DNA from: Pseudomonadota bacterium
GTDB lineage: Bacteria; Pseudomonadota; Gammaproteobacteria; Burkholderiales; Rhodocyclaceae
DNA: 56,825 nt
Direction: 5' to 3'
Assembly: GCA_018240785.1 (NCBI GenBank)
Contig: JAFEFC010000032.1
Location: forward strand, 1 to 56,825
Position 1 is the first letter of the stretch. Each line of letters begins with the position of its first letter. Made by a program: the position numbers and the translations under genes. The notes under the pieces are model-generated. The model was given only the letters and a program-made list of their open reading frames with translations, was not told where the DNA came from and ran no database searches. Positions 1 through 56,825 of the stretch are shown one piece after another.

Positions 1-282
1 TTCCTGACCAACACCAACCACGAGGAAGACCAGCCCTGCCATCTGCGGCTCAAGGCTGCCTCGGTGTCGATCAGCGTGAACCTGGCGAAGTACGACGCGC
101 CCGAGCAGCGCTACTGTCCGGCCGGGGTGTACGAGATCGTGCAGGAAGACGCCGGCCCGCGGCTGCAGATCAACGCGCAGAACTGCGTGCACTGCAAGAC
201 CTGCGACATCAAGGACCCCACCCAGAACATCAACTGGGTGGTGCCGCAGGGCGGTGAGGGGCCGATCTACCAGGGCATGTAA
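1..282 (+). CDS. Electron transfer flavoprotein-ubiquinone oxidoreductase, C-terminal part (5' truncated by window edge)
   Basis: The reading frame is open from base 1 and ends with TAA at 280-282, leaving 93 residues. They match the C-terminal ferredoxin-like domain of ETF-QO, the inner-membrane enzyme that passes electrons from electron transfer flavoprotein (fatty acid and amino acid oxidation) to ubiquinone. Visible marks are the cluster-binding pattern CPAGVYE, then [12 protein letters not shown], which supplies the four cysteines for a [4Fe-4S] cluster, then the family tail [12 protein letters not shown] and YQGM. The start, FAD domain and quinone-binding region lie outside the window. 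A strong hairpin follows the stop. The family assignment is firm. Confidence 0.95.
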
Positions 283-288
283 GCGACT

Positions 289-321
289 GCGGGACACGGC
301 CTAGAACAGGCCGTGTCCCGC
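289..321. terminator. Bidirectional terminator hairpin between convergent genes
   Basis: A perfect 14-bp inverted repeat, GCGGGACACGGCCT (289-302) and AGGCCGTGTCCCGC (308-321), is separated by the 5-base loop AGAAC. It begins 7 bases after the ETF-QO stop and ends 34 bases before the stop of the convergent Cache gene. Neither side has a clear T tract, so termination is inferred from stem strength and position. Confidence 0.75.
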
Positions 322-354
322 GCCCTGCAGGCACCTTGCAAGCTGCGCGCCCGC

Positions 355-1209
355 TTACTCCAGGTAGTGCCCGACGCCGATCAGCGAGCCGGCGACACGG
401 CGCACATAGGCGCGCTTCTTCTCCACCGCGTTGGTGACCGGATTGCGCCACACGTACTCCACCGTGGCCTCGTCCGCCGTCTTCAGGCGCTCGACCATCT
501 CCGCGATCAGCGGCTTGCCCGCAGCATCGTGCAGGCCCAGCGCGTCGCTCCCGGCGAGCGCGGGATTCATGCCCATGGCCTGGAAGCGGCCGGACTCCAG
601 GTCGACCATGAACACGTACAGGTCGTCGCGCACGAAGCTGCCCGCACGATCGTTGAACGCGGCGGCTGCGCCCTGCGCCCCCTTCGCCCGGGCCAGGTCG
701 ACCGCCTTGTCGAGCATCGTGCGCGCCTGCTCGGCGGTCGAGCGCGCCGCCGAATAGCCGACGCCGACCACGTAATCGCCCACCTTGCGCACGTAGCTCG
801 CCTTGGGCTCGACCTTGTTCGTCGCGCGGTTCAGCCACACGTAGCGCACCGTCGCTTCCGGCGCCTTGCGGGTGGCATCGATCATGTTGCGGAACAGGGG
901 GTTGCCCGCAGCGTCGGTGGTGTCGATCACGTTCAGGCCGACGAGCGATTCGGGCGCCGCGCCGCTGGCGTGGTACACACCCTTGTCGTCGATCACGAAC
1001 ACGTACAGGTCCTTGCGGACGAACTTGCCTTTCTGGTTGTTGAAGGCGGCGAAGGCGCGCTCGGCGCCATTGGCCTCCATGTATTTCACCGCCTGATCGA
1101 ACATCGCGCGCGCCTCCAGCGGCGTGGCCCGTTCGGCGGCCAGCGCGCCGGCGGCGAAGGAAGCCGCCATGGCGGCGGCCAGCGCGGTGTTCAGGATGCG
1201 TGTCTTCAT
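355..1209 (-). CDS. Exported protein made of two tandem Cache-type sensor domains
   Basis: A 284-residue protein with an N-terminal signal peptide (MKTRILNT, then an Ala-rich core, cleavage near ALA-AERA). The mature part is an internal duplication: residues about 27-150 and 155-284 each contain the block F-V-R-x-DLYVF-V/M-x-D, then an Asn/Asp-rich turn, an EATV-x-YVW strand, and a YVR-x-V-G-x-GVG ending. This is the layout of single Cache (Cache_2-like) ligand-binding domains, normally the outer part of chemoreceptors and histidine kinases. Here no membrane or output domain follows, so it is probably a free periplasmic binding protein. I chose the ATG at 1209 rather than 1242 because AAAGGA precedes it at proper spacing. 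It lies 103 bp downstream of the quinoprotein dehydrogenase on the same strand and may be co-transcribed. Confidence 0.8.
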   Translation of the reverse strand: MKTRILNTALAAAMAASFAAGALAAERATPLEARAMFDQAVKYMEANGAERAFAAFNNQKGKFVRKDLYVFVIDDKGVYHASGAAPESLVGLNVIDTTDAAGNPLFRNMIDATRKAPEATVRYVWLNRATNKVEPKASYVRKVGDYVVGVGYSAARSTAEQARTMLDKAVDLARAKGAQGAAAAFNDRAGSFVRDDLYVFMVDLESGRFQAMGMNPALAGSDALGLHDAAGKPLIAEMVERLKTADEATVEYVWRNPVTNAVEKKRAYVRRVAGSLIGVGHYLE

Positions 1210-1312
1210 CGTGGAAATTCCTTTGGTGGCAGATTCGGGCATGTCTGCGACACCGGCCCGCCGAGGCCGATCCCGCAGACACGCCCGCCCGACCGTCAGC
1301 AGCCGGACCGGA

Positions 1313-3112
1313 TCAGGACTTGTGCAGCTTGAACACCCACACCGAGCCGCCCTGCTCCAGCATGTTCACCCGCTTGGCGACGTCGCCGCCCCACAGCGGC
1401 ACCGCGCCGCCCCAGCCGGACACCACGGCGACGTACTGCTCGCCGCCCTCGTCCCAGGTGATCGGCGGCGCGATCACGCCGGAGCCGGTCTGGAACTGCC
1501 ACAGCTCCTTGCCGGAGTTGGCGTCGATCGCCTTCAGGTAGCCTTCGGGCGTACCGTAGAACACCAGGTCGCCGGCGGTGGTCAGCACCCCGCCCCACAG
1601 CGGCGCGTTGTTCTTCACTTCCCACACGATCTTGCCCTTCACCGGATCGACCGCGCGCAGCGCGCCGATGTAGTCGTCGTTGAGCGGCTTGATGGTGAAG
1701 CCCGCGCCCAGGTAGGCGGCGCCGCGCTTGTACGAGATCGGCTCGTTCCAGATGTCCATGCCCCACTCGTTGGCCGGCACGTAGAACAGGCCGGACTTGG
1801 GGCTGTAGGCCATCGGCATCTGGTTCTTGCCGCCGAGGAAGGACGGGGCGTTGAACACCGTCTTGCCCTTCTTGTCCTCGCCCACGGTCTCGACGAAGGG
1901 GTTGCCCGGGCGCTTGTCGTCGTCGTAGATCGGCCGGCCGGTCTTGAGGTCGATGCCCTTGGCCCAGTCGATACGATTGACGAAGGGGAAGGCGTTCAGC
2001 AGCTTGCCGTTGGTGCGGTCATTGACGAAGAAGAAGCCGTTGCGGTCGGCCTTGCCGCCGGCCTTGACCGTCTTGCCCGTCTTCGCATCCTTGTAGTCGA
2101 AGGACACGAATTCGTTCACGCCGTCGAAGTCCCAGCCATCGTGCGGCGTGCTCTGGTAGTGCCACACGATCTTGCCGGTGTCGGGGTTGATGGCGATCGT
2201 GGACGACGAATACAGGTTGTCGCCCGGGCGCAGCCAACTGTTCCACGGCGCCGGGTTGCCGGTGCCGATGTAGATCAGGTTGGTCTCGGGATCATAGTTG
2301 GCGGTCTGCCACGGCGCCGCGCCGCCGGTCTTCCACAGGTCGCCCGGCCAGGTGGCGTTGGTCGTGCCGGTGATGCCGTTGTCGACCGGCTTGCCTTCGG
2401 CGTCGTACTTGTGGCCCATGTGGCCCTCGACCGTCGGCCGGCTCCAGATCAGCTTGCCGGTGCGCGCGTCACGCGCGTCGACGCGGCCCACCACGCCGAA
2501 CTCGCTGCCCGAGTTGCCGGTGATCACCATGCCCTTGACGATCTGCGGTGCGGCGGTGAACGAATAGCCGGCCTTGTAGTCCTCGATCTTCTCGCGCCAC
2601 ACCACCTTGCCGGTGTCCTTGTTGAGCGCCACCAGTTGTGCATCCAGCGTGCCGAAGATCACCAGGTCGTCGTACAGCGCCGCGCCGCGGTTGATCACGT
2701 CGCAGCATGGCATGATGCCGTCGGGCAGGCGGTGCTCGTACTTCCACAGCTTCTGCCCGGTCTTGGCGTCCAGCGCGAAGATGCGGCTGTACGACGCGGT
2801 GACGTACATCTTGCCGTCGAACACCACCGGCTGCGACTGCTGGCCGCGCTGCTTCTCGCCACCGAAGGAAAACGACCATACCGGCACCAGGTCCTTCACC
2901 GTCTGCGTGTTGACCTGTGTCAACGGGCTGAAGCGCTGGCCTTTCGATCCCAGGCCGTTGCTGACCACCTGGGTGGTGATGGTGGCGTCATTGACGACGT
3001 CGTCGTCCGTCACGCCTCTGGCATTGGCCTGGGCGGCGCCCAGCATCATGACGGCGGTGGCGATCAGCGACAGGCCGCGCATGCGGCGCGGCTGCTTGGA
3101 GCTTCGATCCAT
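1313..3112 (-). CDS. PQQ-dependent alcohol dehydrogenase with lanthanide-type D-x-D signature
   Basis: A 599-residue periplasmic quinoprotein of the methanol/ethanol dehydrogenase family (eight-bladed propeller), oxidising alcohols with pyrroloquinoline quinone. The start at 3112 follows GAGGAGGAAGAC and gives a signal peptide (cleavage near ANA-RGV). Seen: the adjacent-cysteine pair Cys136-Cys137 (MPCCDV) that forms the vicinal disulfide over PQQ; Glu204 in SGSEFG and Asn291 in PWNSW as probable metal ligands; catalytic Asp328 in [11 protein letters not shown]; repeated propeller motifs such as DAKTGKxxW. Asp330, two residues after the catalytic Asp, is the position that distinguishes XoxF- and PedH-type lanthanide enzymes from calcium enzymes. 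Overall it looks like ExaA/PedH ethanol dehydrogenases rather than MxaF. The divergent neighbours are its likely relay partners. No PQQ biosynthesis gene or cytochrome is in the window. Confidence 0.93.
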
Positions 3113-3468
3113 GTCTTCCTCCTCGGGATGTCGAATAAGAGAGTGTTGTTTTCTGCGGTGTTGATGCGGCAGGCAGCGCCGGGCATCGCCCCGTGCCAGC
3201 CTGCGCAAGCGCCATGCCACCTCACCGAAAGCCGCAAGCGCCGCAGGATTGGCGGCTGTCTGCTGCTACAAGGGCTGCTACATCGGCTGCTCCACCTGCT
3301 CCAGATTCGCGAGCGGCATCCGGTCACGGCGGGATTTATTGAGCAATCGAGCAGGCGCGGCCGCGCCTCGGGGTCGATGCCGCCACGCCGCCACCGCTGC
3401 ACGCGTTGCTGGCATGTCGATTGCTCGCGATCTGGACCCATCCACGCCTGCAACACCCGGAGCAGACG
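3113..3468. promoter_or_regulatory. Divergent regulatory region between quinoprotein dehydrogenase and SoxYZ-like carrier
   Basis: These 356 bases contain no convincing gene. They must carry the promoters of the dehydrogenase (minus) and the carrier/hydrolase pair (plus). The main structure is a short tandem 12-bp repeat at 3262-3297. I could not identify clear -35/-10 boxes or a sigma-54 GG-N10-GC pair by eye. Confidence 0.5.
3262..3297. repeat. Three tandem 12-bp repeats in the divergent promoter region
   Basis: GCTGCTACAAGG (3262-3273), GCTGCTACATCG (3274-3285) and GCTGCTCCACCT (3286-3297) follow each other without spacers; a fourth partial copy starts GCTCC at 3298. The repeats sit 150-185 bp upstream of the dehydrogenase start. 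They could be activator binding sites, but nothing in the window names the activator. Confidence 0.55.
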
Positions 3469-4326
3469 ATGCCCGCACCCGGTTCGCGCGCCCTGAGCGC
3501 GCTGATGACGCCGCTGTTCGCAGTTCTCGCGTTCACCCTGCTCGCGTTCGCCGCGCCGGCGTCCGCTGCCCCGCCGACGGCCGGTGCCTCCATGTCGCGC
3601 GGGCCTGCCAGCGACGCGGACGCACTGGCCGATCCGCTGGGTTCGTCACGCTGGCAGGACATGCGGCGCGCGCTCTTCCCCGACGCAGCCGTGCGCTTCG
3701 ACGCACGCGTGTCCGTCACCGCGCCGCCCAACGCGGAGGACCCGCTCAACGTGCCGGTGAGCGTCGATGCGAGCGCGCTGCCGGACGTGCGCGAAGTGGT
3801 CGTGTTCGCCGACTTCAACCCCATCGTCAAGGTGCTGAGCTTCGCGCCGGTCGATGCCATCGCCACACTCGGCTTCCGCCTCAAGCTGCAGCAGTCGTCG
3901 CCGATCCGCGCCGCGGCGCGCACCGGCGATGGCGTGTGGCATGTGGGCGGCACGTGGGTGCGCACGCATGGCGGCGGCTGCACGCTGCCCTCGGTGGGCT
4001 CGGCCTCGCCGCTGTGGCAGCAGCACCTCAACGAGGTGAGCGGCCGGGTGTGGCACGGCGTCGGCCCGGGCGAACGCCTGCGCCTGCGGGTGATCCATCC
4101 GATGGACACCGGCCTCGCCGCCGGCATCCCGTCCTTCCATATCGAGGATCTTCTCGTCAGCGCTGCCGACGGCCGGCCGCTGATGCGCATCCACCCGTTC
4201 GAGCCGGTGTCGGAGAACCCGGTATTCACCCTCGATCTGCACAAGGGCACGTCCGCCCGCGGCGCGCTGCGCGTGCGCGGACGCGACAACAACGGCAACC
4301 TCATCGACGCCGGAGTGGCGCAATGA
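3469..4326 (+). CDS. Quinoprotein dehydrogenase-associated fused SoxYZ-like carrier protein
   Basis: A 285-residue exported protein whose two halves resemble SoxY (residues about 50-170) and SoxZ (about 185-285) of the sulfur oxidation carrier. Fused SoxYZ-like proteins of this type occur next to PQQ dehydrogenases and are thought to belong to a quinoprotein relay system; their real cargo is not known. The start at 3469 has GGAG upstream and is followed by a signal peptide (Ala-rich, cleavage near ASA-APP). The mid-protein motif is HGGGCTLPS, at the place of the SoxY C-terminal GGCGG swinging arm, so the single Cys there is the probable carrier residue. The stop overlaps the next ATG (ATGA), indicating translational coupling to the metallohydrolase. 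Confidence 0.88.
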   Translation: MPAPGSRALSALMTPLFAVLAFTLLAFAAPASAAPPTAGASMSRGPASDADALADPLGSSRWQDMRRALFPDAAVRFDARVSVTAPPNAEDPLNVPVSVDASALPDVREVVVFADFNPIVKVLSFAPVDAIATLGFRLKLQQSSPIRAAARTGDGVWHVGGTWVRTHGGGCTLPSVGSASPLWQQHLNEVSGRVWHGVGPGERLRLRVIHPMDTGLAAGIPSFHIEDLLVSAADGRPLMRIHPFEPVSENPVFTLDLHKGTSARGALRVRGRDNNGNLIDAGVAQ

Positions 4327-5342
4327 GCCCCGCGATCCGCCCCATCCGCCTCATCCGCCTGTTGCCCGTGCTCGGCAGCCTGATCGCCGCGGCTGCGCCC
4401 GCCCAGGCACCTGCGCCCGATGCGGGCCGCGCGCAGGTTTCCACTCGGGAGCGGGGTGCAATGCCCGATTTCGACTACCACCTGCAGCCGCGCCGGGTCG
4501 CCGATGGCGTCTACATGATCGAGGGCAGGCGCGAGGATTTCTCCACCGAAAACGGCGGCAACATCGTCAACACCGGCTTCATCGTCGGCAACAGCGGCGT
4601 GATCGTCATCGACACCGGGCCGTCGCGCCGCTATGGCGAGCAGTTGCGCGCCGCGATCGCGCGCATCACGCCGCTGCCGGTGGTGCTGACGCTGAACACC
4701 CACCACCATCCGGACCACTTCCTCGGCAACCAGGCCTTTCCGCCCGCCACGCTCGCCGCCCTGACTGAGACGATCACCGGCATCGAGACCGAAGGCGGCG
4801 CGTTCAACGACAACATGTACCGTCTCAACGGCGACTGGATGCGCGACACCGAGGTCGTGGTGCCGCAGCAGCGCATCGCCCCGGGCCGGCGCATGGTCGG
4901 CGGGCGCGACATCGAGCTGCTCGCGCTGGGCGGGCATACAGCCGCCGACCTCGTGCTGATCGACCATGCCACCGGCACGCTGTTCGCATCGGACCTGGTG
5001 TTCAACCATCGCGCGCCCACCACCCCGCACGCCGACCTGGCGCGCTGGATTGCAGCGCTGGCCTCGCTGGCCGAACTGCCGGTGCGCCACTATGTGCCCG
5101 GCCATGGTCCGGCCAGCGACGATGCCTCCCCCCTGCTTGAGACGCGCGCCTACCTGGAATGGCTGGGCCACGCCATCCACGAGGCCGCGGCCGGCGGCAT
5201 GGACATGGCGGAGGTGCTCGCGCGTCCGGTGCCGTCGCGCTTTACCGCGTTGGCCCTCGCGGACCGCGAGTACCGCCGCTCCGTGTCACACCTGTTTCCG
5301 GCCGCCGAGCGCGCCGCGCTCGTCCCCTCCACGCCGCGCTAG
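4323..5342 (+). CDS. Quinoprotein relay system zinc metallohydrolase (metallo-beta-lactamase fold, SoxH-like)
   Basis: A 339-residue exported metallo-beta-lactamase-fold protein. It has an N-terminal hydrophobic segment with an APAQA cleavage region, then the zinc motif NTHHHPDHFLGN (HxHxDH pattern), a glycine-rich GGHTAADLVL segment with the next His ligand, a DLVFNHR strand with the bridging Asp, and a VPGHG motif with the last His. SoxH-like hydrolases of this kind are the usual partner of the SoxYZ-like carrier beside PQQ dehydrogenases. The substrate is unknown; hydrolysis of a thioester-like adduct on the carrier Cys is a reasonable guess only. The ATG overlaps the carrier stop by 4 bases, so the two proteins are made together. 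Confidence 0.88.
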   Translation: MSPAIRPIRLIRLLPVLGSLIAAAAPAQAPAPDAGRAQVSTRERGAMPDFDYHLQPRRVADGVYMIEGRREDFSTENGGNIVNTGFIVGNSGVIVIDTGPSRRYGEQLRAAIARITPLPVVLTLNTHHHPDHFLGNQAFPPATLAALTETITGIETEGGAFNDNMYRLNGDWMRDTEVVVPQQRIAPGRRMVGGRDIELLALGGHTAADLVLIDHATGTLFASDLVFNHRAPTTPHADLARWIAALASLAELPVRHYVPGHGPASDDASPLLETRAYLEWLGHAIHEAAAGGMDMAEVLARPVPSRFTALALADREYRRSVSHLFPAAERAALVPSTPR

Positions 5343-5544
5343 CGCGACGCCACGCGCGCCCCGATCCGCCTGCCGCCGCCGCGAATCCCGCCCGGCGCGT
5401 GACGCCTCGCACGCCCGCCCTGCGATCGTCGCCCGACTCCAGGCGCCATTCGGCATAATTCCCCAGTTCAAGCATGGTTTCTGCCCTGCATGAGGCACGC
5501 CATGCCTTGCCCCGCATGGCACCGGAAACGGACTGGATACCCAG

Positions 5545-6540
5545 ATGGCACAGTCGCCTCCACCCTCGGCCACTTGCAAGGTTCGCCGCCGCCTCCTCGC
5601 GGCGCTGCCGGCCTTTGGGCTGCTGACCTTGCAGGGCTGCATGCCCCCGGCTCCGTTGGTGATCGCCGCGCACACCTGGCCCGGTTACGAGTTCATGTTT
5701 CTCGCCCGCGACCTCGGCTGGCTCGGCACCAGCGACGTTTCCCTGACGAGGACGAGTTCGGCGACGGAATCCATCCGCGAGCTTGAACAGGGACGCGTGG
5801 ACGGCGCCGCCCTGACGCTGGACGAGGTCCTGCGCGTACGCGCCAGCGGCACCGCCCTCACCATCGTCCTGGTGTTCGACATCTCGGCCGGCGCCGACGT
5901 GGTGCTGGCCAGTCGCAACATCGAGGCCCTGCCCGCGCTGCGCGGCCGGCGCATTGGCGTGGAAAGCGGCACGGTAGGCGCGCTGATGTTGCGCAAGCTG
6001 ATGGTCGCGGCAGAGCTGCAGGATGCAGACATCATTGCCGAGGCCTTGCCGGCCGACCAGCACCTTGGCGCCTGGCAGGCCGGCCGGCTCGACGCAATCG
6101 TGACCTACGAGCCCACCGCCACGCTGATCGAGCAGACGGGAGCCCGGCGCATCTTCGACAGCCGCATGTTTCCGCCCCTGGTCATCGACGTGCTCGCGGT
6201 CCGCCGCGAGATCCTCCATGCGCGTCGGGACGACCTGCGCGCCCTTGCGCGCGCGCATTTCCGTGCGCTGCGGCATTTCACCCGCCATCGCCTGGACGCG
6301 GCCCATCGCCTTGCGGCGCGCATGAAGTTATCCCCCGAGGGCGTGCTCGACACCTATCGCGGGCTCGAGTTGCCCGATGTCGCACAGAATCGCGACCTGC
6401 TCGGCGGCACGGCTCCGCGTCTTGCCCCGACGCTTGCAGAAGTGTCGCGACTGATGCTCGAGCTTGGCTCCCTGGCGCATGCCGACACGCTCGTCGGGAT
6501 CGTGTCCGATGCGGCGCTTCCCCAGGGGGACTTCCAGTGA
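5545..6540 (+). CDS. Lipoprotein solute-binding protein of the SsuA/TauA/NMT1-like class
   Basis: A 331-residue protein with a lipoprotein signal: a basic start, hydrophobic core and the lipobox LQGC (Cys about residue 32). The mature part is a type 2 periplasmic binding fold like nitrate/sulfonate/thiamine-precursor binding proteins: AHTWPGYEFMFLARDLGW near the start, GRRIGVESGTVGALMLRKL in the middle, and DAIVTYEPTA, which lines the ligand cleft in this class. No permease or ATPase follows. Instead, its stop overlaps the start of a membrane diguanylate cyclase with its own binding-protein domain. A role as a ligand-presenting subunit for that sensor is more likely than transport; this is inference from context. 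Confidence 0.8.
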   Translation: MAQSPPPSATCKVRRRLLAALPAFGLLTLQGCMPPAPLVIAAHTWPGYEFMFLARDLGWLGTSDVSLTRTSSATESIRELEQGRVDGAALTLDEVLRVRASGTALTIVLVFDISAGADVVLASRNIEALPALRGRRIGVESGTVGALMLRKLMVAAELQDADIIAEALPADQHLGAWQAGRLDAIVTYEPTATLIEQTGARRIFDSRMFPPLVIDVLAVRREILHARRDDLRALARAHFRALRHFTRHRLDAAHRLAARMKLSPEGVLDTYRGLELPDVAQNRDLLGGTAPRLAPTLAEVSRLMLELGSLAHADTLVGIVSDAALPQGDFQ

Positions 6541-8120
6541 GCGCGATTCGCCATGCGATCGCGGCGCTGATGATGGCCCTCTCGGCCCTCTGGCTGCTGC
6601 CCGCAATGCATCCGGCGGCAGCGGCGAGCGGCGACACCGGCCTCACCATAGGGGTGGTGAAGAACCATTCCCCCGACGTCATGCTGCGCCAGATGCAGAC
6701 GCTCGCCGACTACCTGAGCGCCGGGCTGGGCGACACGCGAGTGTCGCTGCGGGTGATGGACCTCGACGAAATCGACGCCGCCAGCGCAAGGCACCAGCTC
6801 GATTTCCTGTTGACCTCGCCATCGCAGTACGTGCAGTTGAAGCGCCGCAACGGGCTGTCGGGCGCACTCGCCACGCTCGTTGCCGGTGAGGGCGGCAAGC
6901 CGCTCTCCGCAATCGCCGGCGCGATCGTCGTGCGCGCCGACCGCAACGATATCCGCACGCTGGCAGACCTCGCGACACGGCGCATCGCCGCTGCTGCACC
7001 ACAGTCGCTGGGCGGCTACCAGGCGCAGCTATGGGCGCTGCACGACGCCGGACTCCCCCTGCCCAACGCCGGTCAAATCGAGTTCGCCGGCCTGCCGCAG
7101 GACCGCGTGGTGGATCTGGTGCTGCGCGGCAAGGCCGATGCGGGCTTCGTCCTCGGCGGCATCGTCGAGGAAATGCTTCGAAACGGGAGGCTGGAGCCGG
7201 ATGCGCTGAAATTCATCAACGCCCAGGCGCTGCCGGACTATCCGTACACGGTGTCGACCTACCTGTACCCGCAAGCGCCCTTCGTCGTGCTGCCGCACGT
7301 CAGCGAAAGCCTTTCGCGACGCGTCGCAGCCCTGCTCCTGTCGATGCCCGCCCAGCCGGACGGAAGCGGCAACCACTACGCGTTCACCATCCCGGCCGAC
7401 TACGCCGGCGTCGAGGAGATCATGCGCGAACTGCGCCTGCCACCTTTCGACACCATGCCGCGCTTCGGCTTGCACGACGTATGGCACCAGTATCAGTGGG
7501 AAATGCTCGCAGCCTCCTCCGCCGCGCTCGTCATCGCCACACTGGTGCTGCTGCTGCTGCTGCGCAATCGCGAGATCCGCTACATGGCGCAGCATGACGC
7601 CCTCACCGGCCTGGCGAACCGCGCCCTGTTCACCGACCTCGTCGCCAGCACCATTGCCGCGGCACGCCGCGACCACGGCGTGCTGGCGCTGCTGCTCATC
7701 GACCTCGACCACTTCAAGTCGATCAACGACACCCTCGGCCACGCCGCCGGTGACGTGGTGCTGGCCCAGTTCGCGTCGCGCCTGCGCTCGGCCATCCGTG
7801 AATCGGACACGGCGGCGCGCATCGGCGGTGACGAGTTCATGGTCCTGCTGCGCAACGTCCACGATGCCGCGGACGCGCTGCGCGTCGCCGAGAAGATCCG
7901 TGCGGTCTCGAAGCAGCCGCTGGTGACGGAGCCGCAGACGGTGACGATCTCGGTCAGCATCGGCGTGGCGCTCTACCCGGAACACGGCAGCGGCCTGGAG
8001 GACTTGTCGCGGCGGGCGGACGAGGCGATGTACCAGATGAAGACAGCAGGCCGTGACGCAGTCGCGCTCTACCGGCCCGCTCCTCCCCAGAAGCCGGCCG
8101 ACGCGGCATCGGCGCCATGA
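6537..8120 (+). CDS. Membrane diguanylate cyclase with PhnD-like periplasmic sensor domain
   Basis: A 527-residue protein starting at a GTG that overlaps the preceding stop, with AGGGGG upstream. It has a signal peptide or first membrane anchor (residues about 8-30), a PhnD-like oxyanion/phosphonate binding-protein domain (about 35-310, with GGYQAQLWAL and GKADAGFVLGGI), one membrane segment (about 322-343) and a C-terminal GGDEF domain (about 350-510). The active site GGDEF is intact, and RESD five residues before it is the inhibitory I-site, so the protein should make c-di-GMP and be feedback inhibited. The likely chain is that periplasmic ligand, perhaps delivered by the coupled lipoprotein, sets cytoplasmic c-di-GMP. 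The ligand is unknown. Confidence 0.9.
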   Translation: MSAIRHAIAALMMALSALWLLPAMHPAAAASGDTGLTIGVVKNHSPDVMLRQMQTLADYLSAGLGDTRVSLRVMDLDEIDAASARHQLDFLLTSPSQYVQLKRRNGLSGALATLVAGEGGKPLSAIAGAIVVRADRNDIRTLADLATRRIAAAAPQSLGGYQAQLWALHDAGLPLPNAGQIEFAGLPQDRVVDLVLRGKADAGFVLGGIVEEMLRNGRLEPDALKFINAQALPDYPYTVSTYLYPQAPFVVLPHVSESLSRRVAALLLSMPAQPDGSGNHYAFTIPADYAGVEEIMRELRLPPFDTMPRFGLHDVWHQYQWEMLAASSAALVIATLVLLLLLRNREIRYMAQHDALTGLANRALFTDLVASTIAAARRDHGVLALLLIDLDHFKSINDTLGHAAGDVVLAQFASRLRSAIRESDTAARIGGDEFMVLLRNVHDAADALRVAEKIRAVSKQPLVTEPQTVTISVSIGVALYPEHGSGLEDLSRRADEAMYQMKTAGRDAVALYRPAPPQKPADAASAP

Positions 8121-8157
8121 AGGCTTGTCGCCGTGCGCCGCCCCGGGTGGCGAGGAT

Positions 8158-9095
8158 TCAGGCCGCCGCCTCGCTCACCGGCCTGGCAAGCGCCTGGCTC
8201 ACCATTGCCTCGGTCAGCTCCGGCGCGCACAGCTCGATGAAACGATAGGCGAAGCCGCGCAGGTAGTGCCCGCGGCGCACCGCGATGCGGGTGACGTTCT
8301 CGGGGAACAGATGCCTGCTGTCCAGACAGCGCAGGCCGCCATCGCGCGCCGGGTTGAAGGCCATCGACGCCAGGATGCCGACCCCGAGGCCGAGCTCCAC
8401 ATAGGTCTTGATCACGTCCGCGTCCAGGGCCGACATCGCGACGTCCGGCACCAGCCCCGCGCGGGCGAAGGCCTGGTCGATGCGCGCGCGGCCGGTGAAG
8501 CCTTCGTGATAGGTGATGACGGGAAAGCGCGCGATCGCCTCCAGCGTCAGCGGCTGCACCGATTCGAGCGGATGACCTGCCGGCACGAGCACCGAGTGGT
8601 GCCAACTGTAGTAGGGAAAGGAGGCCAGCTCGGGCACCTCGGCGACTGCCTCGGTCGCGATGCCGATGTCCGCCTCGCCGTCGAGCAGCATCTGCGCCAG
8701 CTCCTCCGGACTTGCCTGGTGCAGCTTCAGATAAACCCGGGGGAAGGCGCGCTTGAACTCGGTCACCACCTTGGGCAGCGCGTAGCGCGCCTGGGTGTGG
8801 GTGGTGGCGATGGTCAGCGTGCCCTCGTCGCGATTGCTGTACTGCTCGGCCAGGCGCTTGATGTTGCCGGCGTCGAGCAGCATGCGCTCGACCATCACCA
8901 CGAGTTCCTTGCCCGGCTCGGTGAGGCCCAGCAGGCGCTTGCCCTTGCGCACGAAGAGCTCGATGCCCAGTTCGTCCTCGAGATCCTTGATGTGCTTGGA
9001 CACGCCGGACTGCGAGGTGAACAGCGCATTGGCCACTTCGGTGAGGTTGAAGCCACGCCGCACGGTCTCGCGGATGATGCGCAACTGCTGAAAGT

Positions 9096-9099
<4 letters not shown>
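8158..9099 (-). CDS. cysB: CysB-type LysR regulator of sulfur assimilation
   Basis: A 313-residue LysR-family regulator with the N-terminal helix-turn-helix of CysB/Cbl ([31 protein letters not shown]) and the co-inducer domain signature [11 protein letters not shown], where CysB binds N-acetylserine or sulfate-like ligands. CysB is the main activator of sulfate and sulfonate genes under sulfur limitation. The ATG overlaps the cysA stop by 4 bases, so the regulator is the last gene of the cysTWA operon and its level follows transporter expression. Cbl is the alternative, but placement with the sulfate transporter favours CysB. Confidence 0.92.
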
Positions 9100-10204
<1,105 letters not shown>

Positions 10205-10208
<4 letters not shown>

Positions 10209-11110
10209 GATGTGCCGTCCTGTCTTTCATTGTGCGCCGCAGCGGCGCGATGTTCCACCCAGGTCTTGAGGCCGAGCGTGACCAAAGCCAGCATCGCCAG
10301 CAGGGAGGCCACCGCGAAGGCGGCGGCGAACTGGTACTCGTTGTAGAGAATCTCGACGTGCAGCGGCAGCGTGTTGGTTTCGCCCCGGATGTGGCCCGAC
10401 ACCACGCTCACCGCGCCGAACTCGCCCATCGCCCGCGCGTTGGTGAGGATCACGCCGTACATCAGGCCCCACTTGATGTTGGGCAGGGTCACATGCCAGA
10501 AGGTTTGCCAGCCGTTGGCGCCGAGCACCACCGCCGCCTCTTCCTCCTCCTTGCCCTGCGCCTCCATCAGCGGGATCAGCTCGCGCGCGACGAAGGGGAA
10601 GGTGACGAACACGGTGGCCAGCACGATCCCGGGCACGGCGAAGATGATCCTGATGTCGTGCTCGGACAGCCACGGCCCCAGCCAGCCCTGCGCGCCGAAC
10701 ACCAGCACGTAGATCAGGCCGGCGATCACCGGCGACACCGAGAACGGCAGGTCGATCAGCGTGATCAGGAAGTGCTTGCCGCGAAACTCGAACTTGGCGA
10801 TCGCCCACGCCGCGGCGACGCCGAACACCAGGTTCAGCGGCACCGCGATCACCGCCGCGATCAGCGTCAGCTTCACCGCCGACAGCGCATCCGGGTCCAG
10901 CAGCGCGGTGAGGTAGGTTTCCCAGCCCTTCCTCAGCGCTTCGACCAGCACCGCCACCAGCGGCATCAGCAGGAACACCGCGAAGAACGTCAGCGATACG
11001 CCGATGATGATCCACTTGACGAGCGGCGCCTCGCGCGTCGCCGCCTTCGATTCGAAGCGGGCCGCACCGTCGCCTGCGCCGCTCCACTGCATTGCAATTG
11101 CGCCGGACAT
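10205..11110 (-). CDS. cysW: Sulfate/thiosulfate ABC transporter permease CysW
   Basis: A 301-residue inner-membrane permease with six predicted membrane helices and the EAA coupling loop ([17 protein letters not shown]) that contacts CysA. I place the start at 11110, where GGGAGGA precedes ATG at good spacing; an upstream in-frame ATG at 11143 would run into cysT. The ATG shares one base with the cysT stop (TGATG), so the two permeases are translationally coupled. The sequence is typical of CysW, including the family segment [20 protein letters not shown]. Confidence 0.95.
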
Positions 11111-11949
11111 CAGCGGTTCCTCCCGGTTCGTTTCGCGGTCCATGCCTGCAGGCCGTTGATCACCAGCAGCAGCGTGAAGGAGAACATCAGCATCACCACC
11201 GCGATCGCGGTCGCCCCGGTGTAGTCGTACTGCTCAAGCTTGGTGATGATCATCAGCGGCGTGATCTCCGACACCATCGGGATGTTGCCGGCAATGAAGA
11301 TCACCGAACCGTACTCGCCCACCGCGCGCGCGAAGGCCAGCGCGAAACCGGTGAGCAGCGCCGGCAGCAGCACCGGCAGGATCACGTGGCGGAAGATCTG
11401 CCAGCGCTGCGCGCCCAGGCTGGCCGCCGCCTCTTCGAGTTCGGTGTCGAGGTCTTCCAGGATCGGCTGCACCGTGCGCACCACGAACGGCAGGCCGATG
11501 AACACCAGCGCCACCAGCACGCCCAGCGGCTTGAACGCCACCTGGATGCCCAGCGGCTCGAGCAACTGGCCGATCCAGCCGTTCTTCGCATACAGCGCGG
11601 TGAGCGCGATGCCCGCCACCGCGGTGGGCAGCGCGAACGGCAGGTCAACCAGCGCATCGATCAGCTTCTTGCCGGGAAAGGTGTAGCGCACCAGGGCCCA
11701 GGCCAGCATCAGCCCGAACACCGCATTGATGGCGGCCGCGAGCAGCGACATGCCGAAGGACAGCTTGTAGGACGCCACCACCCGCGGCGCGGTGACCACC
11801 GCCCAGAACTGGTCGAAGGTGAGCGTGAAGGTCTTCAGGAACACCGCCGCCAGCGGCACCAGCACGATCAGCGACAGGTAGGCCAGCGTGTAGCCGAGAG
11901 TGAGCCGGAAGCCCGGCAGCACGCGGAAGGAGCGGGCCGGCGCGTTCAT
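11110..11949 (-). CDS. cysT: Sulfate/thiosulfate ABC transporter permease CysT (CysU)
   Basis: A 279-residue inner-membrane permease, first gene of cysT-cysW-cysA-cysB. It has six predicted helices and the EAA loop [21 protein letters not shown]; the [16 protein letters not shown] segment is characteristic of CysT/CysU. A probable CysB box lies 105-140 bp upstream. The gene runs into cysW with a one-base stop/start overlap. Confidence 0.95.
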
Positions 11950-12053
11950 GGCGCCCTCCCGAACGGCTCGCGGCGCGAAGCATCTTGAATGGAGAACATG
12001 GGGAGCTTCTTTCGTCTGCGTAATGAAGCAGAGTCTAAGAGCCCCGGCTTGCG

Positions 12054-12087
12054 ATCAATAAATAATAAAAAACGCGTTCCTTATTCA
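12054..12087 (-). promoter_or_regulatory. Candidate CysB box upstream of cysTWA-cysB
   Basis: This A/T-rich block is very unlike the surrounding GC-rich DNA. Read on the plus strand it contains AAAAAACGC, one base, TT, one base, CTTATTCA (12067-12087), matching 19 of 21 positions in the box before the second sulfate-binding protein gene (49332-49352). It lies 105-138 bp before the cysT start. It lacks the CGAACCAA flank seen at the other boxes and has CAATAAATAAT instead. Confidence 0.65.
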
Positions 12088-12153
12088 GTTTTCTGCTAAC
12101 GGACCCCGGCGCGGTCCCGCGGCCTCGCGAGCTGCCGCCGCATTCGCCGGTGG

Positions 12154-12453
12154 CTAGAGCTCGTCGTCATCGCCGCTGGCGACGACCTGGTCCTCGATCC
12201 GGATTCCCTGCGCATAACCACAAGCGCGCACATGACGGTAGGCGTCGTCGATGCGCTCGAACCACAGCATCTCCTCGTCGGCGCCCACCAGCAGGTGGCC
12301 CACCGCCATGCCGGCATCGTCCTCGTCGGCCACGAAGACCCAGACGTTCCACTGCGTCGACGCTTCCTCGGCGCCCGCCTCCCACTGCCGCAGGATGATC
12401 ACGCGCAACACCTCGTCGGCCCGCGCCGCGCGCTGGAAATCGTTCGGATTCAT
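12154..12453 (-). CDS. Small acidic hypothetical protein
   Basis: A 99-residue soluble protein rich in Asp and Glu, ending in a GDDDEL-type tail, with no signal peptide or membrane segment. I recognise no domain. The frame has normal codon use for this genome, a plausible purine-rich stretch before the ATG, and Trp-rich conserved-looking strands (WNVWVFVADED, EEMLWFERIDD). It stands alone between the cys operon promoter and the divergent PLP enzyme gene. The coding call is reasonable but not certain. Confidence 0.6.
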   Translation of the reverse strand: MNPNDFQRAARADEVLRVIILRQWEAGAEEASTQWNVWVFVADEDDAGMAVGHLLVGADEEMLWFERIDDAYRHVRACGYAQGIRIEDQVVASGDDDEL

Positions 12454-12603
12454 CGCTGTGCCTGCCTCGTCCTCGCCTTGGAGCCTTGATCATCGCACAG
12501 GCGCAGGCAGCGGCAGGATTGCCATGCAACCCCCGCATCCGACGCCAGGCGATGGCCAAACAGGCACATGGCCGATTAGCATTTCGGTCTTCGCCTCGTA
12601 CCT

Positions 12604-12637
12604 GCCCGCTCGACTGCCTCGGACGGGCCTCGTTTTT
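12604..12637 (+). terminator. Intrinsic terminator-like hairpin in the leader of the trans-sulfuration gene
   Basis: GCCCG (12604-12608) pairs with CGGGC (12624-12628), and after one mismatch TCGA pairs with TCGG-A across a CTGCC loop. A TTTTT run follows at 12633-12637. It sits 50 bp before the ATG at 12688 on the same strand, so it is either an attenuator for that gene or the end of an upstream plus-strand transcript. I cannot see a known riboswitch consensus before it. Confidence 0.5.
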
Positions 12638-12687
12638 CACCGCTGGGCCGCCGCATCGCAGCCGCGCCCCGCCTCCAGGACATCACC

Positions 12688-13818
12688 ATGACTTCCGTCG
12701 AAACCCTCACCGTCCATGGCCTCGGCCGCGTTGCCGAGCCCTATCGCGACATCGTCCCGCCCATCCACCTGGCGAGCACGTTCGAGCGCGCCGCCGACGG
12801 CAGCTACCCCGGCGGGCGGGTGTATGCGCGCGACGCCAGCCCGGCCTACCTGGAGGCGGAAGAGGTGCTGCGCCAACTGGAAGGCGGCGCGCAGGCGCTA
12901 CTGTTGGCGTCCGGCCATGCGGCGGCGTCGGCGGTGCTGCAGGCGCTCGATGCCGGCGACCGCGTCGTCGCGCCGCATTCGATGTACTGGGGCCTGCGCA
13001 AGTGGCTGCTGGACCTGGCCGAGCACGGCCACATCCAGCTCGCCTTCTACGACAACACCGACCTCGACGACATGCGCCGCCAGCTCGCCGCCGCCCCCAC
13101 CCGGCTGCTGTGGCTGGAGACGCCCGCCAACCCGACCTGGGAGATCTCCGACATCGAGGCGGCAAGCGCCATGGCGCGCGAGCATGGGGCGATGACGCTG
13201 GTCGACTCCACCGTGCCGACGCCGGTGTTGTGCCAGCCGCTGAAGCTGGGTGCCGACGTCGTGCTGCACTCGGCAACCAAGTACCTCAACGGCCATTCCG
13301 ACGTGGTCGCAGGCGTGCTCGTCACCCGCGAGGATTCGCCGCTGTGGCAGCGCATCCGCATGATGCGCGCCCTCGGCGGCGCCGTGCTGGGGCCGTTCGA
13401 GGCCTGGCTGCTGCTGCGCGGCATGCGCACCCTGCACCTGCGGGTGCGCGCCGCCAGCGCCAGCGCGTTGCGCATCGCCACCGAGCTCGCGGCGCACCCT
13501 GCGGTCGCGCACGTGCTGTACCCGGGCCTGGCGTCGCACCCCGGCCATGCCATCGCCGCCCGCCAGATGAGTGGTGGCTTCGGCGGCATGCTGTCGATCC
13601 GGGTGAAGGGCGGCGAGGCCGCGGCGCGTGAAGTGGCCGCCCGGGTGCAGGTGTTCAAGCGCGCGACCTCGCTCGGCTCGGTGGAGAGCCTGATCGAGCA
13701 CCGTGCCAGCGTCGAAGGCCCCGGCACGCGCTGCCCGGACGACCTGTTGCGCATTTCGGTGGGCATCGAGCCGGTGGACGACCTGCTGGCGGATCTGCGC
13801 CAGGCGCTCGCGGCCTGA
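12688..13818 (+). CDS. Cystathionine/methionine lyase-type PLP enzyme (trans-sulfuration family)
   Basis: A 376-residue enzyme of the Cys/Met metabolism PLP family (cystathionine gamma-synthase, beta- or gamma-lyase, methionine gamma-lyase). Seen: the substrate loop YARDASPAY near residue 50, ASGHAAASAVLQAL at the phosphate-binding site, ETPANPTWEISDI, the cofactor Asp in TLVDSTVPTP, the Schiff-base lysine in HSATKYLNGHSD, and the C-terminal SLGSVESLIEHRAS. The exact reaction cannot be read from these motifs; a cystathionine beta-lyase-like role (MetC) fits the sulfur context. It has a long leader with a terminator-like hairpin and lies next to the cys operon on the opposite strand. Confidence 0.88.
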   Translation: MTSVETLTVHGLGRVAEPYRDIVPPIHLASTFERAADGSYPGGRVYARDASPAYLEAEEVLRQLEGGAQALLLASGHAAASAVLQALDAGDRVVAPHSMYWGLRKWLLDLAEHGHIQLAFYDNTDLDDMRRQLAAAPTRLLWLETPANPTWEISDIEAASAMAREHGAMTLVDSTVPTPVLCQPLKLGADVVLHSATKYLNGHSDVVAGVLVTREDSPLWQRIRMMRALGGAVLGPFEAWLLLRGMRTLHLRVRAASASALRIATELAAHPAVAHVLYPGLASHPGHAIAARQMSGGFGGMLSIRVKGGEAAAREVAARVQVFKRATSLGSVESLIEHRASVEGPGTRCPDDLLRISVGIEPVDDLLADLRQALAA

Positions 13819-13850
13819 GCACGACCCGCCATTTGATTTACCGGACACGC

Positions 13851-16517
13851 ATGACCAGCAACATGCCGAAGAACAGGAAGACCGTCCTGCTGACCTTGAT
13901 CGTGACGGTCGTGCTGCTGAACGTGTTCAATCTCGCGCTGATGGCATACACGCTGATTACCGCGCGCGAGCGCCAGGAACAGGAAGTCCGCACCACCGTC
14001 GAGAACCTCGCGCTTCTGCTGGACCAGAGCGTCACTGCGATGACCCGCGAGGTCGATCTGTCGCTGCGCGAGATCCAGCACAATCTGGAAATCGACCTGC
14101 GCCAACGGGGCACGATCAGCAAGGAGGACGCGGAGACGCTGGTCGCCCTGCGCGAGGCATGGCTCTCCGGCGTCGCCGAGATCCGCGTCGCCGACGCCAC
14201 GGGAGCCGTCCTGCTGGGGCACGGCGTCACTGCCGACACCGACGTCAGCTACGCGGATCGGCCGTTCTTCAATGAACACCGGATGCACCCGGACGACCGC
14301 ATGCTGGCGAGCAAACTGCTCAAGGGCCGCATCGCGGGCACGTGGATCAATGTCTTCTCGCGCCGCTACAACTATCCGGACGGAAGCTTCGCCGGTATCG
14401 TCACCGCAGCGATCCCTGCCCGCAATTTCCGCAAGCTGCTGTCGGGTCTGAAGCTGGGGCCGCGCGGCATCGCCCTCATGCGCGACAGCGACTTGACGCT
14501 GATCGCGCGCTTTCCGCCTTCGAAATCGCCGGCCGGCAAGGTGGGCAGCGTGGGCGGTTCGACGGAGCTGACCGACATCATCGCGTCGGGTGTCGCCGAG
14601 GCGACCTTCTACAGCGACCGCACCGCCGACGGCATCAACCGCATCGACGCCTACCGCAAGCTCTCGCTGATGCCGGCCTTCGTGGTGGTGGGACTGGGCG
14701 AGGAAGACTACCTGGCCCAATGGTGGGACGACGTCCGCAAGGGCGCCATCTTGTCCGCGCTGTTGCTCATTGTCACCATCTGCGCAGCGTGGCTGCTGTG
14801 GCGCCTGCTCGATGCGAACGAGCGCGCGAACCGACGCAATCAGATCCTGTTGCAGAACGCGAGCGACGGCATCCACATCACCGACCTGCAGGGCAACGTC
14901 ATCGAGGCCAGCGACGCCTTCTGCCGAATGCTGGGGCAACCGCGCAACGAGGTCATCGGCTTGAACATCCGCGACTGGGATGCCTTGCTGTCCGAGCAGG
15001 AAATCAACCGCGAAGTCCAGCGCACCTACGATGGCAAGGCGGTACGCACCGTCGAATCGCAGTTCCGCCACAGCAGCGGCAGGATCTATCCGGTCGAGAT
15101 CGCGTCGTTTCCGCTGGAACTCGACGGCAAGCCCATCCTGTTCAACTCCGCCCGCGACATCACCGAACGCAAGGCCTCGGAGGAGAAGGCCGAGCGGCTC
15201 GCCTTCTTCGACCCGCTGACGCAGTTGCCGAATCGCCGCCTTCTCCTCGATCGGCTGCAACACGCAATCCGGTCCTGCGCCCGCCGCGCGAGCCGCGGCG
15301 CGTTGCTGTTCGTCGACCTGGACAACTTCAAGTCGGTCAACGACACCGCCGGCCACCATGCGGGCGACAGCCTCCTGCAGCAGGTCGCCGACATCCTGAG
15401 TGCCTGCGTGCGCAGGGAAGACACCGTAGCCAGGCTGGGAGGCGACGAATTCGTGGTGATGCTCGAATCCCTGAGCGAACACGACATCGAGGCCGCCCAA
15501 CGCGCCGAAGCCGTCGGCCGCCACATCCTGCAGGCGCTGCACAAGACCTTCCAGTTGGGGAGCGCCGAACATCGTTGCTCGGCGAGCATGGGCATCGCCC
15601 TGTTCGGCAAGAACCCGGATGAGAGCGTGGACGAGCCGCTGAAGCGGGCGGACCTGGCGATGTACCAGGCCAAGGTGGCCGGCCGCAACGACCTCCGCTT
15701 CTTCGATCCGCAGATGCAGGCCGACATCCAGGAACGCGCCGAACTCGAGGCTTCGCTCTGGGATGCGCTGGATGCCGGCTGGTTCTTCCTGCAGTACCAG
15801 CCGCAGGTGTCGGCGACCGGCCGCGTCCTGGGCGTCGAGGCGCTGGTGCGCTGCCGCCATCCCCACCGCGGGGTGATAGCGCCCGGCGAGTTCATCCCGC
15901 TGGCCGAAGACAACGGACTCATCCTGCCGCTTGGGCGCTGGGTGCTGGAGACCGCATGCGCCAGGCTGGCAAGCTGGGCCAGCTCGCCACACACCGCGGA
16001 CCTCACCGTCTCGGTGAACGTGAGCGCCCGGCAGATCCGCCAGGATGGATTCGTCGATGAGGTGCGGACGGTCCTCGCCAGGACGGGGGCGAACCCCGCC
16101 CGACTCAAGCTGGAGCTCACCGAAAGCTCGCTGGTGACGGAGATCGAGAGCGTCATCGTCAGGATGGAGGCCCTCAAGGCGGGCGGGGTCGGTTTCGCGC
16201 TGGACGACTTCGGAACAGGCTATTCCTCGCTCGCCTACCTCAAGCGCCTGCCCCTCGATCAGCTCAAGATCGATCAGAGCTTCGTCCGCGACATTCTCGT
16301 CGACCCGAACGACGCTGCAATCGCCAGAATGATCATCGTCCTGGCAGAAAGCCTGGGCCTCACGGTGATCGCCGAAGGGGTGGAAACAGCGGCTCAGCGC
16401 GACTTCCTGGTCAGCCAGGGCTGCCGCGCCTACCAGGGCTACCTGTTCAGCCGCCCGCTCGGCGACGACGATCTGGAACAGCGTCTCGCTGCGGTTTCGG
16501 CCATCACCATGCCCTGA
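13851..16517 (+). CDS. dCache-PAS-GGDEF-EAL c-di-GMP signalling protein
   Basis: An 888-residue membrane sensor: first membrane helix (about 12-34), extracytoplasmic double-Cache-like domain (about 40-300, with SYADRPFFNEH), second helix (about 300-325), PAS domain (about 335-450), GGDEF domain (about 455-620) and EAL domain (about 635-880). The GGDEF motif is GGDEF with REDT-type I-site context (RREDTVARL). The phosphodiesterase signatures are intact: EALVR, DDFGTGYSS and AEGVET. It may therefore both make and degrade c-di-GMP, with phosphodiesterase activity more likely dominant in such hybrids. I chose ATG 13851; an upstream TTG at 13833 is less likely. It stands alone after the PLP enzyme gene, 32 bp downstream. 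Confidence 0.92.
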   Translation: MTSNMPKNRKTVLLTLIVTVVLLNVFNLALMAYTLITARERQEQEVRTTVENLALLLDQSVTAMTREVDLSLREIQHNLEIDLRQRGTISKEDAETLVALREAWLSGVAEIRVADATGAVLLGHGVTADTDVSYADRPFFNEHRMHPDDRMLASKLLKGRIAGTWINVFSRRYNYPDGSFAGIVTAAIPARNFRKLLSGLKLGPRGIALMRDSDLTLIARFPPSKSPAGKVGSVGGSTELTDIIASGVAEATFYSDRTADGINRIDAYRKLSLMPAFVVVGLGEEDYLAQWWDDVRKGAILSALLLIVTICAAWLLWRLLDANERANRRNQILLQNASDGIHITDLQGNVIEASDAFCRMLGQPRNEVIGLNIRDWDALLSEQEINREVQRTYDGKAVRTVESQFRHSSGRIYPVEIASFPLELDGKPILFNSARDITERKASEEKAERLAFFDPLTQLPNRRLLLDRLQHAIRSCARRASRGALLFVDLDNFKSVNDTAGHHAGDSLLQQVADILSACVRREDTVARLGGDEFVVMLESLSEHDIEAAQRAEAVGRHILQALHKTFQLGSAEHRCSASMGIALFGKNPDESVDEPLKRADLAMYQAKVAGRNDLRFFDPQMQADIQERAELEASLWDALDAGWFFLQYQPQVSATGRVLGVEALVRCRHPHRGVIAPGEFIPLAEDNGLILPLGRWVLETACARLASWASSPHTADLTVSVNVSARQIRQDGFVDEVRTVLARTGANPARLKLELTESSLVTEIESVIVRMEALKAGGVGFALDDFGTGYSSLAYLKRLPLDQLKIDQSFVRDILVDPNDAAIARMIIVLAESLGLTVIAEGVETAAQRDFLVSQGCRAYQGYLFSRPLGDDDLEQRLAAVSAITMP

Positions 16518-16610
16518 CCCGGTCTGCATCGGGACCGGGAGCGAGGCGCCGCCATGCCACGCCAGGACGACGAGCCTTGCCGACGATCAACACTCCGGAG
16601 CGCTGCACTC

Positions 16611-17966
16611 ATGTCACGCCGCGACACGCCGCAGGAATCTACTCCATCCGCCACGGTCAGCTTCCGCGAAGCCTTCGCCTTCTGGCTCAAGCTCGGCTTC
16701 ATCAGCTTCGGCGGGCCGGCCGGGCAGATCGCGATCATGCACCAGGAGCTGGTCGAGAACCGGCGCTGGATCTCGGAGCGGCGCTTCCTGCACGCGTTGA
16801 ACTACTGCATGGTGCTGCCGGGCCCCGAGGCACAGCAGCTCGCCACCTACATCGGCTGGCTGATGCACCGCACCTGGGGCGGCATCGTCGCCGGGTCGCT
16901 GTTCGTGCTGCCATCGCTGCTGATCCTGATCGGCCTGTCCTGGATCTATGTGGCGTTCGGCAATGTGCCGCTGGTGGCCGGGCTGTTCTATGGCATCAAG
17001 CCGGCGGTGACGGCCATCGTGCTGCAGGCGGCGCACCGCATCGGCTCGCGGGCGCTCAGGAACAACTGGCTGTGGGGCATCGCAGCGGCTTCCTTCATCG
17101 CGATCTTCGCGCTCGACATGCCCTTCCCCGCCATCGTCGCCGCTGCGGCGCTGCTCGGCGTCGCCGGGGGCCGCATCGCCCCGCAGCATTTCGGCGGGTC
17201 CTGTGGCCACGGGCAGGCCGGCAAATCCTACGGCCCGGCACTCATCGACGACGACACGCCCCCGCCCCCACATGCGCGCTTCCGCTGGAGCAGGCTCGCA
17301 CGAGTGGCGCTGGGCGGCGCAGCGCTGTGGGCGGTCCCGATCGGCCTGCTCGCCGCGACACGCGGCTGGGCCGACACGCTCACGCAGATGGGCTGGTTCT
17401 TCACCAAGGCCGCGCTGCTGACCTTCGGCGGCGCCTACGCGGTGCTGCCCTACGTCTATCAGGGCGGCGTGGAGCACTACGGCTGGCTGTCGGCGACGCA
17501 GATGATCGACGGGCTGGCGCTGGGCGAGACGACGCCGGGCCCGCTGATCATGGTGGTCGCCTTCGTCGGCTTCGTCGGCGGTTACCTGAAGGCACTGTTC
17601 GGCCCGGATGCGCTGTTCCTCGCCGGCGCGGCCGCGGCCATGGTGGTGACCTGGTTCACCTTCCTGCCGTCCTTCGTGTTCATCCTCGCCGGCGGGCCGC
17701 TGGTGGAATCGACCCATGGCGACCTGAAATTCACCGCTCCGCTCACCGCCATCACCGCCGCCGTAGTCGGTGTGATCCTCAACCTGGCGCTGTTCTTCGG
17801 CTACCACGTGCTGTGGCCGCAGGGCTTTGCCGGACCGTTCGACGCGGTGTCCGCGCTGATCGCCGTGGCCGCGGCGGTGGCGCTGCTGCGCTACAAGCGC
17901 GGCGTGATCCCCGTCATCGCCGCCTGCGCGGTCGTGGGGTGGATCGCCAGATCGCTGCTGAACTGA
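16611..17966 (+). CDS. chrA: Chromate transporter family protein ChrA
   Basis: A 451-residue inner-membrane protein built from two homologous halves, each opening with the CHR-family motif: FWLKLGFISFGGPAGQIAIMH in part near the N terminus and FFTKAALLTFGGAYAVLPY at the start of the second half; PGPEAQQLATYIGW and GETTPGPL are the paired partner motifs. ChrA exports chromate, which enters through sulfate permeases, so its place beside cysTWA makes sense. Roughly ten membrane segments are visible. The ATG at 16611 follows GGAGCG; an upstream ATG at 16554 is possible. Confidence 0.93.
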   Translation: MSRRDTPQESTPSATVSFREAFAFWLKLGFISFGGPAGQIAIMHQELVENRRWISERRFLHALNYCMVLPGPEAQQLATYIGWLMHRTWGGIVAGSLFVLPSLLILIGLSWIYVAFGNVPLVAGLFYGIKPAVTAIVLQAAHRIGSRALRNNWLWGIAAASFIAIFALDMPFPAIVAAAALLGVAGGRIAPQHFGGSCGHGQAGKSYGPALIDDDTPPPPHARFRWSRLARVALGGAALWAVPIGLLAATRGWADTLTQMGWFFTKAALLTFGGAYAVLPYVYQGGVEHYGWLSATQMIDGLALGETTPGPLIMVVAFVGFVGGYLKALFGPDALFLAGAAAAMVVTWFTFLPSFVFILAGGPLVESTHGDLKFTAPLTAITAAVVGVILNLALFFGYHVLWPQGFAGPFDAVSALIAVAAAVALLRYKRGVIPVIAACAVVGWIARSLLN

Positions 17967-18000
17967 AGCCCGGAATCAGGCCGGCTGCCGGGATACGGAC

Positions 18001-18633
18001 CTAGTGCGCGGCCTGCCTGACCGTCGCCAGCAGCGCGGCGGCGGCGCCGAACAGGCTGCCGAACACGCGATTGAGCATGCGCTGCTGACGCGGTTCCCGC
18101 AGCAGGCGCAGCACCTTTGCGGCAAGCCCGGTGTAGCCGGCCATCACGACGAGATCGACGGTGACCATGGTCGCCGTCATCGTCAGGTACTGCGGCAGCA
18201 GCGGCCGGCCGGAATCGAGGAACTGCGGCAACACCGCGAGGATGAAGACGATCGCCTTGGGATTGCTGGCATTGACCACGAAGCCCCGCATCACCAGCGC
18301 CAGCGGCCGTGCGACCGGCACTTCTGCGTCATCGGTGGCCATTGCATCGGGCGCGGCACGCCATTGCTTCCAGCCGAGGTAAACCAGATAGGCCACGCCG
18401 AACCACTTGATGGCCTCGAAGGCAAACTCGGACGTCGCCAGGATGGCGCCCAGCCCGGCAGCCACGATGGCGATCTGCACGATCAGCGCGAGCTGCAACC
18501 CGACCGCATTCCAGTAGCCACGGCGAAAGCCGAAGTTCAGCCCGGACGACATCGAGGCAATCGCCCCGGCGCCCGGTGAAAGGCTGATCACCCAACAAGC
18601 GGTGAAGAAAGCGAGCCAGGTATCCAGAGCCAT
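18001..18633 (-). CDS. LysE/RhtB family amino acid exporter
   Basis: A 210-residue inner-membrane protein with the LysE/RhtB pattern: first helix ending SLSPGAGAI (the usual PGP/PGA motif), then about five more helices, and the conserved GFVVNASNPKAIVF loop before the fourth. Members export homoserine, threonine, cysteine-pathway intermediates and other amino acids. Its convergent position to chrA and proximity to sulfur genes make an O-acetylserine/cysteine exporter possible, but the substrate is not readable. Confidence 0.88.
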   Translation of the reverse strand: MALDTWLAFFTACWVISLSPGAGAIASMSSGLNFGFRRGYWNAVGLQLALIVQIAIVAAGLGAILATSEFAFEAIKWFGVAYLVYLGWKQWRAAPDAMATDDAEVPVARPLALVMRGFVVNASNPKAIVFILAVLPQFLDSGRPLLPQYLTMTATMVTVDLVVMAGYTGLAAKVLRLLREPRQQRMLNRVFGSLFGAAAALLATVRQAAH

Positions 18634-18836
18634 CGGGAAGGCCTCGTCAGCAAGGGTTCATGGTGTGCCGGCAGTGAATTTTCGCGATGCGACGCACCGT
18701 CTGCTGCAGGGCAGCAAGGATGATACCTTTGCGTCAGGCCCGATGCGAGCCGGGAGTTGGGCCGGCACCACAATGCCCGGAGAAACCTGCCGACCGTGAT
18801 CCCGGACATCGCGGCGCGCCGTTCGGGGAACAGTAC

Positions 18837-19853
18837 TCACCTGGCAACGATCTGGTCGAACACGCCGCCGTCCGCGAAGTGCGTCTTCTGCACCGCGCTC
18901 CAGCCGCCGAGCCTGTCATCCACGCTGAACGTCCGGATCGACGGAAACTGTCGCGCATGCTTCTTGAGCACCGCGGGGTCGCGAGGACGGAAGCCGTGCT
19001 TGGCGATGACTTCCTGCCCCTGGGCCGAGAACAGGAATTCCAGGTAGCCTTCGGCCAGCTTCAGCGTTCCCCGCTTTGCCGCGACCTTCTGCACCACGGC
19101 GACCGGCGCCGACGCGTCGATCGACACCGATGGATAGACCGCGTCGAACTTGTCTTCCCCCAGTTCCTGTGCGATCAGGATCGCCTCGTTCTCGAAGGTA
19201 ACCAGCACGTCGCCCACGTCGCGCTGGGTGAAGGTCGTGGTGGCGCCACGTCCGCCGCCGTCGAGCACCGGAACGTTGGCGAACAGCCTCGCGACGAAGT
19301 CGCGCGCAGCGGCCTCCGAGCCGCCCCTTTCGAGCGCGTAGCCCCAGGCGGCAAGGTAGGTATAGCGCCCATTACCCGAGGTCTTCGGGTTGGGAACGAT
19401 CACCTGCAGGCCCGGACGGGTCAGGTCGGACCAGTCCTTGATGCCCTTGGGGTTGCCCTTGCGCACCAGAAACACCGAGGTCGTGATGTAAGGCGTCGCG
19501 TCATGTGGAAAGCGCTTGCGCCAGTCGGCTGCCACCAGGCCGCCGCGCTCGACCAGGATGTCGATGTCGGGCGACTGGTTCATCGTCACCACGTCCGCTT
19601 CGAGCCCCGCCGACACCGCCAGCGCCTGCTTGCTCGAGCCTCCATGGGACTGATTGACAGTGACGGTATCGCCCGTCTTCGCCTTCCAGTGCGCCGCGAA
19701 CTGAGGATTGATGTCCTTGTACAACTCGCGCGACACGTCGTACGAAACATTGAGGATCGAAACGTCGGCAGCCTGGGCAAACGTTGCGAGGCCCAGCACG
19801 GTCGCGGCGAGCAGGCCGCGCAGCCTCCGGGAACGTCGATGAGCGATGGACAT
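18837..19853 (-). CDS. sbp: Periplasmic sulfate-binding protein (first copy)
   Basis: A 338-residue sulfate/thiosulfate-binding protein feeding an ABC importer. The start at 19853 has GGAGAA upstream and gives a signal peptide (cleavage near AQA-ADV). Family marks: LNVSYDVSRELYKDIN, the ligand loop [37 protein letters not shown] and the C-terminal [20 protein letters not shown]. It is alone, without permease genes, about 7 kb from cysTWA, and has its own CysB-like box 60-73 bp upstream. A second copy at 48255-49262 shares the same segments. Confidence 0.94.
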   Translation of the reverse strand: MSIAHRRSRRLRGLLAATVLGLATFAQAADVSILNVSYDVSRELYKDINPQFAAHWKAKTGDTVTVNQSHGGSSKQALAVSAGLEADVVTMNQSPDIDILVERGGLVAADWRKRFPHDATPYITTSVFLVRKGNPKGIKDWSDLTRPGLQVIVPNPKTSGNGRYTYLAAWGYALERGGSEAAARDFVARLFANVPVLDGGGRGATTTFTQRDVGDVLVTFENEAILIAQELGEDKFDAVYPSVSIDASAPVAVVQKVAAKRGTLKLAEGYLEFLFSAQGQEVIAKHGFRPRDPAVLKKHARQFPSIRTFSVDDRLGGWSAVQKTHFADGGVFDQIVAR

Positions 19854-19912
19854 GCTGGGCTTCTCCGCAAATGGTTGAACGCGGCGAAGTCTATGCAGCG
19901 GCCCGCACGGCA

Positions 19913-19941
19913 CGAACCAACAAAAACAGATTTCCATATTC
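19913..19941 (-). promoter_or_regulatory. Candidate CysB box upstream of the first sulfate-binding protein gene
   Basis: On the plus strand the box reads CGAACCAA (19913-19920), CAAAAA, and further on CATATTC, so the gene strand carries TTTTTGTTGGTTCG. It ends 60 bp before the start codon. The same core occurs before four other sulfur operons in the window. Confidence 0.65.
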
Positions 19942-20013
19942 CCGAAACACGTTCACGGACAGGCGATAGATCGAATCCTGCAAAGCAATCCAGCGGCCCT
20001 CGCCTAAGCAAAG

Positions 20014-20030
20014 CGGATTTTCTTGGTTCG
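20014..20030 (+). promoter_or_regulatory. Candidate CysB box upstream of ssuACB
   Basis: The gene strand reads CGGATTTTCTTGGTTCG, 89-105 bp before the ssuA start. Its reverse complement continues as CGAACCAAGAAAA, two bases, CGC, one base, TTGCTTA, matching the box before the second sulfate-binding protein gene in 24 of 29 positions. It faces the sbp box in the 265-bp divergent region 19854-20118. Confidence 0.68.
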
Positions 20031-20118
20031 TGAAAATGCGCCGGATATATAGATTTGCGCCATCGACCGGCGCAAACCGGTCTCCCCGATCGAAACCGCA
20101 AAACCCGAGGACCCCACG

Positions 20119-21075
20119 ATGAATACGAACCGCCGCTTCCTGCTCAAAGGCCTGCTTGCCGCTGCCACGCTACCGATCACCCTCGCCGCCCCGCCTGCGC
20201 TGGCGGAAAGCCCGGAGATCCGCATCGGCTGGCAGAAGGGCTCGACCCTGTCCATCGTCAAGGCGCGCGGCGACCTGGAAGCGAAGCTGAAGGCCGAAGG
20301 TGTGAAGGTGACGTGGACCGAGTTCCCGGCCGGGCCGCAGATGCTGGAGGGGCTCAACGTCGGCAGCATCGACCTCGGCGTGGTCGGCGAGACGCCGCCG
20401 GTGTTCGCCCAGGCGGCCGGCGCCGACCTCGTCTATGTCGGCAACGAGCCGCCCGCGCCGCGCGCCGAGAAGGTGCTGGTGCCGAAGGAGTCGCCGATCA
20501 GGACGCTGGCCGAGCTACAGGGCAAGCGCATTGTGCTGAACAAGGGCTCGAACGTGCATTACCTGCTGGTGAAGGCACTCGAATCCGCGAAGCTGAAGTA
20601 CAGCGACGTCGAGGTGGTGTTCCTGCCGCCCGCCGACGCGCGGGCCGCGTTCGAGAAAGGCGCGGTCGACGCCTGGGTGATCTGGGACCCGTTCGGCGCC
20701 GCCGCCGAAGCGCAGCTCGGCGCGCGCATCGTCGCCGACGGCACGGGGATCGCCAACAACTACAACTTCTACATCGCCGCCCGCCCCTTCGTGCACAAGC
20801 ACCCGCAGGTGCTCGCATCGGCACTGGCGTCGATCAACGAGACCGGCCTGTGGGTGGGCAAGAACCAGAAGGAGGCGGCCGCCATCGTCGCGCCGCAGAT
20901 CGGCCTGCCGCCGGCGATCGCCGAGGTGTCGGTGTCGCGCTACGGCTACGGCGTGAAGCCGCTCACCGACGACGTGGTGAAGCACCAGCAGCAGATGGCC
21001 GACACCCTGAGCGAGCTCAAGCTCATCCCGAAGAAGCTCGACGTCGCCTCCGTGGTGTGGCGTCCCACCCGATGA
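20119..21075 (+). CDS. ssuA: Aliphatic sulfonate ABC transporter substrate-binding protein SsuA
   Basis: A 318-residue periplasmic binding protein for alkanesulfonates, first gene of ssuACB. The N terminus has a twin-arginine-like signal (NRRFLLKG) and an Ala-rich end near ALA-ESP. Family marks include IRIGWQKGSTL at the mature start, the NVGSIDLGVVGETPPVFAQAAG segment lining the cleft, GKRIVLNKGSNVHYLL, and DAWVIWDPF. A CysB-like box lies about 90-105 bp upstream, and GAGGAC precedes the ATG. The downstream permease follows after 57 bp. Confidence 0.94.
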   Translation: MNTNRRFLLKGLLAAATLPITLAAPPALAESPEIRIGWQKGSTLSIVKARGDLEAKLKAEGVKVTWTEFPAGPQMLEGLNVGSIDLGVVGETPPVFAQAAGADLVYVGNEPPAPRAEKVLVPKESPIRTLAELQGKRIVLNKGSNVHYLLVKALESAKLKYSDVEVVFLPPADARAAFEKGAVDAWVIWDPFGAAAEAQLGARIVADGTGIANNYNFYIAARPFVHKHPQVLASALASINETGLWVGKNQKEAAAIVAPQIGLPPAIAEVSVSRYGYGVKPLTDDVVKHQQQMADTLSELKLIPKKLDVASVVWRPTR

Positions 21076-21132
21076 ATTGTTGAACCCCGGGGGAAAGGAC
21101 ACGACGCCGCCCCCCGGAACCGAGATTCCGAC

Positions 21133-21924
21133 ATGGCAAGCACGATTTCCTCCCCGAGCCCGCGCTGGCTCGGCCAGATCACGCCCTGGCTGGTGCCGGT
21201 GGCCATCCTCGCCGCGTGGCAGGCCGCCGCGCAGCTCGGCTGGCTGTCCACCCGCATCCTGCCGGCGCCGTCGGCGGTGCTCGCCGCCGCGTGGACGCTG
21301 GCCGCGTCCGGCGAACTGCTGACCCACCTGAAGGCGAGCTTCGCCCGCGCCGCGATCGGCTTCGCCATCGGCGGCGGCATCGGCTTCTTCTTCGGCCTCA
21401 TCAATGGCGGCTACCGCCTGGCCGAGAACCTGTTCGACACCACGCTGCAGATGGTGCGCAACGTCCCGCACCTGGCGCTGATCCCGCTGGTGATCCTGTG
21501 GTTCGGCATCGGCGAGGAAGGCAAGCTGTTCCTCGTCGCGCTCGGCGTGTTCTTCCCGATCTACCTGAACACCTTCCACGGCATCCGCGCGGTGGACGCC
21601 TCGTTGGTGGAGATGGGCCGCTCCTACGGCCTGTCGGGCTGGAGCTTGTTCCACCACGTGATCCTGCCCGGCGCCCTGCCCGGCATCCTGGTGGGGGTGC
21701 GCTACGCGCTGGGCTTCATGTGGCTGACGCTGATCGTAGCCGAGACGATCTCCGCCACCTCGGGCATCGGCTACATGGCGATGAACGCGCGCGAATTCCT
21801 GCAGACCGACATCGTCGTCGTCGCCATCCTGCTTTACGCCGTGCTCGGCAAGCTCGCCGACGTCGCCGCCCGCCTGCTCGAGCGCCGGCTGCTACGCTGG
21901 AACCCGGCTTACGCCCCTGCCTGA
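21133..21924 (+). CDS. ssuC: Aliphatic sulfonate ABC transporter permease SsuC
   Basis: A 263-residue inner-membrane permease with about six helices. The SsuC/TauC pattern is clear: [20 protein letters not shown], the EAA-like coupling loop [24 protein letters not shown], and [20 protein letters not shown]. It lies between ssuA and ssuB in the usual order; the gap to ssuB is 22 bp. It is distinct from the second permease at 33433-34275. Confidence 0.94.
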
Positions 21925-21946
21925 AATGAATGCGAAGGAGATTCCA

Positions 21947-22804
21947 ATGGGTGTCATCGACTCGAACGAAATCCGCGCCCTGACCGGCGCCCCCGCGCCC
22001 GGCGACGCGCGCAAATCCGGCGTGCGCATCCGTTTCGACGGCCTGTCCAAGGCCTATGCCGCGCGTCAGGTCCTGAACGATGTGAACCTCGACATCGACG
22101 CGGGCGAATTCGTCGCCATCGTCGGCCGCAGCGGCTGCGGCAAGAGCACGCTGCTTCGCCTGCTCGCCGGGCTGGAGCAGCCCGGCGCGGGCGGCATCGC
22201 GCTCGACGGCGAGCCGCTGCAGCAGACCCGCGACGAACTGCGCCTGATGTTCCAGGACGCGCGCCTGCTGCCGTGGCGGACGGTGGTCGACAACGTCGCG
22301 CTCGGGCTGCCCGGTTCTCGCGCCGACGTGCGCCGCGCAGCGCTTGCGGCACTGGCCGACGTCGGCCTGGCCGACCGTGCCGACGAATGGCCATCACGCC
22401 TGTCCGGTGGACAGCGCCAGCGTGTCGCGCTGGCCCGCGCTCTGGTGCACAGGCCCCGCCTGCTGCTGCTCGACGAGCCACTCGGGGCGCTCGACGCGCT
22501 GACCCGCATCGAGATGCACCAGCTCATCGAACGACTCTGGCTCGCGCAGGGCTTCACCGCGCTGCTGGTCACCCACGACGTGGCCGAGGCGGTGGCCCTG
22601 GCCGACCGCGTGCTGCTCATCGAGGACGGCAGCATCGCGCTCGACCTGCGTGTGCCGCTCGCCCGCCCGCGCGAGCGCGGCAGCGCCGCTTTCGCTGCGC
22701 TCGAGGACGACGTGCTGCGCCGCGTGCTGCAGCATCCGCCGCTCGAGGACCAGGCCGCTGCGCCTTCCACAGTCTCGTTCGGGCAGTGGCGATGGGCCGC
22801 CTGA
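21947..22804 (+). CDS. ssuB: Aliphatic sulfonate ABC transporter ATP-binding protein SsuB
   Basis: A 285-residue ATPase: Walker [11 protein letters not shown]-loop [11 protein letters not shown] (the LLPW form is typical for SsuB/TauB), signature LSGGQRQR, Walker [13 protein letters not shown] and [11 protein letters not shown] chose ATG 21947 because AAGGAG lies 7 bases before it; an ATG at 21926 lacks such a site. It is the only SsuB-type ATPase in the window, so it may also serve the second binding protein/permease pair at 33433-35257, which has none. The EAL-like gene follows after 19 bp. Confidence 0.95.
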
Positions 22805-22823
22805 ACACCCAAGGGAGCACGAC

Positions 22824-23645
22824 ATGATCGCCTCAGCCGACACATCGGGCGCCCGCACGCGCGCCTTTCTCGACCGGCTTCCGCTCGACCGCGACGGGGG
22901 TCGCCAGTTGCGCCGCCTGCCCGACGGCGGCGTGGTCGGCGACTGGTTCGGCTGCGAACTGGCCAGCGTCTTCCAGCCGATCGTCGATCCGGCCGCTCGC
23001 CGCACCGTCGGCTTCGAGGCCTTCCTGCGCGTACACGGCAGCGGCGAACGCGAACTTTCTCCATGGACGCTGTTCTCGTCGAACGCGGACGACCATCGGC
23101 TCGTCGCACTCGACCGGCTTGCACGCACGGTGCATGCGCTGAACTTCATCACCTCGGTGCAGGACGAAAGCCTCTTGTTCCTGAACGTGCATGGAAGGCT
23201 GCTGGCGGCCGTCAGCGAAGATCACGGCGCCGCCTTCCGCAAGGTGCTGGATGCGCTCGGCCTGCCAGCCGACCGTGTGGTCATCGAGACACCCGTTGCG
23301 GCCAGCGAACAACCCGACCTGCTCGCCTTCGTGTTGCGCAATTACCGCCTGAACGGCTTCGGCACCGCGGTGAACCTCGCATCGTCGGCGCAGTGGAACA
23401 CGCTGTCGCAGATCGTGCCTCCCCAATACGTCAAGATCCGCGGCGATGCGGTGGACGCGGAGCGCGATGCGGACGCACTGCAGGCGATCGCCCAGCGCGC
23501 CACCCTCATCATCACCCGCCAGGAGGACAGGACCGCCGCGCCGCCGGTGGCGTCGCTCGCACAAGGCTACGCCTGGGGCCTGCCTGCTCAACGCGCCGCA
23601 ATCGTCAGCCCCCAACGCTTTGCCCTCAAATGTCTCGCCTACTGA
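22824..23645 (+). CDS. Degenerate EAL-domain protein in the ssu operon
   Basis: A 273-residue soluble protein with the outline of an EAL (c-di-GMP phosphodiesterase) domain: FQPIVD at residues 50-55, FEAFLRVHG at 64-72 where EALxR is expected, LFLNVHGRLL, VVIETPVAAS, QYVKIRGD in the place of LKIDxxF, and QGYAWGLP in the place of QGYxFxxP. The two metal-binding Asp residues of DDFGTG are missing (FGTAVNLASS), so catalysis is unlikely. It could bind c-di-GMP or act through protein contacts. AGGGAG precedes the ATG. It is 19 bp from ssuB and 28 bp from the FAD gene, so it is very probably in the ssu transcript. Confidence 0.8.
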   Translation: MIASADTSGARTRAFLDRLPLDRDGGRQLRRLPDGGVVGDWFGCELASVFQPIVDPAARRTVGFEAFLRVHGSGERELSPWTLFSSNADDHRLVALDRLARTVHALNFITSVQDESLLFLNVHGRLLAAVSEDHGAAFRKVLDALGLPADRVVIETPVAASEQPDLLAFVLRNYRLNGFGTAVNLASSAQWNTLSQIVPPQYVKIRGDAVDAERDADALQAIAQRATLIITRQEDRTAAPPVASLAQGYAWGLPAQRAAIVSPQRFALKCLAY

Positions 23646-23673
23646 ATCCGGCCATGCCCGGAGCGCCGACTCC

Positions 23674-25092
23674 ATGACGATGAATCAACATCCGCTGCCG
23701 GGCGCCCATCCACGGACCGTGGTCATCATCGGCGCCGGCTTCAGCGGCACGCTCACCGCCGTCAACATCCTGCGCGAAGCCAAAGGACCCGAACTCGACG
23801 TCGTGCTGATCGAGCAACGCCCGCGCGCCGGCCGCGGGCTGGCCTACCGGATCTGGGACGACAGCATGCTGCTCAACGTCGTCGCCGGGAACATGAGCGC
23901 GCTGGCCGAGCAACCCAATCACTTCGTCGAATTCTGTCAGGACATCGACCCTGCGCTGCATGCCGGCTCCTTCGTGCCGCGGCGCATCTTCGGTGACTAC
24001 CTCGAACACCTGCTGCAGCATGCCGAGCGCGACAGCCGCGTGCCTTTCAGCCGGATTCAGGGCGAGGCCGTCCGCCTTGCGCCGCAGGACGGCCCCAAAC
24101 GCCTGCGGGTCACGCTGGCCGACGGGCAGCAGTTGGACGCCGACGAGGTGGTGCTCGCGCTGGGCCACCTGGGCGCGCAGAAGCTGCGCTTCGCCGACGC
24201 ACTGCACGGCTCAACCCGCTACGTCGGCAATCCCTGGGACTATGCCGCGATGGACCATATCCCGGCGGGACGGCCGGTCGTCGTGCTCGGAACCGGACAC
24301 ACCGCCATCGACGCGGTGTTCCGGCTCACGAGCCGCGACGATGCGCGCAAGATCTTCCTGATATCGCGGCGCGGTCTGCTGCCGAAGGGACACCGGACGG
24401 TTCCCCACCCGCCGCACACCGCCGGCTTTCCGGCCTATCTGGAGCACCTGCCACCGACCGCCTTCGCCCACCTGCGCGCGATCCGCCGCGAGGTGAAGCG
24501 TCGCCTGCAGGCCGGCGGCAACTGGCGCGACGTGATCAACGAGCTGCGCCCGCACACGCCCGAAATCTGGCGCCGGCTGCCGACCACGGAGCGTCGAAGG
24601 CTGCTGTCGCGCGTCGGGCCGTGGTGGGACATCCATCGCCACCGCCTGGCGCCGACCGCCTACCGGCGCCTGCGCGGCATGCAGCAGGCCGGCCAGCTCG
24701 AAGTCATCGCCGGCCAGGTGTTGGGCATGGAAGACGAAGCGCACGGTGTCCGTGTGACCATGCGCCAACGCGCCGATGGCAGCCCGCGCGTGCTGGAGGT
24801 CGCCGCCGTGGTGAACTGCACCGGACCGGAGTACGACCTCACGCGGCTGACGGTCTCGCCGCTCGTCACGCAGTTGCGCGACGAGGGCTACCTGCAGGCC
24901 GATGCGCTGCGCATCGGCGTCGAAGTGGATGAGGATTACCACCTGCTCGACGGCAAAGGCCGCAAAGTGCCGGGCATGCACTACGTCGGGCCAATGCTGC
25001 GGGCGCGCTACTGGGAGGCGATCGCGGTTCCCGAGCTGCGCCGGCACACGCTGCAACTCGCGCGCCACCTGCTCGCCCCGCGCCGGCGCTGA
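23674..25092 (+). CDS. FAD/NAD(P)-binding oxidoreductase at the end of the ssu operon
   Basis: A 472-residue flavoprotein of the FAD-NAD(P)-binding (NAD_binding_9-like) group. Seen: the N-terminal dinucleotide motif VVIIGAGFSGTLTAVNIL, the early signature GRGLAYRIWDDSMLLNVVAGNMSA, a second nucleotide motif VVVLGTGHTAIDAVFRL near residue 205, SRRGLLPKGH, and the late FAD motif VVNCTGPEYDLTR. No signal peptide is present. Related proteins are often called hydroxyacylglutathione- or hydroxylase-like without proof. Its position suggests a role with sulfonate use, for example handling a desulfonated product, but no reaction can be assigned. Confidence 0.78.
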   Translation: MTMNQHPLPGAHPRTVVIIGAGFSGTLTAVNILREAKGPELDVVLIEQRPRAGRGLAYRIWDDSMLLNVVAGNMSALAEQPNHFVEFCQDIDPALHAGSFVPRRIFGDYLEHLLQHAERDSRVPFSRIQGEAVRLAPQDGPKRLRVTLADGQQLDADEVVLALGHLGAQKLRFADALHGSTRYVGNPWDYAAMDHIPAGRPVVVLGTGHTAIDAVFRLTSRDDARKIFLISRRGLLPKGHRTVPHPPHTAGFPAYLEHLPPTAFAHLRAIRREVKRRLQAGGNWRDVINELRPHTPEIWRRLPTTERRRLLSRVGPWWDIHRHRLAPTAYRRLRGMQQAGQLEVIAGQVLGMEDEAHGVRVTMRQRADGSPRVLEVAAVVNCTGPEYDLTRLTVSPLVTQLRDEGYLQADALRIGVEVDEDYHLLDGKGRKVPGMHYVGPMLRARYWEAIAVPELRRHTLQLARHLLAPRRR

Positions 25093-25128
25093 ACGCCCCG
25101 CGCCCCGGGAGTGCGCGCCCGCCCTCCA

Positions 25129-26031
25129 TTACAGCCGACGCCGTGCCTCGGCGCTGATCCGCGCCGAAATCGCATCGCCCAGGGCCGTCGCGAGCGCGGT
25201 GGGCTGGGTATCGTCCCGCGTGCACAGCCCCAGGACCACCGGTGGCAAGGCTTGGGTCACCGGAATCTCGGTGATCCGCCCGAGCGCCGCCGGCATGCGC
25301 AGCACGGGCGCGGAAACGGGCATCACCCCGTCGGTGCGCGCCATCAGCTCGAAGGCGAACGAAAACGACTCGCAGTGCAGGAAACGGCGCGGGAACGGCA
25401 GCCCCGCCTCGGCGAAGATCTGCTCCACCAGACTGCCGTTCCCCTGCGGATTGAGCCCCAGCCAGCACAGCTCGGCCAGCTCGGCGATCGACCTGGCGCC
25501 GCCCAGCGGATGGCCGACGCGGCACGCGATGGTCATGCGATCGCGATACAGCGGGCGAAACGACAGGCCGGCCCCGGCCGTCAGGCGCGCCTTCTGGACG
25601 ATGGCGAAATCGAGTGTCTGGTCGCGCACCATGGGCACCAGGACCGACGGCGGCCCCTCGACCACGCGCAGCCTCGCCAGCGGACGCTGGTCCTGGAACG
25701 TCGCGATCGCCTCCGCCGCGAAGGGCACGGACGCGGGCGACAGTCCGACCGCAACGTGCCCAGCACCGGGTGACGCCAGATCGGCCAGTTCCTCCTCGGC
25801 CTTGCGTACCTCGGCCTGGATGGCCCGGGCGCGCGCCACGAAAGCCTGCCCGGTCGCCGTCAGCGCGACGCCCCGCGTGTTGCGCCGGATCAGCTCGACG
25901 CCCAGTTCCGCTTCCAGCAACTGCATGCTCTTGGTCAGCGCCGGATGCGTCACGCCCAGCGCACGTGCGGCAGCACGAATGCTGCCGGCGTCCGCGATGG
26001 CGACGAAATCGCGCAACTGACTGAAACGCAT
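25129..26031 (-). CDS. LysR-family transcriptional regulator
   Basis: A 300-residue LysR regulator: N-terminal winged helix-turn-helix (MRFSQLRDFVAIADAGSIRAAARALGVTHPALTKSMQ in part), linker helix, and a periplasmic-binding-like effector domain. It is divergent from tctC with a 99-bp gap, the usual layout for a LysR protein that controls the neighbouring transporter. The gap contains two direct GGTTACC copies (26035-26041 and 26045-26051) one helical turn apart, overlapping the region just upstream of its own start. The effector is unknown. Confidence 0.9.
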   Translation of the reverse strand: MRFSQLRDFVAIADAGSIRAAARALGVTHPALTKSMQLLEAELGVELIRRNTRGVALTATGQAFVARARAIQAEVRKAEEELADLASPGAGHVAVGLSPASVPFAAEAIATFQDQRPLARLRVVEGPPSVLVPMVRDQTLDFAIVQKARLTAGAGLSFRPLYRDRMTIACRVGHPLGGARSIAELAELCWLGLNPQGNGSLVEQIFAEAGLPFPRRFLHCESFSFAFELMARTDGVMPVSAPVLRMPAALGRITEIPVTQALPPVVLGLCTRDDTQPTALATALGDAISARISAEARRRL

Positions 26032-26034
26032 GGC

Positions 26035-26051
26035 GGTTACCCGTGGTTACC
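26035..26051. promoter_or_regulatory. Direct GGTTACC repeats in the LysR/tctC divergent region
   Basis: Two identical 7-mers, GGTTACC at 26035-26041 and 26045-26051, are spaced 10 bp apart, so they lie on the same DNA face. They start 4 bp upstream of the LysR ATG. They are a candidate autoregulatory site. Confidence 0.4.
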
Positions 26052-26130
26052 GTGGTGATCGATCAGCCATCTTACGCCGACCCGGAGCGGGTGCTTAACT
26101 ACGCATCACACCCCACCCCCGGAGATCGAC

Positions 26131-27126
26131 ATGACAAACCCGACGAACCCGCTGCCACGCTGCGCCCGCGCCCTGTTCGCCGCCGCCCTGCTGGCGGCGA
26201 CGGCGATGACCGGCGCATCGCCCGCCGTCGCGCAGACCTTTCCGCAGGCGCCGGTAAAGATGATCGTTCCCTTCCCCGCCGGCGGCCCGTCCGACGTGGC
26301 CGCCCGCACGCTCGCACGGTCGCTGGAGAAGACCTGGGGCCAACCTGTGGTCATCGACAACCGCCCCGGTGCGAACGGCGCGATCGCGGCCAAGGCGGCG
26401 CAGAACGCCGCCGCCGACGGCTACACCCTGCTGTGGGCGACCTCGTCCACGCTGGCGATCTCACACCAGCAAAGCGCGCAGGATGCCACTGCGGATACCG
26501 AGTTCGTGCCGGTGTCGTCAGTCGGGCGTTTCGGTTTCGGCCTGTACGTCGCGCCGGCGGTGCCGGCCGCTTCGGTGGCGGAACTGATCGCCTACGGGCG
26601 CGCCCACCCCGGCCAGCTCAACGTCGCCACCAGCAACCTTGCCGAATCCATGGCGGCCATCCAGTTCATGAAGTCGAGCGGGGTGAACATGGTGCGCGTA
26701 CCGTACAAGGGCGCGCCACAAGTCATGCCGGACCTCCTCGAAGGCAGGGTGCAGGTCAATTTCGTGCCGATCTCCGCCGGTCTCGAGCACGCCAGGGCGG
26801 GCAAGCTGCGCCTGCTCGCCACCTCCCTGCCTGCCCGCTCACCCGCCACGCCGGACGTTCCGACGATGGCCGAAGCCGGCTTGCCCGACGTGTCCGTCTC
26901 CGGCTGGCAGTTCGTCGTCGCCCCGCCGCGTACACCGCCCGCGGTCGCGGAAGCGATTTCCCGCACCGTCGGCCAGGCCCTGCAGGATGCGGACGTTCGC
27001 GCCCAGTACGACCGCCAACTGCTTCAGATCGAGCCGGGGACTCCGGCCGCGACCGCGCAACTGGTGAAGAACGAACTGCGCACCTGGGACGCGTTCCTGC
27101 GCGAAAACGCCGGCCAACTGGAATAA
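26131..27126 (+). CDS. tctC: Tripartite tricarboxylate transporter (Bug family) substrate-binding protein
   Basis: A 331-residue exported binding protein with a signal peptide (cleavage near VAQ-TFP). Bug/TctC marks: KMIVPFPAGGPSDVAARTLA at the mature start, VVIDNRPGANGAIAAKAAQNA, a GYTLLW strand, the RVPYKGAPQVMPDLLEGRV segment around the carboxylate-binding pocket, and PTMAEAGLPDV. It captures a carboxylate or related organic acid for the TctA/TctB channel encoded next. The substrate cannot be named; given the neighbours a sulfo-carboxylate or a carbon skeleton released from a sulfonate is conceivable. Confidence 0.93.
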   Translation: MTNPTNPLPRCARALFAAALLAATAMTGASPAVAQTFPQAPVKMIVPFPAGGPSDVAARTLARSLEKTWGQPVVIDNRPGANGAIAAKAAQNAAADGYTLLWATSSTLAISHQQSAQDATADTEFVPVSSVGRFGFGLYVAPAVPAASVAELIAYGRAHPGQLNVATSNLAESMAAIQFMKSSGVNMVRVPYKGAPQVMPDLLEGRVQVNFVPISAGLEHARAGKLRLLATSLPARSPATPDVPTMAEAGLPDVSVSGWQFVVAPPRTPPAVAEAISRTVGQALQDADVRAQYDRQLLQIEPGTPAATAQLVKNELRTWDAFLRENAGQLE

Positions 27127-27236
27127 GCTCGGGACGCGGCCGGCTTCGCCAGGCGATGCGTCCGGCGAAACCGGCCGGCCGCCCACCTCGACCGGCCCGA
27201 CCCGCCGCAACGCAGCCCCGCAAACCGGAGACGACC

Positions 27237-27710
27237 TTGGCGCATATCCCGAACTGGCGTGACATCGGCGCCGGCGCGCTGTTCTGCGCCTGCGGCAGTG
27301 CGGCGCTATGGCTCGGCCGCCACCATGCGGTGGGCAACCTGGCGGCAATGGGGCCGGGCTTCTTTCCCAGCGTGATCGGAGCCCTGCTGGTCGCCCTCGG
27401 CGCCGCCATCGCCGTGCGCGGGGCGCGCAGGGATGCCCCCGGAATCACGCCCTTCGCCTGGCGTCCCCTGCTGGCGGTGCTCGGCGGCCTCGTCCTGTTC
27501 GCCGTCACGATCCGCCCGGCCGGACTGCTCGCCAGCACCCTGGCGCTGACCGTTGTCGGCCGCCTGGCGCGGCCGGGATACGGCTGGCGCGAGACAGCCG
27601 TGCTGGCCGCGACCCTGGCCCTCGCCAGCGGCCTCCTGTTCCGCGTCGCACTGCGCGTGCCGGTGCCCCTGCTGCCGAACGGCTGGACGTCAGTGCCGTG
27701 GATCTCCTGA
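27237..27710 (+). CDS. tctB: Tripartite tricarboxylate transporter small membrane subunit TctB
   Basis: A 157-residue protein with four predicted membrane helices, matching TctB: the N-terminal RDIGAGALFCACGSAALW, AMGPGFFPSVIGALLVALG (the GPGFFP motif is the family mark), and a long C-terminal hydrophobic pair. I place the start at the TTG at 27237, which has GGAG 7 bases upstream and gives the expected N terminus; no ATG is suitable. It follows tctC after 110 bp, and its 3' end overlaps tctA by 13 bp. Confidence 0.85.
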   Translation: MAHIPNWRDIGAGALFCACGSAALWLGRHHAVGNLAAMGPGFFPSVIGALLVALGAAIAVRGARRDAPGITPFAWRPLLAVLGGLVLFAVTIRPAGLLASTLALTVVGRLARPGYGWRETAVLAATLALASGLLFRVALRVPVPLLPNGWTSVPWIS

Positions 27711-29245
27711 ACAACCTCGGGCTCGGGCTCGCGGTCGCCCTGACGCCGGCCAATGTCATCTACTGCCTGATCGGCACCGCGCTCGGCACCGCGGTGGGCG
27801 TGCTGCCCGGGCTCGGCCCGGTGGCGACGATCGCGCTGCTGTTGCCGCTCACGTACGGCCTCGACCCGGTCACCGCGCTGATCATGCTCGCCGGCATCTA
27901 CTACGGTGCGCAGTATGGCGGGTCCACCGCCTCCATCCTGCTGAGCCTGCCGGGCGAGATCAGCGCGGTCGTCACCGTGCTCGACGGTCATCAGATGGCG
28001 CGCCAGGGGCGTGCCGGCGACGCGCTGCTGGTGGCGGCGCTCGGCTCCTTCTTCGCCGGATGCGTGGCCACCCTGCTGATCGCAATGGTCGCGCCGATGT
28101 TGCCCGGCATCGCACTGAAGTTCGGCCCGACCGAATACGCGACGCTGATGGCGCTCGGCCTGGCGGCGGCCGTCACGCTGGCGCGCGGGTCGATGCTCAA
28201 GGCCCTGGCGATGACCCTGCTGGGCGTGCTTTTCGGCATGGTCGGCACCGACGTGTCGAGCGGCGCGGAGCGCTTCGTCTTCGGCGTACCGGAGCTGGCC
28301 GACGGCATCGACTTCGTCGCCGTCGCCATGGGACTTTTCGGCATCGCCGAAATCGTGCGCAATCTGGAAGGAACCGCAGCCGACGCCGCCGCGGAATGCG
28401 GCTGCCCGACCGCGCACCGTGTCCATTGGCGGCTGCCCCGTGCGGAGTTTCACCGGGCCTGGCCCGCATCGCTGCGCGGCACGGCCATCGGCGCGTTTCT
28501 GGGCATGCTCCCCGGCGGCGGGCCGGTGCTCAGTTCCTTCGCCTCCTACATGCTGGAGAAGCGGATATCCGCCGAGCCGCAGCGTTTCGGTCGCGGCGCC
28601 ATCGAAGGCGTGGCCGGACCGGAGTCGGCCAATAATGCCGCAGCGCAGACATCCTTCATCCCGCTGCTGACGCTGGGATTGCCGTCGAACGCGGTGATGG
28701 CGCTGATGATCGGTGCGCTCACGCTGCACGGCATCCAGCCGGGCCCGCAAGTGATGGGCAGCGACCCGCGCCTGTTCTGGGGGCTCATCGCCAGCATGTG
28801 GATCGGCAACCTGTTCCTGGTGATCCTCAACCTGCCGATGATCGCCCTCTGGATCCGCCTGCTGTCGCTGCGCTACCGCCTGCTCTACCCGACCGTGCTT
28901 GCCTTGTGCGCGATCGGCGCGTTCAGCGTCGGCAATTCATCGGCCACGGTGCTGATGACCGCCTTCTTCGGCGCCCTTGGCTACCTGTTCCTCAAGCTGG
29001 ACTGCGACCCCGCCCCGCTGGTGGTCGGTTTCGTGCTCGGTCCGATGCTAGAGGAAAACCTGCGCCGCGCCCTGACGCTGGCGCGCGGCGATGCAACCGT
29101 GTTCGTCACCAGCCCCATCAGCGCAGGCTTGCTGCTCATGTCGGTGCTGCTGCTGGCTGCGGCGGGCAACACCGCCCGTCGGCCGAAACGCTCCCGCAAG
29201 GTCGCTGCCGCGACACCCGCCAGCGCCGACGAGCCGGCGCGCTGA
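27698..29245 (+). CDS. tctA: Tripartite tricarboxylate transporter large membrane subunit TctA
   Basis: A 515-residue membrane protein with about twelve helices and the TctA motifs GTAVGVLPGLGPVATIALLLPLT in part, IYYGAQYGGSTASILLSLPGE, GMLPGGGPVLSSFASY, PESANNAAAQTSFIPLLTLG and LDCDPAPLVVGFVLGPMLE. The start is the GTG at 27698, which gives the family N terminus VDLLNNLGLG; it lies inside the last codons of tctB. The gene stops only 3 bp from the end of the convergent amidohydrolase gene. Confidence 0.92.
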   Translation: MDLLNNLGLGLAVALTPANVIYCLIGTALGTAVGVLPGLGPVATIALLLPLTYGLDPVTALIMLAGIYYGAQYGGSTASILLSLPGEISAVVTVLDGHQMARQGRAGDALLVAALGSFFAGCVATLLIAMVAPMLPGIALKFGPTEYATLMALGLAAAVTLARGSMLKALAMTLLGVLFGMVGTDVSSGAERFVFGVPELADGIDFVAVAMGLFGIAEIVRNLEGTAADAAAECGCPTAHRVHWRLPRAEFHRAWPASLRGTAIGAFLGMLPGGGPVLSSFASYMLEKRISAEPQRFGRGAIEGVAGPESANNAAAQTSFIPLLTLGLPSNAVMALMIGALTLHGIQPGPQVMGSDPRLFWGLIASMWIGNLFLVILNLPMIALWIRLLSLRYRLLYPTVLALCAIGAFSVGNSSATVLMTAFFGALGYLFLKLDCDPAPLVVGFVLGPMLEENLRRALTLARGDATVFVTSPISAGLLLMSVLLLAAAGNTARRPKRSRKVAAATPASADEPAR

Positions 29246-29248
29246 CAC

Positions 29249-30091
29249 TCACAGCCCGAACAGCCGCGCCGCGTTGCCGTACAGCACCTTGTCCAGCACC
29301 GACTCGCGAAAGCCCAGCTCGACGAAATCGCCGATCGACTGGCGGATCGGGCGGAACGGATAGGACGAGCCGAACAGGAACTGATCGGCCATGAAGCCGT
29401 TCGCCGCTTCCACATAGGGCTTGCTGCCGGCCACGAACAAATACATGTCGGGCACGAGGTGGATGTTCTCGTAGCGGAACGCGAGGCCGATGGCCTGCGC
29501 CACGTTCGGCCACCAGCCGTGGTAGCAGACGATGGGCAGTTGCGGGAAGGCGCGTGCGACGTTCGCCAGCGGCGCCGGGTCGTTGAAGCGCGGGTCGGGG
29601 GTGGTCGGCCCGGTCATCAGGAACACCGGTACGCCGACTTGCGCACACACCTCGTAGATGGGGAAATAGGCCGGATCGTCGACATGGCGCGCCGGGCTGC
29701 CGAAGCCCGGCTCGATGTCGATGCCGGCCAGGCCGAGTTGGCGGATCGCGCGTTCGGCCTCGTCCACCGCAGCACGGCCCTGGATCACCGGGTCCACGCC
29801 GGCGATGCCGAGCAGTTCGTCATGGCCGTGAGTGATGCGGTGGATCAGCTCGATCGGCAGGTGCTGCGACGGCGTGTGCCGCCCCACCACCACTGCCTTC
29901 GTCAGTCCGGCGTCGCGCACCTCGGCGAGGAAACCTTCCTGCGTGTGCGAGCGGGTGAAATGCTCGTCGCTGCCGCGGGTGCCGACGCGCCGGTTGAGCC
30001 AGCGCGCCGTGTCGTACTCGGGCGTGCCCGGCGTGGCGCCGAAGAAGTCGTGCAGGAAGGCCGGCCGGCAACGCATGTCGATGACTTTCAT
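29249..30091 (-). CDS. Amidohydrolase family 2 (ACMSD/TIM-barrel) protein coupled to ssuD
   Basis: A 280-residue metal-dependent hydrolase or decarboxylase of the amidohydrolase-2 family: N-terminal [22 protein letters not shown], a central VFLMTGPTT, the active-site His in VCYHGWWP, and the terminal [10 protein letters not shown] with [10 protein letters not shown], which is the usual NAARLFGL ending. Note the N-terminal HxH motif is replaced by MRCRP, so metal binding may differ from the classic pattern. The ATG overlaps the ssuD stop by 4 bases. A role in processing an aldehyde or acid formed by SsuD is possible but unproven. Confidence 0.82.
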
Positions 30092-31236
30092 GCCGCCTCC
30101 TTCACCGCCGCCGGCTTCTTCACCGTGCTGGCGTCGAACGGGCCACCGGTGATCACCTGGTCCTGGATCGTCACCGGCGCCTTGCCCGGCAGTAGCGGGA
30201 ACACCAGTTCGGCGAAGCGCCAGGCTTCTTCCAGATGCGGATAGCCCGACAGCACGAAGGTGTCGACGCCGAGATCGGCATATTCCTTGAGCCGGGTCGC
30301 GACCGTCTGCGGGTCGCCCACCAGCGCGGTGCCGGCGCCGCCGCGCACCAGGCCCACGCCCGCCCACAGGTTGGGACTGACCTCGAGCTTGTCGCGGCGG
30401 CCGCCGTGCAGCGCGGCCATGCGGCGCTGGCCTTCGGAATCCATCGTCGCAAAGCGCGCCTGCACCTTGGCGATGGTGTCGTCGTCGAGGCGGCTGATGA
30501 GCTTGTCGGCCTCGGCCCAGGCCTCCTCGTTCGTCTCACGCACGATCACATGCAGGCGCACGCCGAAGCGGACCTTGCGCCCCCGGCTCGCGGCTCGGGC
30601 GCGCACGTCGGCGATCTTCTCGGCCACCGCGGCAGGCGGTTCGCCCCAGGTCAGGTAGGCATCGACCTGCTCGGCCGCCAGATCGTGCGCGGCGTTCGAC
30701 GAGCCACCAAAATACAGCGGCGGGTGCGGCTTCTGCACCGCCGGGAAGAGCAGTTGCGCGCCCTGCACCTTGTGGTGTTCGCCATCGAAATCAACCTTCT
30801 CGCCCTGCAGCAGCCGACGCCAGATGGTCAGGAACTCGTTCGCCTCGTCATAGCGCGCATCGTGGTCGAGGAAGATGCCGTCGCCGGCCAGTTCCGCCGA
30901 GTCGCCGCCCGCGACCACGTTGAGCAGCAGACGGCCCTTGGTGGCCTCTTCCAGCGTGGCCGCCATGCGCGCCGCCGCCGTGGGCTTGGTCAGTGCGGTG
31001 CGCAGCGCGACCAGCAGCTTCAGCTTGCGCGTCACCGGCGCGACGCTGCCCGCCACCACCCAGGGGTCGAGGCAGCCGCTGCCGGTGGGGATCAGGATAC
31101 CGTCGTAGCCGAGGTTGTCGGCCGTCACCGCGATCTGCTGCATGTAGTCGATGGTGACCGGACGACCGGAATTGGACTTGCCGAGATAGCGGGTGTCGCC
31201 CGAGGTGGGCAGGAACCAGAAGATTTCCAGGCTCAT
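30088..31236 (-). CDS. ssuD: FMNH2-dependent alkanesulfonate monooxygenase SsuD
   Basis: A 382-residue TIM-barrel flavin monooxygenase that splits alkanesulfonates into an aldehyde and sulfite using FMNH2 and O2. Family marks: [19 protein letters not shown] at the start, [16 protein letters not shown] with the conserved active-site region Cys (Cys54 type), [45 protein letters not shown] with the conserved Arg and His, and [14 protein letters not shown] with the mobile-loop Arg. It needs reduced flavin, for which msuE nearby is the candidate. A CysB-like box lies 109-121 bp upstream. Confidence 0.95.
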
Positions 31237-31344
31237 GAATGATCCTCGCGAATGGAATGCTTGTTAGCGGTGTGGGGCAATGGCGCCGGATGAGTTTTCG
31301 TCGGCGCCGTACGAGGTCCAATTGTCCGGATATGCGGCGAGAAT

Positions 31345-31365
31345 CGAACCAAGAAAACCTGCGTA
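31345..31365 (-). promoter_or_regulatory. Candidate CysB box upstream of ssuD
   Basis: Plus strand CGAACCAAGAAAA (31345-31357), then CCTGCG; the ssuD strand reads TTTTCTTGGTTCG. It matches the ssuA and second sbp boxes exactly over those 13 bases. It lies 109-121 bp before the ssuD start. Confidence 0.65.
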
Positions 31366-31413
31366 GCTTTGCGCGCATCCGGGAAAGCGCAGGGCGCGGA
31401 TCGAGCCCTCTTC

Positions 31414-31436
31414 GCGCCGTCAACGAGAAACGGCGC
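31414..31436. terminator. Weak hairpin between sfnG and ssuD
   Basis: GCGCCGT (31414-31420) and ACGGCGC (31430-31436) form a 7-bp stem with a 9-base loop. It lies 46 bp past the sfnG stop in the minus direction. No T tract follows, so the terminator call is tentative. Confidence 0.35.
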
Positions 31437-31481
31437 ACTTCCTCCCGACGGAGGATGCGCGCCGTCCGGATTGCACGGGGG

Positions 31482-32600
31482 TCAGGCCAGCGCGTCAGCC
31501 ACTTCGCGCCTGGCGGAAGCGGACGATATCGACTTCGCTTCGAGTTCGCGCACCAGCGGCAGCACCTTCTCGCCGAAATAGGCGACCTCTTCCTGGAAGT
31601 GCAGGAAGCCGCTCAGCACCAGATCCACGCCGACGGCCTTGAGCGCGACGATGCGTTCGGCGATCTGCTGCGGCGTGCCGATCAGGTTGGTCTTGAAGCC
31701 GTCGTTGTACTGCACCAGATCCTGGAAGGTGGACTTCGCCCAGTTGCCCTCGCCTTCCGGGCTCGCCTTGCCGGCCTGCTTCACCGCATCGCCAAAGGCA
31801 TTGACGGCCTCGGGATCGGCCTTGTCGATGATTTCCTGCAGCACCGCCTGCGCCTCCTCCTCGGTGTCGCGGGCGATGATGAAGGCATTGACGCCGATCT
31901 TCACCTTGTGCCCGGTGGCCGCCGCCTTGGTGCGAATGTCGTCCACCTGGGCCTTGATCCCCTCGACCGTGTTGCCGTTGGTGAAATACCAGTCCGACAC
32001 GCGCGCCGCCATGTCGCGTGCCGCGCGCGAGCTGCCGCCCTGGAAGATCTCGGGGTGCGGCTGCTGCAGCGGCTTGGGCTTCAGCGTGTAGTCGTGGAAG
32101 CGGTAGAAGTCGCCCTTGTAAGTGAAGTTGTCCTGGGTCCAGATGCCCTTAAGCACCTCGATGAACTCCTGCGAGCGGCGATAGCGCTCGTCATGCTCCA
32201 GCCAGGGCTCGCCGATGCCGTGGAACTCGCCACGGAACCAGCCCGACACCACATTGACCGCCACGCGGCCGCCGGTGAGCTGGTCGATGGTGGCGATCTG
32301 CTTGGCCAGCACCGCCGGATGCCACGGACCGGGCAGCACGGCGGCGATGACGCGCAGCTTCTCGGTCGCCGCCAGCAGCGCATGGCTGATCGCCACCGAC
32401 TCGTGCTGGTATTCGGCGCCATAGCCTGCGGTGAAGCGGATCTGCGACAGCGCGTACTCGAACCCCGCCTTCTCGGCGATCTGCGCCAGCTTGCGGTTGT
32501 AGTCGATGTCCCAGCTCGTGCGCTGCTCGATCTTGCTGACGACCAGCCCCCCGCTGACGTTGGGCACCCAGTAGGCAAACTTGATGTTTTCGCGGCTCAT
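31482..32600 (-). CDS. sfnG: FMNH2-dependent dimethyl sulfone monooxygenase SfnG
   Basis: A 372-residue TIM-barrel flavin monooxygenase that oxidises dimethyl sulfone toward methanesulfinate. Marks of the SfnG group: NIKFAYWVPNVSGGLVVSKIEQRT at the start in part, EYALSQIRFTAGYGAEYQHES, VIAAVLPGPWHPAVLAKQ, VNVVSGWFRGEFHGIGEPWLEHDERYRRS, and IFQGGSSRAARDMAA. It is 29 bp downstream of msuE on the same strand; both lie under a sigma-54 promoter. With SsuD-type enzymes it allows growth on dimethyl sulfone as a sulfur source. Confidence 0.95.
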   Translation of the reverse strand: MSRENIKFAYWVPNVSGGLVVSKIEQRTSWDIDYNRKLAQIAEKAGFEYALSQIRFTAGYGAEYQHESVAISHALLAATEKLRVIAAVLPGPWHPAVLAKQIATIDQLTGGRVAVNVVSGWFRGEFHGIGEPWLEHDERYRRSQEFIEVLKGIWTQDNFTYKGDFYRFHDYTLKPKPLQQPHPEIFQGGSSRAARDMAARVSDWYFTNGNTVEGIKAQVDDIRTKAAATGHKVKIGVNAFIIARDTEEEAQAVLQEIIDKADPEAVNAFGDAVKQAGKASPEGEGNWAKSTFQDLVQYNDGFKTNLIGTPQQIAERIVALKAVGVDLVLSGFLHFQEEVAYFGEKVLPLVRELEAKSISSASARREVADALA

Positions 32601-32629
32601 GTTCTCTTTTCCTTGATATGGGCGATGAC

Positions 32630-33214
32630 TCAGGCGGCTGCGCGCACTTGCTTCTGCACGCTCGACACCGCGGGCTGGCGCGGACGCAGGAAGGGACGCG
32701 CACGTTCCGCGGCGAGATCGATACGCGCCTGCAGCGCCGGGCTGGTGATCTGGTAGTTCTCGATTTCCGCCTCGCTGCCATACACCCCGATCGGCAGCGT
32801 GTGCGACTGGAAGAAGCTGAACAGCGGACGCAACTGGTGCTCGATGACCAGCGCATGGCGATCGCTGCCGCCGGTCGCCGCCAGCAGCACCGGCACGTCG
32901 ATCAGCGCGTTGTGGTCAACGAAGTCGAACAGGTGCTTGAACAGGCCGGTGAAGGAGGCCCGATACACCGGGCTGGCGACCACCAGGAAGTCGGCCGACT
33001 CGATCGCTGCGATGTCGGCCTTCACGTCGTCCGGCAGTTGCGACGGATACAGCGCCCCGGCCAGCTTCGGGCCGACAGTGCCGAGTTCGATCAGGCGCAC
33101 ATCGATCGGCGCCTGCTCGCCGAGCGCATCGATCAGCGCTTCGACCACGGTCAGGGTGCGGGAAGGACGTTGCAGGCCGCCGGAGACCGCGACCACCTTG
33201 ATCTGCTTGCTCAT
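32630..33214 (-). CDS. msuE: NADPH/NADH-dependent FMN reductase MsuE/SsuE type
   Basis: A 194-residue flavodoxin-fold reductase that supplies FMNH2 to SfnG and SsuD. Seen: the FMN phosphate loop AVSGGLQRPSRT, LVVASPVYRASFTGLFKHLFD, and LLAATGGSDRHALVIEHQLRPLF; these fit the MsuE/SsuE/SfnE group. The start at 33214 has AAGGTGA upstream; an upstream in-frame ATG at 33274 is past the promoter and is rejected. Its own sigma-54 promoter lies about 70-80 bp upstream. Confidence 0.93.
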   Translation of the reverse strand: MSKQIKVVAVSGGLQRPSRTLTVVEALIDALGEQAPIDVRLIELGTVGPKLAGALYPSQLPDDVKADIAAIESADFLVVASPVYRASFTGLFKHLFDFVDHNALIDVPVLLAATGGSDRHALVIEHQLRPLFSFFQSHTLPIGVYGSEAEIENYQITSPALQARIDLAAERARPFLRPRQPAVSSVQKQVRAAA

Positions 33215-33282
33215 GCTTTCACCTTTTCGTGTTGATTCAGTCGTTGTGGGGCATGCCGAGATTGGCACTTGCATCGGTATTA

Positions 33283-33297
33283 GCAGCTCGCGTGCCA
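33283..33297 (-). promoter_or_regulatory. Sigma-54 promoter of msuE-sfnG
   Basis: Read on the minus strand this is TGGCACGCGAGCTGC, preceded by C: the -24 GG at 33296-33295 and -12 GC at 33284-33283 are separated by exactly 10 bases, and the CTGGCACG core matches the sigma-54 consensus. It lies about 70 bp before the msuE start. A nearly identical arrangement precedes the second ssuA. Confidence 0.85.
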
Positions 33298-33319
33298 GAA
33301 TTTTTCTTTCGTCTAAACA

Positions 33320-33384
33320 GTCACTTGCGTCTTCGATCCGGATCGCACTGCTGCCCCGTCAGCAGCGCCCCAACCCGGCTGCTG
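33320..33384 (-). promoter_or_regulatory. Candidate SfnR enhancer region upstream of the msuE sigma-54 promoter
   Basis: Two elements are shared with the other sigma-54 promoter. The 12-mer GTCACTTGCGTC (plus strand, 33320-33331) is identical there and lies about 25 bp upstream of -24. A dyad CAGCAG (33360-33365) and CTGCTG (33379-33384) is centred about 77 bp upstream. Sigma-54 activators bind dyads at such distances, and sfnR is encoded nearby. Confidence 0.65.
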
Positions 33385-33432
33385 CGTGCGCAACACAAAG
33401 GCGTGGATTGCTCGTTCAGGTTCACCGCCGCC

Positions 33433-34275
33433 TCAAGAGCGGCTGTCGAAAACGTCGCGCCACACCAGCAGGCGTCGCTCCGCAAGCTGCAGCACGCTGT
33501 CGCTGAGCTTGCCCAGCAGGGCCAGCACGACAATGGCGACGATCACCAGGTCGGCGCGCGCCGTCTCGCGGCCGTCCGTCAGCAGGTAGCCCAGGCCGCG
33601 AGTGGCGGCGATCAATTCCGCAGCCACCAGAAACATCCAGGCCAGCGAAAGGCCGCTGCGCAGGCCGGTCAGCAGGTTCGGCAGCGAGGCTGGCAGGAAG
33701 ATGCGCACGATCAGGCGCCAACCCTTCAGTCCGAAGATCCCGCCGACCTCGACCAGCTTGCGGTCCACGTTCTTGATGCCGGCGACCAGGTTCAGATAGA
33801 CAGGGAAAAAGGCGCCGATCGCGATCAGCGTGATCTTCGGCGCCTCGTCGATGCCCAGCCACAGCAGCAGCAGCGGCACCCAGGCCAGCGACGGGATCGC
33901 GCGCAGCGCCTGGAAGGTCGGATCGAGATACATCTCGATTTCGCGCGACAGGCCGACCGCTGCGCCCACCAGCAGCGCGAGCAGCGCGCCGACGGCGAAG
34001 CCGGCAGCGACGCGGGCGCTGCTCACCATCACATGCCGGAAGAGCTCGCCGCTGGCGACGAGCTCGGACAGGGTCGCAACAAGATCCGACGGTGGCGGCA
34101 GAAGGTTGGCGCTGACCCAACCCAACCGGCAGATCGCCTCCCAGAAGGCCACCAGCACCAGCGGCAGCACCCAGCCCTTGAAGCGGGCGGCCAGCCGCCG
34201 CGCCAACTGCCCACCGCGGACCGGTGCGACAGACGCGGGCGCGACTCCCGCCTGCAGGGTCGATACATTGCTCAT
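33433..34275 (-). CDS. Second sulfonate-type ABC transporter permease (SsuC-like)
   Basis: A 280-residue membrane permease with about six helices and the SsuC/TauC segments LAWVPLLLLWLGIDEAPKI and the coupling loop EVGGIFGLKGWRLIVRIFLPASLP, then LAWMFLVAAELIAATRGLG. It is 10 bp downstream of its binding protein and the pair has no ATPase gene. Similar pairs in pseudomonads accompany sfn/msu genes. I chose ATG 34275. The stop is 136 bp before the msuE sigma-54 promoter. Confidence 0.9.
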   Translation of the reverse strand: MSNVSTLQAGVAPASVAPVRGGQLARRLAARFKGWVLPLVLVAFWEAICRLGWVSANLLPPPSDLVATLSELVASGELFRHVMVSSARVAAGFAVGALLALLVGAAVGLSREIEMYLDPTFQALRAIPSLAWVPLLLLWLGIDEAPKITLIAIGAFFPVYLNLVAGIKNVDRKLVEVGGIFGLKGWRLIVRIFLPASLPNLLTGLRSGLSLAWMFLVAAELIAATRGLGYLLTDGRETARADLVIVAIVVLALLGKLSDSVLQLAERRLLVWRDVFDSRS

Positions 34276-34285
34276 GGCCAGCGCC

Positions 34286-35257
34286 TCACTTGACGACGAC
34301 GCGGGCATGCGAGGGCTCGACCAGAGCGTCGACGACCGCTGCCACGTTCGTGCCCTTGCGCACCAGGTCCTCCTCGACCAGGATCGGCGCCGCCGCCTTC
34401 AGTGCCTCGACATGCTCGGCGCCCGGCACCGGCTTGCTGAAATCATTGCGCGACAGTTGCAGCCTGGCCACCTCGATCGGCAGCTTGGCCTCTTCCGCCA
34501 CCAGTTTCGCCGTCTCCTCCGGGTTGGCGACGATCCACTTGCGCGCCTTCTCGTACGCGGCAATCACACGCTTCACATAGCCCGGGTGCTCGCTGGCGAA
34601 GCGCTCCGAGGTGTTCAGGAAACCATAGGTGTTGTAGGCGACGTTGCGATACAGCAGCTTCGAACCGGCTTGCACCTCGCTGCCGGCCATCAACGGGTCC
34701 AGCCCCGCCCAGGCATCCACCCTGCCCTGCTCCAGCGCGGAACGGCCATCGGCATGCTGCAGCGCGAGGATCTCGACATCGCTCTTCGACAACCCTTCCT
34801 GATGCAGGCTGCGCAGCAGGAACAGGAAAGGATCGGTGCCCTTGCTCGCCGCGATCTTCTTGCCCTTCAGATCCGCGATCGACTTGATCGGCGAATCCTT
34901 GGGCACGACCAGCGCCGTCCACTCGGGGCGCGAATACACGTACACGCTCTTGATCGGGTTGCCGTTGGCCTTCGACAGCACCGCAGCAAGGCCGGCGGTG
35001 GAGCCGAAATCGACGCTGCCGCTGTTGAGGAACTCGAGCGCGCGGTTGCTGCCCTGGCTCAGCACCCATTTGACGGGCACACCGTCGGCTTTCAGGTCTT
35101 CCTCCAGCCAGCCGAACTTCTTCAGCACCAGGCTGGGCGGAGAGTAGTAGGCGTAATCGAGGCGAAGTTCGCCCGGTTTGTCGGCGGCGTGGGCGATGCC
35201 GGTGGCAAGCAGCACGCTGGCTGCTGCAAGGGTGACGCGTTCGATGGTTTTCAGCAT
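34286..35257 (-). CDS. Second sulfonate-type ABC transporter substrate-binding protein (SsuA-like)
   Basis: A 323-residue exported binding protein, signal peptide cleaved near AHA-ADK. Marks: LRLDYAYYSPPSLVLKKFGWLEEDL, KWVLSQGSNRALEFLNSGSVDFGSTAG, KGKKIAASKGTDPFLFLLRSL, and DAWAGLDPLMAGSEV, the ligand-cleft pattern of the SsuA/TauA family. It differs from SsuA at 20119 in most segments. It is under the second sigma-54 promoter, 42 bp upstream, so its expression should follow SfnR rather than CysB alone. The ligand may be methanesulfonate or another C1-type sulfonate. Confidence 0.9.
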   Translation of the reverse strand: MLKTIERVTLAAASVLLATGIAHAADKPGELRLDYAYYSPPSLVLKKFGWLEEDLKADGVPVKWVLSQGSNRALEFLNSGSVDFGSTAGLAAVLSKANGNPIKSVYVYSRPEWTALVVPKDSPIKSIADLKGKKIAASKGTDPFLFLLRSLHQEGLSKSDVEILALQHADGRSALEQGRVDAWAGLDPLMAGSEVQAGSKLLYRNVAYNTYGFLNTSERFASEHPGYVKRVIAAYEKARKWIVANPEETAKLVAEEAKLPIEVARLQLSRNDFSKPVPGAEHVEALKAAAPILVEEDLVRKGTNVAAVVDALVEPSHARVVVK

Positions 35258-35298
35258 GATGGATCCCTGTGGAGTGCTTGGTTCAGGGATCCTTCTGT

Positions 35299-35312
35299 GC
35301 ACCGATCGTGCC
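35299..35312 (-). promoter_or_regulatory. Sigma-54 promoter of the second sulfonate binding protein/permease pair
   Basis: On the minus strand CTGGCACGATCGGTGCA: GG at 35312-35311 and GC at 35300-35299 are 10 bases apart. The CTGGCACG core is the same as in the msuE promoter. It lies 42 bp before the ATG at 35257. Confidence 0.85.
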
Positions 35313-35336
35313 AGACAGGAATCTTGTTATTTTTCC

Positions 35337-35413
35337 GTCACTTGCGTCATTCACTCAGCGCCTGGGCTGTTGGGTTCGCAGCAGAGGCCAGTGCGACTGC
35401 TGCGAACCCAACA
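35337..35413 (-). promoter_or_regulatory. Candidate SfnR enhancer region with perfect 17-bp inverted repeat
   Basis: The 12-mer GTCACTTGCGTC (plus strand, 35337-35348) is identical to the one at msuE. Upstream lies a perfect 17-bp inverted repeat (35368-35384 and 35397-35413) with a 12-base spacer; its inner part is the CAGCAG/CTGCTG dyad, centred about 79 bp upstream of -24. The stem could also end transcription of the minus-strand sigma-factor operon that stops at 35541. Confidence 0.65.
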
Positions 35414-35540
35414 TGCGGATCCGGCACCGCATGGCCGGCTCAATCCCGTACTGGCTGACGCAGCACTCGACAAGGCAGTGCTGCGACGCTCCCGCCGTGA
35501 CTATCGGCATGTCTGGCAGCAGAGCGCTGCCGGTGTGCGC

Positions 35541-35996
35541 CTAGCGCGTGTGCAGATCTTCGACCGCGCTGCGCGTCCGGGGCTGATCGAGGAGCAGACC
35601 GAGAAGCCTCCCGCGCTGCCGCGCGCCGAGGATCGCCCGTTCGGCAATGAGCTGGTCGATGATCATGCGCTGCTGCGCCTGCTGCAATTCGGCGATCGCG
35701 GCGCGTTCGGACTCGATGCGCTGAGGATCGAGCGTGTCGGCGAAAAGCGCCTGGATGAGTGCGGTGCGATGGCCCTCGAGCTGAGCGCTGGCGCGGTCGA
35801 ATTGCTGAAGGAATGGTCGTTCAGCCGCTTCCCAGCGCGCTCGCTGTGCTTCGTCCAGCGCCAGGATCTGATGCAGGGCGGGCTTGGGGGCGGAAGAGGC
35901 GCCCGGCCGGAGGCGGTCGAGCACCACTGCACCGATGACGCCGAGATTGAGCGCGACGGACAGCAGCAGGGCGAGGTGAAGGCTCCTGGGTTTCAT
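35541..35996 (-). CDS. Periplasmic heavy-metal sensor/CpxP-like helical protein
   Basis: A 151-residue protein with an N-terminal hydrophobic anchor or signal (LALLLSVALNLGVIGAVVL) and a Gln/Arg/Leu-rich helical body, matching the Spy/CpxP/CnrX-like group of periplasmic metal or stress sensors (LDEAQRARWEAAERPFLQQF, QQAQQRMIIDQLIAERAIL). It has no His/Cys cluster typical for CnrX. The ATG overlaps the anti-sigma stop by 4 bases, so it is the third gene of a sigma/anti-sigma/sensor operon and probably tunes the anti-sigma factor. Confidence 0.75.
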   Translation of the reverse strand: MKPRSLHLALLLSVALNLGVIGAVVLDRLRPGASSAPKPALHQILALDEAQRARWEAAERPFLQQFDRASAQLEGHRTALIQALFADTLDPQRIESERAAIAELQQAQQRMIIDQLIAERAILGARQRGRLLGLLLDQPRTRSAVEDLHTR

Positions 35997-36511
35997 CGTG
36001 AGCTCCCGATCGGGCCGCAGGCGTCGGCGCGTGGACAGAGGTTTCCCGGGGGGACGGCGTCGAACAGGCTCATCGCGACAAGCGTCACGTTCGCCGATGG
36101 CGGCCATGCTTGCGATTGTGGATCCTCGACCTGCAGCAACATCCCGCCCAGCCACACACCCATCACGAGTGCCGCCGTGGCCCCGGCATACGGCGACAAG
36201 GCGAGCGGCCAGGCCGTCAGCGGGCGGACAAGGGACAGCAGACGCGCCCGCCATCCTGTGGCCCGGGGCGCCTGCGCCGCCGGTTCAGCCTCGGCCTGCA
36301 AGCGCGCGATGACCCGTGCGCCGAGATCGACCTGAAGCGGTACGGCGGGCAGCGCAAGGAAGGCGTCATGCAATGCCCTGAGCTCGGCCAACCTGGCTGC
36401 GCAGAGCGGACAACGCGCGCTGTGAGTGAGCACTTCCGTGCGCGCTTCGGCGGGCAAGGCATCGTCCGCCAGGGCCGAGAGCGCATCGTCGGAGGGGCAG
36501 TTCCTATTCAT
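35993..36511 (-). CDS. Membrane anti-sigma factor with zinc-finger domain
   Basis: A 172-residue protein: N-terminal cytoplasmic zf-HC2-like domain with THSARCPLCAARL (His-x3-Cys-x2-Cys zinc site), a linker, one membrane helix (about 110-128, YAGATAALVMGVWLGGMLL) and a short periplasmic tail. This is the build of anti-sigma factors that hold an ECF sigma factor at the membrane. It overlaps the upstream sigma gene by 8 bp and the downstream sensor gene by 4 bp. Confidence 0.88.
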   Translation of the reverse strand: MNRNCPSDDALSALADDALPAEARTEVLTHSARCPLCAARLAELRALHDAFLALPAVPLQVDLGARVIARLQAEAEPAAQAPRATGWRARLLSLVRPLTAWPLALSPYAGATAALVMGVWLGGMLLQVEDPQSQAWPPSANVTLVAMSLFDAVPPGNLCPRADACGPIGSSR

Positions 36512-37073
36512 GGTTCGCTCCCGCCTGCGGGTGGAAATGTTCGAGGAGCGCCGCGCGGGCGCGCGCGAGACGCGACTTCACGGTGCCTTCGGCAACGCCC
36601 AGCACATTGGCCAGCTCTGCGTAGCCGAGGCCCTCGATCTCGCGCAGAAGCAGTATCTCGCGCTGCTCGGGGGCGATCCTCTGGAGCGCGCGCTCAAGCT
36701 GCGCCTGCTGCTGGCGGCTGGCGTAACGGGCTTCGGGCCCCGGTTTGGCATCGGCGATGTCCATGCCCTCCTCCAGCGGCGCGAACTGCACGCGCTGGCG
36801 GCGGCGCAGTTGGTCGAGCGCGGCGTTGCGCGCGATCTGCAGCAGCCAGGTGGAAAAGCGGGCTTCAGGGCGCCAGCCTGGCAAGCCCTGCCAGGCCTTG
36901 ACGAACACGTCCTGCGTCAGCTCCATGGCTTCGTCGCGGGTGTCGAGCATGCGCAGGATGAAGCGGAACACACGGTCCTGGTGGCGGCGCACCAGCTCGC
37001 CGAACGCGGCCATGTCGCCCGCCTGGGCGCGCGCGACATCATCGGCATCGACGTCCGGGCCGACTTCAATCAT
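36504..37073 (-). CDS. ECF (RpoE-type) sigma factor
   Basis: A 189-residue sigma-70 family protein with only regions 2 and 4. Region 2: LVRRHQDRVFRFILRMLDTRDEAMELTQDVFVKAW in part, with WRPEARFSTWLLQIARNAALDQLRRRQR. Region 4: PEQREILLLREIEGLGYAELANVLGVAEGTVKSRLARARAAL in part. It lies with a zinc-finger anti-sigma gene and a CpxP-like gene, so it probably answers envelope or metal stress. Its target promoters are not visible in this window. Confidence 0.93.
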   Translation of the reverse strand: MIEVGPDVDADDVARAQAGDMAAFGELVRRHQDRVFRFILRMLDTRDEAMELTQDVFVKAWQGLPGWRPEARFSTWLLQIARNAALDQLRRRQRVQFAPLEEGMDIADAKPGPEARYASRQQQAQLERALQRIAPEQREILLLREIEGLGYAELANVLGVAEGTVKSRLARARAALLEHFHPQAGANHE

Positions 37074-37119
37074 GTCGGCATGGAAGGAGTCGCAGCCACG
37101 CGCTGCCTCATCGACCGGC

Positions 37120-37617
37120 TCAGTGCCCCGTCTTCAAGCCTTTCCAGCCCGGATGTTCGAAGTGGGCGGCATAGTCGTCCAAGGTCCGCGCGAGATGGAC
37201 GACGCCTTGCTCCCGATCGGTGCCCGCCACGCGGCCACCGATCACTTCGACGCCCTGGCCGATCTCGCCGATGATGGCGTGCAGCACTTCGTCGGCCGCG
37301 GGTTCGAGTTTGCAGTTCTGCACGATGTAGCCGACCTGCCCTTCGATCCCTTGGGCAAGGGCGCCGTATTGCGCGTTGTCGAAACGACCGGCATGAACCT
37401 TCGGCAGAGCCTGCGCCAGCGCAGTGCGAATCGACTCCATCCCCTTGCGCAACGCGGCGTCGGTCTGCCACTTGGCCCCGTGATTCAGCTTGAGCACGGC
37501 CGCCGGGGAGTCGTGCTGGTGCGCGTCGGCAGCCTGCGCCGGGGAAGGCATGAAAACGGCGCCGAGGATGGCGAAGGCGCTGATTGCGAGCAGTCGGGCG
37601 GGAGCGTGGGCGTTCAT
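37120..37617 (-). CDS. Exported conserved hypothetical protein (DnrO-like)
   Basis: A 165-residue protein with a signal peptide (cleavage near AQA-ADA) followed by a His-rich start (DAHQHD) and an alpha-helical body with one Cys (IVQNCKLEPAADEVLH). It resembles small exported proteins annotated as DnrO in denitrifying Rhodocyclales and pseudomonads; the function is not established. The gene lies 46 bp upstream of the ECF sigma gene on the same strand and may be the first gene of that operon. Confidence 0.65.
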   Translation of the reverse strand: MNAHAPARLLAISAFAILGAVFMPSPAQAADAHQHDSPAAVLKLNHGAKWQTDAALRKGMESIRTALAQALPKVHAGRFDNAQYGALAQGIEGQVGYIVQNCKLEPAADEVLHAIIGEIGQGVEVIGGRVAGTDREQGVVHLARTLDDYAAHFEHPGWKGLKTGH

Positions 37618-37724
37618 GTCGAGTGTCCTTTTGTCCTGATTTCAAGTGGGCGGCCTTGCCGTCCTGAACCTTGAAACGAACGGGCGCGCAGAATGTTCCC
37701 TCATTCTGCCGCGGGACTTGAGGG

Positions 37725-38933
37725 TCACGAATAGAACGACGGCTTCGGATGCTTGCCGTTGAGCGCCCAGTCGCCCAGCTCGCGCAATTTGTAATCGACG
37801 GGATCGTGCAGCGTATGCACGCGCAGGTTGCGCCAGTAGCGGTCCAGCCTCAGCGCGGCGGTGGTGGCGCGGGCGCCGGTGACTTCGAAGATGCGGCTCG
37901 TCAGATCCAGCCCGCCGCGGGTGGCCGACACCTTGGCCGTCGCCACCGCGAGGGCGACTTCGCCGCGGCCGGCTTCGGTGAGCGCGAGCCCCTCGTTCCA
38001 CGCTGCATCGAAGCGCGCCACGGCGTGGTCGGCGAGCTTGCGCGTGGCTTCCAGCGACACCCAGAACTCGCCGTAGTGGGCAAGGATGTAGGGGTCTTCG
38101 GTCGCCTGTTGCGCCGGAGAGGCCTGCCAGGCGCGTGTCTGGCTGCGGGTGTAGTTGCGCGCCTCGGCAAAGGCGCCTTCGGCGATGCCGAGGAAGACAT
38201 TCACGAAGATCAGCTGCGCCAGCAGCGGGCGCAGGCAAGCGTGCGGCGACGACAACGGCCCCGGATTCGACAGGATCTCGCCTTCCGCCACCGCGACGCG
38301 CTCGAACAGCGCGCTGCCGCTGTCGGTCTGGCGCTGCCCCATGTTGTCCCAGTCCTCGAACAGGGTGACGCCCGCGCGCCGCGTGGGAATCGCGGCGATG
38401 ATCAGCTTGCCGTCGGCGTTGTCCTCCACAGCGGACGCCAGCAGCATGTCGGAATCGAGCGCGCCGGAGCAGAAGCTCTTGCGCCCCGAGAATTCCCGCC
38501 CGCCCGGCACGCGGGTAGCGACGGTGCGCTTGTCGAGCGGATTGAGCGCGTTGCCCCAGAACCAGCCCTGGCTCGCTGTGTCCCTCAGCCACGGCTCCCA
38601 CTGCGCGGGCGTGCCGAACAGCCGCACCGAGGCGAGCTGCAGGTGATGAAAGGCGAAGACGTGGGCAACCGAGCTGTCCACCCGCGCAAGCTGGCGCACG
38701 ATGCCGAGCGTTTCGGTCCAGCTCGCGCCAAGGCCACCATATTCGATCGGAATGCTGAGCTTGAGCAGGCCGCTCTCGCGCAGCAGGTCGCGCTCGACCT
38801 TCGGCGTGCCGCCGGCCAGGTCGCGAGCTGCCGCAGTCTCCGCAAAGCGTTCGGCCAAGCCCGCCGCGATGGCGGAGGACGAAGTTGCGTGATGCGGGAT
38901 GTGTTGGGCAGCGTCGGGCGTGGTGATAGTCAT
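37725..38933 (-). CDS. Acyl-CoA dehydrogenase-fold flavoprotein of the SfnB/DszC-like sulfur acquisition group
   Basis: A 402-residue protein with the acyl-CoA dehydrogenase fold: helical N-terminal domain (LRESGLLKLSIPIEYGGLGASW), central beta domain (GNALNPLDKRT, REFSGRKSFCSGALDSDMLLASA) and C-terminal helices ending in LRVHTLHDPVDYKLRELGDWALNG. That ending, and the SfnR neighbour, fit the SfnB/SfnC and DszC flavin monooxygenase-like branch that oxidises organosulfur compounds rather than acyl-CoA. It lies 62 bp downstream of sfnR on the same strand and is probably co-transcribed with it. The exact substrate is unknown. Confidence 0.82.
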   Translation of the reverse strand: MTITTPDAAQHIPHHATSSSAIAAGLAERFAETAAARDLAGGTPKVERDLLRESGLLKLSIPIEYGGLGASWTETLGIVRQLARVDSSVAHVFAFHHLQLASVRLFGTPAQWEPWLRDTASQGWFWGNALNPLDKRTVATRVPGGREFSGRKSFCSGALDSDMLLASAVEDNADGKLIIAAIPTRRAGVTLFEDWDNMGQRQTDSGSALFERVAVAEGEILSNPGPLSSPHACLRPLLAQLIFVNVFLGIAEGAFAEARNYTRSQTRAWQASPAQQATEDPYILAHYGEFWVSLEATRKLADHAVARFDAAWNEGLALTEAGRGEVALAVATAKVSATRGGLDLTSRIFEVTGARATTAALRLDRYWRNLRVHTLHDPVDYKLRELGDWALNGKHPKPSFYS

Positions 38934-38995
38934 CGTCAGGTGTCCTCTGGGGCCGGACAGCCGGCCAGGTTCATCGGGATGGGGTGCGGGTGCGC

Positions 38996-40087
<1,092 letters not shown>

Positions 40088-40402
40088 TTGGCTCTCTCCG
40101 CGGACGCGATCGGATTTTCTTGCATGGTGCGCAGGGGCGTTTCGCGCCGCCTCGCCCACCGCGAGACGGCTTCCATCGTCATGTCGAAAGCTTAGTTTGT
40201 GGGCACCGCAACATGAACGAAGGATTTCTGCTTTCCTTTCCACGTTGGCGCCAATGCGTGATCGACGGCAGGCCCGCAGCTTTGGCCCGGCCGCGACCGG
40301 GCTTGCGGGCGGTCACGCCGACGCTGACGATCCTCAAGACCGACCGCGCCGCGGCTGTGCTACCTTTCCTGCAGCGCCGTGTCCCGCCAGGAGAGAAAGC
40401 TC
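40088..40402. other. Divergent intergenic region between sfnR and the orphan peptidase-like gene
   Basis: These 315 bases hold no convincing gene. The only recognisable element is CGGATTTTCTTG at 40111-40122, identical to 12 bases of the ssuA box but without the adjoining GTTCG, so I do not call it a site. I see no sigma-54 pair here. Confidence 0.45.
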
Positions 40403-41515
40403 ATGTCGAACTACGATCGTTTCTGGGATCTTCACGTACTGGCACGCGACGGTCACTACGATTTCGCCAGCCAGATCCGGGAACAGGCCGAACATCAGGC
40501 GGCGAAGCAGACGGCAGACTCGCTCAAGCGATTCCTGCTGAGCCCGGTGGACAGCAAGCACAAGTGCATCATCACGCCCGACGAGCTCGCCGCCGTCGAT
40601 GACCTGCCGGACGGCTATGTCGCAAGCGCCGTCAGCATCTCCGACCTCGAGAACGGCGCCGTCAGCGTGACCGCGCAGAATCTCGTCCGATGGATCAACG
40701 ACCCCGGGCACACCGGCAAGCTTCGCGTCAATGCCCACGGCGACGGCGAGGGTGCCATCTGGATGAGCGAGCAGACGGGCGTGAGCTCGTCCGTTTCCGC
40801 CAATCTGCTGATCACGTGGCTCGCCAGGAACGGTCTGTCGCCTGTGGCGAACAACGCGCGGGTGAAATCGCTCGCGGGGAACAAGAATTCGAAGGGCCTG
40901 GTGACGATCGCGCTGGCGGCCTGCATGGGCGCTCGCTACATGACGACCGGCGCAACCCTGGGCGCGGCCAGCAGCACGGCCGCCCCTTCATCGGCGGTGG
41001 CGCTGATGGTTTCGGCACTGCGGCAGGCCGGCATCACCGGTGTCGAAGTGACCGGCAGCAACGAAATCGTCATGTCGGTCGATGGCACGCTGTACCGCGA
41101 CACGCAGCCCGCTCCCCAGACGCGCGGCGCTGCGGACAAGGCCTGGGAGGAGGGCCAGCAGGACGGGACCAGGCTGTGGACGATCGAGATCCCGGCCGGC
41201 TGGGATGTCAGATCATTCCTGTTCTCCCGTGGCGGCGTCATCAACATTCCGATGGACTACGCCATCAAGGGCGTTGCGCACAACCGCGGCAGGCACCCCT
41301 CGGGGGGCTGGATCCTCACCCACAATGGCGATGGCAGCACGGTCGATGTCTCCGAAGGATGGATCGTCGATGAGGCAAGAAGGACGATCTCCCCGCCGCT
41401 GGGCTGGCACGTGAAGTCGCATGGAAGGGGCAAGGGCGGAACCCTGATCGCGACGAGTCCGGGACATGCGGAACCGCTGGCACACTCTCCGTTCAAGATC
41501 CGCGAGATCTCCTGA
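40403..41515 (+). CDS. Unrecognised protein with a clan CD (caspase/C80-like) His/Cys pattern
   Basis: A 370-residue protein without signal peptide or membrane segment. I do not recognise a named family. What stands out is a hydrophobic strand followed by His-Gly (KLRVNAHGDGEGAIW, His112) and, about 60 residues later, a second strand followed by Ala-Cys (VTIALAACMGARYM, Cys174). In clan CD cysteine peptidases (caspases, C80/MARTX CPD, gingipains, separase, CHAT) the catalytic His and Cys sit in just these places. The C-terminal 110 residues (GWDVRSFLFSRGGVINIPMDYAIKG onward, in part) look like a separate small domain with repeated His-Asn/Gly loops. AGGAGAGAAA precedes the ATG. It stands alone between sulfur operons. 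Confidence 0.6.
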   Translation: MSNYDRFWDLHVLARDGHYDFASQIREQAEHQAAKQTADSLKRFLLSPVDSKHKCIITPDELAAVDDLPDGYVASAVSISDLENGAVSVTAQNLVRWINDPGHTGKLRVNAHGDGEGAIWMSEQTGVSSSVSANLLITWLARNGLSPVANNARVKSLAGNKNSKGLVTIALAACMGARYMTTGATLGAASSTAAPSSAVALMVSALRQAGITGVEVTGSNEIVMSVDGTLYRDTQPAPQTRGAADKAWEEGQQDGTRLWTIEIPAGWDVRSFLFSRGGVINIPMDYAIKGVAHNRGRHPSGGWILTHNGDGSTVDVSEGWIVDEARRTISPPLGWHVKSHGRGKGGTLIATSPGHAEPLAHSPFKIREIS

Positions 41516-41732
41516 CCGCCGCATCGTCCGCCCTCACGTCCCGACTCTTCCTTGCCCGCACGCGCCCGGCCAGCACCGCCGCGCGTCGCTTTCCAGCGGG
41601 CCTGCCCCTTCGCTTCTGCAACGTGCCCCCGGCCGAAAGGCGCGGCAGTTCGCCACCTGCTTCGGCTGGCTGAGAAGAGGCCACAGTGTGGACGGTGGCC
41701 CTCCTCGTTGGCACATCAATAGTCGCGGCTGC

Positions 41733-43598
41733 TCAACGCCTCGCCCTGGCCGACGCCAGCCGCTGCAGCACGGCGACCAGCGTGTCGACTTCCTCGCAGG
41801 TGTTGTAGAACGCCAGCGAAGGCCGCACCGTGGCCTCGACACCAAAGCGGCGCAGGATGGGCTGCGCGCAATGATGACCGGAGCGCACCGCAATGCCTTC
41901 CTCGTTGAGCGCCCTGCCGACTTCCTCCGTGGTGTAGCCGTCGAGCACGAAGGAGAGCACGCTGGCCTTGTCCTTCGCAGTGCCGATCAGCTTGAGCCCC
42001 GGGACGGTCTGCAGCCCGCGCGTCGCGTACAGAAGCAGGTCGTGCTCGTAGCGCGCGATGTTCTCCATGCCGATGCGCTCGACGTAGTCGATCGCCGCCC
42101 CCAGGCCGACCGCGTCGGCAATGTTGCCGGTGCCCGCCTCGAAGCGGGTCGGCGGACCGTGGTAGATCGTTTTCTCGAAAGTGACGTCGGCGATCATGTT
42201 GCCGCCCCCCTGCCATGGCGGCATGTCTTCGAGCACCTCGCGCTTGCCATACACCGCACCGATGCCGGTCGGAGCGAACACCTTGTGCCCCGAGAACACG
42301 AAGAAGTCGGCGTCGATGTCCTGCACGTTCACCCGCATGTGCGACACCGACTGCGCACCATCGACCAGCGCCCTGGCACCCGCGCGATGCGCCATCGCGA
42401 CGATCTCCTTCACCGGCACGACCGTACCGAGCGCGTTCGACACCTGGGTCACCGCGACGATCCGGGTGCGATCGTTGAGCAGCTTCTGGTACCCGTCGAG
42501 CAGCACCTGGCCCGAGTCATCGACCGGGATGACCCGCAGCTTCGCGCCCCTGGCCGCGGCGAGCTGCTGCCAGGGCACGATGTTGGCGTGATGTTCGAGG
42601 TGGGAGACGATGATCTCGTCGCCCTCGCCCACGTTCTGCCAGCCCCAGGTCTTGGCGATCAGGTTGATGCCCTCGGTGGCGCCGCGCACGAAGATGATCT
42701 CCTCCGCCGACGACGCGCCGAGAAAGCGCGCCACTTTGCCGCGCGCGCCTTCGTACGCGTCGGTCGCCCGCGCCGCAAGTTCGTGCGCAGCGCGGTGGAT
42801 GTTCGAGTTCTCGTGCTGGTAGAAATACGTCAGCCGGTCGATGACGGCGCGCGGCTTTTGCGTGGTGGCGGCGTTGTCGAACCAGATCAGCGGCTTGCCG
42901 TTGACGCGTTCCTGCAGGATCGGAAAGTCGCGCCGCACCGCATGGACATCGAACGGCGGATGCGCGCCCTGTACCACGGCCGGCACCGGCTGTACGGCCG
43001 CCGGATCGAGGAAGTAGAACACCGGTGCCGACGACGGAGCCGGCTCGGCCGCGCGCTCGCCCGAGTCGAGTCCGGCGAGCAGCTCGCGCAAGGCCCCGTC
43101 GCCCGGCAGGCCGAAGGACTGCGCGGTGGCGCGGTCTTCCGGCGCTGCGGCGGTGGCTTCCCGGGCGGACGGAGAGGTGCTCGCCTCGCCGAGGAAGTAG
43201 TAGGGCGACGGCGACGGACCGCCGAGCGGCGCACCGCCAGACTGCGGCCCGTCCAGCGGCGTCACCTGTGGCAGCGCGGCGGCATAGGCCTCGGGCACGC
43301 CGTAGGCCGGGTTCGCGGCACGACCGCCTGCGGGCGCACGATCGACGACAGCCTCCGGCGCGCCGCTCGGGGTCCCTGCTGCCGGGGCCAGTGCGGGGGC
43401 ACGATTGCCCAGCGCCAGTTCCGGCTGCGCCGGCTGAGGCGGACTGAACGGTAGCCGCAGGTCGGGGCTGCCGTTGGGCAGCGCCGCGAAGAACTCGCCG
43501 GCGAGCTGCGCCAGCACCGCGACGTCGGGCAAGCCTGCAGGTGCGCCGCCGAGGGCGGCCACCCCGTCACTTGTAGGTATCGAGTGCGGAGTAGTCAT
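41733..43598 (-). CDS. Family 2A encapsulin cargo cysteine desulfurase with long disordered N-terminal extension
   Basis: A 621-residue SufS/CsdA-type PLP cysteine desulfurase. The catalytic domain starts near residue 215 (FDVHAVRRDFPIL): WFDNAATTQKP, HLEHHANIVPW, the PLP Asp in LVDGAQSVSH, Schiff-base Lys439 in FSGHKVFAPTG and active-site Cys577 in SGHHCAQP. It converts cysteine to alanine and releases sulfur as persulfide. The first 214 residues are Pro/Ala/Gly-rich and contain two similar aromatic motifs, YYFLGE (133-138) and FYFLDP (194-199), and an N-terminal amphipathic LAQLAGEFFAALP; this is the cargo-loading extension of encapsulin-linked desulfurases. The ATG lies 32 bp inside the shell gene, so the two are translationally linked. 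Confidence 0.95.
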   Translation of the reverse strand: MTTPHSIPTSDGVAALGGAPAGLPDVAVLAQLAGEFFAALPNGSPDLRLPFSPPQPAQPELALGNRAPALAPAAGTPSGAPEAVVDRAPAGGRAANPAYGVPEAYAAALPQVTPLDGPQSGGAPLGGPSPSPYYFLGEASTSPSAREATAAAPEDRATAQSFGLPGDGALRELLAGLDSGERAAEPAPSSAPVFYFLDPAAVQPVPAVVQGAHPPFDVHAVRRDFPILQERVNGKPLIWFDNAATTQKPRAVIDRLTYFYQHENSNIHRAAHELAARATDAYEGARGKVARFLGASSAEEIIFVRGATEGINLIAKTWGWQNVGEGDEIIVSHLEHHANIVPWQQLAAARGAKLRVIPVDDSGQVLLDGYQKLLNDRTRIVAVTQVSNALGTVVPVKEIVAMAHRAGARALVDGAQSVSHMRVNVQDIDADFFVFSGHKVFAPTGIGAVYGKREVLEDMPPWQGGGNMIADVTFEKTIYHGPPTRFEAGTGNIADAVGLGAAIDYVERIGMENIARYEHDLLLYATRGLQTVPGLKLIGTAKDKASVLSFVLDGYTTEEVGRALNEEGIAVRSGHHCAQPILRRFGVEATVRPSLAFYNTCEEVDTLVAVLQRLASARARR

Positions 43599-44505
43599 GG
43601 TACTTGCCCACTTCAACGTCATCGAGCACCGCCAGCGCATCGTCGGAATGCACGACCAGCGAGCAGTAAAGCGAGATCAGGTAGGACGCGATCGCGTTGC
43701 GGCTGATGCCCATGAAGCGCACCGACAGCCCCGGACCCTGTTCGCCGGCGACCCCCGGCTGGAACAGTCCGGTCACGCCCTGACGCTTCTCGCCGACGCG
43801 CAGCAGCAGGATCTTGGTCTTGCCGTCCTCGACCGGCACCTTGTCCGAGGGCACCAGCGGAATGCCGCGCCAGGTCAGGAACTGCGAGCCGAACAGCGAC
43901 ACGGTCGGGGGCGGGACGCCGCGGCGGGTGCATTCACGGCCGAAGGCGGCGATGCCCAGCGGGTGCGTCAGGAAGAAGGCCGGCTCCTTCCACACCTTGG
44001 TCAGCAGATCGTCGAGGTCGTCCGGAGTCGGCGCACCGGTGAGAGTGGAAAGCCGCTGTTCGTCGGCGACGTTGGCGAGCAGGCCGTAGTCCGGATTGTT
44101 GATCAGCTCGGATTCCTGGCGCTCCTTGACGGTCTCGACCGTGAGGCGGAGCTGCTCCTTGATCTGGTCGTGCGGACTGCTGTAGAGGTCCGAGATCCGG
44201 GTATGAACGTCGAGCACGGTAGTGACGGCGTTCAGGAAATACTCGCGCGGCTGCTCCTCGTAATCGACAAAGATCTGCGGCAGCTCGCCCTCGCCGTCGC
44301 GCTGCGAGCAGCTCACCCTCACGTCCTGCGGATTCTTGACCTTGTTCAGGCGATAGATGCCGGCCTCGACCGGCAACCATTGCAGGAAGTGCACCAGCCA
44401 GCGTGGCGTGATGGTCGCGAGTTGAGGAACGGTCTTGGTGGCATTCGCAAGCTGGCGCGCGGCGGTATCGCCAAGCGCGTGATGCACCGTGGTTTCTGCA
44501 GCCAT
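43567..44505 (-). CDS. Family 2A encapsulin shell protein (SrpI-like)
   Basis: A 312-residue HK97-fold protein matching the SrpI group of encapsulins: LANATKTVPQLATITPRWLVHFLQWLPVEAGIYRLNKV in part near the start, then EYFLNAVTTVLDVHTRISDLYS, GIAAFGRECTRRGVPPPTV, SLFGSQFLTWRGIPLVPSDKVPV and MGISRNAIASYLISLYCSLVV. Many copies assemble into an icosahedral protein compartment; family 2A shells hold a cysteine desulfurase and can store sulfur. AAGGAG precedes the ATG. It lies downstream of epsC after a strong hairpin and overlaps the cargo gene by 32 bp. The whole operon has a CysB-like box, so it is expected to respond to sulfur supply. Confidence 0.95.
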   Translation of the reverse strand: MAAETTVHHALGDTAARQLANATKTVPQLATITPRWLVHFLQWLPVEAGIYRLNKVKNPQDVRVSCSQRDGEGELPQIFVDYEEQPREYFLNAVTTVLDVHTRISDLYSSPHDQIKEQLRLTVETVKERQESELINNPDYGLLANVADEQRLSTLTGAPTPDDLDDLLTKVWKEPAFFLTHPLGIAAFGRECTRRGVPPPTVSLFGSQFLTWRGIPLVPSDKVPVEDGKTKILLLRVGEKRQGVTGLFQPGVAGEQGPGLSVRFMGISRNAIASYLISLYCSLVVHSDDALAVLDDVEVGKYHDYSALDTYK

Positions 44506-44570
44506 GATGACTCCTTGACCCTGCGTAGGCAGGGGTTATGAAAAATTCGTCTGAAAGGATCTGGGGCGGG

Positions 44571-44590
44571 CCGGCGCCGCCCGGCGCCGG
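44571..44590. terminator. GC hairpin between epsC and the encapsulin shell gene
   Basis: Perfect 8-bp inverted repeat CCGGCGCC (44571-44578) and GGCGCCGG (44583-44590) with loop GCCC, 8 bp after the epsC stop and 66 bp before the shell start. Without a T tract it is more likely a partial terminator or an mRNA processing/stabilising element that sets shell versus enzyme level. Confidence 0.5.
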
Positions 44591-44598
44591 GGGAGCAG

Positions 44599-45564
44599 CT
44601 AGATGAAGTCGCCGCCGCCCTGCACCGGCTCGTGCTGCAGACTGGCCTGGGTGACGTGGCTGCCGGGCGGCACGCTGCGCGTCAGCCATACGTTGCCGCC
44701 GATGCTCGAGCCGCGTCCGATCGTGATGCGACCGAGCACGGTCGCTCCGGCGTAGATCACCACGTCGTCCTCGATGATCGGATGGCGCGCCCCACCCTTG
44801 GCGATCCCGCCATCATTCGTGCTGGCAAAGCGCCGTGCCCCCAGCGTCACCGCCTGGTAGAGGCGCACGCGATTGCCGATGATCGCGGTCTCGCCGATGA
44901 CGACGCCGGTGCCGTGGTCGATGAAGAAACCGGAACCGATCTCGGCGCCGGGATGGATGTCGATGCCCGTCTCGGAGTGCGCGATCTCCGACAGGATGCG
45001 GGCCGCGAGGGGCGCACCGAGCCGATGGAGCGCATGAGCGAGGCGGTGATGGATGACTGCCAGCACGCCCGGGTAGCACAGCAGCACCTCATCCACGCTG
45101 CGTGCAGCGGGATCGCCATCGAAGGCGGCCTGGACGTCCTTGTCGAGCAGCATGCGCAACCCGGGCAACCCGCGGGCGAACGCGCGCACGATCTCGGTCG
45201 CACGTGCCTCGAGGGCGGCCCGATCGTCGTCCTGGGGAGCGAGTTGCCCGACCAGTTCGAGCCGCACCTGATGCAGAAGACCATTCAGTGCCGTGTCCAG
45301 CGTGCGACCGACGAAGAAGTCCTCGCTCTCCTTGGTCAGATCGCGTGGCCCGAGACGCATCGGAAACAACGCGCCGCTCAAGCCGTTGACGATCTCGCGC
45401 AAGGCGTCACGGGAGGGAAATTCGCGCGGGCCGAAATCGCGCTTGCGTTGGCGGGCGTCGCGCCAGCGCTCGCGCACCTCGCGCAATTGCCAGACGATCC
45501 GGCCCAGATCCCAGCCCGCCGCGGCGCGCTCGGAGGTTTCGGTATCCGAGAGCGGGATGTTCAT
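44599..45564 (-). CDS. epsC: Serine O-acetyltransferase EpsC (SrpH-like)
   Basis: A 321-residue enzyme making O-acetylserine from serine and acetyl-CoA, the acceptor for sulfide in cysteine synthesis. The first 160 residues form the helical domain; then come the left-handed beta-helix marks: [52 protein letters not shown] in part, with the catalytic His in [11 protein letters not shown], and hexapeptide repeats to [20 protein letters not shown]. Its ATG overlaps the cysK-like stop by 4 bases, so both halves of cysteine synthesis are coupled. In Synechococcus the same trio (SrpG, SrpH, SrpI) is sulfur-regulated. Confidence 0.93.
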
Positions 45565-46538
45565 GCGGCGATCCCCGCCTGATCGAACAGGCCTTCGAAC
45601 AGTACGGAGCTGAGGTAGCGCTCGCCCGAGTCGGGCAGGATCACGACGATGGTCTTGCCCGCATTCTCGGGTTTACGCGCCAGTCTTGCCGCCACCGCGG
45701 CAGCAGCACCGCACGAAAGCCCGGACAGGATGCCCTCTTCGCGCGCCAGCCGGCGCGCATACGTCACGGCATCCTCGTTGCTGACCTGCTCGATGCTGTC
45801 GACAAGTGACAGATCCAGCACGCCCGGAACGAAGCCGGCGCCGATCCCCTGGATCTTGTGCGGCCCCGGCTTGAGGGGTTCGCCCTCGCGCGTCTGCGTC
45901 AGCACCGGGCTGGCCGCGGGCTCCACCGCGACCACTTCGATCGCCTTGCCCCTGGTGTGTTTGATGTAACGGGACACCCCGGTGATCGTTCCGCCTGTCC
46001 CGACGCCCGACACGAAGATGTCGATCGACCCGTCGGTATCGTTCCAGATCTCGGGCCCGGTCGTGGCCTCGTGGATGGCAGGGTTCGCCGGATTCTTGAA
46101 CTGCTGCAGCAGCACGTACCTGTCGGGATCGGACGCGGCGATTTCCTCGGCCTTCGCCACCGCGCCGCTCATGCCCCTGGCGCCCTCGGTCAGCACCAGC
46201 TTCGCGCCGAAGGCAACCAGCAGCTTGCGACGTTCGACACTCATCGTCTCGGGCATGGTCAAGGTGAGCGGAATCCCCTTTGCCGCGGCGACGAAAGCGA
46301 GGGCGATGCCGGTATTGCCGCTGGTCGGCTCGACAAGCTCCTTGCCGGAACCGAGCAGGCCGCGCGCTTCGGCATCCTTGATCATTGCGGCACCGATGCG
46401 GCACTTGACCGAATAGGCCGGGTTGCGGCCCTCGATCTTGGCCAGCACGGTGGCTTTGGCGCCGTCGATGATGCGGTTGAGCCGAACAAGCGGCGTGTGG
46501 CCGATCGATTCGGCGTTGTCGGTGTACCAATGGGACAT
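45561..46538 (-). CDS. cysK: Cysteine synthase (O-acetylserine sulfhydrylase, SrpG/CysK-like)
   Basis: A 325-residue PLP enzyme joining sulfide to O-acetylserine. Seen: [13 protein letters not shown], Schiff-base Lys in [11 protein letters not shown], the substrate loop [17 protein letters not shown], the phosphate loop [10 protein letters not shown], and [17 protein letters not shown] precedes the ATG at 46538. It follows the rhodanese gene after 47 bp and overlaps epsC. It may form a complex with EpsC and feeds cysteine to the encapsulated desulfurase. Confidence 0.94.
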
Positions 46539-46585
46539 GATGGATCCTGTCGGAAGTGGTTGACGAAAGCCCTCGGCGGGCGCGC

Positions 46586-47095
46586 TCAGTCCTGCACCCA
46601 GGACAGGCCGGCGAACCGCCAGCCGTTGAAGGTGCCGCGCCTCTGCCGCTCGTCGAGATCTCCCTCGAAGCCTTCGAGCACATTGAAGACGTTGTGGAAG
46701 CCCGCCTTGGCCGCCGCTTCCGCGGCCAGCGCCGAACGCTTGCCGCTGCGGCACAGAAGCAGCACCACGGCGGCCTTGCCGGTCTTGCATTCCAGCTCGC
46801 GCACGAAGCGCGGGTTGCGGGTCAGGCTGGTGCCGCTGGCCCAAGCCACGTGCAGTGAGCCGGGCACGTGGCCGACGAACTTGCGCTCCTCGGCACTGCG
46901 TACGTCGACGAGCGCCGCCTCGTGCGCGCTGATCAACTGCCAGGCCTCGTTCGGCGTGACGCCGCCGGCATAGGGCAGGCCCAGCTCGGCGGCGCGCTGG
47001 CGCGCCCGCGCCAGGATGGGATGATCCGCTGCGGCCGACGCCGGGGTCGCTGCAGGCTGTTCGGATTCGCGGATGGCAAAGGCTGTCTCGGTCAT
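46586..47095 (-). CDS. Rhodanese-domain sulfurtransferase, first gene of the encapsulin operon
   Basis: A 169-residue protein: a variable N-terminal 35 residues, then one rhodanese domain with [24 protein letters not shown] and the active-site loop LLCRSGKRS (persulfide Cys about 114). Rhodaneses carry sulfane sulfur between donors and acceptors; here it may move sulfur to or from the encapsulated store. AGGAGGCCCGCC precedes the ATG. The next gene, cysK-like, is 47 bp downstream. A CysB-like box lies 82-95 bp upstream. Confidence 0.92.
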
Positions 47096-47176
47096 GGCGG
47101 GCCTCCTGGGATACGGGTTTTCTGGTTGGGCGTTGCGTGTTCAGGTCTTGAAAGTTACGCGCAGGTGACGCACCGG

Positions 47177-47191
47177 CGAACCAATAAAAAA
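47177..47191 (-). promoter_or_regulatory. Candidate CysB box upstream of the encapsulin sulfur operon
   Basis: Plus strand CGAACCAA (47177-47184), then TAAAAAA; the gene strand reads TTTTTTATTGGTTCG. It lies 82-95 bp before the rhodanese start and is the only recognised control site for the whole operon. Confidence 0.65.
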
Positions 47192-47316
47192 TCAGATCTA
47201 ATGCAGGAAAACGGGATAGATCCGGCCGGTGAACACGCATGAAGACGCCGCGCTGAAAGAGCGGCCTGGCCATCGGTCGGCGCGTCGTGAATCGAGACGC
47301 CGTCGCCGCCCGTCAA

Positions 47317-47997
47317 TCAGAACTCGCGTCCCGTCAGGCGATTCAGCGTGAAGCGGGTGTGATGCCGGATCCGCGCCAGGGCGCCATGTCGGCCGCGCTG
47401 AGAATTCGCCTGGCTCGAGATGGCACCCAGGGGGACGTCGTCATGCACACGCTGCATGGCGACCAGCAGGTCTAGGCCGAACGGCCAGGGACCGTAGCCG
47501 GATTCGGTGTTGATGTGTCCGGCATCGCCAATGTCCATCAGCCGACTGCCCCAGCGCTCGGCCCAGAATGCCGCGCTGTCGAACTTCACCCAGGGATCGT
47601 TGCGACTCGCGACCACGATGCTGGGACACGCCAGCGGCGTGTCGGGCAGCCAGGCCGCCACCGAGCTGCCTTCGTCGGCCATTTCGCGCAGGCCGAAGGG
47701 ACCGAAGCGCTGCGGATCGGCAGGTGCGACGAGCAGCGCGCCCGCCACCTTCTCTGGCCGATCGGCAGCCGCCACCACGCTGGCAAGACAGCCATAGCTG
47801 TGCGCCACCAGAAACACCGCATGCGGCGCGGCATCGATTTCGTCGCGCACCGCACCCGCCCAGCGCGCGAGGACCGGCTGCTCCCAGTCGATGCCGCGCA
47901 CCCGCTGCGCGCCGGCCAGCCGATGTTCGATCCAGGTCTGCCAGTGCAGCGGACCGCTGCCGTGAAAGCCGGGGACGATCAGGGTCGTGTGCTGCAC
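47317..47997 (-). CDS. Alpha/beta hydrolase of the RBBP9/YdeN family
   Basis: A 226-residue serine hydrolase: oxyanion region IVPGFHGSGPLHWQTW, nucleophile Ser in AHSYGCLASVV (replacing the usual GxSxG with A-H-S-Y-G, as is normal in this family), acid region SRNDPWVKFD and catalytic His in GDAGHINTESGYG. I place the start at the GTG at 47997, with GAGG 5 bases upstream. It follows the molbindin gene after 11 bp, so it belongs to the second sbp operon. The substrate is unknown. Confidence 0.87.
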   Translation of the reverse strand: MQHTTLIVPGFHGSGPLHWQTWIEHRLAGAQRVRGIDWEQPVLARWAGAVRDEIDAAPHAVFLVAHSYGCLASVVAAADRPEKVAGALLVAPADPQRFGPFGLREMADEGSSVAAWLPDTPLACPSIVVASRNDPWVKFDSAAFWAERWGSRLMDIGDAGHINTESGYGPWPFGLDLLVAMQRVHDDVPLGAISSQANSQRGRHGALARIRHHTRFTLNRLTGREF

Positions 47998-48008
47998 GTC
48001 AGCCTCGC

Positions 48009-48224
48009 TCAGAGCGTGGCGATGGACACTTCGGTCGATTTCACCAGCGCAACGACGTCCGAGCCGGGCTTGAGCCCGAGTTCGTCCACCGAGCGCGTGG
48101 TGATGACCGAAGTCACGATGCCCGACGACGTCTGCACGTCGACTTCGCTGACGACGTCGCCGCGGATGATTTCCTTCACCTTGCCGCGAAACTGGTTGCG
48201 TACGTTGATGGCCTGGATGGTCAT
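48009..48224 (-). CDS. Molbindin-type oxyanion-binding protein (TOBE/Mop domain)
   Basis: A 71-residue protein made of one Mop/TOBE domain: INVRNQFRGKVKEIIRGDVVSEVDVQTSSGIVTSVITTRSVDELGL in part, then GSDVVALVKSTEVSI. Molbindins bind molybdate or other tetrahedral oxyanions as oligomers, for storage or buffering. GGAGG precedes the ATG; a GTG two codons upstream is too close to it. It lies between sbp (30 bp gap) and the hydrolase (11 bp gap). Confidence 0.9.
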   Translation of the reverse strand: MTIQAINVRNQFRGKVKEIIRGDVVSEVDVQTSSGIVTSVITTRSVDELGLKPGSDVVALVKSTEVSIATL

Positions 48225-48254
48225 GATCACGATCCTCCGTTGAGTTTGTGTGGG

Positions 48255-49262
48255 TTACCTGGCGTAGATCTGGTCGAACACGCCGCCGTCGCCGAAGTGC
48301 GTCTTCTGCACCTTCTGCCAGCCGCCGAGCTCGTCGATGGTGAAGGTCTTCACCTTCGGGAAGCGGGCCACATCCCTGGGATCGGCAAGTTCGGGCTTGA
48401 TCGGCCGGTAGTAGTGGCGGGCGGCGATCGTCTGGCCGACCGGCGAGTACAGGTATTCGAGGTAGGCCTGGGCGACCTTCTCGGTACCGCGCCTCTTCGC
48501 CACGCCGTCGACCACGGTGACCGGCGGTTCGGCCAGGATCGTCACCGAGGGCACGACGATCTCGAACTTGTCGGGGCCGAGTTCGTTCACCGAAAGGAAG
48601 GCTTCGTTCTCCCACGCCAGCAGCACGTCGCCGATGCCGCGCTGCACGAAGGTGTTGGTCGCCCCGCGCGCACCCGAATCGAGCACCGGCACGTGCCTCA
48701 ACAGTTCGCCGACGAACTCGCGCGCCTTCGCCTCGCTGCCACCCGGCTGCTTGAGCGCGTAGCCCCAGGCCGCAAGGTAATTCCAGCGCGCGCCGCCCGA
48801 GGTCTTCGGGTTTGGCGTGATCACTTCGACCCCGGGCTTGACCAGGTCGCCCCAGTCCTTGATGCCTTTGGGATTGCCCTTGCGCACCAGGAAGACGATG
48901 GTCGAGGTATAGGGCGAGCTGTTGTTCGCCAGCCGCTTCTGCCAGTCGGCGGGGATCTTCTTGCCGATCTGGGCGACCTCGTCGATGTCGTAGGCCAGCG
49001 CGAGCGTGACGACGTCGGCTTCCAGCCCGTCGATCACCGCGCGCGCCTGCTTGCCCGAGCCGCCGTGGGACTGCTTGATGGTGACGTCCTCGCCCGTCTT
49101 CCCTTTCCAGTACTTGGCGAATTCCGGGTTGAAGTCCTGATACAGCTCGCGCGTCGGATCGTAGGAGACGTTGAGCAGCGTGGTGGCCGCCTGGGCGTTG
49201 CCGACGAGCCCGGCGGCAAGGGCGAAGGCCAGCAGGGTGCGGCGGGTGGCGTTGAAACGCAT
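48255..49262 (-). CDS. sbp: Periplasmic sulfate-binding protein (second copy)
   Basis: A 335-residue sulfate/thiosulfate-binding protein, signal peptide cleaved near AQA-ATT. The family segments match those of the first copy: [16 protein letters not shown], the ligand loop [46 protein letters not shown] and [13 protein letters not shown]. It leads an operon with a molbindin and an alpha/beta hydrolase and has the best CysB-like box of the window 62-91 bp upstream. Which copy serves CysTWA, or whether one handles thiosulfate or another oxyanion, is not readable. Confidence 0.94.
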
Positions 49263-49322
49263 GACGTTCTCTCCAGAGGTCGTTGGTTGATGGCGAAAAT
49301 CTATCGCGCCAGCCGAATCCAC

Positions 49323-49352
49323 CGAACCAAGAAAAAACGCATTGCTTATTCA
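49323..49352 (-). promoter_or_regulatory. Candidate CysB box upstream of the second sulfate-binding protein gene
   Basis: Plus strand CGAACCAAGAAAAAACGC (49323-49340) followed by ATTGCTTATTCA. Its first part equals the ssuA and ssuD boxes and its second part (49332-49352) matches the cysT box in 19 of 21 positions, so it ties the two forms of the motif together. It lies 61-90 bp before the ATG at 49262. Confidence 0.7.
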
Positions 49353-49410
49353 CGACGTGCGAATTGACCAACGAGACACCGCGATCGTTTGGAATACCCA
49401 TCGCGGCAGA

Positions 49411-49512
49411 TCTGGTGGCGGGGGATGCGTGGAGCGGACAAGCGCTGTCCGAGTCCCGAGCGAAGCGAGGTCGAGTTGCGCAGGACGACGGAGCGCATCG
49501 CCTGCCACCAGA
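49411..49512. repeat. Long inverted repeat with inner hairpin (possible structured element)
   Basis: The outer arms 49411-49429 and 49494-49512 pair in 17 of 19 positions (left TCTGGTGGC, two mismatched positions, then GATGCG). They enclose 64 bases that hold a perfect 6-bp hairpin, CGGACA (49435-49440) and TGTCCG (49446-49451). It could be a repetitive extragenic element or a structured RNA. Only one copy is in the window. Confidence 0.5.
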
Positions 49513-49595
49513 CCGGATTCGGAGCACTCTTCGGCCACCAGCGCCGTTCTGCGCTATCGTTCGGCCTCCAGCAAGAACCGCCCGGAGCCGCACGC

Positions 49596-51197
49596 ATGGC
49601 CAGCACGCCGAAATTCCGCCCTTCCTTTCTCCTCGCCTTCAGGACCGCCGCGCTCGCCGTCGCGCTGTCGGGCGGTGCTGCCGCGATGCCGGCCGTGGCG
49701 GCGGAGCTGAAGATCGGCCTGTCGTCCGAAGTCACGACGCTGGACCCGCACTTCTTCAACAGCGGCCCGAACATCGCCTTCCATCACCACCTCTACGACA
49801 GCCTGGTGGACGTCGACGCGGAGGGCAAACTGATCCCGGCGCTGGCCGAATCGTGGAAGGCGATCGACGACACCACCTGGGAATTCAAGCTGCGCCGCGG
49901 TGTGAAATTCCACGACGGCAGCGAGATGACCGCCGACGACGTGCTGTTCTCGCTCGACCGCCCGGCGCAGATCACCGCCAGCCCCGGCCCCTTCACCAGC
50001 TACACCAAGCCCATCGTCGCCAAGCAGGCGGTGGACCGCTACACCGTGCGGCTGAAGACGGCGAGCGCCTATGGCCCGCTGCCGCTGGACCTGATCTCGA
50101 TCTTCATCGTGTCGAAGAAGGCCGCGGCCAAGGCCACGCAGGAGCAGTTCAACAGCGGTGCCGCGGCGATCGGCACCGGTCCCTTCAAGCTGGTGAGCTT
50201 CCGCAAGGGCGAGAGCATCGAGATCGCGCGCAACGACGCCTACTGGGGCGCGAAGCCCGAATGGGACAAGGTGCAGTTCAAGGTGCTTGCCAGCGACGCA
50301 CCGCGCCTGGCCGCGCTGCTGGCCGGCGACGTGGATCTGATCGAGGCGGTGCCGCCGGCCGATCTGGCAAAGCTGAAGGGCAACCCGAAAATTGGGCTGG
50401 CGCAGCACACCACCTGGCGCACCATCTTCTGGCAGCTCGATCAGTTCCGCGACGTCTCGCCCTTCGTCACCGACAAGGCCGGCAAGCCGCTGGCAAAGAA
50501 TCCGCTGAAGGACGTGCGCGTGCGCCAGGCGATCTCGAAGGCGATCAACCGCCAGGCGCTGGTCGAGCGCACGCTGGAAGGGCTGGCGCAGCCGGCCTCC
50601 AACCTCAATTCGCCGGGCATCTTCGGCTACAACGCCGAGCTGAAGGTCGAAGCCTACGATCCGCAGGGCGCGAAGAAGCTGCTCGCCGACGCCGGCTACC
50701 CCGACGGCTTCGGCCTCACGCTGCACGGCCCCAACAACCGCTACATCAACGACGAGCAGGTGGTGCAGACCGTTGCCCAGTTCCTTAATCGCGTCGGCAT
50801 CCAGGCCAAAGTCGAGACGCAACCGCTGTCGGTGTATTTCGGCAAGGCGCGCGCCAGCGACTACAGCATGGCGATGCTGGGCTGGGGCTCGCTGGCGAGC
50901 GACTTCACGCTGCGCTCCATCGTCGGCACACCCAACCCGGACACCGGCTGGGGCACCTGGAACTGGGGCAAGTACAGCAACCCGGCGGTGGACAAGCTGG
51001 TGCAGCAGGCGCTCGGCTCGGTCGATGTGGCCAGGCGCGAGGATTTCGCGCGGCAGGCGGTGAAGGCCGCGATGAGCGACTACGCGGTGATCCCGTCGCA
51101 CCACCAGATCGCCACCTGGGCGCTACGCAAGGGCTTGAATTACAAGGGCCGCATCGACGAATTCACCTACGCGTACGAAGTGCACAGCGTCAGGTGA
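49596..51197 (+). CDS. Peptide/nickel-type ABC transporter substrate-binding protein (DppA-like)
   Basis: A 533-residue family 5 extracytoplasmic binding protein, signal peptide cleaved near AVA-AEL. Marks: LDPHFFNSGPNIAFHHHLYDSLV, the PALAESWKAIDDTTWEFKLRRGVKFHDG region, TADDVLFSLDR, GTGPFKLVSFRKGE, and VRQAISKAINRQALVE. It captures di/oligopeptides or similar compounds for the permease and ATPase genes at 52668-56642, from which it is separated by two unrelated genes. In a sulfur-rich region glutathione or another thiol peptide is possible, but no ligand residue proves it. GGAG lies 9 bases before the ATG. Confidence 0.92.
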   Translation: MASTPKFRPSFLLAFRTAALAVALSGGAAAMPAVAAELKIGLSSEVTTLDPHFFNSGPNIAFHHHLYDSLVDVDAEGKLIPALAESWKAIDDTTWEFKLRRGVKFHDGSEMTADDVLFSLDRPAQITASPGPFTSYTKPIVAKQAVDRYTVRLKTASAYGPLPLDLISIFIVSKKAAAKATQEQFNSGAAAIGTGPFKLVSFRKGESIEIARNDAYWGAKPEWDKVQFKVLASDAPRLAALLAGDVDLIEAVPPADLAKLKGNPKIGLAQHTTWRTIFWQLDQFRDVSPFVTDKAGKPLAKNPLKDVRVRQAISKAINRQALVERTLEGLAQPASNLNSPGIFGYNAELKVEAYDPQGAKKLLADAGYPDGFGLTLHGPNNRYINDEQVVQTVAQFLNRVGIQAKVETQPLSVYFGKARASDYSMAMLGWGSLASDFTLRSIVGTPNPDTGWGTWNWGKYSNPAVDKLVQQALGSVDVARREDFARQAVKAAMSDYAVIPSHHQIATWALRKGLNYKGRIDEFTYAYEVHSVR

Positions 51198-51247
51198 TGG
51201 CGACCGTGTAGCAGTCCTCCCCGATCAATCCAACCGGAGCCCGACCC

Positions 51248-52066
51248 GTGCGACGCCTCGCCCCCATCCTGCTCTCCTTCGCCCTCTCCCTGCCGCTGCT
51301 CGCCCCCGTGGCATCGGCCGCCGATGCCGACCTTCAGCGCTGGATCGACGGCCCGCAACGCGCCGAGAGGAACCGCGCGCGCGACCCGGCGCGCAAGCCG
51401 GCCGAAACGCTGGCCTTCTTCGACCTGCGCCCCGATCAGACGGTGGTCGAGGTGTGGCCCAGCGTCGGCGCGTGGTGGTTCGAGATCCTCGCGCCCTACC
51501 TGCGCGACAAGGGCCATTACATCGGCGCACTGCACGCCGGGGCACACAACCCGGCCGCAGCGAAGGCCGAGCACGAAGTGATCGAAGGCCGCATCACCGG
51601 CCAGCCGGCGCTGTATGGCAAGGTGGAGATCGCCCACACGCCGGGCCTACTCGACACGGTGAAGCCGAATTCGGTCGATGTCGTGCTGACCTTCCAGAAC
51701 CTGCACAACTGGATCACCGACGGCAACGCCGACGAGCACCTGCGCGAGTTCCACGCCGTGCTGAAGCCGGGCGGCGTGCTCGGCATCGTCGACCACCGCG
51801 CCCGCACCGACCGGCCGCGCGACGAGCAGTTGAAGGCCGGCTACCTGCGCGAGGACGAGACGATCGCGTTGTTCGAGAAGCACGGCTTCAAGCTCGTCGC
51901 CCGCTCCGAGATCGCCGCCAACCCGCACGACACCAAGGATTACCCGCAGGGCGTGTGGACATTGCCACCCACGCTGCGCATGAAGGACGTCGACCGCGCC
52001 CGCTACGTCGCCATCGGCGAGAGCGACAAGTTCACGCTGAAGTTCGTCAAGGTCGCCGCGCCCTGA
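51248..52066 (+). CDS. Exported class I SAM-dependent methyltransferase-like protein
   Basis: A 272-residue protein with a clear signal peptide (cleavage near ASA-ADA) in front of a Rossmann-like methyltransferase fold: ETLAFFDLRPDQTVVEVWPSVGAWWFEILAPYL for motif I in part, then VDVVLTFQNLHNW for motif II and the HAVLKPGGVLGIVDHR strand typical of motif III. Motif I is V-E-V-W-P-S-V-G, without the usual GxGxG, so SAM binding is doubtful. Similar exported proteins are known in proteobacteria, with no proven role. The GTG start at 51248 has GGAG upstream. It lies 50 bp after the peptide-binding protein gene. Confidence 0.85.
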   Translation: MRRLAPILLSFALSLPLLAPVASAADADLQRWIDGPQRAERNRARDPARKPAETLAFFDLRPDQTVVEVWPSVGAWWFEILAPYLRDKGHYIGALHAGAHNPAAAKAEHEVIEGRITGQPALYGKVEIAHTPGLLDTVKPNSVDVVLTFQNLHNWITDGNADEHLREFHAVLKPGGVLGIVDHRARTDRPRDEQLKAGYLREDETIALFEKHGFKLVARSEIAANPHDTKDYPQGVWTLPPTLRMKDVDRARYVAIGESDKFTLKFVKVAAP

Positions 52067-52091
52067 GACGGCGGGCGCGACGGCTGCGTGT

Positions 52092-52490
52092 TCAGAGGGC
52101 GGCGATACCTTCGATTTCGACCAGCAGGCCGTCCATGGACAGCCGCTCGATGCCGACCAGCGTCACCGCGGGCGGCTTCTCGGCATTGAAATAGGCTGCG
52201 CGGATGTCGCGAATCTTCGGCGTCTGCGCCGGCTGCAGGCCGACGATGTAGACATTGACTTTCACCAGGTCGTGCATCGTCGCGCCCTGCGCGCGCAGCG
52301 CGATGTCGAGGTTGTCGAGCGTGCCCTTGAGCTGGGCTTCGAGATCACCCGGGTTGCGCACCCTGCCGTCGCGGTCGCAGTCGATCTGGCCGGCGATGAA
52401 GACCAGCCGCTTGGCGCCCTCGACCGAGAAGGTCTGGCTGAAGGCCTTGCCGACGAAGAGTTCCGGGGGGTTGATGACCGTGCTTTCCAT
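52092..52490 (-). CDS. RidA/YjgF family protein
   Basis: A 132-residue RidA-superfamily protein: RLVFIAGQIDCDRDGRV, DLEAQLKGTLDNLDIALRAQGATMHDLVKVNVYI in part, and PPAVTLVGIERLSMDGLLVEIEGIA. The family's trimers hydrolyse reactive imines; the catalytic Arg of RidA (R105 in the usual SARVE/ARxxV segment) appears replaced here (TLVGIERL), so it is probably an Rid-like subgroup with other activity. It is the only minus-strand gene inside the transporter locus, convergent with the methyltransferase-like gene (25 bp apart). Confidence 0.85.
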   Translation of the reverse strand: MESTVINPPELFVGKAFSQTFSVEGAKRLVFIAGQIDCDRDGRVRNPGDLEAQLKGTLDNLDIALRAQGATMHDLVKVNVYIVGLQPAQTPKIRDIRAAYFNAEKPPAVTLVGIERLSMDGLLVEIEGIAAL

Positions 52491-52667
52491 GTGTCGCTCC
52501 TCGGTGACGTGTCGCAGAAATTTTCAGGACCCAATTGTTCCATGGGCGGTGTTCGCTCCGCCAATCGGCGACGATCGTCCAAACGGCGTCCGGCTGCTAT
52601 CCTTGGGCGCAGTTTCGACCTTCGAATCTGCGCGGCGTGGCCTCACTGCGCTTCGATCCCGCTTCCA

Positions 52668-53645
52668 ATGCCCCTCTTCATCCTCCGACGCATCCTCCAG
52701 TCCTTCAATGTGCTGTTCGTCATGTCGCTGCTGGTGTTCGCCGGCGTGTATGCGATCGGCAATCCGCTGGATCTGCTCGTCGATCCGAACGCCACGGCTG
52801 ACGACATGGCGCGCGCCGCTGCATCGCTCGGCCTTGACCAGCCGCTGTGGGTGCAGTACGGCCGCTTCCTCGCCAACGCCATGCGGGGCGATCTGGGGAA
52901 TTCATTCATCCACGGCGTGCCGGCGCTCGGGCTGATCGTCGAGCGGCTGCCGGCGACGCTGGAACTGGCCGTCGTGGCAATGCTGATCGCAGTGCTGCTC
53001 GGCATCCCGCTGGGGCTGTGGGCCGGGCTGAAGCCGGATTCGTGGACGGGGCGCGCGATCATGGCAGGCTCCATCCTGGGCTTCTCGCTGCCCACCTTCT
53101 GGGTGGGGCTGATGCTGATCATGGTGTTCGCGGTGCAGCTCGGCTGGCTGCCGGCGAGCGGGCGTGGGTCGACCGCCGACGTGCTCGGCGTGTCGATCTC
53201 GCTGCTGACGGCGGATGGCTGGCGCCACCTGCTGCTGCCGGCGGCCAACCTGGCGCTGTTCAAGCTGTCGCTGATCATCCGCCTCACCCGCAGCGGCACA
53301 CGCGAGGCGCTGCTGCAGGATTACGTGAAGTTCGCCCGTGCCAAGGGGCTGTCGAATGCGCGCGTGGTGGGCGTGCATGTGCTGAAGAACATCCTGATCC
53401 CGATCGTCACCGTCGTGGGGCTCGAGTTCGGCTCGCTGATCGCGTTCTCGGTGGTCACCGAATCGATCTTCGCCTGGCCGGGCATGGGCAAGCTGCTGCT
53501 CGATTCCATCACCCAGCTCGACCGCCCGGTGGTGGTCGCCTACCTGCTGCTGGTCGTCACGCTGTACGTGCTCATCAACCTGGTGGTCGACCTGCTGTAT
53601 GCGGCGCTCGATCCGCGGGTGCGGCTGGCCGGAGCAAGGGCATGA
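52668..53645 (+). CDS. Peptide/nickel-type ABC transporter permease, DppB-like
   Basis: A 325-residue permease with about six helices: N-terminal RRILQSFNVLFVMSLLVF, the DppB insertion LGLDQPLWVQYGRFLANAMRGDLGNSF, and the coupling-loop region DYVKFARAKGLSNARVVGVHVLKN, ending SIFAWPGMGKLLLDSI. It starts the dppBCDF-like string; each following gene overlaps by 4 bases. The RidA gene runs the other way 177 bp upstream. Confidence 0.95.
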   Translation: MPLFILRRILQSFNVLFVMSLLVFAGVYAIGNPLDLLVDPNATADDMARAAASLGLDQPLWVQYGRFLANAMRGDLGNSFIHGVPALGLIVERLPATLELAVVAMLIAVLLGIPLGLWAGLKPDSWTGRAIMAGSILGFSLPTFWVGLMLIMVFAVQLGWLPASGRGSTADVLGVSISLLTADGWRHLLLPAANLALFKLSLIIRLTRSGTREALLQDYVKFARAKGLSNARVVGVHVLKNILIPIVTVVGLEFGSLIAFSVVTESIFAWPGMGKLLLDSITQLDRPVVVAYLLLVVTLYVLINLVVDLLYAALDPRVRLAGARA

Positions 53646-54568
53646 GCGAGACGTCGCCCCCGCCGGCCACCTCCCCTGCCGAGGCCGACGTCGAACGCCC
53701 GCTGCGCCGCCTGGTGCGAATGTATGCCGAGAGCCGCGTCGCACTGTTCGGCCTCGCCCTGCTGCTGGCAATCGTGCTGGCGGCGCTGCTCGCGCCCTGG
53801 CTGGCGCCGCAGAACCCCTACGACCTGATCCAGCTCGACATGCTCGACGGCCGCCTGCCGCCGGGCAGCGCGAGCGGCGACGGGCGGCTCACCTACCTGC
53901 TCGGTACCGACGAGCAGGGCCGCGACATGCTGTCGGCCATTTTGTATGGACTGCGCATCAGCGTCGGCGTCGGCGTGGTGGCGACGCTGCTGGCGCTGGC
54001 GATCGGCATGGCGCTAGGGCTGGCGGCGGGCTATTTCGGCGGTCGCTTCGACGCCATCCTGATGCGCATCGCCGACATCCAGTTGTCCTTCCCGTCCATC
54101 CTGGTGGCGATGATCCTGCTGGCGCTGTTCGGCCAGGGCATCGACAAGATCGTCATCGCGCTGGTGGCGGCGCAGTGGGCCTACTACGCCCGCACGACGC
54201 GCAGCGCCGCGCTGGTCGAGGGGCGCAAGGAATACATCGAGGCGGCACGCCTGCTCGGGTTGTCTACGCCACGCATCCTGTTCCGCCACCTGCTGCCCAA
54301 CTGCCTGCCGCCGCTGATCGTGGTCGCCGCGCTGCAGGTAGCCGCGGCGATCGCGCTGGAGGCGACGCTGTCGTTCCTCGGCCTCGGGCTGCCGGTGACC
54401 GAACCGTCGCTCGGGTTGCTGATCGCCAACGGCTTCCAGTACCTCTATTCCGGCCGCTACTGGATCAGCGTGTTTCCCGGCGTGGCGCTGCTGCTGCTGA
54501 TCCTCGCGATCAACCTCGTCGCCGACCAGTTGCGCGACGTGCTCAATCCGAGGCTGCAATCGCAATGA
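53642..54568 (+). CDS. Peptide/nickel-type ABC transporter permease, DppC-like
   Basis: A 308-residue permease: first helix VALFGLALLLAIVLAALLAPWLAP, the segment YLLGTDEQGRDMLSAILYGLRIS typical of DppC/OppC, and the coupling loop EYIEAARLLGLSTPRILFRHLLPNCLPP. ATGA overlap with the upstream stop and 4-base overlap with the ATPase gene. Confidence 0.95.
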   Translation: MSETSPPPATSPAEADVERPLRRLVRMYAESRVALFGLALLLAIVLAALLAPWLAPQNPYDLIQLDMLDGRLPPGSASGDGRLTYLLGTDEQGRDMLSAILYGLRISVGVGVVATLLALAIGMALGLAAGYFGGRFDAILMRIADIQLSFPSILVAMILLALFGQGIDKIVIALVAAQWAYYARTTRSAALVEGRKEYIEAARLLGLSTPRILFRHLLPNCLPPLIVVAALQVAAAIALEATLSFLGLGLPVTEPSLGLLIANGFQYLYSGRYWISVFPGVALLLLILAINLVADQLRDVLNPRLQSQ

Positions 54569-55578
54569 ACGCACAACGCGACCCGACTCTGGTCGTTGAC
54601 CGCCTCACTACCCGCTTCGTCGGCCGTCGCGGCGCGGTGACGGCAGTCGATGACGTCAGCTTCAGCGTCGCGCCCGGCGAGGTGCTGGGCCTGGTCGGCG
54701 AGTCCGGCTCGGGCAAGTCGATGACCGGGTTCTCCATCCTCGGCCTGGTCGATCCGCCGGGGGAGATCGCCGCCGGCAGCATCCGCCTGAAAGGTCGCGA
54801 ACTGAGCGACCTCTCGGCGCGCGAATGGCGCGCGCTGCGGGGAGATCGCATCGCGATGATCTTCCAGGATCCGATGATGACGCTGAATCCGGTGCTGCGC
54901 ATCGACACACAGATGATCGAGACGGTGCGTGCGCACCGCCGCATCAGCAGCAATGCCGCACGCGAGCTGGCGTGCGACGCACTTGCCCGCGTCGGCATTC
55001 CGTCGCCGGACGAGCGCCTGCGCGCCTATCCGCACCAGCTCTCCGGCGGCATGCGCCAGCGGGTGGCGATTGCCATCGCGCTGCTGAATGCGCCCGATCT
55101 CATCATCGCCGACGAGCCTACCACCGCGCTCGACGTCACCATCCAGGCGCAGATCCTGTTCGAGATGCAGACCCTGTGCCGCGAATCCGGCACCGCGCTG
55201 ATCTGGATCACTCATGACCTGGCGGTCGTCGCCGGCCTGGCCGACCGGGTGTGCGTGATGTACGCGGGCCGCATCGTCGAGCAGGGCAGCACCGCGCAGG
55301 TGCTGGAAACGCCCGCCCACCCCTACACCCGCGGGCTGCTCGACTCCACGCCCGCGGCGAACGTGCAGCCAGACGAAGCCGGACGTACGCAGCCGTTGCG
55401 CCAGATCCCCGGCATGGCGCCGTCGCTGAACGAACTCCCCGCAGGCTGCGCCTTCCGCCCGCGCTGCACACGCGTCAGCGACCTGTGCCAGCAGGTGCCG
55501 CCGGAGGTTGAACTGGCGCCCGGCCATGTCGCACGCTGCTTCCATCCGCTGCCGGCGGCGCAAGGGGTGAAATCTTGA
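54565..55578 (+). CDS. Peptide/nickel-type ABC transporter ATPase, DppD-like
   Basis: A 337-residue ATPase: Walker [11 protein letters not shown]-loop [13 protein letters not shown], signature LSGGMRQR, Walker [20 protein letters not shown] switch, and the C-terminal oligopeptide-transport ending with CAFRPRC and related Cys residues ([19 protein letters not shown]) that can hold an Fe-S cluster in this family. Overlaps neighbours by 4 bases. Confidence 0.95.
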
Positions 55579-56642
55579 GCGCACAGCAACCGGCGCAAAC
55601 TGCCGCACTGCGGGAAGCGCCCGCACAGGCACCGGTGAACGAGTCGGCCCGTGCCCCGCTGCTGGAGCTGAGGGATATCCGCAAGATTTTCGGCGCCCAG
55701 CCCGACTGGCTCGAACGCCTCGGCCAGCGCGTGGGCTGGCTGCAGCCCGCCGCGACGGTGCAGGCGCTGGACGGCGTCAGCCTCTGCATCGCCCGCGGCG
55801 AAGTCGTCGGCTTGGTGGGCGAATCCGGCTGCGGCAAATCCACCCTCGGCCGCATCGCCGTGGGGCTGCACGCACCGAGCAGCGGGCAACGGCTGTGGCG
55901 CGGTACCAACCTCGACGCGCTGCCCGACGCCGAGCGCCGACGTGTCGGCCTAGGCATCCAGATGATCTTCCAGGATCCGTACGCGTCGCTGAACCCGCGC
56001 CTGCGCGTGCTCGACCAGCTGGCCGAGGCGCCGCGCGTGCATGGCATCATCGACCGTCCGCAACAGGCCGACTTTGTCGCCGCGCTGCTGCGCCAGGTCG
56101 GCCTCGACCCGGCCGTGGCCGACCGCTTTCCGCACCAGTTCTCCGGCGGCCAGCGCGCCCGCATCGGCATCGCCCGCGCGCTCGCGGTGAAGCCCGAGTT
56201 CCTCGTCTGCGACGAAGCCGTCGCCGCGCTCGACGTCTCCATCCAGGCCCAAGTGCTGAATCTCTTCATGCGGCTGCGCGAAGAACTTGGCCTCACCTAC
56301 CTCTTCATCAGCCACGACCTCGGCGTTGTGCGTCACCTGTCCGACCGCGTGGCGATCATGTACCTTGGCCGCATCGTCGAAAGCGCCCCCAGCGCCGAAA
56401 TCTTCAGCCGCCCGGCCCACCCCTACACCAAGGGCCTGCTCGCCGAGGCGCCGACGCTAAAGGTGGAGAAGAAGCGCTTCCTCGCCATCCGGGGCGAACT
56501 CCCTTCTCCGCTCGCCCCGCCGCGCGGCTGCCATTTCCATCCGCGATGTCCGGACGCGTTCGAGCGCTGCCGACTCGAGGCACCAAATCTGGAGGAAATC
56601 GCGCCTGGGCACGTGTCAGCATGCCATTTGAATGGCGAGTGA
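55575..56642 (+). CDS. Peptide/nickel-type ABC transporter ATPase, DppF-like
   Basis: A 355-residue ATPase whose TTG start overlaps the DppD-like stop. Walker A GESGCGKST, Q-loop MIFQDPYASLNPR, signature FSGGQRAR, Walker B FLVCDEAVAALD, and the SHDLGVVRHLSDRVAIMYLGRIVE segment; C-terminal CHFHPRCPDAFERC matches the same Cys-rich end. It is the last transporter gene before the rrn terminator region. Confidence 0.95.
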   Translation: MSAQQPAQTAALREAPAQAPVNESARAPLLELRDIRKIFGAQPDWLERLGQRVGWLQPAATVQALDGVSLCIARGEVVGLVGESGCGKSTLGRIAVGLHAPSSGQRLWRGTNLDALPDAERRRVGLGIQMIFQDPYASLNPRLRVLDQLAEAPRVHGIIDRPQQADFVAALLRQVGLDPAVADRFPHQFSGGQRARIGIARALAVKPEFLVCDEAVAALDVSIQAQVLNLFMRLREELGLTYLFISHDLGVVRHLSDRVAIMYLGRIVESAPSAEIFSRPAHPYTKGLLAEAPTLKVEKKRFLAIRGELPSPLAPPRGCHFHPRCPDAFERCRLEAPNLEEIAPGHVSACHLNGE

Positions 56643-56720
56643 TGGGAGCCCGTCGCATTGGTGCATGGGCCGGCCGCTTTCAGCGAAGCGGGCTTGACAC
56701 GCGGGGCGGGTACACGCACG

Positions 56721-56752
56721 AACGCCCGAGACGTGTATTTGTCTCGGGCGTT
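56721..56752 (-). terminator. Terminator hairpin downstream of the 5S rRNA gene
   Basis: Perfect 12-bp inverted repeat AACGCCCGAGAC (56721-56732) and GTCTCGGGCGTT (56741-56752) with the loop GTGTATTT. In the minus direction it lies 15 bp past the 5S 3' end, the usual place of an rrn terminator; it could also stop the convergent peptide transporter operon. Confidence 0.8.
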
Positions 56753-56767
56753 GGGGGATGGGGTTAG

Positions 56768-56825
56768 TCTGACGATGACCTACTTTCACGAGGGCGGACC
56801 TCACTATCATCGGCGCGGTCTTGTT
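56768..56825 (-). rRNA. rrf: 5S ribosomal RNA, 3' part (cut by window edge)
   Basis: The reverse complement reads GACCGCGCCGATGATAGTG and, after a short loop, GTGAAAGTAGGTCATCGTCAG, the conserved 3' half of betaproteobacterial 5S rRNA. The 5' half and the rest of the rrn operon lie beyond the window. The exact 3' base is uncertain by a few positions. Confidence 0.93.

Follow-up and report, generated by a model that had tools for sequence, protein, structure and literature searches.

A family 2A encapsulin operon shares a promoter element with sulfate and organosulfur scavenging genes in a Thauera-like betaproteobacterium

Operon layout and gene products

Five minus-strand ORFs, all of them open in an ORF check of the window (the whole 56,825-nt stretch of DNA analysed), form a single run that reads from a rhodanese gene through cysK, a serine acetyltransferase (SAT) gene and an encapsulin shell gene to a cysteine desulfurase gene. 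Neighbouring genes are separated by 47 bp (rhodanese/cysK) and 93 bp (SAT/shell) or overlap by 4 bp (cysK/SAT) and 32 bp (shell/cargo), in agreement with the five genes and two overlaps described in the initial annotation. The rhodanese-like sulfurtransferase (46586..47095, minus strand, 169 aa) matches Pfam PF00581 with 59.4 bits and PDB chain 8w14_A, named Rhodanese, at E 5.7e-55, and carries the loop CRSGKR with Cys115. It is followed by cysteine synthase A, CysK (45561..46538, minus strand, 325 aa; TIGR01139, 454.9 bits, cut-off 350.95), with Lys45 in SVK, and by an EpsC-type serine O-acetyltransferase (44599..45564, minus strand, 321 aa; NF041874, 165.4 bits, cut-off 150), which falls below the general cysE model TIGR01172 (172.8 bits vs a cut-off of 210.65) and matches PDB chain 3f1x_A at E 3.4e-73. 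Further CysK/CysM-type and SAT genes are carried by the source genome, which makes the operon enzymes extra copies rather than the sole makers of cysteine. A consensus scan of positions 41400-47400 returned no sigma-70-like promoters and one terminator-like site (shuffle mean 3.2).

The shell (43567..44505, minus strand, 312 aa) had been annotated as SrpI-like and of family 2A, an assignment upheld by the curated encapsulin model NF041162 (533.6 bits, cut-off 380). It also exceeds the family 2B model, narrowly and with a lower score (406.6 bits, cut-off 400), but is devoid of the inserted cyclic-nucleotide-binding domain that is a feature of family 2B, with Pfam finding the SrpI-like domain alone (PF19307, 332.3 bits, cut-off 22.8). 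Judged by alignment, the protein is homologous to solved encapsulin shells: its best solved-structure match is PDB 8t6r (E 7.5e-170), which we take to be the sulfur-storing encapsulin of Acinetobacter baumannii, reportedly described by Benisch et al. in 2024, and the SrpI structures 6x8m/6x8t are matched at E 8.7e-149.

The cargo cysteine desulfurase (41733..43598, minus strand, 621 aa; NF041166, 927.1 bits, cut-off 800) contains a SufS-like domain starting at about residue 216 (TIGR01979, 562.4 bits, cut-off 475.1). Lys439 (in SGHK) and Cys577 (in RSGHHC) are both in place, as was claimed before; together with CRSGKR of the rhodanese and SVK of CysK, these are presumably the catalytic motifs. 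The long N-terminal extension noted earlier is of the targeting type, as it holds motifs of published encapsulin cargo types (LAQLAGEFF at 29-37, YYFL at 133-136 and FYFL at 194-197). By patterns written for the present analysis, 67 of 68 extensions from relatives have the aromatic motif, 33/68 have two such motifs and 31/68 match the strict first-motif pattern.

A sulfur island with a shared promoter element

The surrounding sulfur-scavenging island is real, with two sulfate-binding proteins, CysTWA, SsuA, SsuD and SfnG (dimethylsulfone monooxygenase) identified in the window. Next to the operon lie genes for a serine hydrolase of the PF06821 family (47317..47997, minus strand, 188.4 bits), a small TOBE-domain protein (48009..48224, minus strand; PF03459, 67 bits) and the sulfate-binding protein sbp1 (48255..49262, minus strand; NF008022, 500.5 bits), whose start is taken to be the ATG after the promoter element described below. 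The second sulfate-binding protein gene, sbp2 (ORF 18837-19937, likely start near 19853), a sulfonate ABC transporter (SsuA 20119-21075, permease 21133-21924, ATPase 21926-22804) and the alkanesulfonate monooxygenase gene ssuD (30088-31236) are found further away. On the minus strand, cysT (11110-11949), cysW (10205-11143) and cysA (9096-10208), spanning 9096..11949, form one run with the gene of a CysB-family regulator. An acyl-CoA-dehydrogenase-like gene of the island has DszC as its best NCBIfam match, below cut-off.

The initial annotation placed the operon behind a CysB-like box; the box had been given no coordinates, and a conserved promoter element is present at 47152-47188. This element, TTTNTTGGTTCG-N19-TANNNT, was derived from the regions upstream of the rhodanese and sbp genes, aligned across relatives, and was followed by a whole-genome pattern search and an enrichment analysis; its copy upstream of the encapsulin operon (47152..47188, minus strand) reads TTTATTGGTTCG-N19-TAACTT. 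A second copy lies upstream of the sbp-TOBE-hydrolase genes (49298..49334, minus strand). The search then found the element before sbp2 (19888..19924, minus strand) and before ssuA of the sulfonate transporter (20019..20055, plus strand), neither of which had been used in its derivation. With at most one mismatch, the 4.71 Mb genome contains four places, all inside the window and preceding the encapsulin operon, the two sulfate-binding protein genes and the sulfonate transporter, while the reversed control gave 0. At two mismatches or fewer, there were 10 places in this genome vs 3 for the control; a weaker copy with two mismatches is found upstream of ssuD (31320..31356, minus strand), and none upstream of cysT in the window. 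No published match to the element was evident in the open-licence literature, judged by titles and abstract starts, and we know of none. Nor was a paper treating an encapsulin together with CysB found in that literature, which does not prove its absence in print.

Distribution across relatives

Across the genus, 37 places with at most one mismatch were found in 21 of 29 genomes (control, 6). All 23 exact places in the 28 other genomes precede an sbp1, sbp2, ssuA-like, cysT or rhodanese gene. Of the 28 places fetched, which have one mismatch or none, 24 do so as well; the other four (L213, L225, L233 and L236, all with one mismatch, the first three inspected as ORF lists only) are not directly followed by any of the tested genes. 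A looser form of the pattern occurs upstream of 36 of 127 distinct encapsulin operon regions, those left after removal of loci with under 300 bp and of identical regions, at 0.84 per kb against a background of 0.007 per kb (28 in 4019 strand-kb), and is missing from the remaining 91.

In the Zoogloea group, an sbp, rhodanese or cysK gene follows the element at 9/9 exact places. In two genomes of this group, cysK-SAT is placed behind sbp-hydrolase and on a different contig from rhodanese-shell-cargo, each with its own copy of the element. A ten-genome search placed 16 of 29 matches before sbp, rhodanese or cysK, with 9 matches for the reversed control. In the two Azospira genomes, G081 and G020, and in G042, where the operon is present, the search gave a single poor match with one mismatch. 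The related genome G307 has the same island genes, with the encapsulin operon absent between the hydrolase and a sigma-54 activator gene. Another genome, G309, with a shell and without the element, sbp1 or a Cbl-like gene, was considered as a natural control and set aside as a possible binning error, because its shell contig has a length of only 3900 bp, shares 97.7% identity with the window and stops short of the operon start.

All five genes occur in order in 12 of 60 family loci, and the same order minus CysK in 21/60. A rhodanese accompanies shell and cargo in 40 of the 60 family loci and in 69/69 named loci, two sets that share genomes and from which 14/74 and 11/80 loci, respectively, had been dropped for short flanks. 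These tallies used the window proteins as queries and, except for the cargo, counted only upstream genes on the shell strand, and therefore overlook partners that have diverged or lie downstream: such a rhodanese would have escaped detection in the 20/60 family loci where no upstream copy was seen, and at three loci (L071-L073) a SAT match lies downstream. CysK is the less usual member of the operon, and since relatives often have no operon cysK, the complete make-store-release unit within a single operon is just one layout among several. An ancestral place for cysK in the operon found no support: the quick shell tree requires 15 changes of the cysK label (shuffled mean, 26.9), at least 7 of them forced by well-supported branches. 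The SAT of the window ends in GGGDFI, with Ile as the last residue, the feature looked for in a SAT tail that would dock in CysK to form a cysteine synthase complex. Among distinct SATs, 17/28 with an operon cysK and 12/74 without one end in Ile (Fisher p 3.5e-5, uncorrected for kinship); we keep this apparent association as an observation alone.

Candidate regulator

The regulator gene in the cysTWA run (8158..9099, minus strand) encodes a LysR-type protein that passes NF009327 (458.6 bits, cut-off 402), and falls below both the Cbl equivalog NF009324 (441 vs 491) and the CysB model (371.5 vs 436). By these scores it is of the CysB family and Cbl-like, and we do not file it as Cbl. Two CysB-family proteins in the genome pass NF009327, and the other one fits the CysB model better (422.2 vs 337 for Cbl). 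In E. coli, Cbl and CysB control the ssu and tau genes, and the assimilation intermediate APS is the signal for Cbl. The Cbl-like protein of the island is probably the activator acting at the element.

Alternatively, the element could be bound by the housekeeping CysB, encoded on contig C35, or by another factor, with the Cbl-like island gene a bystander; we regard this as possible, though the lesser prospect. Genes of the CysB type, sharing 51-54% identity with the window regulator, are found whether or not a genome has the element, which means that among complete genomes the element never occurs without CysB. Among the 29 genomes, element and Cbl-like regulator are both present in 18, the element only in 3, the regulator only in 1 and neither in 7. 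The three element-only genomes (G308, G312 and G313) would favour the housekeeping CysB, but they are only 77-86% complete. Genomes with CysB and no Cbl-like gene are without the element, though sbp1 is missing from those same 7 genomes; the co-occurrence is confounded for this reason, and we rejected it as a demonstration that the element is read by the Cbl-like protein. What speaks against a bystander is the position of the gene within the cysTWA run; in Zoogloea-group genomes it follows an sbp2-cysT-cysW-cysA run that has an element in front.

Proposed function and alternatives

The element is common to the operon and to genes for scavenging sulfate and organic sulfur, which makes a shortage of sulfur the probable trigger for building the cage. 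Control by sulfur limitation had been suggested before, and the shared promoter element gives it much stronger sequence evidence. We suggest that the operon probably serves to hold sulfur in a nanocage, and consider it likely that this family 2A system forms a sulfur-handling nanocompartment switched on together with the sulfate and organosulfur scavenging genes; storage in the present cage is what we infer. Under low sulfate and APS, the Cbl-like regulator would activate the promoters through the TTGGTT element, the end of which would be the start of a putative -35 element. SAT and CysK would fix incoming sulfide as cysteine, and the desulfurase inside the shell would strip the sulfur off again and deposit it, as sulfane or elemental sulfur, in the cage, from which the rhodanese may take it back. 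A store made under limitation could hold brief pulses of scavenged sulfur inert while free cysteine and sulfide are kept low.

Other functions were weighed against storage. Andreas and Giessen (PMC8346489) proposed that the shell may shield the SufS-like desulfurase so that a partner rhodanese alone gets the persulfide for chosen targets, e.g. Fe-S clusters. Such delivery would explain the rhodanese next to shell and cargo in most family loci and all named loci, and starvation control suits it as much as storage; the 20 family loci with no detected upstream rhodanese, and the classing of desulfurase encapsulins as sulfur storage in published work (PMC12407261), make it improbable in our eyes. 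It may also be that the cage is a safety valve, draining cysteine before it becomes toxic when, on resupply after starvation, derepressed uptake floods the cell with reduced sulfur. The co-regulation would be the same, and the operon copies of SAT and CysK would raise cysteine flux; however, a pure drain would have no need of its own cysteine-making enzymes, and we find this reading doubtful. Identification of the shell as a capsid protein from a phage or prophage can practically be dismissed. HK97-type ancestry gives rise to PHROGs matches, including one major head protein at 0.001, but even the best of these is weak (1.9e-4), so a better score to a phage capsid family, which the initial annotation had named as refuting its reading, did not occur. 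A capsid identity was rejected on the score to the curated family 2A model (E 1e-160); further to that, the adjacent cargo gene passes its own curated model, the surroundings are sulfur genes, and none of the scanned window ORFs is a phage gene.

Returning to the putative sulfur-holding cage, cysK-SAT and rhodanese-shell-cargo stand under the same element even on separate contigs, which would make the cage the end station of the starvation pathway. On balance we favour, for Thauera and the Zoogloea group (with Paraburkholderia relatives by a shared core element), a wider reading in which the encapsulin belongs to a Cbl-type sulfate-starvation regulon commanding sulfate and sulfonate uptake, and the cage would end a starvation-induced pathway of scavenging, fixing and holding instead of serving as a store that fills when sulfur is abundant.

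Comparison with known systems

Operon content and starvation induction were initially called unexpected, a claim of novelty that has no support, given that both are already in print. SATs and rhodaneses are the most enriched accessory genes of family 2A desulfurase operons, of which 813 systems are reported in Proteobacteria, and the same reasoning on cysteine supply and on the rhodanese as acceptor has been published (PMC8346489); sulfate starvation induces SrpI and its cargo (PMC8049743). What the present analysis adds is the regulatory part, a predicted promoter element joining an encapsulin operon to sulfur scavenging genes. The loose claim of a link between sulfur limitation and sulfur encapsulins thereby becomes a precise, testable promoter-level prediction outside cyanobacteria, with a candidate regulator named, and the finding bears on why a cell would build a store when sulfur is scarce. 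G307, without the encapsulin operon, and the Zoogloea-group genomes with split modules sharing the element offer natural controls.

The SrpI system of Synechococcus elongatus (Nichols et al. 2021, PMC8049743) has a homologous family 2A shell, and the starvation link is common to both, resting there on expression and here on the shared promoter element. Both cargos have long N-terminal extensions, with LARLANEFFS and AASPYYFLDG in S. elongatus vs LAQLAGEFF, YYFL and FYFL in the window; the window differs in having cysK, SAT and rhodanese in the same run. The operons of Andreas and Giessen 2021 (PMC8346489) are alike in gene set apart from cysK: the passages of that paper on these operons name cysteine synthase only as the next pathway enzyme, whereas the window has cysK in the run. 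As in the E. coli Cbl/CysB system, a regulator that scores better as Cbl than as CysB lies in an island with ssu-type genes; the host is different, the window regulator falls below the Cbl equivalog cut-off, and its binding to the element is putative.

A promoter element shared by the encapsulin operon and sulfur uptake genes

Alignment of the regions upstream of the rhodanese gene, which opens the encapsulin operon, and of the sulfate-binding protein gene sbp1, taken from the window and as many as seven relatives, revealed the same block before both: a T-rich stretch, TTGGTTCG, and a TA-N3-T hexamer 21 bp past TTGGTT. In the window it lies on the minus strand at 47152-47188 before rhodanese and at 49298-49334 before sbp1; the sbp1 copies are degenerate in some of the aligned relatives. 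A search of the whole 4.71 Mb host genome with the pattern TTTNTTGGTTCG-N19-TANNNT, allowing up to one mismatch, returned four places, all exact and every one inside the window (contig C25, 56825 bases, 1.2% of the genome), and the reversed control pattern returned none. Two of the four had been used for the derivation; the divergent pair at 19888-19924 (-), before the second sulfate-binding protein gene (sbp2), and 20019-20055 (+), before an SsuA-type transporter, is independent of it. None of 100 window shuffles gave as many as five matches when up to three mismatches were allowed. A copy with two mismatches precedes ssuD (31320-31356, minus strand). Of the other five places of this kind in the genome, none was assigned to a sulfur gene, and as the control gives three matches, they may be due to chance. 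The guess of the initial annotation that sulfur limitation controls the operon is strengthened well past what the bare sequence gave. Within the same sulfur island, an ECF-type sigma factor adjoins a Heavy-metal resistance (PF13801) protein at 35541-37073 (-).

Across 29 genomes of the Thauera-like host genus, the element occurred at up to one mismatch at 37 places in 21 genomes (control, 6). All 23 exact places outside the host genome lie in front of sbp1, sbp2, an ssuA-like gene, cysT or the rhodanese of an encapsulin operon, one ssuA-like assignment among them being at 30% identity only; when fetched places are counted, exact or not, 24 of 28 lie before such genes (exceptions L213, L225, L233 and L236). 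The shell is present in 6 of the 29 genomes. Because 16 genomes carry the element without a shell, it is not tied to encapsulins, and the encapsulin operon looks as if it had been inserted into a pre-existing uptake regulon. Genome G307, with zero shell matches, has the same island genes, the operon being absent between the PF06821 serine hydrolase gene (window 47317-47997, minus strand) and the sigma-54 activator gene. This hydrolase accompanies sbp1 in several genera. In another genome, G309, a 3900-bp shell contig (L305, C269), equal in length to that of locus L105, is 97.7% identical to the window and the genome lacks both sbp1 and a Cbl-like gene, for which reason a binning error is possible.

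Beyond the genus, 127 distinct regions upstream of encapsulin operons were searched with a looser pattern (TTGGTT-N21-TANNNT or CATAGT). It is present in 36 of them, a density of 0.84 per kb, whereas the remaining sequence has 28 matches in 4019 strand-kb, or 0.007 per kb. The 36 include Thauera, Zoogloea, Methyloversatilis and Paraburkholderia relatives; the pattern was absent from the other 91. Ten genomes of the family Rhodocyclaceae held 29 element places (control, 9), of which 16 overall, and all nine exact ones, precede sbp, rhodanese or cysK. In two Zoogloea-group genomes (G232 and G094) the operon is split: sbp and the hydrolase gene are followed by an element and cysK-SAT (serine acetyltransferase) on one contig, and another contig carries an element before rhodanese-shell-cargo, with G232 additionally having an element before sbp2-cysT-cysW-cysA-regulator. 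Of all the findings, these separate modules under a common element argue most strongly for joint control of cysteine making and the cage. In both genomes a hydrolase copy next to the Cbl-like gene comes with a separate element. Similar proteins of 274-277 aa start 50-60 bp past the element at L225, L330 and L331, in G311 of the host genus and in both Zoogloea-group genomes. The element search found no convincing element in the two Azospira genomes (G081 and G020) or in G042, all of which have the operon. A second desulfurase-type match lies ~2 kb past the first, behind the shell, in G081 (L078).

Candidate regulator

Two proteins of the host genome, 52% identical to each other, pass the CysB-family model, both scoring under the two equivalog cut-offs. 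One, the last gene of the cysTWA run (8158-9099, minus strand), scores higher with the Cbl model than with the CysB model (441 versus 371.5); for the second the order is opposite (337 versus 422.2). In E. coli, Cbl takes APS as its signal and controls ssu and tau genes. Presence of the element and presence of a Cbl-like gene (83% identity or higher) agree in 25 of the 29 genus genomes, with 18 having both and 7 lacking both (Fisher p 5e-4). However, sbp1 is missing from the same seven genomes, and co-occurrence therefore fails to single out the regulator. Close to this run, a gene at 6537-8120 (+) encodes a phosphonate-type substrate-binding domain fused to a GGDEF diguanylate cyclase domain; the protein may sense oxyanions or organosulfur compounds.

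Distribution and gene content of the operon

The five-gene observation of the initial annotation stands, with all genes intact and placed as reported; they span 41733-47095 on the minus strand. A 378-aa ORF at 40379-41515 (+), convergent with the cargo gene, had zero Pfam/NCBIfam matches at E 0.001. The host genome has one shell gene, and shells 94-95% identical to it occur, for example, in Thauera sp. Sel9, T. butanivorans and T. linaloolentis, the last two of which share the window's gene arrangement. Shell matches, every one over the cut-off, were found in 74 of 297 family genomes. Among 60 family loci with flanks of no less than 3.5 kb upstream and 2.3 kb downstream, the order RHOD-SAT-SHELL-CYD (CYD, cysteine desulfurase) was seen in 21, the window's order RHOD-CYSK-SAT-SHELL-CYD in 12, RHOD-SHELL-CYD and SHELL-CYD in 7 each, CYSK-SAT-SHELL-CYD in 6, SAT-SHELL-CYD in 4 and CYSK-SHELL-CYD in 3. 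The 69 named loci with the same flanks showed three orders and none besides (RHOD-SAT-SHELL-CYD 52, RHOD-CYSK-SAT-SHELL-CYD 9, RHOD-SHELL-CYD 8). The desulfurase lies downstream of the shell in 129/129 loci, partly due to the selection of loci by flank, and on a quick shell tree cysK requires 15 gains or losses, at least seven of them forced. Judged from these gene orders, the window carries a more complete version of a widely distributed operon. Serine acetyltransferase and rhodanese are described in PMC8346489 as the most enriched accessory genes of family 2A desulfurase operons and have already been interpreted there; with this composition and the starvation link both in print, the surprise expressed in the initial annotation has to be lowered.

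Further CysK/CysM-type places (three over the cut-off, the operon gene included) and a cysE-type place (one over the cut-off, on contig C14, the operon SAT being under it) make the operon SAT and CysK additional copies. The aminotransferase class V family has several places, of which the highest-ranking lies on contig C29, followed by the operon cargo. In a comparison that covered the window SAT (44599-45564) and 106 SAT tails, Ile was the last residue in 17 of the 28 distinct SATs that have a cysK in their operon, versus 12 of the 74 that have none (no correction for kinship), as if docking of SAT to CysK mattered where the genes are linked.

Proposed function and comparison with known encapsulins

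The gene set, the intact motifs and a common element confined to the island are all read directly from sequence. The operon is likely activated under sulfur limitation, its enzymes likely supplying cysteine to the encapsulated desulfurase. Sulfur would be kept within the cage, by analogy with published relatives, and rhodanese is a plausible exit route. The main alternatives are that the system delivers sulfur without storing it or acts as a safety valve at sulfur resupply, and both would share the same regulation.

Against curated encapsulin models the shell, initially annotated as SrpI-like, is a family 2A shell (533.6 bits, cut-off 380), its nearest solved structures being PDB 8t6r (E 7.5e-170) and SrpI 6x8m/6x8t (E 8.7e-149). 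The cargo passes the curated model for family 2A cargo desulfurases at 927.1 bits (cut-off 800), and K439 and C577 are present. Its N-terminal extension bears LAQLAGEFF, YYFL and FYFL, in agreement with LARLANEFFS and AASPYYFLDG, the two motifs reported for SrpI cargo in PMC8049743.
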